From positions 1-31,022 of the IMG/VR virus record IMGVR_UViG_3300048551_000045: a DNA stretch of 31,022 nt. One strand, 5' to 3'. The notes under the pieces were generated by a model, which was given only the letters and a program-made list of their open reading frames with translations, had not been told where the DNA came from and did no database searches. The position numbers and the translations under genes were made by a program. Every line of letters begins with the position of its first letter. Position 1 is the stretch's first letter. Of this stretch, positions 1-31,022 are shown piece by piece. Origin of the DNA: a virus.

Positions 1-2
1 TG

Positions 3-257
3 GTATACAACGCTGTGCTTATTACTCCTGATCTTACAACAGGAATACCAGAAGTAGGTCGTACTGTCATAATAGGCGACCACTACTTCCTATTAGGTAA
101 TGTTATTACTGGCATCCCAGTCTTAGGTGAACCTTACTACAATCCAGCCTTAGCTAGAGTAGTAAACATAGGCAACCAACGTATAGGTAGCAGAACAGAA
201 ATAGCGAATAGTAACTCAGTTAGATTTGACTCAAACAATAAGGTTAAGATAGGCTAA
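3..257 (+). CDS. Partial gene, C-terminal part of an unknown head-region protein
   Basis: The frame is open to the left edge of the window, so this is the 3' part of a longer gene. A GTG at 15 is in frame, but the codons before it (V-Y-N-A) are also open and there is no visible ribosome site, so I do not take it as the start. The visible 84 or so residues are rich in G, I, V and N, as in beta-structured virion proteins, with no cysteine, signal peptide or membrane segment. The stop overlaps the next start as TAATG. Its position just before the Ig-like protein and the head protease suggests a structural head protein. I do not recognise the family. Confidence 0.6.
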   Translation, partial: VYNAVLITPDLTTGIPEVGRTVIIGDHYFLLGNVITGIPVLGEPYYNPALARVVNIGNQRIGSRTEIANSNSVRFDSNNKVKIG

Positions 258-583
258 TGGCTTTTAGAATTAAAACGAATGATACTAGCCCTAAGTTGGC
301 AGTAACCCTAGAAGACGCAAGTGGTAATGCAATAGACATTACAGGTAACAATGGCGTTAGGTTTCACATGAAAGCGTTTGGAGCAACAACACTTAAAGTA
401 GATGCTCCTATGACAGTTACAAATGCTTCTGGTGGTATAGTACAATACCCTTGGGTGGGTGCAGATACTAATACTGCTGGTACTTACTACGGTGAAGTAG
501 AAGTTACATATGCTGATAACACAGTAGAGACATTTCCTAACAATGGTTACTTCACTGTTATTATTAAGGAGGATCTAGACTAA
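257..583 (+). CDS. BppU-N-like / Ig-like structural protein
   Basis: This 108-residue protein has the pattern I know from the small beta-sandwich family related to the N-terminal domain of the lactococcal baseplate protein BppU. It opens with F-x-I-K-x-N-D-T-x-P, continues through a V-x-F-H-M strand and a Y-x-W turn, then D-T-N-T-A-G-T-Y-Y-x-E-V, and closes with F-P-N-x-G-Y and a final beta strand. In phages with this gene order such proteins sit in the head module, where they may decorate the capsid. Both ends are TAATG junctions, so it is translationally coupled on both sides. The fold call is from motif memory and the particle location is inferred from position. Confidence 0.6.
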   Translation: MAFRIKTNDTSPKLAVTLEDASGNAIDITGNNGVRFHMKAFGATTLKVDAPMTVTNASGGIVQYPWVGADTNTAGTYYGEVEVTYADNTVETFPNNGYFTVIIKEDLD

Positions 584-1278
584 TGACTGAAGCGTTTGAT
601 ATAGACAACCTACCTTCTGAAGAAGTTATTAACAAAGCAGATAAACCACTAAACAAACCATTTAGACTGCCAAAGGGTTCTAGTAAGAAGTTTGGTGTTT
701 ACGTAAACTCTGGCGGTAAGACTAAGAAAGTAACTTTCGGCGACCCTAATATGGAAATTCGTCGAGATGATCCTAAAGCTAGAGCTAACTTTAGAAGCCG
801 ACACTCATGCAGTACGGCTAAAGATAAAACCTCAGCAAGATATTGGTCTTGTAGAATGTGGAGTGGTAGTACAGTGGGAAGTATGACTAAAGATATTACA
901 GGTCAAATATTAAAGACCGATGAAGAACAACGCATGGTCTATGGTTGGGCTTCTGTAGTAACCGAAAAGGGTGAACCAGTAGTCGATAGACAAGGCGATG
1001 TAATTAAACCTGACACGTTAGTAAGTGCCGTAAACAAGTTTATGGAGCATGTACGTGTAGGTAAAGAAATGCACAAGGGTGAGCAGATTGGGGCCGTTAT
1101 CCATTCTATGCCTATCACTAAAGAAATTGGTGATTCTCTTGGCATCCAGAGTGACCGAGAAGGTTGGATAGTAGCGTTTAAAGTATATAACGATGATGTC
1201 TGGGCTAAGGTAAAATCTGGTGAACTAGCCGCCTTTAGCATTGGTGGCAGAGCAACAAAGGAAGACTATAATGGCTAA
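583..1278 (+). CDS. Prohead maturation protease, XkdF-like, with an N-terminal Cys-containing domain
   Basis: The 231-residue protein has two parts. Residues about 25-105 form a basic domain with the sequence K-K-F-G-V-Y-V, then F-G-D-P-N-M-E-I-R-R-D-D-P-K-A-R, then R-H-x-C and Y-W-S-C-R-M-W; this module recurs in phage head proteins, but its job is unknown to me. Residues about 115-231 match the XkdF-like prohead serine protease family: V-Y-G-W-A-S-V, D-R-Q-G-D-V-I, a conserved H-x-G-E, and the end S-G-E-L-A-A-F-S-I-G-G-R-A. The protease would cleave scaffold and capsid precursors during maturation. The next gene, a scaffold-like protein, begins inside its last codons (ATGGCTAA, 1271-1278), a usual partnership. 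Confidence 0.75.
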   Translation: MTEAFDIDNLPSEEVINKADKPLNKPFRLPKGSSKKFGVYVNSGGKTKKVTFGDPNMEIRRDDPKARANFRSRHSCSTAKDKTSARYWSCRMWSGSTVGSMTKDITGQILKTDEEQRMVYGWASVVTEKGEPVVDRQGDVIKPDTLVSAVNKFMEHVRVGKEMHKGEQIGAVIHSMPITKEIGDSLGIQSDREGWIVAFKVYNDDVWAKVKSGELAAFSIGGRATKEDYNG

Positions 1279-2068
1279 CCTTTTAACCATGCTTGAATTA
1301 GACGAATTATCTTTGGTAGATCGTCCTGCCAATGCTGAGGCAATGGTATCATTATTTAAGCGCGACAACTTCGACGGGGAAACTATGAACGAAGAATTAG
1401 AAACAACAGTAAAAATGTCCGATGAGATGTTAGGTAAACTAAAGCCTTACATGGACAAAGGTATGTCTGAAGAAGAAGCTAAGAAGGCTTATGACGAAGA
1501 CATGAAGAAAGCAAAAGAAGCTGAAGTAGACAAAGCTAACGCTGAAGTTGAAACTCTTAAAGCAGAGAATGAGCGTTTACGTAAATCTCTAATTGAGAAC
1601 GGCTACATAATCAAATCAGACGCTATCGAAAAGAAAGCTCCAGAAGAGTTCCTTGAGTACGAGGGCGACAAAATTAACAAAGCTGATATTCCAGCACCTA
1701 TCTTAAAGGCGTTAGAAGAAGCTGAGTTTGCTAAAGCTGATTTAGAGCTAACAACTAAAGCGGAAGAATCTCTTCCTAACTTTGACGTAGCTACAGCAAA
1801 AGAATTAGTCAAATCATTTGAGACTAATGAAGAAGTTATGGGTGTACTAAAAGCCGCTGATAAAGCATTTGGTTCATCTATGGAAGAAGTAGGCAAGGCA
1901 GACGTTGACGGTGAGTTTACTACCGCTTCAGATAAACTTGATGCACTTGTAAAGTCCTACATGGACACTAACGAAATGAAGAAGAGCGAATACGCTGTAG
2001 CATACTCTGCTGTTGCAAAGACCGATGAAGGTAAAGCTCTTATCACTAAATCCTATAAAGGGGAATAA
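1271..2068 (+). CDS. Scaffolding protein (capsid assembly)
   Basis: From the ATG at 1271 this is a 265-residue, very acidic and lysine-rich, mostly helical protein, rich in A, E and K, with long heptad-like stretches (residues about 60-110). That is typical of internal scaffolding proteins that are removed by the head protease. The beginning L-x-x-L-x-L-D-E-L-S-L-V-D-R-P-A-N-x-E-A resembles the C-terminal linker found in XkdF-type protease-scaffold proteins. A GTG at 1241 in the same frame would add ten residues, but ATG 1271 forms the compact ATGGCTAA overlap with the protease gene and is preferred. It is followed after two bases by the decoration protein, whose ribosome site (AAGGGG) lies in the last codons. 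Confidence 0.72.
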   Translation: MANLLTMLELDELSLVDRPANAEAMVSLFKRDNFDGETMNEELETTVKMSDEMLGKLKPYMDKGMSEEEAKKAYDEDMKKAKEAEVDKANAEVETLKAENERLRKSLIENGYIIKSDAIEKKAPEEFLEYEGDKINKADIPAPILKALEEAEFAKADLELTTKAEESLPNFDVATAKELVKSFETNEEVMGVLKAADKAFGSSMEEVGKADVDGEFTTASDKLDALVKSYMDTNEMKKSEYAVAYSAVAKTDEGKALITKSYKGE

Positions 2069-2070
2069 TC

Positions 2071-2439
2071 ATGGCTGTAACGCAATCACGCGACAACCGC
2101 ACTCTAATCGCTGGTGCTGATCTTAGCACCTCTCAATTCTTATTCGCAAAAATGGATGCCGCCGCTAAAGCTGTCTTAGCTGGAAACGGTGATGGTACTA
2201 TCGGTATAATAGCTGTAGGTGCTGAAGCTGGAAATGCTTGCACAATAACTCACTCAGGTAAAGTCATGGTAAAATGTGGCGGAACTGTAACTATCGGAGA
2301 CGATGTAGGTATCGATGCCGCTGGTAAAGCTGTCAATGCGGCTTCTGGTGACATCATCGTTGGTCGTGCTTACGAAGCAGGTGTTGACGGTCAAATCATC
2401 GCAATCGAATTGATCCTAGCCGCTAACGCTCACGCTTAA
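2071..2439 (+). CDS. Head decoration protein, DUF2190-like
   Basis: The 122-residue protein is rich in Gly and Ala and is built of short beta strands: A-V-G-A-E-A-G, then S-G-K-V-M-V-K-C, then G-D-D-V-G-I-D-A-A-G-K-A, then I-I-V-G-R-A-Y-E-A, and it ends in a short Ala-rich tail. The order of these elements is that of the DUF2190 family, which stabilises capsids from outside and is usually encoded just before the major capsid protein, as here. An AAGGGG Shine-Dalgarno lies in the last codons of the scaffold gene. Family membership is judged by eye. The role follows from family and position. Confidence 0.75.
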   Translation: MAVTQSRDNRTLIAGADLSTSQFLFAKMDAAAKAVLAGNGDGTIGIIAVGAEAGNACTITHSGKVMVKCGGTVTIGDDVGIDAAGKAVNAASGDIIVGRAYEAGVDGQIIAIELILAANAHA

Positions 2440-2456
2440 TTTAAGGAATATATATT

Positions 2457-3470
2457 ATGCCATTATTAACACCATCCAGTGTACATCTGGATCAACCACT
2501 TACTAATTTGACTATCGCTTACGCACAAGCAGATACAAACTTCATTGCGGATAAAGTATTCCCAATCGTCGGTGTTCAAAAGCAGTCAGACAAGTATTAC
2601 ATCTATGACCGTGACAACATGAACCGTACAGGGGACGTTAAGAAATTAGCTCCACGTACAGAAGTGAACCGTATCGGTATGTCACTATCAACAAGCTCAT
2701 ACTTTGCAGACGTATTTGGTCTAGGTATGGACTTCGATCAACAAACACTTGCTAACGAAGATGCCGCTTTGGAAATTCGTTCAGCTGGAGCGCAAACACT
2801 TGCGACACGTTTGATGATCCATCGTGAAGAGCAATTCGCTTCAACATTCTTCTCAACTAACGTTTGGGGAACAGAGTATGACGGCGTAGCTAACGGTGAC
2901 AACAACTTAGACTCAGAGTTCACATACTGGTCAGACTACACAAACGCTACACCAATCGTAGACGTAACTAAAGCACGTCGAGCGATGCAACTTAAGTCTG
3001 GCGGATACAAGCCAAACACAATGGTTGTAGGTAAAGAAGTTCGTGATATCTTAATCAACCACCCAGATATCCTAGCACGTTTAAACGGTGGATCAACTGT
3101 AGCTAACCCTGCATTGATCACAGACGCTAAACTAGCTGAGATCTTCGAAGTGTCTAACTTCTACGTAATGGAAGCAGTCAAGAACGACTCAGCAGAAGGT
3201 ATTGCAGAAAGCAACTCTTTCATCGGTGGTAAAACAGCTATGTTAGCACACGTTGCTCCTTCAGCTGGATTGATGACACCTATGGCTGGCGGTACATTTG
3301 CTTGGAACACTTTAGACGGTGTAAACAACTTAGGTATCACAGTTGAGTCATTCTCAGACGATGCTCTTAAGCGTCAACAGGTTGCAGAACACATCCAAGT
3401 TAAAATGTCTTACGACATGAAAGTCACTGGTGCTGACTTAGGTGTATTCTTTAACACAGCTATAGCGTAA
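2457..3470 (+). CDS. Major capsid protein (HK97-fold type)
   Basis: The 337-residue protein begins S-V-H-L-D-Q-P-L-T-N-L and contains F-I-A-D-K-V-F-P-I-V-G-V-Q-K-Q-S-D-K-Y-Y, the opening I associate with one large family of phage major capsid proteins. A central stretch has T-K-A-R-R-A-M and N-T-M-V-V-G-K-E-V-R-D-I-L-I-N-H-P-D-I, seen in HK97-fold capsid proteins around the spine helix and P domain. The codons are regular and highly adapted, as expected for the most abundant virion protein. Its own ribosome site AAGGA (2443-2447) lies in a 17-base gap, and a terminator follows 17 bases after the stop. It would build the icosahedral shell, with its assembly guided by the scaffold and protease. 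Confidence 0.88.
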   Translation: MPLLTPSSVHLDQPLTNLTIAYAQADTNFIADKVFPIVGVQKQSDKYYIYDRDNMNRTGDVKKLAPRTEVNRIGMSLSTSSYFADVFGLGMDFDQQTLANEDAALEIRSAGAQTLATRLMIHREEQFASTFFSTNVWGTEYDGVANGDNNLDSEFTYWSDYTNATPIVDVTKARRAMQLKSGGYKPNTMVVGKEVRDILINHPDILARLNGGSTVANPALITDAKLAEIFEVSNFYVMEAVKNDSAEGIAESNSFIGGKTAMLAHVAPSAGLMTPMAGGTFAWNTLDGVNNLGITVESFSDDALKRQQVAEHIQVKMSYDMKVTGADLGVFFNTAIA

Positions 3471-3487
3471 AACTATACAAAACATTT

Positions 3488-3518
3488 GGTGAGGGCTTAA
3501 GTGTCCTCACCTCTTTTA
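3488..3518 (+). terminator. Rho-independent terminator after the major capsid gene
   Basis: A perfect 7-bp stem, GGTGAGG at 3488-3494 and CCTCACC at 3505-3511, encloses a 10-base loop and is followed by a T-rich run (3512-3520). It lies between the capsid gene and the next gene, which has its own AAGGAG ribosome site. It probably reduces transcription downstream, so that capsid protein is made in excess over neck and tail proteins. Confidence 0.75.
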
Positions 3519-3534
3519 TTAAGGAGAACCCGAT

Positions 3535-3915
3535 ATGATACCATTTCAGTTTGACAGACCCGTATTTGTAAAACAAGAATTTAGTGGTGGAGGAAGAGAT
3601 TGGAAGAGATCAGAACATTACCCTTGGAAAGAGTTATCTCTCTCTAGTGACGTTGTTCAGACTTTATATAACAATAACTTTCTACATCATAACTCTGACC
3701 TAGAAGTTAAAGCTAAGGTTGGAGACGGACTAGAAGTACTTGATGTCGCATCACTAGCTGTCCTAGTAGATACGATCAATGCTAAAGTAAAAGCTAAGAC
3801 TAATTCCCACGCAGAGTTTACTCGTAAGAAGTGTAAGAAGTCTAAGATACTAGAGAAGCAACGCGGTTTACTCCGCAGTTGGCGTAGAAATTATGGAGAG
3901 TTGGAGAACGACTAA
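3535..3915 (+). CDS. Unknown protein in the head-tail junction region
   Basis: I do not recognise this 126-residue protein. The N-terminal half is aromatic and mixed in charge (P-F-Q-F-D-R-P-V-F-V-K-Q-E-F). The middle is a short helical region, and the C-terminal 40 residues are strongly basic (clusters of K and R around R-K-K-C-K-K-S-K and R-S-W-R-R-N). It has a strong AAGGAG Shine-Dalgarno at 3521-3526 and ends in a TAATG junction with the adaptor-like gene. Position suggests a head or connector accessory protein, and the basic tail could contact DNA. Both ideas are inference. Confidence 0.6.
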   Translation: MIPFQFDRPVFVKQEFSGGGRDWKRSEHYPWKELSLSSDVVQTLYNNNFLHHNSDLEVKAKVGDGLEVLDVASLAVLVDTINAKVKAKTNSHAEFTRKKCKKSKILEKQRGLLRSWRRNYGELEND

Positions 3916-4364
3916 TGGCTTGGAGCTACGACGAAGGAAACCTAAATATATCTGATGCACTAGGTAGATTAAACTCTACTAGGTTGTTAATCGGTGATAC
4001 AGATCTAAATGATAAGCAAGTACAAGATGAAGAAGTTTCATTCGCTCTAGCTCAAGCTAACAACAACGTATATAAAGCTGGTGGGTGGTTATGTAGAGCT
4101 ATAGCGGCTAAGTACTCTCGTTCTGTCGATGTAGAGATCAGTGGTGCGTTAAAAGAAGCCTCATCACAACTACAAGCTCACTACACTAAGTTAGCAGATA
4201 CCTTAGAGTATCAAGGAACTAAACTAGGTGGTAGCTTAGGTATCTCAGCAGGTGGTATTTCTGTTTCCACTGTAGAGGGTGTAAGAGCAAATACTAATAG
4301 AGTTAGACCAGAGTTCAACAAGGATCAATTTAAGATAGACGCAGAAACTACTGATTACGAATAG
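3915..4364 (+). CDS. Head-tail connector (adaptor) protein
   Basis: The 149-residue protein has the pattern of siphophage connector adaptors: an N-terminal R-L-L-I-G-D-T-D-x-N-D-x-Q-x-Q-D-E-E-V segment, then helices with A-L-A-Q-A-N-N-N-V-Y-K-A-G-G-W and C-R-A-I-A-A-K-Y-S-R-S-V-D, and a long helix with Y-T-K-L-A-D-T-L. Adaptors of this type (HK97 gp6, SPP1 gp15) form a ring beneath the portal. The start is fixed by a TAATG overlap with the preceding gene. It is followed in order by stopper-, completion- and terminator-like genes, which supports the assignment. Confidence 0.65.
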   Translation: MAWSYDEGNLNISDALGRLNSTRLLIGDTDLNDKQVQDEEVSFALAQANNNVYKAGGWLCRAIAAKYSRSVDVEISGALKEASSQLQAHYTKLADTLEYQGTKLGGSLGISAGGISVSTVEGVRANTNRVRPEFNKDQFKIDAETTDYE

Positions 4365-4373
4365 GGATGTCAC

Positions 4374-4715
4374 ATGCAAGCGTACAATTTACTTAAACTG
4401 GTACAACGTCATGGTAGTACTTTGACACTAAAGAAGACTACTGCTGGTTCTTACAATGCTAGTACTGGCGAGTTTTCTAGTACAGTTAAAGAATATGAAA
4501 TAACTGCCTATATGTATAATGTACAAGAGGGCGTTTTACTAAACGAGATAAGACGTGGCACACGTAACTGTGTGATACCTGCCCTTGGCTTACCTGCAAT
4601 ACCTACAGACAATGATCAAATCTCTGGTAGAGGCGACACAGTGTCTATTAACAGTGTACAAACCATCTATGCTTCTGGTGTAGCAGTATGCTACGTTTGT
4701 GAGGTATCTGAGTAA
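4374..4715 (+). CDS. Head closure (stopper)-like protein
   Basis: The 113-residue, beta-rich protein lies between the adaptor-like and tail-completion-like genes, where siphophages encode the stopper that holds DNA in the head. Visible pattern: a short helix (A-Y-N-L-L-K-L-V-Q-R-H-G), T-L-T-L-K-K, a segment resembling S-T-G-E-F-S-S-T, then strands around the middle (V-I-P-A-L-G-L-P-A-I-P-T-D-N-D), and a D-T-V-S-I-N strand near the end. That layout fits the SPP1 gp16 / HK97 gp7 class of small beta-barrels. The call rests mostly on gene order; the sequence is compatible. It ends in TAATG. Confidence 0.55.
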   Translation: MQAYNLLKLVQRHGSTLTLKKTTAGSYNASTGEFSSTVKEYEITAYMYNVQEGVLLNEIRRGTRNCVIPALGLPAIPTDNDQISGRGDTVSINSVQTIYASGVAVCYVCEVSE

Positions 4716-5116
4716 TGAAGACAAATATAAAAGTTAATGTTAATAAACTAGAGGGTGACTTCGAAAGACTTAACGAAGAGATAGAACAAGAAGTTGAAGA
4801 CTTTCTAAGAGATATAGCTGATACTACTATAGAGTTCTCTAAACCTTTTGTAGATACAGGAACTTATATTACTTCATTCTCTTACAGTACAGGTTCTGGT
4901 AGACCTAGAGGTGGATCATCTCACGGTAAACCTAGAAGACAGAACCCTACCTCTAAAGGTAATCAAGGTCTACAATTACTGTATGGTGATATAGCACAAC
5001 TAGACTTAGCTAACACGACTATGGTAAGTTTAAGGAATGGTTCTGCTCACGCTGAGTTTGTAGAGTATAAACAACAACGCGCAGTATTCGAGAGGATAGG
5101 AATTAAGTATGGCTGA
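4715..5116 (+). CDS. Tail completion / neck protein (HK97 gp10-like position)
   Basis: The 133-residue protein starts with a basic strand and a long acidic helix (E-E-I-E-Q-E-V-E-D-F-L-R-D-I-A), then P-F-V-D-T-G-x-Y-I-x-S-F, a pattern of HK97-gp10-like neck proteins in which the helix is followed by a D-T-G-x-L/Y-x-x-S motif. A Gly-, Arg- and Ser-rich flexible loop follows (residues about 67-90), and the end has A-E-F-V-E-Y, often seen as A-x-x-v-E-Y/F-G in this family. It is coupled upstream by TAATG and overlaps the tail-terminator-like gene by 8 bases. Confidence 0.6.
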   Translation: MKTNIKVNVNKLEGDFERLNEEIEQEVEDFLRDIADTTIEFSKPFVDTGTYITSFSYSTGSGRPRGGSSHGKPRRQNPTSKGNQGLQLLYGDIAQLDLANTTMVSLRNGSAHAEFVEYKQQRAVFERIGIKYG

Positions 5117-5516
5117 TGTACATAAAAGCATAAGGTCAGCATTAGAGACACAACTTGGTAATGTATCAGGTAATCCTCAGATAGCTTACGAGGGCGTTTC
5201 TTTTGTACCTACAACTGGCACTAGCTACTTACAGGTACTGTTTGCCCCTGTATCACGTAGACCTGCTGTACGGGGCTTAAATCCTCAACAGAGATATGAC
5301 GGTCTATTCTCAATTAACTGTTACGCACCAGAAGGTCATGGACCAGCAGTAGCAGACACCCTTGCTAAGAACGTCATTGATGCGTTTGAGGCTACTACTT
5401 CTTTAACATCAAATAATATAAACGTATCTATTGACTACGCAGAAAGACAACAAGGATTCTTAGATAGCCCTTGGTACTTTGTTCCTGTTAATATTGGTTG
5501 GTACGCATACACATAA
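5109..5516 (+). CDS. Tail terminator-like protein (DUF4128 type)
   Basis: The 135-residue protein begins with a helix that contains A-L-E-T-Q-L and has strands with Y-L-Q-V-L-F-A-P and Y-D-G-L-F-S-I-N-C-Y-A-P-E-G-x-G, then a helix A-D-T-L-A-K-N-V-I-D-A-F, and ends in hydrophobic strands with aromatic residues. This resembles the tail terminator class that caps the tail tube (lambda gpU / DUF4128). It lies immediately before the tail tube gene, as expected. Overlap of 8 bases with the preceding gene fixes the ATG at 5109. Family call by eye, supported by order. Confidence 0.65.
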   Translation: MADVHKSIRSALETQLGNVSGNPQIAYEGVSFVPTTGTSYLQVLFAPVSRRPAVRGLNPQQRYDGLFSINCYAPEGHGPAVADTLAKNVIDAFEATTSLTSNNINVSIDYAERQQGFLDSPWYFVPVNIGWYAYT

Positions 5517-5535
5517 TTCTATAGGAGAATATAAT

Positions 5536-6435
5536 ATGGCCTTTGCACAGGGTTCACGTTCCAGTCTGTCATACATTACTGAAACAACTTTCGGTACGAC
5601 ACCTGCTGGTAACTTCCAAAACTTACCTTTCACTTCACATTCACTTAACATGACTAAAGACCGTGTTGAAGGTACTGACATTCAAGCTGACCGTATGTCT
5701 AGAGTAGACCGTCACGGAAATCGTCAAGTAGCTGGAGACATTGTAGGAGATCTACGAGATGGAGATTTCGATGAACTACTAGAGTCAGCTATGTTAAGTG
5801 CTTGGTCTACTAACGTACTTAAAGTTGGTACAACACCTAAGTACTTCTCTATCGAGGACTATGCCGCTGATATAGACCAAGCTAGGTTGTTTACAGGTTG
5901 TTCAGTCAATACATTAGCTGTATCACTAGCACCTAACGCTATGGTAACAGGTACATTCGGTATAGTCGGTAAGAGCATGACTATGAGTGCTTCAGAGAAG
6001 ACGCAAGATGCCGCTTCTGGAGCTTCACCATTTGATTCATACTCAGGTGACTTAGAGATAGGTGGATCAGCATCAGCTATAGTTACAGCTATGGACTTCA
6101 CTTTAACTAACAGCTTTGCTCCTACGTTTGTTGTTGGCGACGATAGCGCACCTGCATTAGAAGTAGGTAACGCTGTAGTAGAAGGTACTCTATCAGCTTA
6201 CTTTGAAGATGCTACACTAATCAATAGGTTTGTTAACGAGACAGAAACACCACTTAAGGTTACTGTAGGTGACAATGCTGGTACACCAAACACTATGGAG
6301 TTCTTTTTCCCACGGTGCAAGATAAACAGTGCTGATGTAGGTGTAGATGGTCCTACAAGCAGAATAGTTAACTTAACATTTGTCGCTTTACGTGACAATT
6401 CAGAAGATACTAACTTGCGTATTACACGCTCGTAA
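5536..6435 (+). CDS. Major tail (tube) protein
   Basis: From the ATG at 5536 (Shine-Dalgarno AGGAG at 5523-5527) the product is 299 residues. The frame is open further upstream, but those codons overlap the preceding gene and lack a ribosome site. The start G-S-R-S-S-L-S-Y-I-x-E-T-T-F-G-T-T-P and the internal R-M-S-R-V-D-R-H-G-N-R-Q-V-A-G-D-I are hallmarks of a common siphophage tail tube family. The rest is beta-rich with many S, T, A, as in proteins that polymerise into the tube. A strong hairpin follows directly. The tube forms around the tape measure encoded downstream. Confidence 0.85.
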   Translation: MAFAQGSRSSLSYITETTFGTTPAGNFQNLPFTSHSLNMTKDRVEGTDIQADRMSRVDRHGNRQVAGDIVGDLRDGDFDELLESAMLSAWSTNVLKVGTTPKYFSIEDYAADIDQARLFTGCSVNTLAVSLAPNAMVTGTFGIVGKSMTMSASEKTQDAASGASPFDSYSGDLEIGGSASAIVTAMDFTLTNSFAPTFVVGDDSAPALEVGNAVVEGTLSAYFEDATLINRFVNETETPLKVTVGDNAGTPNTMEFFFPRCKINSADVGVDGPTSRIVNLTFVALRDNSEDTNLRITRS

Positions 6436-6455
6436 AGAATACTCTAGCTAGAGTG

Positions 6456-6490
6456 GGGGAACGTTGGTGTCGGGTCTGACGTTCCCCATT
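6456..6490 (+). terminator. Hairpin / terminator after the major tail gene
   Basis: A perfect 9-bp stem, GGGGAACGT at 6456-6464 and ACGTTCCCC at 6479-6487, encloses a 14-base loop and is followed by ATTTATT. The T-run is interrupted, so termination may be partial. As after the capsid gene, it would lower expression of the downstream chaperone and tape measure relative to the abundant tube protein. Confidence 0.6.
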
Positions 6491-6500
6491 TATTAACCCG

Positions 6501-6522
6501 AACTCGATAAGGAAACTCGATA
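6501..6522 (+). promoter_or_regulatory. Ribosome site of the tail chaperone gene framed by a 9-bp direct repeat
   Basis: AACTCGATA occurs at 6501-6509 and again at 6514-6522. The Shine-Dalgarno AAGGA (6509-6513) sits between the two copies and the second copy runs into the ATG at 6522. Whether the repeat controls translation is not known. Confidence 0.35.
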
Positions 6523-6920
6523 TGGACTTAAAAGATTTAACACCCAAAAGTGACACAATAGATGTCACACTAGTGCATCCAAATACAGGAGAAGAGCTTA
6601 CTAACCCTGATGGTTCTAATATGACTATCTGTATGTATGCTACACACTCTGAAGAGTATAAGAAAGTTATGCACTCTCAGACTAACAAAAGAATTAAAGC
6701 CGCTACAAAGAGTAATGACTTGACTATGACTTCTGAACAACTTGAGGCTTCTACACTTAGTGTACTAGCAAATACGACAAAGAGTTGGGATATAACTTTT
6801 GATGGAGAGAAGCCAGAACTAACAGTTAAGAAGGCTACAGAGATATACGACCAAGTTTTCTGGATCAAACTACAGCTTGAGGAGGCGGTTGCTAACTCAT
6901 TGGATTTTACCAAAGCCTGA
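6522..6920 (+). CDS. Tail assembly chaperone, short form (gpG-like)
   Basis: The 132-residue protein is acidic and soluble-looking and lies between the tail tube and tape measure genes, the place of the lambda gpG chaperone. An N-terminal beta-rich half (V-T-L-V-H-P-N-T-G-E-E-L) is followed by helices with W-D-I-T-F-D-G-E and a final amphipathic helix (F-W-I-K-L-Q-L-E-E-A-V-A-N). After its stop at 6918-6920 the -1 frame stays open to 7258 with chaperone-T-like sequence, so the gene probably makes two products by frameshifting. The short form would be the major product and help load tube subunits on the tape measure. Confidence 0.72.
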   Translation: MDLKDLTPKSDTIDVTLVHPNTGEELTNPDGSNMTICMYATHSEEYKKVMHSQTNKRIKAATKSNDLTMTSEQLEASTLSVLANTTKSWDITFDGEKPELTVKKATEIYDQVFWIKLQLEEAVANSLDFTKA

Positions 6921-7258
6921 CAACTAAACTTGAAGACTATGCAGAACATACGTTTTCTCTAAGTAAGTCAGGTAAGGATGGTATATCCGAAAGAGAACAC
7001 CTAGAACAAGTAGAAAAGCAGACTGGCATAAGACCAGAAGGATTAAAGTCTCCTGACTTTCCTATGGTCATTTCCCACGTATGGTCTGCTTTTATAACCT
7101 TGAGTAAGACAAGGAGTATGGGGTTTAGTGGACCTAATCCTATTACATACGAACAAATACTAGCGTGGAAGAAATTAACTAGCACACCTTTAGATGCTAG
7201 AGAAGTAGAGACAGTTATGTCTTTAGATACAATATACATGAGGGTTATAAATGGCTAA
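6522..7258 (+). CDS. Tail assembly chaperone, frameshifted long form (gpGT-like)
   Basis: If ribosomes slip back one base near the end of the short gene, they enter a frame open from 6896 to 7258. The only homopolymer available for a clean slip is TTTT at 6905-6908: the TTT codon at 6906 can re-pair at 6905, followed by TAC at 6908. The product would be about 245 residues, 129 shared plus 116 new. The new part has clear coding character before the first ATG in the frame (7064): E-D-Y-A-E-H-T-F, then R-P-E-G-L-K-S-P-D-F-P, W-S-A-F, and I-T-Y-E-Q-I-L-A-W, as in gpT domains. It ends inside the tape measure start (ATGGCTAA, 7251-7258). No canonical slippery heptamer is present, so the exact slip point is inferred. 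Confidence 0.65.
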
Positions 7259-9032
7259 AACAATCCAAGTTAGTGTTGATACTAGCGACCTTAAGGTTCT
7301 AAATACGCACTTAAACACTACTAAGAAGACCATACAAATGACCGCTAAGTCAGCTAAGTCTGATTTCAAGCAACTTAAGATGTCTATTGACCCTGTGTAT
7401 AGAGCAGAGAAGTTATTTACTAAACAAGTATTAGTAGCTCAGAAAGCAGTTGCTACTGGTGCTATAAGTAATAATGAGTACTCAAGAACTTTTGCTATGA
7501 TACAGAAGAACGCTCAGGCTTCGGGTATGACCTTAAACCAGTTTGGTCAAGTAGCAAATGTCAACACACGTAAGATGAAACGCTTCGGTGCTGTTGGTAT
7601 GCAACAAGTCGGTTATCAGGTACAGGATTTCGCGGTACAGGTTCAAGGTGGCACAAGTGCTATGGTCGCCCTTGGTCAACAAGGTTCGCAGTTGTTAGGT
7701 ATCTTTGGTCCAGCTGGTGCTATAGCAGGTATGATCTTAGCTATCGGTACTGGACTAGCTGGTGCATTTATGGCGGCTAAAAAAGCAGGTGATGAATCTA
7801 TTAGTACTGCGAAGTTATATAAAGATGCTATGGAAGAGTCTGCTACTGCTGTAAGATCTCTTAAAGATGAAAACTATATGTTAGCTAATAGCATTCAAAG
7901 TGTAAGTGTAGCTAAGTTAAAACAAGCTCTTATTGCTATTAAACAAGAGAAAGCAGATAAAGAAGCCGCTGAACAGGCATTCCTAGATCAAGAGGCAAAG
8001 AATTACAAATACGGTGCTGGAGCAATAAAAGTTGACTTTGGTGATAGAAAAACAAGTATGTTTGGAGAGACTTATAATGAGGCCATAGCTAAAATTGAGG
8101 CTCAAATTAAAAAGACACAAGCGGTATTTGATGAAAACCTTGGTCTTAAAAAAGAACAACAAGAAGCAGAAGAACTAAAAAAGCTACAAAAGGCTAGAGA
8201 AGATTATATCAAAACTCTAATTATTCAATCAGACGAACAAACGATTATATCTGACAATACTGGAAGAGAATTACTTCTAGCTAAACAGGTAAATGAGATG
8301 AACGCTGTGGAGAGGCATCTCAAAGAACTAGGTCTTGAGCTTGATGATGAACAATACCAACGAGCCTATAGATATAAAGAACTAGAGCAAGAAGCTGTTC
8401 TACTAGCTTATGATGCAGTGCAAGCAGAAAAAGATAGACTACAAGCAATAAAAGATGCAGATGCAGATTATAAGAAAAGAATTGCTTTAGCTAAGAAAGC
8501 ACATGAAGCGGCTAAGTTAGCGGCGGCAGATCTTATAGCTCTAAATAAATCTATAGGTAGCTCTATGGAGAATGCTATGATGAGTATGGTAGATGGTACT
8601 AAGTCTGTTAAGGATGCCTTCAAGGATATGGCTAGAGAGATCATCAAAGAACTATATCGCATTTATGTCGTTAAGAAGATTACAGGTATGATAACTGGTG
8701 CTATAGAAAATAAGTTTGCTCCAGATATAGCAACTACCGCTAGTGCTATCCCTAAAGCTAATGGTGGTCCAGTTAATGCTGGTCAAAGATATATTGTTGG
8801 TGAACGTGGACCAGAAGTATTCACCCCTACAATGGGAGGTCACATAACACCTAACTCTGGTGGAGGTGGTTCTGGAACTACTATCGTACAAAACATAAAT
8901 GTATCGACAGGTGTACAACAAACTGTACGTGCTGAGATACGACAAATGATGCCACAGATTGCAGACAGTGCTAAAGGTGCAGTACTAGATGCTAAGAGAC
9001 GTGGTGGTAGCTATGGAAGGGCGATGGCATAA
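7251..9032 (+). CDS. Tail tape measure protein
   Basis: The 593-residue protein has the expected make-up. A helical N-terminal part is rich in K, A and Q. A Gly/Ala-rich hydrophobic segment at about residues 140-175 (repeats of G-A-I-A-G-M and G-T-G-L-A-G-A) is followed by long charged coiled coil to about residue 430. The C-terminal part has M-V-D-G-T-K-S-V-K-D-A-F-K-D-M-A, then A-N-G-G-P-V-N-A-G-x-x-Y-I-V-G-E-R-G-P-E-V-F-T-P, the usual tape measure C-terminus. At about 1.5 angstrom per residue, a general rule, it would specify a tail of roughly 90 nm, which is short for a siphovirus. It overlaps the chaperone frame by 8 bases and ends in TAATG. Confidence 0.88.
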   Translation: MAKTIQVSVDTSDLKVLNTHLNTTKKTIQMTAKSAKSDFKQLKMSIDPVYRAEKLFTKQVLVAQKAVATGAISNNEYSRTFAMIQKNAQASGMTLNQFGQVANVNTRKMKRFGAVGMQQVGYQVQDFAVQVQGGTSAMVALGQQGSQLLGIFGPAGAIAGMILAIGTGLAGAFMAAKKAGDESISTAKLYKDAMEESATAVRSLKDENYMLANSIQSVSVAKLKQALIAIKQEKADKEAAEQAFLDQEAKNYKYGAGAIKVDFGDRKTSMFGETYNEAIAKIEAQIKKTQAVFDENLGLKKEQQEAEELKKLQKAREDYIKTLIIQSDEQTIISDNTGRELLLAKQVNEMNAVERHLKELGLELDDEQYQRAYRYKELEQEAVLLAYDAVQAEKDRLQAIKDADADYKKRIALAKKAHEAAKLAAADLIALNKSIGSSMENAMMSMVDGTKSVKDAFKDMAREIIKELYRIYVVKKITGMITGAIENKFAPDIATTASAIPKANGGPVNAGQRYIVGERGPEVFTPTMGGHITPNSGGGGSGTTIVQNINVSTGVQQTVRAEIRQMMPQIADSAKGAVLDAKRRGGSYGRAMA

Positions 9033-9619
9033 TGGCTATTTCTTACCCACTTGCTTTACCTACTAACATTGGTATGGCTAGTATTGAACTAAGAGCTAAG
9101 AATACAGTTGCTGTATCTATGTCTCCTTTTACTTATAAGCAACAAACACAATCTTATGATGGTGAGATGTGGGAAGCTGACATTAGTTTACCACCTATGA
9201 ATAGAGATGATGCAGAGACTTGGATTAGCTTCCTGATGAGCTTAAAGGGTATGTCAGGTACATTCCTACTTAACGACCCATCAGCTAAGACTGTGAGAGG
9301 TACTGCAACGTCTGCTGTTATAACAGGTGCTGTAGGTGCTAGTTCTGTAGCTGTAACTATGACTGGTACACTTAAAGCTGGTGATTATATACAGTTAGGT
9401 ACTGCCGCAGATGCTACTCTACACAAAGTACTACAAGATCAATCTGGAAATGGTACACTAGAGATATGGCCTAAGCTAAGAAAAGCTAGATCAAGTGTAT
9501 CAGCTGACCTAACTAATTCCTCTGGGGTCTTTAGGTTATCAGCTAATGAGACTTCTTGGTCGGTTAACAATGCAAGTTTCTTTGGTATATCATTTGGAGC
9601 AATGGAGGTAGTAGGATGA
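9032..9619 (+). CDS. Minor tail protein (distal tail, gpM-like position)
   Basis: The 195-residue protein begins A-I-S-Y-P-L-A-L-P-T and has W-E-A-D-I-S-L-P-P-M and A-E-T-W-I-S-F-L-M-S-L-K-G, followed by G-T-F-L-L-N-D-P. I recognise this opening from tail-tip proteins of siphophages that precede the lambda L-like gene. The middle (residues about 90-150) is beta-rich with L-K-A-G-D-Y-I-Q-L-G. It would join the tail tube to the tip. The start is fixed by a TAATG junction with the tape measure gene, and the end overlaps the next start as ATGA. Confidence 0.65.
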   Translation: MAISYPLALPTNIGMASIELRAKNTVAVSMSPFTYKQQTQSYDGEMWEADISLPPMNRDDAETWISFLMSLKGMSGTFLLNDPSAKTVRGTATSAVITGAVGASSVAVTMTGTLKAGDYIQLGTAADATLHKVLQDQSGNGTLEIWPKLRKARSSVSADLTNSSGVFRLSANETSWSVNNASFFGISFGAMEVVG

Positions 9620-10215
9620 GTAGAGCAATACCTTCCTCACTACTGTCTGCACTTACTGGGGATAATATAAGACCTTTCTATGCTGTAGAGCTTATGTTTG
9701 ACACTAGAACTATTACAGGTGTAGATGGTAATCCTGTTAGTATTTCTCCTTTACGTATGTGGACTGGTATAGGTGACAAGACTATTAATGTACAAGGTAG
9801 TAACCAAGTGTTTACTGGTACAGGTAGCTTACTTTCCATCGGAGACTTAGAAGAGGTAGGAGATCTATCCTCTAAATCTTTAGAGCTTACTCTATCTGGA
9901 ATACCTAACTCTATAATATCTCTAGCTTTACAAGAACCTTACCAAAGAAGAGTGGCAAGGTTGTATTTAGGTGAGCAAAGCGATTCATCTGTTGTTGAGA
10001 TTTTCTCTGGTAAAATGGATAAGATGTCAATAATTGACGAGTCAGAGACAAGTACAATCGCTTTAACTATAGAAAGTAAACTAGTAGAATTAGAGAGATC
10101 TAGTGGGTGGAGATACACTAATGAAAACCAACAATCCCGATACGCTGGAGATACCTTCTTCTCTTACGTACAGTCAATGCAGGATCAAACAGTAATATGG
10201 GGAAAGCAGACTTAA
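9616..10215 (+). CDS. Minor tail protein, lambda L-like (DUF2163-type N-terminus)
   Basis: The 199-residue protein has R-P-F-Y-A-V-E-L-M-F-D near the start, then L-R-M-W-T-G-I-G, L-S-I-G-D-L-E-E and R-R-V-A-R-L-Y-L-G, the pattern of tail-tip proteins related to lambda gpL and gene-transfer-agent DUF2163 proteins. The end F-S-Y-V-Q-S-M-Q-D-Q-T-V-I-W-G is a typical C-terminus. Unlike lambda gpL it has no cysteines, so the iron-sulphur site of lambda gpL is absent. It is followed by K-like and J-like genes in the standard tail-tip order. Confidence 0.72.
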   Translation: MSRAIPSSLLSALTGDNIRPFYAVELMFDTRTITGVDGNPVSISPLRMWTGIGDKTINVQGSNQVFTGTGSLLSIGDLEEVGDLSSKSLELTLSGIPNSIISLALQEPYQRRVARLYLGEQSDSSVVEIFSGKMDKMSIIDESETSTIALTIESKLVELERSSGWRYTNENQQSRYAGDTFFSYVQSMQDQTVIWGKQT

Positions 10216-10613
10216 ATTCTTACTTAGATAAGATAATAGAAAAGCCTTTTCAGTGGGGTGTACACGACTGTTTTACTTTTACTAATGGTGCATTTAGAGC
10301 TATGCATGGTGTAGGATATGCTGACGACTGGGAAGGTTTATATATGCAAAGTAATGGTGTATATCCTAAAGGTCCAAGAAGTGTGAGAGACGACTTTGGT
10401 TTTAACTCTTTAGACGAAGGGTTAGCTACTAAACTAACTAGAGTTGAAAGACCTTTATTTGGTAGCTTAGTAACAACTAGAGCAGGTTGTCGTTGGATAA
10501 CTGGTGTCGCTCTAGGTATTTCCATTGGCTCTAGGGCTGTCTTCCTTAACATGGAAGGCTTAATTAGATTAAACATTGAAGATGTAGAAAGTGCTTGGGA
10601 TGTCAATAAATAA
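10197..10613 (+). CDS. Tail-tip peptidase-like protein (DUF6950 / NlpC-P60-like, gpK position)
   Basis: The 138-residue protein has P-F-Q-W-G-V-H-D-C-F at residues 17-26. W-G-x-x-D-C is the signature of small phage proteins related to NlpC/P60 papain-like peptidases, and Cys25 is the candidate nucleophile. It is encoded between the L-like and J-like genes, exactly where lambda encodes gpK. Such tail-tip proteins may cut peptidoglycan cross-links at DNA entry or act in tip assembly. The start overlaps the preceding gene by 19 bases. A second catalytic residue cannot be placed confidently by eye. Confidence 0.7.
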   Translation: MGKADLNSYLDKIIEKPFQWGVHDCFTFTNGAFRAMHGVGYADDWEGLYMQSNGVYPKGPRSVRDDFGFNSLDEGLATKLTRVERPLFGSLVTTRAGCRWITGVALGISIGSRAVFLNMEGLIRLNIEDVESAWDVNK

Positions 10614-13287
10614 ACACAACACTCCTTTTAACGTATTAAGGCACAACAGACAGTTTGAGATAGCACCTAGAGAACCTGTGACTGCAATAGCAACAGCAAT
10701 AACTTTAGCTGTTGGGGCGACAACAGGGGGAGTAGTTTACTACGCTATTTATGGTTTAACTTACCTAGCTATTAGTATGGTAACAACTGCTTTAATAGGA
10801 GCTTTAACACCTAAGCCAGATTTAGGTGGAGTCAATCAATCTAATGGCTTACAAGTTAATAATAAAAATGCTTTAGCTCCAGCACAGTTTGTTTACGGTA
10901 AAGTTAGAAAAGGTGGTACAATTACTTTCAGTGAGTCTACTGGGGGCAACCAGAAGATACTTCACCAAGTAATATCTATAGCTGGACACGAAGTAGATAG
11001 TATAGAAGATATATATGTCAACGACATACCAGTACAGATGACTAACGAGAATGTTACTGAGTCTATCTGGGACAACAAAATTAAGATTTATGTACATACT
11101 GGAAACCAAACAAGTGCTACAGATACATTTGCTAACTCTACACAAACTTTAGCTACAACTTTACATAGTGAGACTACTGCAACATCTGACTTTATAGGTA
11201 AAGGTATAGCTTACTTATATTGTAGGTTTGAGTACGACTCAAGTGTTTTCTCTAATGGAGTACCTGTAATAACTGCGGTTATAAAAGGTAAGAAGGTAGC
11301 TACTACTATTAACGGTGTAGCTCAAACACCTGCTTGGACTGATAATGCCGCTTGGATAATAAGAGACTTCCTAACTTCTGAGTATGGTCTGCAAGACAGT
11401 AGTATTGATTATGCTACTTTTGAAGAGGCCGCATCTGTAAGCGCAGACACTACGATACTGTCTGATGGATCAAAGCAATACGCTATTAATGGTGTGATAC
11501 AAGCGACTGAGCAAATAGGTAATGTTTTACAGAACATGATGACTTCATGTGGTGGTACTTTATTTTGGGGTGCAGGTGCTTGGAGACTGTTCGTTGGATC
11601 TTTCGTAGCTCCTACTAAGATACTTACACTAGACGACCTTAGAAGTGGTATATCACTTGACACTAGGATGTCTATGGCAAATAACTTTAATGCAGTACGA
11701 GGAACTTTTGTAGATGCTAGTGCAGGTTGGGTTAGTGCTGACTATCCTCAAATTAACTCTAGCCTTTTTCTATCAGATGATAATGGAGTAGAGTCTGTAC
11801 TAGACTTAAACTTACCTTTTACTAGCAATGTTATAGCGGCTCAAAGACTTGCAAAACAGATGTTGTATAGGAATAGGGAACAACTTACCCTTAGTGCAGA
11901 GTTTGGTCTTAATGCTTTAGACATTGAGGTTGGTGACTTTATTAAGTTCAGAAACGACAGATACGGTTGGACTACAGGTAATGAGAAGACATTTGAAGTT
12001 ACTGAGTGGAGACTGTCTCCTAACGTAGACAACGGTGATCTAAGAGTTGCTATGACTTTAAGAGAGAGTAGCTCTTCTGCTTTTGGTTTTAATGAAGCAG
12101 ACGAACAAGATATTATTAATAACAATACTACACTTCTACCTTACTATAGTGTACCTAATGTTGGTGTCACTGTGAGTAAAGAGTACAGAGAAGTTAACGA
12201 AAGTGTTGTTAACGTCCTTGTTATAGAAGCAACGTCAAATGAGATAGAACGTGTAGAATCAGTTATTGTTAAATACAAGAAGACAAGTGACACAGTGTTT
12301 AAGTCTGTAGGTCAAGCTATACTTGTTAATGAAGGTAATACAGCGGCTAGGTTTGAGGTAGTAGGTATAGATGCTCCTCAAGTAAATGAGCCACCTATAA
12401 ACTACACTATATCAGTTACGCCTGTTAATGCTCTTGGTTACAAGGGTACTACAATTACAACTACCTTTAACGTAACACATGATACTACACCACCTTCTGC
12501 CCCTACTAACCTAACCCATTTACTATCGGGGGGTACTGCTTTCTTTAACTGGTCGCCAGTTTCTGCTTTAGATTTATCACACTATAAACTGCATTACTCA
12601 TCAAACTCATCTGCAAACTTTGGAGATGCTTCTACATTAGTAAAGGTAGAGAAGATTGCTAGACCAGCTACTTCTGTTTCCTTCCCTGCACTTGCTGGTA
12701 AGTTTTTTGTATCGTCTGTAGATAAAACAGGTAACGAAAGTACTACAGCAACTGCTGTTGTTATTACCCCTTCTGAGTTACCAACTCTAGGTCAGTCTGA
12801 CACAGATACAGAAAGTACAAGTTTCAGTGGATCTAAGACTAACCTTACTGTCTCTGGTGGTAAGCTATTTATGACTAGCTTTGCTAACGCAAATTCCACT
12901 GGGGTCTATGAGTTTGATCATGGTGGCAGTAGTTACTTTGATGTAGGTACATCTCGTACAGTTAGATTATCTTACGCTATTACTGTATCTCGTAAACATC
13001 AAGATGCTGTTAATGGAGAAGTAGACTGGGACGATATACCTAATAACTGGGATACTTGGCCTAACAACTTTGATACTTGGACTGATGAAGATGCAGATTT
13101 CTCAGATTATGCTGTTATAGTAGAAGCTAGAGCCGCAGATACAGCGAATAACTTAGCTAGTGCATCTTTCGTAGATGCTTCTGGGGAGGTTGTAGGTAGG
13201 TTTGTAGAGTTTAGAGCTACCCTTTCTAATACTGGCCCGAAAATAACCCCTAATATATCGGCACTAAGTGCCACAGTGGAGTACTAA
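10600..13287 (+). CDS. Central tail fibre / tip attachment protein (gpJ-like)
   Basis: From the ATG at 10600, which overlaps the K-like gene by 14 bases, the product is 895 residues. A GTG three codons upstream is also possible. Residues about 25-70 hold a long hydrophobic, Gly-rich stretch, as in gpJ relatives. The core has A-P-A-Q-F-V-Y-G-K-V-R-K-G-G and V-E-D-I-like strands, then W-I-I-R-D-F-L-T-S-E-Y-G and G-G-T-L-F-W-G-A-G-A-W-R-L. Around residues 625-725 there is a fibronectin type III-like domain (P-P-S-A-P-T-N-L, F-F-N-W-S, H-Y-K-L-H-Y). The last 170 residues are beta-rich and probably variable. It would form the tail tip that contacts the host receptor. Confidence 0.82.
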   Translation: MSINKHNTPFNVLRHNRQFEIAPREPVTAIATAITLAVGATTGGVVYYAIYGLTYLAISMVTTALIGALTPKPDLGGVNQSNGLQVNNKNALAPAQFVYGKVRKGGTITFSESTGGNQKILHQVISIAGHEVDSIEDIYVNDIPVQMTNENVTESIWDNKIKIYVHTGNQTSATDTFANSTQTLATTLHSETTATSDFIGKGIAYLYCRFEYDSSVFSNGVPVITAVIKGKKVATTINGVAQTPAWTDNAAWIIRDFLTSEYGLQDSSIDYATFEEAASVSADTTILSDGSKQYAINGVIQATEQIGNVLQNMMTSCGGTLFWGAGAWRLFVGSFVAPTKILTLDDLRSGISLDTRMSMANNFNAVRGTFVDASAGWVSADYPQINSSLFLSDDNGVESVLDLNLPFTSNVIAAQRLAKQMLYRNREQLTLSAEFGLNALDIEVGDFIKFRNDRYGWTTGNEKTFEVTEWRLSPNVDNGDLRVAMTLRESSSSAFGFNEADEQDIINNNTTLLPYYSVPNVGVTVSKEYREVNESVVNVLVIEATSNEIERVESVIVKYKKTSDTVFKSVGQAILVNEGNTAARFEVVGIDAPQVNEPPINYTISVTPVNALGYKGTTITTTFNVTHDTTPPSAPTNLTHLLSGGTAFFNWSPVSALDLSHYKLHYSSNSSANFGDASTLVKVEKIARPATSVSFPALAGKFFVSSVDKTGNESTTATAVVITPSELPTLGQSDTDTESTSFSGSKTNLTVSGGKLFMTSFANANSTGVYEFDHGGSSYFDVGTSRTVRLSYAITVSRKHQDAVNGEVDWDDIPNNWDTWPNNFDTWTDEDADFSDYAVIVEARAADTANNLASASFVDASGEVVGRFVEFRATLSNTGPKITPNISALSATVEY

Positions 13288-13290
13288 TAT

Positions 13291-13956
13291 ATGTCACAAC
13301 ATGACTTTTCTATAGCTAATCAGACTGCCAGTAGCGCACGTTCTGATATAAATAATGGACTGCAAGCCCTTGCTAGTAACAATAGTGGGGCTTCTGCTCC
13401 TTCAACAACTTATGCTAATATGTTTTGGTATGATACGACTAACAACATATTAAAAATGAGAGATGAGACTAATAGCTCTTGGATAAATGTTGCTTACATA
13501 AATCAATCTACAAACTTAACGTCTATAATTGACAATACTCCTGTTGTTACTACAGGTGGATCTACAGTTGGTCTTCTTGGTGATCAGTTACAAAGTGCTT
13601 GGAATACAGGTACATCTACTACAGAAAGCCTTATTTCTCCTCTCAAGATGAAGAACGCTATTGAAGCTAACTCAGTGGATCTAACTACTGGTACAGGTAC
13701 TGCAACAATAGGAACACTTAAGATGGCATGGTCAAAAACTACATTCTCTGGTGTGCCTACAACCGTTTACATTACTCTACCATTTAGCTACACAAGTACA
13801 AGTAGTTTTGGTGTGGTTGCAATTAGTGATAACGGAAACCACTCTGGGGCAACGAGGGCGGCACAGGGTGTCTCAATAACAGGAGTAAATCAAATAGCAT
13901 ACTCAAAAGCAGGTTTTGCTGGTAATGCTTGCCACTGGTTCACGATAGGATATTAA
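13291..13956 (+). CDS. Tail fibre / receptor-binding protein
   Basis: The 221-residue protein begins S-Q-H-D-F-S-I-A-N-Q-T and has S-D-I-N-N-G-L-Q-A-L-A-S-N-N-S-G, then Y-A-N-M-F-W-Y-D-T-T-N-N-I-L-K-M-R. I know this N-terminal module from tail fibres of many marine phages; it would attach the fibre to the tail. The C-terminal 85 residues (from about L-K-M-A-W-S-K) form a Gly/Ser/Thr-rich beta domain that ends in T-I-G-Y, a probable receptor-binding tip. It lies between the J-like gene and the fibre chaperone gene, which supports the call. Confidence 0.72.
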   Translation: MSQHDFSIANQTASSARSDINNGLQALASNNSGASAPSTTYANMFWYDTTNNILKMRDETNSSWINVAYINQSTNLTSIIDNTPVVTTGGSTVGLLGDQLQSAWNTGTSTTESLISPLKMKNAIEANSVDLTTGTGTATIGTLKMAWSKTTFSGVPTTVYITLPFSYTSTSSFGVVAISDNGNHSGATRAAQGVSITGVNQIAYSKAGFAGNACHWFTIGY

Positions 13957-13957
13957 T

Positions 13958-14305
13958 ATGTTAAGAAAATACGTTCAAGTAGATGAAAATAATATAGCAG
14001 TGTGTGTTTGTCTTGTTGAGGGAGAAGTTGACGCGCCTGTACCTGTTATACCTCACGACAATCCAGAGACTGTTGAAATAGGTACGAAGTGGGATGGTTC
14101 TAATTGGGTTCAAACAGAAGAACTTGTTAGGTCTAAGAGAGACAAACTACTAGTAGAACAAGTTGATGTTGTTGCTGGTAATGCTCTTCGTTGGGCATCT
14201 CTTAGTTCTGATGATCAAGCCTCTTGGTCTGCCTATAGGACTGCACTCTTAAATGTACCCCAGCAAGATGACTTTCCTCTTAATGTGAGTTGGCCTACTA
14301 GATGA
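13958..14305 (+). CDS. Tail fibre assembly chaperone
   Basis: The 115-residue protein starts with a beta-rich, host-variable part and has I-G-T-K-W-D-G-S-N-W before the C-terminal half. The second half has L-V-R-S-K-R-D-K-L-L-V-E, a Trp-containing W-x-x-Y-R-T-A-L helix and the ending L-N-V-S-W-P-T-R. This is the C-terminal pattern of Tfa-like and phage tail assembly chaperones that help fold or trimerise fibres. Its location directly behind the fibre gene agrees. The stop overlaps the next start (ATGA). Confidence 0.75.
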   Translation: MLRKYVQVDENNIAVCVCLVEGEVDAPVPVIPHDNPETVEIGTKWDGSNWVQTEELVRSKRDKLLVEQVDVVAGNALRWASLSSDDQASWSAYRTALLNVPQQDDFPLNVSWPTR

Positions 14306-14529
14306 TGGAAATGACAGATCTATGGAGTAGTGTCCTAACACTAGGTGTTGGTTTTATTGGCTTTGTTCTAAGAGGTTATGTAATAGAGTTAAATAGATTA
14401 CGTATACTACTAAACAGAACTAGAGAAGACTACGTTACTAAGGCTGACTCAAATCAAGTCCTTAGTCAAATAATGAGCAAGTTTGATAGAATAGAGGAAA
14501 AGCTAGATAGACTCGTGGAGAGAAAATGA
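14302..14529 (+). CDS. Small membrane protein with a coiled-coil tail
   Basis: The 75-residue protein has one membrane segment at about residues 7-28 (V-L-T-L-G-V-G-F-I-G-F-V-L) and a charged helix from about 30 to the end with heptad spacing (I-M-S-K-F-D-R-I-E-E-K-L-D-R-L-V-E). The topology resembles small inner-membrane spanin-like or accessory phage proteins, but no outer-membrane partner is visible. ATG codons lie at 14302, 14305 and 14311; 14302 forms ATGA with the previous gene and is taken. Function unknown. Confidence 0.6.
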   Translation: MMEMTDLWSSVLTLGVGFIGFVLRGYVIELNRLRILLNRTREDYVTKADSNQVLSQIMSKFDRIEEKLDRLVERK

Positions 14530-15077
14530 AACCCTTACTTATACTACTTACCCTACTAATTGGTAGTACTGTGTATGCTGACGACACAATTTATACCGAC
14601 ACTAACAGTACAATAACTTCTGATGGATCTATGGATACTACAATCAATAGTCCACCACCTTCAGCTATATCACCACAGATAAGTGCAAGTAACTCTGACT
14701 TATGTACTGTAGGTGTAGCTGGTGCTGTACAAACACAAATACTAGGTATCTCTGCTGGTCGTACAGTAAGGGATATGAACTGTGAGAAGTTAAAGAACGC
14801 TAAGACTATGTATGATATGGGTATGAAGGTTGCGGCTGTATCTGTAATGTGCCAAGACGAAAGAGTGTTTGAAGCCATGCTCAATGCTGGAACTCCCTGT
14901 CCCAAGGATGGATTGGTAGGCGATAAAGCTAGACTAGCATGGGAAATGGAAGCAGTTGAAGAAGCAATAGAGCGTGACCAGAACAATGTAATCGAGAGGA
15001 TGTTCGATGAAAATGGTGAGACAAAGATTGGCTTGGGTGTTATTTTTAGTAGCCTTGCCTTCTTATTGTTACTCTGA
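14526..15077 (+). CDS. Exported protein with four cysteines and a C-terminal membrane segment
   Basis: The 183-residue protein has a clear Sec signal peptide (K-P then L-L-I-L-L-T-L-L-I-G-S-T-V-Y-A, cleavage likely after residue 18). A Thr/Ser/Asp-rich linker follows, then a compact core with four Cys in the contexts D-L-C-T-V-G, M-N-C-E-K, V-M-C-Q-D and T-P-C-P-K. The core repeats G-V-A-G-A-V-Q-T-Q and Y-D-M-G-M-K-V-A-A. The last 16 residues are a hydrophobic anchor. I recall this core from other marine phages, always as a protein of unknown function. The Cys pattern suggests two disulphides made in the periplasm. It overlaps the next gene by 71 bases. Confidence 0.65.
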   Translation: MKPLLILLTLLIGSTVYADDTIYTDTNSTITSDGSMDTTINSPPPSAISPQISASNSDLCTVGVAGAVQTQILGISAGRTVRDMNCEKLKNAKTMYDMGMKVAAVSVMCQDERVFEAMLNAGTPCPKDGLVGDKARLAWEMEAVEEAIERDQNNVIERMFDENGETKIGLGVIFSSLAFLLLL

Positions 15078-15876
15078 CCCTTATACATACGGGTCAACAG
15101 GTAATGCGGCTAGTACTTCTTTAGGTTGGGGTATGGATAGTATCTTACCTAGCATTGCTGGTGTAGACATAAACGGTCTTATCTACAGGTACACAACTGT
15201 TAAAGATCCAGATTCTGATATGAAAGTACACGTCAGTAATCTTAATGCTAATGCTGATGGTTATATCTTTAGAGAAACAGATGATTGGTCGGGGGTAGCT
15301 GGTAATACCATTGTAAAGTCGTTTCCAGTTTCGAACATTCCAGCTTCAAATTGGGGTACAGGCTCGATTGAAGTGGAAGGAGAAGGCAGAGTGGAAGATG
15401 CAGTTGTTATTTACTCCTACAGGGTAGATACGTGCTATGATCCTCAGTCTGATCCTTCATGTGCAGGTTACGTTAAGCCTATGCCTGAGATACCAGAAGT
15501 AGTTGTATATGATGCACTAGAAGATGATGCTGTTGTAGATAACCTAGAACCTGATGAGTTCCAATACGACGAAGATGGAAAGCTAATACTCTCTGAAGAA
15601 GAGGAAGAAGAAGAGACACGTATAGAGATGGGACTAACCGCTTCTGCTAATGCTCTCACTTTATTTAAGGCTCAAGGTCAAGATGATATAATCATGGCTA
15701 TCAACCAACAAACTAATATCAATATGTACTACAACGCTGAGATAAATGGCGGTACATTAAATGATGCGGCTGGACTACAAGATGGTACAATACCTGACAA
15801 CAAGAAAGCCCTAAGAAACAATTTAGCACAACAAGTATTGCACGAACAGATGGTCGATATGCAGTACAATAAATGA
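15007..15876 (+). CDS. Exported protein of unknown function
   Basis: The 289-residue protein starts at ATG 15007, preceded by GAGAGGA at 14994-15000; ATG 15013 is an alternative. It begins with a signal peptide (L-A-W-V-L-F-L-V-A-L-P-S-Y-C-Y-S). The Cys near the cleavage point is not in a proper lipobox. The mature part is beta-rich, with a central R-V-D-T-C-Y-D-P-Q-S-D-P-S-C-A-G-Y motif that I recall from marine phage proteins, then a very acidic stretch (about residues 170-205, with seven Glu or Asp in a row) and a polar helical C-terminus. The 71-base overlap with the previous gene is unusually long for this genome. Confidence 0.6.
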   Translation: MKMVRQRLAWVLFLVALPSYCYSDPYTYGSTGNAASTSLGWGMDSILPSIAGVDINGLIYRYTTVKDPDSDMKVHVSNLNANADGYIFRETDDWSGVAGNTIVKSFPVSNIPASNWGTGSIEVEGEGRVEDAVVIYSYRVDTCYDPQSDPSCAGYVKPMPEIPEVVVYDALEDDAVVDNLEPDEFQYDEDGKLILSEEEEEEETRIEMGLTASANALTLFKAQGQDDIIMAINQQTNINMYYNAEINGGTLNDAAGLQDGTIPDNKKALRNNLAQQVLHEQMVDMQYNK

Positions 15877-15884
15877 GGTTTAAT

Positions 15885-16373
15885 ATGAAGTATCTAGTAA
15901 CAGCACTATCACTACTCGCTTTACCTGCACTAGCAAACACACCAATAACAGGTAACGTAGAAGCTAAGTGCGTAATACAAACAACTAAAGATGGGGTCTA
16001 TGGAAACCCTATAGCTAGTAAGTTAAGCACTACACCTGCTGATGGTGGTGTTCTACCTGTAATAAGATTTGATGTATCTATAGCAGACAGCTACACAGCT
16101 AACATAACTCACCCTACATCTTTTAGCTCTTCTCCAACACTCACAGATACAGTAGCATGGACAGGAAGCACAAGTGTAACTCAAACATCTGTCTCTGGTA
16201 TGTCAGCATATGAAGAGGCTAAAGTTTTAGTGGACAGTACTACTATATTTAATTTAACCCTTGCAGGGTCAACGTGGTTCTCTACAGCTTCTAGTGCTAC
16301 TTACGGAGCATCTAAACCTTTCGCTGGAGGGGTCTATACTGCGCTAGTACAGGCCAGCTGTGTTGCTAAGTAG
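15885..16373 (+). CDS. Exported small beta-rich protein, pilin-like in appearance
   Basis: I take ATG 15885, because the sequence AGGTTTA lies just before it; ATG 15873 in the same frame would put four extra residues before the signal peptide. The 162-residue product has a signal peptide (K-Y-L-V-T-A-L-S-L-L-A-L-P-A-L-A) and a Ser/Thr-rich mature domain with two Cys, one near the start (A-K-C-V-I) and one near the end (Q-A-S-C-V-A-K). It closes with G-G-V-Y-T-A-L-V. The size, the two-Cys layout and the alternating strands look like fimbrial-type Ig domains. This is impression, not a family match. The next gene begins within the last codons. Confidence 0.55.
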   Translation: MKYLVTALSLLALPALANTPITGNVEAKCVIQTTKDGVYGNPIASKLSTTPADGGVLPVIRFDVSIADSYTANITHPTSFSSSPTLTDTVAWTGSTSVTQTSVSGMSAYEEAKVLVDSTTIFNLTLAGSTWFSTASSATYGASKPFAGGVYTALVQASCVAK

Positions 16374-16749
16374 GCTTGTAGTACTCTTTTTACTACTATC
16401 ATTTTCCACCTCAGCACATGAAATGACACCAGCTTATCCCGAAGTTAAACCTTCTCATGTAGCTGGTGTAGTTAAAGTAGAGATGTCTCTGTTTAACTCT
16501 AGAGAAGAAATACAGTGGTATCAGATAGAGTTGTTTGATTTAAATTGGACGAACATACCTTTTGCATCCTCATACCGAATTATAAACATAGGATACAAAG
16601 AGAGAAAGTCTTTTGATGTATATATACGTAAAGCAGATATGGATGAAGCTGTATACTTATGTACTACATCAAAGGTAAGAAAGAGTAGTAAGTCTAGAAC
16701 TCTTATTTCATCTAGGATATGTTCAAGATTAGATGGTGAACCCGCATGA
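16360..16749 (+). CDS. Exported Ig-like protein, weakly reminiscent of periplasmic pilus chaperones
   Basis: The start is a GTG at 16360 overlapping the previous stop by 14 bases; TTG 16363 is possible. The 129-residue product has a signal peptide (L-L-S-R-L-V-V-L-F-L-L-L-S-F-S-T-S-A). The mature domain has P-S-H-V-A-G-V-V-K-V-E-M-S-L-F-N-S-R-E-E, then W-Y-Q-I-E-L-F-D and R-K-S-F-D-V-Y-I-R, a succession of strands like the first domain of PapD-type chaperones. It has a Cys pair (L-C-T-T-S and R-I-C-S-R) and a basic C-terminus. There is no second chaperone domain, so true chaperone activity is doubtful. Confidence 0.55.
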   Translation: MLLSRLVVLFLLLSFSTSAHEMTPAYPEVKPSHVAGVVKVEMSLFNSREEIQWYQIELFDLNWTNIPFASSYRIINIGYKERKSFDVYIRKADMDEAVYLCTTSKVRKSSKSRTLISSRICSRLDGEPA

Positions 16750-17144
16750 GATTATTATTTACCCTTTGTTTTGTAGCTAGTTCTGCTGTAGCAGATAGTA
16801 GTTCCCTTTCATTAGCATTACCTAACCCACCTATGAACTACCAGTCGGACTCATTTTCCACTGGGAGTATGAGGTGTAGTAATGCTGTTGGTGGGGGTGT
16901 AAATCTTGAGTACGGTGTAACAGGTGTACTATCAGGTTTAGATACAAATAGCAGGGGTAAAGATATTGGCGTGTACGCTAGAATTGTTATACCTTTAGAT
17001 AAACCAAAGGCTCGTATAAACTGTGACGACCTATACCAAATAGAGTTAGCTCAACGTAGATTAGAGATACAGAAACTACGAGATGAACTAGAGCAACTAA
17101 AGAACCTACAAAGTTCTGGTGGTGAGATGGAGTTTGAGAACTAA
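16746..17144 (+). CDS. Exported protein with a C-terminal coiled coil
   Basis: The 132-residue protein has a signal peptide (R-L-L-F-T-L-C-F-V-A-S-S-A-V-A), then a mature domain with A-L-P-N-P-P, M-R-C-S-N-A-V-G-G-G, L-E-Y-G-V-T-G-V and D-I-G-V-Y-A-R-I-V-I-P-L, and a C-terminal helix (E-L-A-Q-R-R-L-E-I-Q-K-L-R-D-E-L-E-Q-L) with clear heptads. I recall this V-Y-A-R-I-V-I-P-L module from other marine phage genomes, without a known role. Cys in the signal peptide is not a lipobox. ATGA overlap upstream and TAATG downstream tie it to both neighbours. Confidence 0.62.
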   Translation: MRLLFTLCFVASSAVADSSSLSLALPNPPMNYQSDSFSTGSMRCSNAVGGGVNLEYGVTGVLSGLDTNSRGKDIGVYARIVIPLDKPKARINCDDLYQIELAQRRLEIQKLRDELEQLKNLQSSGGEMEFEN

Positions 17145-17653
17145 TGGATACTACTAAGATAGCAGACAACATTGATGGTCTAGCAGATCGTGAGTTTAAG
17201 ACAGGCGGTATGAAGGTATCATTTGGTTCTATCATGGCTATACTTGCTTTCCTATCTACTATTGTAGGTGGTTTGTATGGTGGCTTTGTGTTGTACCAGA
17301 AGATAGAATCAGTCGCTGGACTTGACCTAGAAGAATACCAACTACAAATGGACGTAATGGATGCCAAGGTAACTGGTATATCTGAGAAGGTAGAAGAGAG
17401 TGTAGAATACAGTCGTGATATTAAGAATGGACTTAGATCTGATATTCTTAGTATAGAGAAACAGACGGATCGTGTGGAAGACATGGTACGTGAAACAGAA
17501 GATAAAGTACGTAATATGATAGATGACGCTGAAGTAAGGTTTGAGAACCAAAGGGAACGTGTCAGAGTATCACAAAGTGGCTCGATGAAAGAACTCGAAG
17601 ATAAACTTATGGATAAATTACAAAGGGCGTTAGATAACCCCTTAGCAGATTAG
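17144..17653 (+). CDS. Membrane-anchored coiled-coil protein (i-spanin-like topology)
   Basis: The 169-residue protein has a 27-residue polar N-terminus, one strong membrane segment at about 28-52 (I-M-A-I-L-A-F-L-S-T-I-V-G-G-L-Y-G-G-F-V-L-Y), and then about 115 residues of charged helix with heptad spacing and K/R/E-rich repeats. This is the topology of inner-membrane spanins (Rz), and it lies upstream of the lysis genes. It is longer than typical Rz proteins, and no lipoprotein partner is encoded nearby or inside it as far as I can see. A structural or sensory role at the membrane is equally possible. Confidence 0.6.
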   Translation: MDTTKIADNIDGLADREFKTGGMKVSFGSIMAILAFLSTIVGGLYGGFVLYQKIESVAGLDLEEYQLQMDVMDAKVTGISEKVEESVEYSRDIKNGLRSDILSIEKQTDRVEDMVRETEDKVRNMIDDAEVRFENQRERVRVSQSGSMKELEDKLMDKLQRALDNPLAD

Positions 17654-17662
17654 GAGACTAAT

Positions 17663-17824
17663 ATGAATTGGATTAAAGATAGATTAAAAGAAAGAACTAC
17701 ATGGGACGGAGTTGCTCTATGTGGACTTGGAGTGATTGTAATACTATTACCTAACTCAATAGATAATATTGCCGCAGGTGTAGCTATCGCTTGGGGTGCA
17801 TGGACTACTCTTAAGAATGAGTGA
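17663..17824 (+). CDS. Small membrane protein, 53 residues, possible holin component
   Basis: The ATG at 17663 has the Shine-Dalgarno TAGGAG (17651-17656). The product starts N-W-I-K-D-R-L-K-E-R-T-T-W-D-G and then has two short hydrophobic stretches (V-A-L-C-G-L-G-V-I-V-I-L-L and A-A-G-V-A-I-A-W-G-A-W) before L-K-N-E. A short basic head with one or two membrane spans is compatible with a small holin or holin regulator; I recall similar W-I-K-D-R-L-K-E proteins in marine phage lysis regions. It overlaps the EF-hand gene by 8 bases (ATGAGTGA). Confidence 0.6.
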   Translation: MNWIKDRLKERTTWDGVALCGLGVIVILLPNSIDNIAAGVAIAWGAWTTLKNE

Positions 17825-18146
17825 ATTTGATAAAGTAGATAAAGATGGAAGTGGCACTATAGATAGATCAGAGTGGGAAGCACTTGAGCTAGAAGATAGA
17901 CGCAGACGACTAGATGATGAAGATGCACAAAGAGATGCACAAAGACGTATGGCATGGTTCTGTCTAACAGGTATGCTTGCTTATCCTTTTTGTGTCGTAT
18001 TAGCTAGTGCATTAGGATTAGATCAAGCGTCTTCTATTATAGGTTCTATGGCTTCCATCTACTTCCTATCAGTTGCTGGTATAGTTGGCGTATTCTTTGG
18101 CGTTACTAATATGAGCAAGAAAGAAGTGAAAGGTAATAACGGATAA
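17817..18146 (+). CDS. EF-hand membrane protein
   Basis: From ATG 17817 the product is 109 residues. Earlier in-frame codons to 17796 overlap the previous gene and are rejected. Near the N-terminus is a canonical EF-hand loop, D-K-D-G-S-G-T-I-D-R-S-E, with acidic or oxygen ligands at positions 1, 3, 5, 7, 9 and 12. A highly charged helix follows (E-D-R-R-R-R-L-D-D-E-D-A-Q-R-D), and then two membrane segments (about residues 48-66 and 76-96). The end is lysine-rich. It sits between a 53-residue membrane protein and the holin-like gene. Calcium binding is well supported by the loop; a role in timing or gating of lysis is speculation. Confidence 0.7.
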   Translation: MSEFDKVDKDGSGTIDRSEWEALELEDRRRRLDDEDAQRDAQRRMAWFCLTGMLAYPFCVVLASALGLDQASSIIGSMASIYFLSVAGIVGVFFGVTNMSKKEVKGNNG

Positions 18147-18502
18147 TGTTAGGACTAAACTTAATAGGTCAGGTAGCTAATTTAGCTGGTACTATGATCG
18201 AAGGTAAGACTGCTGTAAAGAAAGCAGAAGCTGAAACTAAGATGAAGATAGCTACAGGTGAGATCGACTGGGATATTGCCGCTATGAAAGCTACAGAGAA
18301 CTCGTGGAAAGACGAGTGGATAACTCTACTCTTTTCGATTCCGTTAATTCTAGCGTTTTGTGGAGACTGGGGTAATCAAATCGTACAGGATGGTTTTGCC
18401 GCTTTATCTAACATGCCAAGCTGGTATCAATATTCCCTCGGCGGTATTGTAAGTGCTAGTATTGGTATGCGTGGCGTAAGCAAATACTTTGGAAAGAAAT
18501 AA
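18146..18502 (+). CDS. Holin, three-membrane-segment (GTA_holin_3TM-like)
   Basis: The 118-residue protein has an amphipathic N-terminal region (K-T-A-V-K-K-A-E-A-E-T-K) and then S-W-K-D-E-W-I-T-L-L-F-S-I-P-L-I-L-A-F-C-G, with S-W-Y-Q-Y-S-L-G-G-I-V-S-A-S-I-G-M-R-G later. The S-W-K-D-E-W and P-x-W-Y-Q motifs, with two hydrophobic segments after them, are the pattern of the holin family first described for gene transfer agents. It is coupled upstream by TAATG and followed two bases later by the endolysin gene, the classic holin-lysin order. It would make the membrane lesion that releases the endolysin. Confidence 0.75.
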   Translation: MLGLNLIGQVANLAGTMIEGKTAVKKAEAETKMKIATGEIDWDIAAMKATENSWKDEWITLLFSIPLILAFCGDWGNQIVQDGFAALSNMPSWYQYSLGGIVSASIGMRGVSKYFGKK

Positions 18503-18504
18503 AC

Positions 18505-19020
18505 ATGAAGAACAACTTTGATAAGTGCCTAGAAATGTTATTACATCACGAAGGTGGATACGTTAATAACGTCCACGATAAAGGTGGGATGACTAATTTG
18601 GGAGTCACTAAGAGAGTGTACGACAAGTGGATTGGTAGAGAGTCTACTGAACAAGAAATGAGAGACTTAACTCCAGATGATGTAGCTCCTATCTATAAGA
18701 AGAACTACTGGGATCGTGTCAAAGGAGACATGCTACCTTCTGGTGTTGACTGGTGTGCATTTGATTGGGCTGTAAATAGTGGTTCTGGTCGCCCTGCTAA
18801 AGCTATACAAAGAGCAGTCGGGGCTACAGCAGATGGAGCTATAGGACCAAAGACGTTAGGTCTTATAATGGAGAAAGATCCCAAGTTTATAATTGATTAT
18901 GTATATACAGTACGTCAAGGCTTCTATGAAGGTCTAGATGATTACAAACACTTTGGTCGTGGATGGTCACGGCGTAACAAAGAAACATTAGAACAAGCTC
19001 TCAGCATGGTTGAAGAGTAA
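18505..19020 (+). CDS. Endolysin, glycoside hydrolase family 108
   Basis: The 171-residue protein has H-H-E-G-G-Y-V-N at residues 14-21. E16 of this E-G-G-Y motif is the catalytic acid in GH108 muramidases (TtsA/ZliS type). Next come K-G-G-M-T-N-L-G-V-T and Y-K-K-N-Y-W-D, the usual conserved stretches. The C-terminal part has A-I-Q-R-A-V-G-A-T-A-D-G-A-I-G-P-K-T, the small peptidoglycan-binding helix bundle joined to this family. There is no signal peptide, so release depends on the holin. It is the last gene of the late block and is followed 10 bases later by a strong terminator. Confidence 0.88.
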   Translation: MKNNFDKCLEMLLHHEGGYVNNVHDKGGMTNLGVTKRVYDKWIGRESTEQEMRDLTPDDVAPIYKKNYWDRVKGDMLPSGVDWCAFDWAVNSGSGRPAKAIQRAVGATADGAIGPKTLGLIMEKDPKFIIDYVYTVRQGFYEGLDDYKHFGRGWSRRNKETLEQALSMVEE

Positions 19021-19029
19021 ACAAAAGAA

Positions 19030-19069
19030 AAGCCGTAGGTATCCACTCAAGGACACCTACGGCTTTTTT
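19030..19069 (+). terminator. Strong terminator between the convergent gene blocks, probably bidirectional
   Basis: AAGCCGTAGGT-A-TCC (19030-19044) pairs with GGA-C-ACCTACGGCTT (19051-19065) around a 6-base loop, with a single A/C mismatch. It is followed by TTTTTT on the plus strand (19064-19069). On the minus strand the A-rich sequence before the left arm reads as TTTTCTTTTG, so it can also stop leftward transcription. Confidence 0.9.
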
Positions 19070-19172
19070 GATTCTATACTTGTGGTGTGAACCTATTAAT
19101 TCCCTCTCAGGTAGGCTACCCTATGGAAAGCTCTAACCCCTGTCACACAACGCTTAATTTCCCTCTCAGGGG
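19070..19172. other. Structured intergenic segment with a tandem motif
   Basis: This 100-base gap follows the terminator and contains no ORF I accept. It has a repeated motif, TTAATTCCCTCTCAGG at 19096-19111 and TTAATTTCCCTCTCAGG at 19154-19170. An 11-base near-palindrome GGTAGGCTACC lies at 19110-19120. CCCCTG at 19137-19142 can pair with CAGGGG at 19167-19172. It is where leftward transcripts end, so it may be a processing or termination region or encode a small RNA. No function is proven. Confidence 0.45.
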
Positions 19173-19313
19173 CTATTTAACACCTACTGCATCCATCGTA
19201 ATTGCAAGACCTTCGAATAGAGTTTTTATATCTTGATTTAGCTTAGATATGATCCACACTAAGTAGGTAGATAGAGCTAGATTACCTAACAGTATTCCTT
19301 CGTTTATTGTCAT
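19173..19313 (-). CDS. Small membrane protein, 46 residues
   Basis: This short gene begins at ATG 19313 within an ATGA overlap with the DUF3310 gene and has GGAG nine bases upstream. The product starts T-I-N-E-G-I-L-L-G-N-L-A-L, continues S-T-Y-L-V-W-I-I-S-K-L and ends in L-A-I-T-M-D-A-V-G-V-K, so it has one membrane segment and a short helix. It is the last gene of the leftward block. Function unknown. The ribosome site and the coupling make it a likely real gene. Confidence 0.6.
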   Translation of the reverse strand: MTINEGILLGNLALSTYLVWIISKLNQDIKTLFEGLAITMDAVGVK

Positions 19314-19576
19314 TTATGTTTCTCCGATAATGCTTCATTCATACGCTTAAGATACCATTCTGCTTTCTTCATATCCTCTACAGGATTAGCTTTGTACCTA
19401 TACCTATGTTGATACTTAATCATGTTCCCATGACAGTAGGCTATAAAACCATCAGTACCTAAGACTTGTCTAATATAGTCAATACATTCAATACCTTCTT
19501 GGTTGTAGTGAGCAGGTTTATTAACTGGGTCGAAACCCATCTCTTGTTGTTTCTGATCTAAATTCCACTTAGCCAT
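19310..19576 (-). CDS. DUF3310 protein
   Basis: The 88-residue protein contains the full DUF3310 signature: V-N-K-P-A-H-Y-N-Q-E-G-I-E-C-I-D-Y-I, G-F-I-A-Y-C-H-G-N-M-I-K-Y and N-P-V-E-D-M-K-K-A-E-W-Y-L. This small family is very common in phages; it is sometimes labelled nucleotide kinase, but no activity is established to my knowledge. It sits downstream of glutaredoxin and ribonucleotide reductase, which fits a link to nucleotide metabolism. It overlaps the glutaredoxin gene by 8 bases. Confidence 0.88.
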   Translation of the reverse strand: MAKWNLDQKQQEMGFDPVNKPAHYNQEGIECIDYIRQVLGTDGFIAYCHGNMIKYQHRYRYKANPVEDMKKAEWYLKRMNEALSEKHK

Positions 19577-19805
19577 TTTTACTTAAGTATTCCCTTAGTT
19601 CTGTATAGCCCCCAAGGTGAGTGCCATCTGGTTTAAATATTTGAGGTACTGTAGTATAGCCTGACTTACGCATTAAAGTCAACAGCCACTTACTGCTTGG
19701 AGACTGTACATTATATGTTGTTACCTGACTACCTGCGACACCCCTTAGTAGTTGTAAAGAGGCATCACAGAAGTTACATTGGTTTCTAGTTATTACTATC
19801 CACAT
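19569..19805 (-). CDS. Glutaredoxin-like protein
   Basis: The 78-residue protein has the thioredoxin-fold active site C-N-F-C at residues 10-13, the cis-Pro segment T-T-V-P-Q-I-F, and the end L-G-G-Y-T-E-L-R-E-Y-L, all as in small phage glutaredoxins. It starts within the stop of the reductase gene (TAATG), so the two are translated together. The likely role is to reduce the C-terminal Cys pair of the reductase so that each turnover can be repeated. The second active-site position differs from the common C-P-Y-C, as is frequent in phage proteins. Confidence 0.85.
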   Translation of the reverse strand: MWIVITRNQCNFCDASLQLLRGVAGSQVTTYNVQSPSSKWLLTLMRKSGYTTVPQIFKPDGTHLGGYTELREYLSKNG

Positions 19806-21715
19806 TAAACGAGATCTACAATCTCACAGCTATCCCCAGAACAAGCTAATGTCTGGCTACCTGCTGTGTTATCTTCTTGTTCATACTCTGACAGCTTAGA
19901 CCAATCAATAGCCTTGGGCATTACATCTAGAAGTATCTCATAAGTTGTCTCATCACAGTCTTGATAAGGTGCTTGTTGATACGTATGTTCATTGAATGGT
20001 AAGAACGAAACACCTGACATCTCATCAAAGTGTCTATACACGAATGCTCCTACTTCAAACCATTCGTCTTTCTTAACATTAATAGTCACACTAGGCTTAT
20101 GCTCACACCAACTACGTTGATAAGCTAACCACATCTCTAGTTGTTGTATAGCTGACATATCAGCAGTAACTGTTGCACCCTCTGGAGCTTTCATAGGGAA
20201 GCTAAACACTGTAGTTTGTTCTGGCTTCATTACGTCTGGCTCATTAGGTATACCTTGATCCATCATAAACTTTGTTAACGGGTCTTTGTTGTCTCCGCGT
20301 ACAGTGCGAATATAATAGGCTGAGTGACGAGCGTGAATCCCACTGCTAGAGTTAACCAGTTGGCTGACAGTACCGCTTGGTTTAACACAGCTGATAGCAG
20401 TACTGACAGGGATATCAAGGCGTTTAGCCCAAGTAGCATTAGTATCGACAGCGATCTGTTTGAGGTGTCCAAGAGTGTTCTCCAATCCTTTATTTGTAGT
20501 TGTCATTATAGGATTGTCCATGATACCTGTCATAGATACACCTAGTAGTCTTTCTTCTTCTGTATTCTTTTGCCATATCTTACGTAGGTATGGAAACTTA
20601 GTAAACGATGATTGTATAGTACCTAGTATTGTAGCTATTCTAACCTTACGTTCTAAGTCATCAACAGTATCTGTAGCACGTATAACTACTTCTGTTAAGT
20701 TACAGAATTGTGCTGGCCTCAAAATTATCTCACTGCAAGGATTCGTCCCGAACTCAAAGCTAGGATCTCGTCTACCATTCTTAGCCGCTTGCTTCTTAGA
20801 TGCTTCACGATTAAAGATACCACGTTCACCACTCCCACTTTCTACTAGAGCCATCCACTCACGCATAAACGACAAACTGTCTGGCTTCTCAGTATAAGAT
20901 ACAGAGTTGTTAGCTAATGCTCTTTGTGGATCGTTATCCCACCATGAACCTGACTTAGCATGTCTCATGCGATCATCTGATAAATTAGATAATGAGATCA
21001 TAGCAGACCTACGTACACCACCTACTACGACTACCTCACCTATCTTACACATAATATCGTGACACTCTAGAGATGATAGTCTACGTCCCTTAGCTTCTGT
21101 AAATACTTTAGTAACAAAGTTAAATAGGTCTATAAGAGGGGCTGGTCCAGATGCTCTACCACCAAAGGTCTTTAGCTTTGCACCTGCTGGTCTTACCTTA
21201 GATACATCCCACTTAGGTACTTCTCCGCTATACAACAATGCTATGAGTTGTCTTAGAGACTTAGCCCAACCTTCTTTACTGTCTTTTACAATAATAGTAG
21301 TATCACTGTTAAACATAGACTCAGGTATCTCAGGTAGTTTTTGTATAGACTGTCTCTCTACAGAGAACCCTACACCTGTACCACACAACAATATAAACAT
21401 AGCTTCGTCAAAGGCTTTAATATCATCTACAGCTAAGTAAGAGCAATTATAACCTGCTGTATTGTCGCGAGCCATAGCTGGACCAGCAGTCATAAGGGCG
21501 CGCATACTTGGGCAAACTTCTAGGTTTAGTATAGCTTCTTCTATCTCTGCTATCTGCTTAGGGTAATCTCCTAAAGCTGGCTTAACTAAGTTATCCATAT
21601 ACCTAGTTACTGTCTCTCCCCAAGACTCTCTTCTGCCTTCTGCTTCTAACCAACGAGCATAACGTGACTTGTGTATAAATGATTGGTAGTCTGTTGGTAA
21701 GTAGTTGTCACTCAT
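19805..21715 (-). CDS. nrdJ: Ribonucleoside-triphosphate reductase, class II (adenosylcobalamin-dependent), monomeric type
   Basis: The 636-residue enzyme converts ribonucleotides to deoxyribonucleotides with a B12 radical. Key residues are visible: N325-P-C327-S-E329 is the catalytic N-x-C-x-E set; C91 (G-Y-N-C-S-Y) and C338 (A-Q-F-C-N-L) form the redox pair; C625 and C630 (C-S-G-D-S-C) are the C-terminal shuttle. Spacing of C327 to C338 equals that of the Lactobacillus leichmannii enzyme (408 to 419), and both C-terminal pairs are C-x4-C. V-G-G-V-R-R-S-A and S-G-T-V-S-Q-L are typical. It is about 100 residues shorter than that enzyme. No intein is seen. It depends on host or imported B12. 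Confidence 0.93.
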   Translation of the reverse strand: MSDNYLPTDYQSFIHKSRYARWLEAEGRRESWGETVTRYMDNLVKPALGDYPKQIAEIEEAILNLEVCPSMRALMTAGPAMARDNTAGYNCSYLAVDDIKAFDEAMFILLCGTGVGFSVERQSIQKLPEIPESMFNSDTTIIVKDSKEGWAKSLRQLIALLYSGEVPKWDVSKVRPAGAKLKTFGGRASGPAPLIDLFNFVTKVFTEAKGRRLSSLECHDIMCKIGEVVVVGGVRRSAMISLSNLSDDRMRHAKSGSWWDNDPQRALANNSVSYTEKPDSLSFMREWMALVESGSGERGIFNREASKKQAAKNGRRDPSFEFGTNPCSEIILRPAQFCNLTEVVIRATDTVDDLERKVRIATILGTIQSSFTKFPYLRKIWQKNTEEERLLGVSMTGIMDNPIMTTTNKGLENTLGHLKQIAVDTNATWAKRLDIPVSTAISCVKPSGTVSQLVNSSSGIHARHSAYYIRTVRGDNKDPLTKFMMDQGIPNEPDVMKPEQTTVFSFPMKAPEGATVTADMSAIQQLEMWLAYQRSWCEHKPSVTINVKKDEWFEVGAFVYRHFDEMSGVSFLPFNEHTYQQAPYQDCDETTYEILLDVMPKAIDWSKLSEYEQEDNTAGSQTLACSGDSCEIVDLV

Positions 21716-21912
21716 TTCTTGCCGCCTCTTTCTTGTCTATCTTCTTTAAACCATATCATGCGATCTATGTCGCCACGAGTAAGACCTATATCTTTTAGTT
21801 CTCTATCAGTTAACCTATTTAGATGTTTGACTGCATCTCTGTGCATCTGCCATGTAATCATGTAATTGATAAACCTATACCACCATCTACCAAACGCTCT
21901 TAGTATCCTCAT
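21712..21912 (-). CDS. DUF1127 protein
   Basis: The 66-residue basic protein ends in the DUF1127 motif: L-N-R-L-T-D-R-E-L-K-D-I-G-L-T-R-G-D-I. In alphaproteobacteria and some enterobacteria, proteins of this family are small Arg-rich RNA-binding or stress-linked factors. The N-terminal half is rich in Trp and Arg (F-G-R-W-W-Y-R-F). Here it is coupled at both ends, ATGA with the reductase gene and a similar overlap with MazG. Its presence in a phage suggests an RNA-level or host-control function, but that is inference. Confidence 0.8.
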   Translation of the reverse strand: MRILRAFGRWWYRFINYMITWQMHRDAVKHLNRLTDRELKDIGLTRGDIDRMIWFKEDRQERGGKK

Positions 21913-22226
21913 CTATTATCTCCTGATCCTTTTATCTTATCTCTATTCTTACGGCTTGTTAGCTTCTCAATATTTATGTCAGCTATCTCATCTAAGTTAT
22001 AACCTATGTCATTAGCTAAGTTAGATAAGTACCACAGTACATCGCCTAATTCCTTCGCTACCTCATGTCGGTTAAATACACCATCTCTTACTTGCTTCTT
22101 AACCTTCTCAGCTACTTCCCCTGTCTCCCCACATAAACCTAAAGCAGGGTACAGAACCTTATGCGTTGCAGGGTATATAGCAAAGCTAACTGCTTTCTGT
22201 TGGTATTCTCTAAATCCTATTGTCAT
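21909..22226 (-). CDS. mazG: MazG-like nucleotide pyrophosphohydrolase
   Basis: The 105-residue protein shows the all-alpha NTP pyrophosphatase core: L-C-G-E-T-G-E-V-A-E-K-V-K-K gives the first metal-binding E-x-x-E, and K-E-L-G-D-V-L-W-Y-L-S gives the second E-x-x-D. The single-domain length is typical of phage MazG proteins. It may hydrolyse dNTPs or (p)ppGpp-like nucleotides and so adjust host metabolism. It is set in the nucleotide operon between a methyltransferase and DUF1127, and coupled to both by 4-base overlaps. Confidence 0.87.
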   Translation of the reverse strand: MTIGFREYQQKAVSFAIYPATHKVLYPALGLCGETGEVAEKVKKQVRDGVFNRHEVAKELGDVLWYLSNLANDIGYNLDEIADINIEKLTSRKNRDKIKGSGDNR

Positions 22227-22768
22227 ACTGTTCTTCCATAAAATTCTGTTGGTTTCATATCTTCTTTATAAGCGTCAAACAAGTACCAACAACAGTTGTC
22301 CTTACCTACACCCTTACTTCCTTCTATCCACTTAACACGACCTATTGATACAACCTTAGAACAATAAGTCATAAATAAAGCTGACTGCTTAGTGTGCATC
22401 CAATCAGCATCAAACAATAACCAAGTAGGACAGATACCTAACCAATGATCTATCAGTGGATGTAATATCTTTCTGTCCCATGGGGGGTTGGTTATCATAT
22501 AGTCCATTACTCCATACCCACCAAAGTCAAGATTAAGAGCATTAGAAGTAAATATGTCGGTATGTCTTGGCTCAATGTCACTAGCATATATACACTCTCC
22601 TGTACCTTGAGTTAGTTTATTTATGTGCCTTATTAAGCGTCCGTCACCAGCACAAGGCTCTACGTAATCAAATGCGTAGGGTAAATGGTACACAAGAGGC
22701 TCTACAGCTTCTATGGGTGTTGGGTAGTAGTCTCTGGGTATTCTCTCAAAGTCACTACGTTTACCCAT
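22223..22768 (-). CDS. SAM-dependent DNA methyltransferase-like protein (N-P-P-W type)
   Basis: The 181-residue protein has Y-Y-P-T-P near the start, a SAM-binding motif V-E-P-C-A-G-D-G-R-L at about residues 36-45, Y-A-S-D-I-E-P as the acidic second motif, and the catalytic M-I-T-N-P-P-W-D at about 90-97. N-P-P-W/Y is characteristic of amino-methyltransferases that modify adenine or cytosine in DNA. No restriction partner is nearby, so it is probably a solitary phage enzyme for self-protection or regulation. The target base and site cannot be read from the sequence. It overlaps the phosphoesterase gene by 8 bases. Confidence 0.78.
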   Translation of the reverse strand: MGKRSDFERIPRDYYPTPIEAVEPLVYHLPYAFDYVEPCAGDGRLIRHINKLTQGTGECIYASDIEPRHTDIFTSNALNLDFGGYGVMDYMITNPPWDRKILHPLIDHWLGICPTWLLFDADWMHTKQSALFMTYCSKVVSIGRVKWIEGSKGVGKDNCCWYLFDAYKEDMKPTEFYGRTV

Positions 22769-23525
22769 ACAACTCCTTTAACCTCTTTAACGACACAAAC
22801 TCTGGCTCATACATACCATTGTCTATCTCACGTTTGATTACTACACCCTTCCACCAATCAAGATTAGACTGACCTGCCCAACCTTCTTCAGCACCCTTAA
22901 AGCAACCTGCTACAAGTCCTATAGCTTTAGCTCCATCCTTAAACTTTAGATCACGTTTATGACTGTGGCCACAGGTAGAGCTTGTATATCTGTGACCTAA
23001 CAGAGTATTAGCGTGGTGTAATCCAGACACAGCAGAACCGAAGTTACCTGCTTGGAAGAAGTGAGCATATGATACACCATCATATTCTGCTATAGATGGT
23101 CCTGAGTTTCTGTATTCGTGGTAGTCGTCGAACCAGTGGTCTGTTTGAAGATGCCCAAAGGATATCCCGTATTTGTCTCCCTCAAGTCTGGGATCACTTT
23201 TGAGTGCCTTCTTAATCCTGTTTTCGTGGTTGCCTTCGAAGCCAATCCATCTGGGTCTTTTGTACTTTCGTTGACTGGGCTTTTGTCTAAGCCTATCCAT
23301 AGATTCATTGTAATGTTCGATATCTTGTTCATAGCTCTGACTGACAATAGCTTCAGGACTCCTAGTATCAAAACTATTGAGAGAACGCATATCAGCACCA
23401 TCACCAAGGTCGATGATATAGTTGGGGTTAACATCATATATTAATTCTCCTAGCCAATCAAATCTTTCGTTACTTGTAGTAGGGTCTGCGTGGGCGCAAC
23501 TAAATACAACTGCTGTCTTAGACAT
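22761..23525 (-). CDS. Calcineurin-like metallophosphoesterase
   Basis: I take ATG 23525, which has AAGGA seven bases upstream; ATG 23531 in the same frame lies directly behind that site, too close. The 254-residue product carries all metal-binding motifs in order: S-C-A-H-A-D near residue 10, D-L-G-D-G-A-D, E-G-N-H-E-N-R, a Y-A-H-F-F segment and C-G-H-S-H-K. The first motif has C in place of the usual D (D-x-H becomes C-x-H), so one metal ligand may be changed. The substrate is unknown: nucleic acid ends or cyclic nucleotides are possible. The gene lies between endonuclease I and methyltransferase. Confidence 0.8.
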   Translation of the reverse strand: MSKTAVVFSCAHADPTTSNERFDWLGELIYDVNPNYIIDLGDGADMRSLNSFDTRSPEAIVSQSYEQDIEHYNESMDRLRQKPSQRKYKRPRWIGFEGNHENRIKKALKSDPRLEGDKYGISFGHLQTDHWFDDYHEYRNSGPSIAEYDGVSYAHFFQAGNFGSAVSGLHHANTLLGHRYTSSTCGHSHKRDLKFKDGAKAIGLVAGCFKGAEEGWAGQSNLDWWKGVVIKREIDNGMYEPEFVSLKRLKELYG

Positions 23526-23748
23526 ATTCATTTCCTTCGTGGGGTATATTTATAACTATAGGATCTATAGTAGATAAAAAGTAGGATTGGAATTTATAGG
23601 CGGCATCAAAGTTAATAAAAGGTATATCGTCTTGAAACATCTCCTTAGCTTCTACATCTTCTACACTGCATGTTAACCACCAATTACCTTCTGGGCATTG
23701 AAATGGTCCGCTGATTACTCTGTGTACATGATAAGTTATTTGATCCAT
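23518..23748 (-). CDS. Unknown small protein
   Basis: I do not recognise this 76-residue protein. It is acidic, with Y-H-V-H-R-V-I-S-G-P-F near the start, a Trp pair (N-W-W-L-T-C), and a possible helix with F-D-A-A-Y-K-F-Q-S-Y-F. There is no signal peptide or membrane segment. It overlaps endonuclease I by 13 bases and the phosphoesterase by 8, and its coding frame fits the operon, so it is accepted as a gene. Confidence 0.6.
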   Translation of the reverse strand: MDQITYHVHRVISGPFQCPEGNWWLTCSVEDVEAKEMFQDDIPFINFDAAYKFQSYFLSTIDPIVINIPHEGNEYV

Positions 23749-24134
23749 TCGTCGGGTATCCTTTTGTCTGCATATAGAAAGTTATTCTTCTCGCACCACA
23801 TAGCATATGTAGTCTTAGATCCTTTACGAATCTTATTCTTACTGTTGCTGAATACAAACCTTATGTCAAGGTCAGGGTTTTGTTCTCTAACCTTAAGGTG
23901 CTTCTTCCTGTCGTCTGGAACAAACCTTCCTTTTGATTCAATTATGATACCATTGGGTAGTATAAAGTCAGGGGTGTAAGTCTTGTTCTCTACTAACTTC
24001 CAGTTTATCTTAACTGTCTCGTAGCCAAAGTCTACACCCCTGTCCTTGAGGTCTTTCGATATGACATCCTCAAGCCCAGAACGATAACCATTCTTTATCG
24101 CCTGTTGTCGGATCTTACTTTTGGTGGTTGCCAT
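23736..24134 (-). CDS. Endonuclease I, T7 gp3-like Holliday junction resolvase
   Basis: The 132-residue protein has the four catalytic residues of T7 endonuclease I in near identical positions: E22 (R-S-G-L-E-D), D56 (Y-T-P-D-F), E66 and K68 (I-I-E-S-K-G), against E20, D55, E65 and K67 in T7. The stretch D-I-R-F-V-F-S-N, then K-G-S-K-T-T-Y-A-M-W-C, and the end I-P-D-E-W are also conserved. The enzyme resolves branched DNA during replication and packaging. It overlaps the exonuclease gene by 40 bases, which is long and suggests the exonuclease stop region and this start evolved together. Confidence 0.93.
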   Translation of the reverse strand: MATTKSKIRQQAIKNGYRSGLEDVISKDLKDRGVDFGYETVKINWKLVENKTYTPDFILPNGIIIESKGRFVPDDRKKHLKVREQNPDLDIRFVFSNSKNKIRKGSKTTYAMWCEKNNFLYADKRIPDEWIK

Positions 24135-24814
24135 ATCTCTTCCTCTTCTCTCCTAAGCCATAACAGCCTAGCGTTTTCTATTACTCTATCCTGATTTCCA
24201 TCGTAGGCTTTAACGACACAATCCCAGAGATCTTCTTCTGTCTCTGCATCTTCTAGTATCTTCTTAGCTTTGACTGGACCAACACGAAACAGACCTACTA
24301 TATTGTCTGCTGTATCTCCTGTTAGTATCTGAGTATAGAAGAACTTAATTCCCCCGAAGGGGGTTACTTCTAGATAATCGCCTCTAACCATGTTAAAGTG
24401 CCAACAGGGTAACTGTAGCATGTCTTTATCTATAGAGGCTACACAAGCCTTGTAGTCTAGTCTGGCGGCTTCTTTAGCAATGAGGTCATCGGCTTCCTCT
24501 CCTTTACTTATGATTGCTTGATACTTGCTTTCCATGTGATCTCTAGCGGTCTGCAAGTGTCTAGGTTTCTGAACGCTTTTTCTATTTCCCTTGTAGGGGT
24601 AGGACTTAGCTATATCATCTCTGAAGTTACCTTTACCTGTAAGGTACACAGAATAATCTAAACCTATCTCTGGAAATAATACGGTGCTATCTAAAATGAA
24701 TTCTATGAGGTCATCAACTTTATCTCTTGTGTCTTGTGACCCCATCTGTTCAGTGGAGAAGGCCGCACGATAAGCAATTATGTCTCCATCGATTAGAACC
24801 TTCCCCATATCCAT
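24095..24814 (-). CDS. 5'-3' exonuclease, T7 gp6-like (FEN family)
   Basis: The 239-residue protein has the flap nuclease motifs in order: L-I-D-G-D-I-I-A-Y-R-A at the start, Y-P-Y-K-G-N-R-K, then E-E-A-D-D-L-I-A, S-I-D-K-D-M-L-Q, and T-G-D-T-A-D-N-I-V-G-L with G-P-V-K-A-K-K-I-L (helix-hairpin-helix). These Asp and Glu residues bind the metal ions. It would remove RNA primers and help degrade host DNA, working with endonuclease I. The start is ATG 24814, overlapping the previous stop by one base; ATG 24808 is an alternative. It is shorter than T7 gp6 (about 300), as in several marine relatives. Confidence 0.9.
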   Translation of the reverse strand: MDMGKVLIDGDIIAYRAAFSTEQMGSQDTRDKVDDLIEFILDSTVLFPEIGLDYSVYLTGKGNFRDDIAKSYPYKGNRKSVQKPRHLQTARDHMESKYQAIISKGEEADDLIAKEAARLDYKACVASIDKDMLQLPCWHFNMVRGDYLEVTPFGGIKFFYTQILTGDTADNIVGLFRVGPVKAKKILEDAETEEDLWDCVVKAYDGNQDRVIENARLLWLRREEEEIWQPPKVRSDNRR

Positions 24815-25015
24815 TTAAGTGTCACCCCACATCATTTCACCATCTTCGCACTCGAAACCTACAGACTTAACATAGGTGAAACCAAAAGCATGTGCGGCTT
24901 CAGCAAAGAGTTGAGCTAACTCATGGGCTTCTGTAATATCGTCCCTACTCATATCAACGCTTCCGCTGTAACCATCATCATCTTTTTCCATGTACGCATT
25001 AACACTTACTCTCAT
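24815..25015 (-). CDS. Unknown small acidic protein
   Basis: This 66-residue protein is not recognised. It begins with a strand R-V-S-V-N-A-Y-M-E-K-D-D-D-G and has a helix H-E-L-A-Q-L-F-A-E-A-A-H-A-F-G-F-T-Y-V, then an acidic end (E-C-E-D-G-E). The overall beta-alpha-beta pattern is plausible for a small folded protein. It sits nine bases downstream of the ssDNA-binding protein gene and overlaps the exonuclease start, so it is part of the replication operon. Confidence 0.6.
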   Translation of the reverse strand: MRVSVNAYMEKDDDGYSGSVDMSRDDITEAHELAQLFAEAAHAFGFTYVKSVGFECEDGEMMWGDT

Positions 25016-25024
25016 AGTCTTTCC

Positions 25025-25573
25025 TTATACAATAAATAGCTCATCATCTTCTGTGATAGCATTGTTTTCTTCATATGGTACGTGATCTGTTACACCTACA
25101 TTTAGTAGACGAACACCTGCACCTTGAGCATAAACCTCAAACTGAACTTTAGCTTTAGTACCATTACCTAAAGCACCATCCTCAGAGAAGCTCCATAGTC
25201 TTTTCTTCTCTCTTCCTTCAGTTAAGTTTACCACTGTAGGTGCGCCACCATAGTCTATTGTAACAGGCTCTCCATTACGATCAGTAAAGTTTTTTACATC
25301 AGAGATCTTACGTTTTATCTTCATGTACTTACCTATACCAAGGTCTGCATTACCTTGCCTTATCCTATCACTATTCATAGGATGTAAGTCTAAACCCTCT
25401 TTCTCTAGGTGTCCTATCTGTGCTTCTTCAGTAAAGTAAGCGTTGGTAATATACTGCCCACCTTGACTGTGTACTGCTTGTGCGGCGCGTGGTCCATCTG
25501 CACTTCCCATATCCGCATTTTCTGGAAATACTTTCGCATATTCTAGTATCATATCCATTGTGTATTTAGCCAT
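25025..25573 (-). CDS. Single-stranded DNA-binding protein, T7 gp2.5-like
   Basis: The 182-residue protein matches the gp2.5 type in length, position and its acidic C-terminal tail: the last residues are E-D-D-E-L-F-I-V, and the acidic tail with a terminal aromatic is the docking site for polymerase and helicase. The middle shows strands of an OB-like fold (V-T-I-D-Y-G-G-A, V-Q-F-E-V-Y-A-Q-G-A-G-V-R-L). A Shine-Dalgarno AAGGA lies 9 bases before the start. A 38-bp promoter-like element (25595-25632) lies just upstream, so this gene opens a new transcript. Confidence 0.72.
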   Translation of the reverse strand: MAKYTMDMILEYAKVFPENADMGSADGPRAAQAVHSQGGQYITNAYFTEEAQIGHLEKEGLDLHPMNSDRIRQGNADLGIGKYMKIKRKISDVKNFTDRNGEPVTIDYGGAPTVVNLTEGREKKRLWSFSEDGALGNGTKAKVQFEVYAQGAGVRLLNVGVTDHVPYEENNAITEDDELFIV

Positions 25574-25594
25574 GTCGAGTTCCTTTCGGCTGTT

Positions 25595-25632
25595 GGTACT
25601 TATATATAATGTCCTTTTTGGACAAAGTGTAA
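25595..25632 (-). promoter_or_regulatory. Promoter-like element before the ssDNA-binding protein gene (copy 1)
   Basis: Read on the minus strand, this 38-bp segment starts TTACACTTTG, contains TGTCC-AAAAA-GGACA (a 5-bp inverted repeat), and then TATATATAAG as a -10-like box, followed by the gene 20 bases later. It aligns without gaps to 29696-29733 with 30 of 38 bases identical. The spacing of TTACAC to the TATA box is 18 bases in both copies. The likely role is a promoter for the leftward block, read by host RNA polymerase or with the phage sigma-like protein. The gap 25574-25650 holds no other feature. Confidence 0.65.
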
Positions 25633-25650
25633 AGTAAATATAAAAATAAA

Positions 25651-27486
25651 TTAGTGTATGTCTGCGTAGGTCTTACCGAACTGTGCATCTACACCTAATG
25701 GTACATTGAGTTCTAACTTTTGATTAAGGTTTTCAATAGCTTGCTCCATTGTAGTTTTTGTTTGCTCTTCGTTACCTTCTGGTACGAGTGCGATGATTTC
25801 GTCGTGGAATTGTCCGATGGTTTTAATTCCGTAGCGACGACATAAAGATACCCAACTGTCAAAACAAAATACTCCTGTTCCTTGATTTAATGTAGAGAAC
25901 TTATCCTTGTCACTACGTAAGCTGTACCAGAAGTTTGATACAGGATTCAGTAGCCACATAGACCCAAATAAGTCTCTTGTACGTGCTGTATTAGCTACCT
26001 TATCTACTGACCAATTACGTGACCAGAAGGCTTCTAGCAATACTGTAGCCTCTTCTTTACTCATGCCTGTATTACGTGACAAAGTAGAAGATCCTACACC
26101 ATACGTAGCACTATAGTTTACTACTTTATAGTTCTTACGTAGGGCTGATAGGGATCTCTCTCCACTGTTATGTTTGTCGATGTCCTCTTGTGTAATTATA
26201 CCTGCATGTTTAGCTAAGTCTAAGTGTGGATCAAAGCCTTCTTTAGACATCTCCTCTACGTAGTCAGGGTCTAATGGCTTCATGTAGTGACGCTTAGTTG
26301 TATCCTCTAGTGAGGTCATGTCAGCACCACATAATGTATATCCATCTGGACAAGTCAAACAACCTCTTATCTCTTTACCATACGGCTTATCTACAGCAGG
26401 TAAGTTAACGAGAGGCTTGGCATGTTTAAACCTAAGAGTATTAGTTAGACCTGCTATGTTAGCCTGTACGTATCCATCTACTTGTGCATTAACCATAGCT
26501 TTGATAACACCTATACGATGAGACAATACAGATAGACCATCAAGTAAGTTTATAGCAGGTTCTTTATCTGCTAGTGCTTTTACTGATCTACACAACTCTG
26601 CATCCTTACGTACTTGTTCTAGCTTTCTAGTGTCGCCTGTAACCTTATCACGTAAGAACTTATATGTACGTGGTTGCCAACCTAACGAGAATAACCAGTC
26701 CTTAACTTGATCTGTACTGTTAGGGTTAGCTCTTTCTTCACCTACCTTAACTGTAAGAGATTGTGTAGACTGTGGTTGTTTCTGCTCTTTACATAGTGCT
26801 ACCCACTTCTCTCCATTAGATGATAACGACCCATCCTTCTTGTGCATAACTTTAGGTTTGTTACGTACTGCTGTAACAATCTTACGTGGCATAGCATCAG
26901 CAAGTAATTCAGTCTTCTCAGCCTTTAGGCTTTCCCATGTAGCCAGATAATCTTCTGCTTTACTTACGTCCAATTTCCACTGTAGGGACTCTTGCTCTTT
27001 AGCGCACTCCATCTTGAATGTCATATAGTCAATAAGTCTATCCCTATTTCCACTGTCGGGGTATAGCTTGTCTAACTTTATACTTAGGTCACGCCACAGT
27101 CTTACGTTGATCCTTACATCTTCTTCACACCTGTATTGATATTCTTCTGGACTTAAGTTCTTCCAGTCATTGATCTCAGGTTTAGGTACACCATACATCT
27201 CACCATACTGTGCTAGTCCATGCTTTTGTAAGTGGTGGTTTATGTACCAAGCTAGAGGTAAGGTATCTATAATCCTAGCGTCTACTTTTATGTCTAGGAT
27301 CTTTTCCACTACAGGTATATCATACCTAACTATGTTGTGACCTATAAGTGTGTCAGCGTTAAGAAAGAATGTTCTCATCTCTTCATAGTCAAAGGTAGAT
27401 TGTATCTGACCCTCTTCATTTGTGTAAGATACTACGTGTATCTTTGTGGGGTTGAACCCATCTGTTTCTATATCAAATACTGGCAT
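25651..27486 (-). CDS. DNA polymerase, family A, with 3'-5' exonuclease (T7-like)
   Basis: The 611-residue enzyme has the exonuclease motifs F-D5-I-E7-T-D, G-H-N-I-V-R-Y-D56 and Y-R-C-E-E-D123, all catalytic residues present as in T7 polymerase. The polymerase part has motif A (G-A-D389-M-T-S-L-E), motif B (R-K-N-Y-K454-V-V-N-Y458) and motif C (F-H561-D562-E563). The residue at the position of E. coli Phe762 is Tyr458, as in T7. It is smaller than T7 gp5 (704). Start ATG 27486 forms TAATG with the HNH gene. A thioredoxin-binding loop cannot be identified by eye. Confidence 0.95.
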   Translation of the reverse strand: MPVFDIETDGFNPTKIHVVSYTNEEGQIQSTFDYEEMRTFFLNADTLIGHNIVRYDIPVVEKILDIKVDARIIDTLPLAWYINHHLQKHGLAQYGEMYGVPKPEINDWKNLSPEEYQYRCEEDVRINVRLWRDLSIKLDKLYPDSGNRDRLIDYMTFKMECAKEQESLQWKLDVSKAEDYLATWESLKAEKTELLADAMPRKIVTAVRNKPKVMHKKDGSLSSNGEKWVALCKEQKQPQSTQSLTVKVGEERANPNSTDQVKDWLFSLGWQPRTYKFLRDKVTGDTRKLEQVRKDAELCRSVKALADKEPAINLLDGLSVLSHRIGVIKAMVNAQVDGYVQANIAGLTNTLRFKHAKPLVNLPAVDKPYGKEIRGCLTCPDGYTLCGADMTSLEDTTKRHYMKPLDPDYVEEMSKEGFDPHLDLAKHAGIITQEDIDKHNSGERSLSALRKNYKVVNYSATYGVGSSTLSRNTGMSKEEATVLLEAFWSRNWSVDKVANTARTRDLFGSMWLLNPVSNFWYSLRSDKDKFSTLNQGTGVFCFDSWVSLCRRYGIKTIGQFHDEIIALVPEGNEEQTKTTMEQAIENLNQKLELNVPLGVDAQFGKTYADIH

Positions 27487-28049
27487 TACAGTAATCCTAA
27501 CTCTTTGTTTGTTTTTGCGTACTCCCTTTCAAGAGGGGTTAGGTTTTCTTCTAACCACTTATCATATAGCACTGCGGCTTCTTTCTCAGTTTTACTCACT
27601 CCTATGTAAAACTGTTTACCATTTACAGATGTCATAGCTCTATATGCTCCATAATTATTTATATAAACACCTTTATATTTTGAAGCTGACCCCTTCCTTG
27701 GCTTTTGATTTTTTAAGTTAAGTGCGTTTGTAGTAGGCCTCAAGTTTTCTATCCTGTTATCTACCCTGTTTCCGTTTATGTGATCTAGCATACTAGGTAC
27801 TTCTCCATAGTTAAGAAACCAAACAATTCTGTGCGCTCTATAATTATGCCTATCACCTTTAACAGAATAATTTGCAATATTTAAGTATCCATTACTAAGT
27901 GTACCTGCCACACTACCTGCGGCTCTTATTTTATTATTAGTACTACTTGCACACCCTTTCCAAATAAGATCACCAGTCTCAGGTACATAAGATAAGTTGT
28001 CTGTAATCCACTGTTTTTCTTCTTTACTCCACTCTCTTGATTCAGCCAT
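27486..28049 (-). CDS. HNH homing endonuclease with AP2 domain
   Basis: The 187-residue protein has an HNH-3 domain: H-R-I-V-W-F-L-N-Y-G then M-L-D-H-I-N-G-N-R-V-D-N-R-I-E-N-L-R at about residues 75-105, where D-H-x-N-G and the N-R-x-x-N-L-R motif carry catalysis. An AP2-like DNA-binding domain follows (S-K-Y-K-G-V-Y, G-K-Q-F-Y-I-G, A-A-V-L-Y-D-K-W). This is the standard phage homing endonuclease type. It is free-standing between helicase and polymerase genes, and both junctions are TAATG, so the neighbours stay translationally coupled. It is probably a mobile element in its own right. Confidence 0.92.
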   Translation of the reverse strand: MAESREWSKEEKQWITDNLSYVPETGDLIWKGCASSTNNKIRAAGSVAGTLSNGYLNIANYSVKGDRHNYRAHRIVWFLNYGEVPSMLDHINGNRVDNRIENLRPTTNALNLKNQKPRKGSASKYKGVYINNYGAYRAMTSVNGKQFYIGVSKTEKEAAVLYDKWLEENLTPLEREYAKTNKELGLL

Positions 28050-29632
28050 TATAATATCTCCCTTAACATAAATGTATCTAAGTTAAATGCTAACTTACCT
28101 GCTTGTCCTTCTTCTGAACAAGGTCGGTTCTTCTCTACTTTTAGGTAAGTCGTGTTACGTTCTTCCATATTGTCAGCTTCCTTATCTCTGTGTAGGTCTA
28201 TGATAACAGATGCACGTTGACCTATCATCTTACAGTACTTTGGATCGCCATTCTCATTAGTGTGAGCAATGGTTACAATCCCTACGTTTAACTCTGCCGC
28301 TAACTTGGATAGCCTGATAGACAGGTCAGCTAACATAGCTTCTTTACTTTCTTCTGATGTACCTACAACTACGTCTTGTATAGGCTCAAAGAAAACAAAC
28401 TTACAGTCACAAGCCTGACTAAAGAATCTTATCTGATCTATTAGTTCGTCTGTACCTTGACCATCGCCTAAGTAGAATTGATAGAAGTTCTCATCTTTAG
28501 TTAAGTTACCTATAGCTTCACGCACAAGGCCATCAGCTTCCTTCTGTTCTATCAGGTCACGTCTTGTCAGGTTGTCACCTACCTCATACGACACAAGCCC
28601 TAGTAGTGACCTTAATTTAGTCTCTTCTAAGTGCCATGCGGCAATAGGTATACCTTGCTTTAGCATACTGTATTCCATGTATCTCATAAGCTCAGTCTTA
28701 CCTATACCTGTAGGTGCTTTAAATACTGTGAAGTGTCCTTGCATAAGACCTAAGATCTTATCATCTAATGCTACAATACCTGTAGGGTAGTAGACGTGTT
28801 CTGGTGTATCCTCATACAACTTAAGGAACTGGTCAGCAGTATTCAGTATGTTCTCTGGTGTATGCTTGACTGGCTTCCACCATAGGTTCTTAAAGTCTGC
28901 ACCTTTACCTGCCTGTAAAAAATCATTGGCATCTTTATATTCACCATGTTGCATACGATAGATCTTATTAGGAAACAATCTAGCCATACGATCAGCTAAA
29001 GCATTACCTGCCTCATCATTATCTACTGACAGTATAATCTTCTCGAAGCTACCTAACCAGTCCTTACAGTTCTCCCATAGCTTCTTAGATGGTGTAGCTG
29101 AAGGCAACGACACAACAGGGTTAGTATACTGGCTCTTAAGCATCTGTGAAGCTGATAGAGCGTCTAGTTCACCTTCTGTTATTGTAACCATCTTACTACA
29201 ACCAGCAGGGTATAGGTTCATACCAAATAGTTCATCACCTTTGAAACCATCTTTAGCATAGAAAGCCTTCTCATCTAGCTTACGTACCTTAATTCCCCCA
29301 GAGGGGTATATGTACTCTTGTCTATCGTCATACGTTAGTACGTTATAATCTTTCATTGTACCTAACATAATCCCACGTAGGGGGGTGTAATCGCCTTCTG
29401 ATCTGTCTTCAATTTTCTTAGGTGTAAACTCTGTTACGTTCATATAGTCACTTTCTTTCTTTGTCGGGTATTTATCTTTTGCCCAAGTGTGCATCTCTTG
29501 TCTTGAGGGATAACCACTTCCACAAGAATGACACTTACCAAATCCTTTGGTGTTATATGAGAACGCATTGCTAGAGCCACACGACACATAAGGACAAGGT
29601 TGATGTATTATATCTTGATATACTATAGTCAT
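28049..29632 (-). CDS. Primase-helicase, T7 gp4-like
   Basis: The 527-residue protein has a zinc-binding N-terminus (C13-P-Y-V-S-C18 and C34-H-S-C37), a TOPRIM primase core (E-G-E-L-D-A-L-S at about 150 and S-V-D-N-D-E-A-G at about 200-207), and a RecA-like hexameric helicase with Walker A A-P-T-G-I-G-K-T at about 305-312. F-V-F-F-E-P-I is the Walker B region, and A-H-T-N and Q-R-A-S-V-I are later helicase motifs. It primes and unwinds at the fork with the polymerase and ssDNA-binding protein. T7 gp4 is 566, so the length fits a complete bifunctional enzyme. A promoter-like element lies upstream. Confidence 0.94.
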   Translation of the reverse strand: MTIVYQDIIHQPCPYVSCGSSNAFSYNTKGFGKCHSCGSGYPSRQEMHTWAKDKYPTKKESDYMNVTEFTPKKIEDRSEGDYTPLRGIMLGTMKDYNVLTYDDRQEYIYPSGGIKVRKLDEKAFYAKDGFKGDELFGMNLYPAGCSKMVTITEGELDALSASQMLKSQYTNPVVSLPSATPSKKLWENCKDWLGSFEKIILSVDNDEAGNALADRMARLFPNKIYRMQHGEYKDANDFLQAGKGADFKNLWWKPVKHTPENILNTADQFLKLYEDTPEHVYYPTGIVALDDKILGLMQGHFTVFKAPTGIGKTELMRYMEYSMLKQGIPIAAWHLEETKLRSLLGLVSYEVGDNLTRRDLIEQKEADGLVREAIGNLTKDENFYQFYLGDGQGTDELIDQIRFFSQACDCKFVFFEPIQDVVVGTSEESKEAMLADLSIRLSKLAAELNVGIVTIAHTNENGDPKYCKMIGQRASVIIDLHRDKEADNMEERNTTYLKVEKNRPCSEEGQAGKLAFNLDTFMLREIL

Positions 29633-29666
29633 ACTTACGTTTCTTTCTATTAGTAATTATATTATT

Positions 29667-29678
29667 AAGTTATAACTT
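29667..29678. promoter_or_regulatory. 12-bp perfect palindrome, possible operator
   Basis: AAGTTATAACTT is a perfect inverted repeat about 35 bases before the helicase start, in an AT-rich leader. A TATAAT-like box at 29656-29661 with TTAACG 18 bases upstream overlaps it as an alternative weaker promoter. A repressor site in the leader of the replication operon is plausible but unproven. Confidence 0.35.
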
Positions 29679-29695
29679 ACGTTAATACTTAAGTA

Positions 29696-29733
29696 GGCAT
29701 TTATCTATAATGTCTTTTTAAGTTAAAGTGTAA
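29696..29733 (-). promoter_or_regulatory. Promoter-like element before the primase-helicase gene (copy 2)
   Basis: On the minus strand this reads TTACACTTTAACTTAAAAAG, then ACATTATAGATAA. It shares 30 of 38 bases, without gaps, with 25595-25632, including TTACACTTT, the A-run and ACATTATA. The start of the element lies inside the last codons of the sigma-like gene. A leader of about 65 bases would separate it from the helicase start. Confidence 0.65.
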
Positions 29734-30226
29734 TATCACAAATTGTTACAAGTTTGTCACGAATGTCATTTCTCATAGTATTTAAGTGCATACGAGACAT
29801 ACCTAACGCTTTAGATGCTTCTGTTATGTTATTGTTATTATTATACAAAACTAGAAATACCTTCCACTCTCTGTCGCTTAGTTCTTTCTTTAATGTTTCT
29901 ATAGAATCTTTTAGCTCATACGACCCAAACAAATCGTCAGCAGGTATTTGTGCCTCATCTGGTTCTACATAAACTGTAGTATCTGTTACAGCCGCATCAC
30001 GACCAAACCTACCTTTTGGGTAGCTAAGTTTAGACAGACTTACATTTACGTATTCATACATGACTGTTCGCGCGCTATAATACAATTTAGGTGGGTCAGT
30101 GATACCTTCTGCTCTCATCTTTAAGCATAGCACTACACCCTCAGAAACTATATCATCATAGTCCTGATGGTTATAATACTTACTAGCTAGTCTTCTACAC
30201 ATATCTAGTATGTCTTGGTTGTTCAT
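29723..30226 (-). CDS. Sigma factor-like regulator
   Basis: The 167-residue protein has an N-terminal part that resembles sigma region 2 (Y-Y-N-H-Q-D-Y-D-D-I-V-S-E-G-V-V-L-C-L) and a C-terminal helix-turn-helix like sigma region 4 (L-S-D-R-E-W-K-V-F-L-V-L-Y, then I-T-E-A-S-K-A-L-G-M-S-R-M-H-L). Between helices lies a run of five Asn. Region 2 is short and the promoter-melting residues are not obvious, so it may be a degenerate sigma factor or an ECF-like activator. Its own coding end holds copy 2 of the duplicated element. A role in directing host polymerase to phage promoters is inferred. Confidence 0.62.
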   Translation of the reverse strand: MNNQDILDMCRRLASKYYNHQDYDDIVSEGVVLCLKMRAEGITDPPKLYYSARTVMYEYVNVSLSKLSYPKGRFGRDAAVTDTTVYVEPDEAQIPADDLFGSYELKDSIETLKKELSDREWKVFLVLYNNNNNITEASKALGMSRMHLNTMRNDIRDKLVTICDITL

Positions 30227-30393
30227 AAGAATAGACCAGTCATATATAACATTGCCTTAACTAATACGAAAGAAAATCCTATAAACGAGAATCCTATCAT
30301 AGTAAAAAATAAAATACTTATGTACTTAGCTACTCTTAGTTCTTCTTGTTTCATCTTATCTGTCCTATAATATGGTTTATAATCTTTACTCAT
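30223..30393 (-). CDS. Small membrane protein, 56 residues
   Basis: ATG 30393 has GGAG seven bases upstream. The product begins S-K-D-Y-K-P-Y-Y-R-T-D-K-M-K-Q-E-E-L and has a long hydrophobic stretch Y-I-S-I-L-F-F-T-M-I-G-F-S-F-I-G-F-S-F-V-L-V, probably one or two membrane spans, ending in G-L-F-L. ATG 30354 in the same frame is an alternative with its own AGGA. The end overlaps the sigma-like gene as ATGA. Function unknown. Confidence 0.6.
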   Translation of the reverse strand: MSKDYKPYYRTDKMKQEELRVAKYISILFFTMIGFSFIGFSFVLVKAMLYMTGLFL

Positions 30394-30562
30394 TCTTCAA
30401 CTCCATTTCGATAGTGTTAATCTTAAAGCCGCAAATTAAACATTTCTTATAGCGTTTTATACTAGGGAATCCTCTTCCGTGGTATTCTCTTGTATCAGTT
30501 ACTTTAAGTTTATTCTTATAACCTTTAGTTAAGCAATCAGGGCAATAGAATACCTGCCTCAT
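30386..30562 (-). CDS. NrdR-like zinc-ribbon protein without ATP-cone
   Basis: The 58-residue protein has C7-P-D-C10 and C41-L-I-C44-G. Between and after them it has K-V-T-D-T-R-E, S-I-K-R-Y-K-K and K-I-N-T-I-E. This order matches the N-terminal DNA-binding zinc ribbon of the bacterial repressor NrdR (C-P-x-C, V-I-D-S-R, S-x-R-R-R-R-x-C-x-x-C, F-T-T-x-E). NrdR proteins of about 150 residues add an ATP-cone that senses nucleotides; here the gene ends after the ribbon. It has AGGAG upstream and overlaps the next gene by 8 bases. It could control transcription of reductase genes, phage or host, or be a zinc-ribbon protein of other use. Confidence 0.68.
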   Translation of the reverse strand: MRQVFYCPDCLTKGYKNKLKVTDTREYHGRGFPSIKRYKKCLICGFKINTIEMELKNE

Positions 30563-30717
30563 TCTTCTTTATCTCCTATGTTGTATTTCTGGTGTACTAT
30601 ATCTCTCTTCAAATTACCTGCTTCTAAAACAGGATCTTTAGAATACATAATATCATTTAGTATACCCATTACGTCACTCGCAAGTATAAAGTCACCATGT
30701 AGTTTTATCTTTGTCAT
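30559..30717 (-). CDS. Unknown small protein, 52 residues
   Basis: The product has T-K-I-K-L-H-G-D-F-I-L-A-S-D-V-M-G-I-L-N-D-I-M, then a charged helix-rich end with K-Y-N-I-G-D-K-E-E. It looks soluble. It starts within the previous stop (TAATG at 30717) and ends four bases into the zinc-ribbon start (ATGA), so it belongs to a coupled series. No family recognised. Confidence 0.58.
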   Translation of the reverse strand: MTKIKLHGDFILASDVMGILNDIMYSKDPVLEAGNLKRDIVHQKYNIGDKEE

Positions 30718-30884
30718 TAGAACATTACCTCTCCATCTATTATTAGTGTGTTATGCCAAGCTATAGTCTCGGCTCTTAGTGCATAGAAGCCTGTCTGCTC
30801 TGCTACACTCTCAAGTTCTTCTATATCACTCTTGAGTATGCCTAGCTCCATAAGCTCCATTTCCATCGAAGGGGGTAGAGGCAT
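30717..30884 (-). CDS. Unknown small protein, 55 residues
   Basis: The product begins M-P-L-P-P-S and is largely one acidic helix (E-M-E-L-M-E-L-G-I-L-K-S-D-I-E-E-L-E-S-V-A-E-Q), followed by A-E-T-I-A-W-H-N-T-L-I-I-D-G-E. It is bounded by TAATG junctions at both ends and preceded by GAGG. A small coiled-coil or adaptor protein is compatible. No family recognised. Confidence 0.57.
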   Translation of the reverse strand: MPLPPSMEMELMELGILKSDIEELESVAEQTGFYALRAETIAWHNTLIIDGEVMF

Positions 30885-31022
30885 TATACCTCAGTCCCTA
30901 ACCCAAAGATACGACGACCACCTGCTACAAAACCTAGCACACGATCCACATTAAAGCACTTGTAGCCTTGCTTAGTCTTGAGTGTGATGTAACCAGCTTT
31001 GCGTAGTGCTTCAGCCGCTATA
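30884..31022 (-). CDS. Partial gene at the right edge, unknown
   Basis: The frame is open to the window end, so only the C-terminal 45 residues are visible: A-A-E-A-L-R-K-A-G-Y-I-T-L, then Q-G-Y-K-C-F-N-V-D-R-V-L and G-R-R-I-F-G-L-G-T-E-V. A helix and two strands are suggested, somewhat like a winged-helix end, but this is too little for a family. The stop forms TAATG with the next gene. Confidence 0.5.
   Translation of the reverse strand, partial: IAAEALRKAGYITLKTKQGYKCFNVDRVLGFVAGGRRIFGLGTEV

Follow-up and report, generated by a model that had tools for sequence, protein, structure and literature searches.

A phage protein of 58 residues assigned to the NrdR-type zinc ribbons, and its possible role as a DNA-binding regulator of changed specificity

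NrdR has been described as a two-domain sensor-repressor. In the structure of NrdR bound to DNA, residues D15 and R17 read bases, and residues R12, R26-R29 and R37 hold phosphates (PMC9110341). In the Streptomyces coelicolor protein, the R17A substitution abolishes DNA binding and the D15A substitution loosens its specificity (PMC9110341). NrdR ribbons dimerise through the strand formed by residues 39-45, with the participation of R27, R29 and E42 (PMC12176259). The affinity of the E. coli protein for a single NrdR box is 530-1000 times lower than for a box pair, and tight binding needs two boxes at once (PMC12051234). Several phage lineages carry the ribbon alone, and a literature search, essentially of open-access papers, found none that describes such phage proteins. 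Here, we analyze one of them, from a marine phage, in the IMG/VR virus record IMGVR_UViG_3300048551_000045, whose positions 1 to 31,022 form the 31,022-nt stretch of DNA that we call the window.

The open reading frame at 30386-30562 on the minus strand translates into 58 amino acids (MRQVFYCPDCLTKGYKNKLKVTDTREYHGRGFPSIKRYKKCLICGFKINTIEMELKNE) and overlaps both of its neighbors by 4-8 nt each. Nineteen other IMG/VR contigs carry the gene with 88-100% identity. Within a subtype, dN ranges from 0 to 0.07 and dS from 0.16 to 0.58, and therefore the frame is a real, translated gene under purifying selection. A first-pass annotation, made from the letters of the window, had pointed to two CxxC pairs (C7/C10 and C41/C44), a V21-x-D23-T24-R25 element and an S34-I-K-R-Y-K-K40 stretch; all of them are found in the translation as described. 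The parts of the gene and its surroundings are:

30386-30562, minus strand: stand-alone zinc ribbon of putative NrdR type, 58 residues (translation, profile, predicted fold, selection and shuffles)
30533-30544, minus strand: first CxxC knuckle, C7-P-D-C10 (direct reading; cysteines invariant in the alignment)
30488-30496, minus strand: D23-T24-R25, aligned with D15/R17, the pair through which NrdR reads bases; HTE, HTQ or YTK in orthologues (NrdR roles from PMC9110341)
30443-30457, minus strand: basic strip K36-R37-Y38-K39-K40, aligned counterpart of NrdR R26-R29 and the next residue (NrdR roles from PMC9110341)
30431-30442, minus strand: second CxxC knuckle, C41-L-I-C44 (direct reading; cysteines invariant in the alignment)
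30404-30424, minus strand: residues 47-53, predicted to form the third strand; T50 and E52 are invariant, and the strand corresponds to the one by which NrdR ribbons dimerise, E52 to its E42 (AlphaFold2 strand; dimer role from PMC12176259)
30223-30393, minus strand: downstream overlapping frame, 56 residues, hydrophobic, probably membrane-spanning, not an ATP-cone
30559-30717, minus strand: upstream overlapping frame, 52 residues, variable between relatives
29723-30226, minus strand: next early gene, 167 residues, weakly similar to sigma-70 region 4, variable
19805-21715, minus strand: class II (B12-dependent) ribonucleotide reductase (RNR), about 8.7 kb downstream of the ribbon gene, listed for context only

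The neighboring genes have characteristics of their own. The 56-residue protein is conserved, matches no family and probably crosses the membrane once. The sigma-70 region 4-like protein is 65-83% identical between relatives, compared to 86-97% for most of its neighbors, and its variation is out of step with the type of ribbon. Promoter and terminator scans around the ribbon gene returned scores at about the level of shuffled sequences, and a search near the gene for repeats that could serve as its own operator returned a single short palindrome, at 29892-29911, inside the neighboring gene.

We compared the 58-residue protein with known families by profile and by predicted fold. Its sole match in Pfam-A is Zn_ribbon_NrdR (PF22811), with an E-value of 2.1e-5 and a score of 24.8 bits, just below the curated cut-off of 27.2 bits; a sibling allele (contig L018) lies above the cut-off at 28.5 bits, and the HTE and HTQ types score between 13.6 and 15.8 bits. 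A profile of 20 phage ribbons aligned by hhalign to alphaproteobacterial NrdR with a probability of 97.9 and an E-value of 5.7e-13, and NrdR entries ranked first in a profile search of the PDB (E-values from 1e-4 to 1e-3). The AlphaFold2 model (pLDDT 84.8) contains strands at residues 18-27, 34-41 and 47-53, and its top 12 Foldseek matches are all NrdR, with E-values of 0.015 to 0.18 that are weak because the domain is tiny. Against an NrdR-ribbon profile, the real protein scores 24.4 bits and the best shuffle 15.0 bits; none of 2000 shuffles with fixed cysteines reached the real score, which rules out a match by chance or composition. Profile and predicted fold thus agree in assigning the window protein to the NrdR-type ribbon superfamily, with a borderline score on the Pfam cut-off, and the kinship that the first-pass annotation had proposed from motifs is borne out by these comparisons, which favor no other zinc-ribbon family.

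The protein itself is not an NrdR. It is 58 residues long, compared to 140-220 residues for NrdR, and neither its frame nor the next one (56 residues) contains an ATP-cone, the dATP-sensing domain whose absence had already been recognized. The NCBIfam model of full-length NrdR, TIGR00244, with an equivalog threshold of at least 124.65 bits, scores 13.9 bits on the window protein and matches only the ribbon part. What the protein shares with the NrdR ribbon (PF22811; structures 7p37, 9fxk, 9fvr and 9gex) is the two CxxC knuckles, the predicted three-strand ribbon, the basic strip before the third cysteine, and a threonine and a glutamate on the dimer strand; the D-x-R pair for base reading is shared by the window allele as well. 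In contrast, the stretch between its knuckles is longer, and a tyrosine occupies the position of NrdR R28, both here and in most window-type alleles.

The alignment pairs K20 of the window protein with R12 of NrdR, D23 with D15, R25 with R17, K36-R37-Y38-K39 with R26-R29, K47 with R37 and E52 with E42. Consequently, the window protein has both base-reading residues, basic residues at five of the six phosphate contacts, and the dimer residues. The phosphate-contact strip, RRRR in NrdR, becomes K-R-Y-K in the window and K/R-R-R-K in the other alleles. Common to all subtypes, in window numbering, are the four cysteines, K18, I35, R37, T50 and E52, together with a basic residue at the position of NrdR R26.

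The base-reading positions divide the orthologues found at this locus into allelic types: DTR (the window type), HTE, HTQ and YTK. The HTE and HTQ types are 58-63% identical to the window ribbon, and the YTK type is 64% identical; the D/R pair of NrdR is therefore not kept across the group. In the HTE and HTQ types, the counterpart of NrdR R37 is lost (isoleucine), and the counterpart of NrdR R27, the basic residue at the R26 position, K39 and E52 are kept; an HTQ member has the same predicted fold. The HTQ contig L111 is nearly identical to the window in its RNR (96%), primase-helicase (97%), endonuclease (99%) and exonuclease (93%), but only 58% identical in its ribbon. Conversely, the DTR contig L008 has a ribbon that is 97% identical to the window's and a primase-helicase that is 89% identical. 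The type of ribbon therefore cross-cuts the genome background, a pattern to be expected if alleles have been exchanged. Because R17A abolishes DNA binding, one would not expect the HTE and HTQ alleles to bind canonical NrdR boxes and, by transfer from the S. coelicolor protein, occupancy of these boxes is unlikely to be a function common to the ribbon family.

The ribbon gene lies in an early-type block on the minus strand, together with genes for the sigma-70 region 4-like protein, a primase-helicase, a DNA polymerase, an exonuclease, endonuclease I, MazG and the class II RNR. The window's RNR shares 83% identity with the one from Lentibacter phage ICBM2, the primase-helicase comes nearest to that of Roseobacter phage CRP-6 (87%), and tape-measure and tail-fiber J families are found among the virion genes; this combination suggests a mosaic roseophage whose replication genes are CRP-6-like. 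In the literature, CRP-6 has itself been called highly mosaic (PMC6918029). The two strands of the window differ in kind: the tape-measure and tail-fiber J families, of siphophage type, lie within 1-19020 on the plus strand, and a CRP-6/cobavirus-like replication module occupies 19805-31022 on the minus strand. Between the primase-helicase and polymerase genes, a homing-endonuclease-like gene with HNH and AP2 domains (27486-28049, minus strand) has no match in relatives L008, L109 and L111 or in CRP-6, and is therefore probably a recent insertion. On contig L035, small early frames at 6493-6636 and 7915-8115 have two CxxC pairs, like CRP-6 gp03, and this early block seems to hold mini zinc proteins of several different kinds.

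The first-pass annotation had tied the ribbon to the phage's own reductase. The reductase is real, and four longer contigs of the window's phage group carry both genes. However, CRP-6, the nearest cultured phage, has an RNR (78% identity), its first 15.5 kb contain no ribbon, and a tblastn search of all phage records returned no CRP-6 match. Conversely, the complete records of CRP-901, Ssp-JY39, RcZahn, Montmirail and ctuI7215 contain ribbons above the Pfam cut-off and no RNR. Each gene occurs without the other, and therefore we rejected their association as a rule.

Stand-alone NrdR-type ribbons are found in at least five phage groups: the window's group, Roseobacter phages CRP-901/902, Synechococcus phages Ssp-JY39/Yong-M2-251, Rhodobacter phage RcZahn (gp96) and Blautia phage Montmirail (WAK79239). 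Like the window protein, the ribbons of the latter four groups have no ATP-cone in their frames; unlike it, they belong to other phage groups, they are about 36-45% identical to it where aligned, and their base-reading positions are DSR, ESR or DSE. Those that were scanned score 34-51 bits against PF22811, above the cut-off. A further stand-alone ribbon occurs at an Aquamicrobium locus (L089) with phage-like neighbors, and another alphaproteobacterial genome (L108) has a version of 96 residues. These stand-alone ribbons are either unannotated or labeled 'hypothetical' or 'Ogr/Delta-like'. For example, CRP-901 has an unannotated NrdR-like ribbon gene of 65 residues between CRP901_gp02 and gp03 (L021 14977-15171; 678-872 of the record, minus strand). 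RcZahn gp96 (L083 2477-2692), an NrdR-type ribbon by its score of 39 bits, is annotated as Ogr/Delta-like and overlaps a ThyX gene, a possible link to nucleotide metabolism in a phage without an RNR.

Other small phage zinc proteins are more distant. The Ogr/Delta (PF04606) and Com (PF10122) regulators resemble the window protein in being small phage zinc proteins, but neither model matches it even at an E-value of 10. The PBS1 gp142 / AR9 'transcriptional regulator' gives a weak tblastn match through its zinc knuckles; it differs by its length of 122 residues, its second half with an apparent C-terminal helix-turn-helix, and its lack of the NrdR ribbon pattern, and we take it to be MqsA-like. 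LOKG_00077 of Loktanella phage pCB2051-A was dropped as a relative, as it has no match to PF22811.

We then consider the DNA sites. We scanned for the NrdR box with a weighted acaCwAtATaTwGtgt pattern, using weights that we set ourselves, for single boxes and for pairs spaced by 30-33 and 40-43 bp, and compared the scores with those of shuffled dinucleotide blocks. Nothing scored above the shuffles in the window, in CRP-901, in the early region of ICBM2 or in six relatives, where the window is a fragment that may miss the early promoter region. The best box pair in the window scores 33, compared to a shuffle mean of 34.6; the same scan gives the E. coli nrdHIEF pair, as a control, a score of 40 that was reached by 0 of 100 shuffles.

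According to our preferred reading, to which we give a rough probability of 0.45, the free-standing NrdR-type ribbon is a homodimeric, DNA-binding early regulator whose specificity has changed and which acts on phage or host promoters. A single zinc would be held by the two CxxC knuckles within a ribbon of three beta-strands, the basic strip would contact DNA phosphates, and the edge strand would pair ribbon with ribbon. The homodimer would then bind DNA as a small early regulator, with a sequence preference shifted away from the NrdR box, either altered or relaxed, and differing between the allelic types of close relatives. We infer zinc binding, dimerization, DNA binding, changed specificity and the regulatory role itself from kinship to NrdR, the conserved residues, purifying selection, the allelic types and the absence of box pairs, all of which support this reading. 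The gene is probably a repurposed small regulator and not a stand-in for NrdR. There is evidence in the opposite direction: the tyrosine at the R28 position in most window-type alleles and the loss of the NrdR R37 counterpart in the HTE and HTQ types weaken the DNA-contact face, and the same conserved residues would equally serve a heterodimer with the host's NrdR.

Such a heterodimer is the basis of the main rival explanation, which we consider possible but doubtful. The edge strand and the salt bridges of R27, R29 and E42 would join the phage ribbon to that of host NrdR, yielding tetramers that are blind to the box and derepressing the host's RNR genes. NrdR ribbons do form dimers (PMC12176259); the counterparts of dimer residues (R37, K39, E52 and T50 in window numbering) are kept in all alleles of the group while the base-reading residues vary; and ribbons in phages without an RNR would be accounted for. 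The partner would usually be present, as PF22811 matches occur in 95 of the 115 Alphaproteobacteria genomes sampled and almost all of them lie in frames as long as NrdR, so that hosts usually have NrdR. However, homodimerization would conserve the same residues, and a pure decoy would have no need for the strongly basic strip that is retained. Alternatively, the NrdR fold may have been reused to bind a protein during host takeover, for example RNA polymerase or another host factor, with DNA binding lost. The early position beside the sigma-70 region 4-like gene is consistent with this proposal, and the sharp allelic variation next to conserved neighbors resembles that of host-interaction genes. 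We nevertheless judge it unlikely: the basic strip and R37 of the window protein are conserved, and the protein matches neither Ogr/Delta nor Com nor any other zinc-finger family.

Even less probable, in our estimate, is that the ribbon sits on NrdR boxes all the time and represses, or competes at, RNR promoters of the host or the phage, as the first-pass annotation had suggested. In favor of this idea, the window allele retains the D/R pair that reads bases in NrdR, and five of the six positions that contact phosphates there are basic. But close relatives have H/E, H/Q or Y/K in place of the D/R pair in the orthologous ribbon encoded at this locus, and the loss of R17 abolishes binding (PMC9110341); box pairs are found neither in the window nor in its relatives, although the scan recovers the E. 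coli control; and the ribbon and the RNR occur independently, the nearest isolate, CRP-6, having an RNR and no ribbon that we could find. A lone ribbon dimer could not span two NrdR boxes, and the 530- to 1000-fold weaker binding of full NrdR to a single box (PMC12051234) speaks against a lone ribbon occupying boxes strongly and constitutively.

More generally, we tentatively suggest that cone-less phage ribbons are trans-dominant inhibitors of host NrdR, or else regulators of switched specificity, whose allelic types, which differ at the base-reading positions, pass between close relatives. If true, phages would have a route to unlock or rewire the host's control of dNTPs without carrying the sensor, and the phage ribbons also bear on the question of whether phages undermine the way in which hosts regulate their dNTP supply. 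The base-reading swaps at one locus among near-identical genomes offer natural variants for testing ribbon specificity and NrdR oligomerization.

Full-length NrdR was also encountered in phage records: of 19 records with a match, 18 span most of the protein. They are mostly unannotated contigs that may be host DNA, and hence we do not take them as evidence. In a Chloroflexi metagenome-assembled genome, a full-length NrdR (L090 4001-4462) apparently has a residue other than arginine at the R17 position (KVLDTTHDS) and an intact RRRR strip; its boxes may differ.
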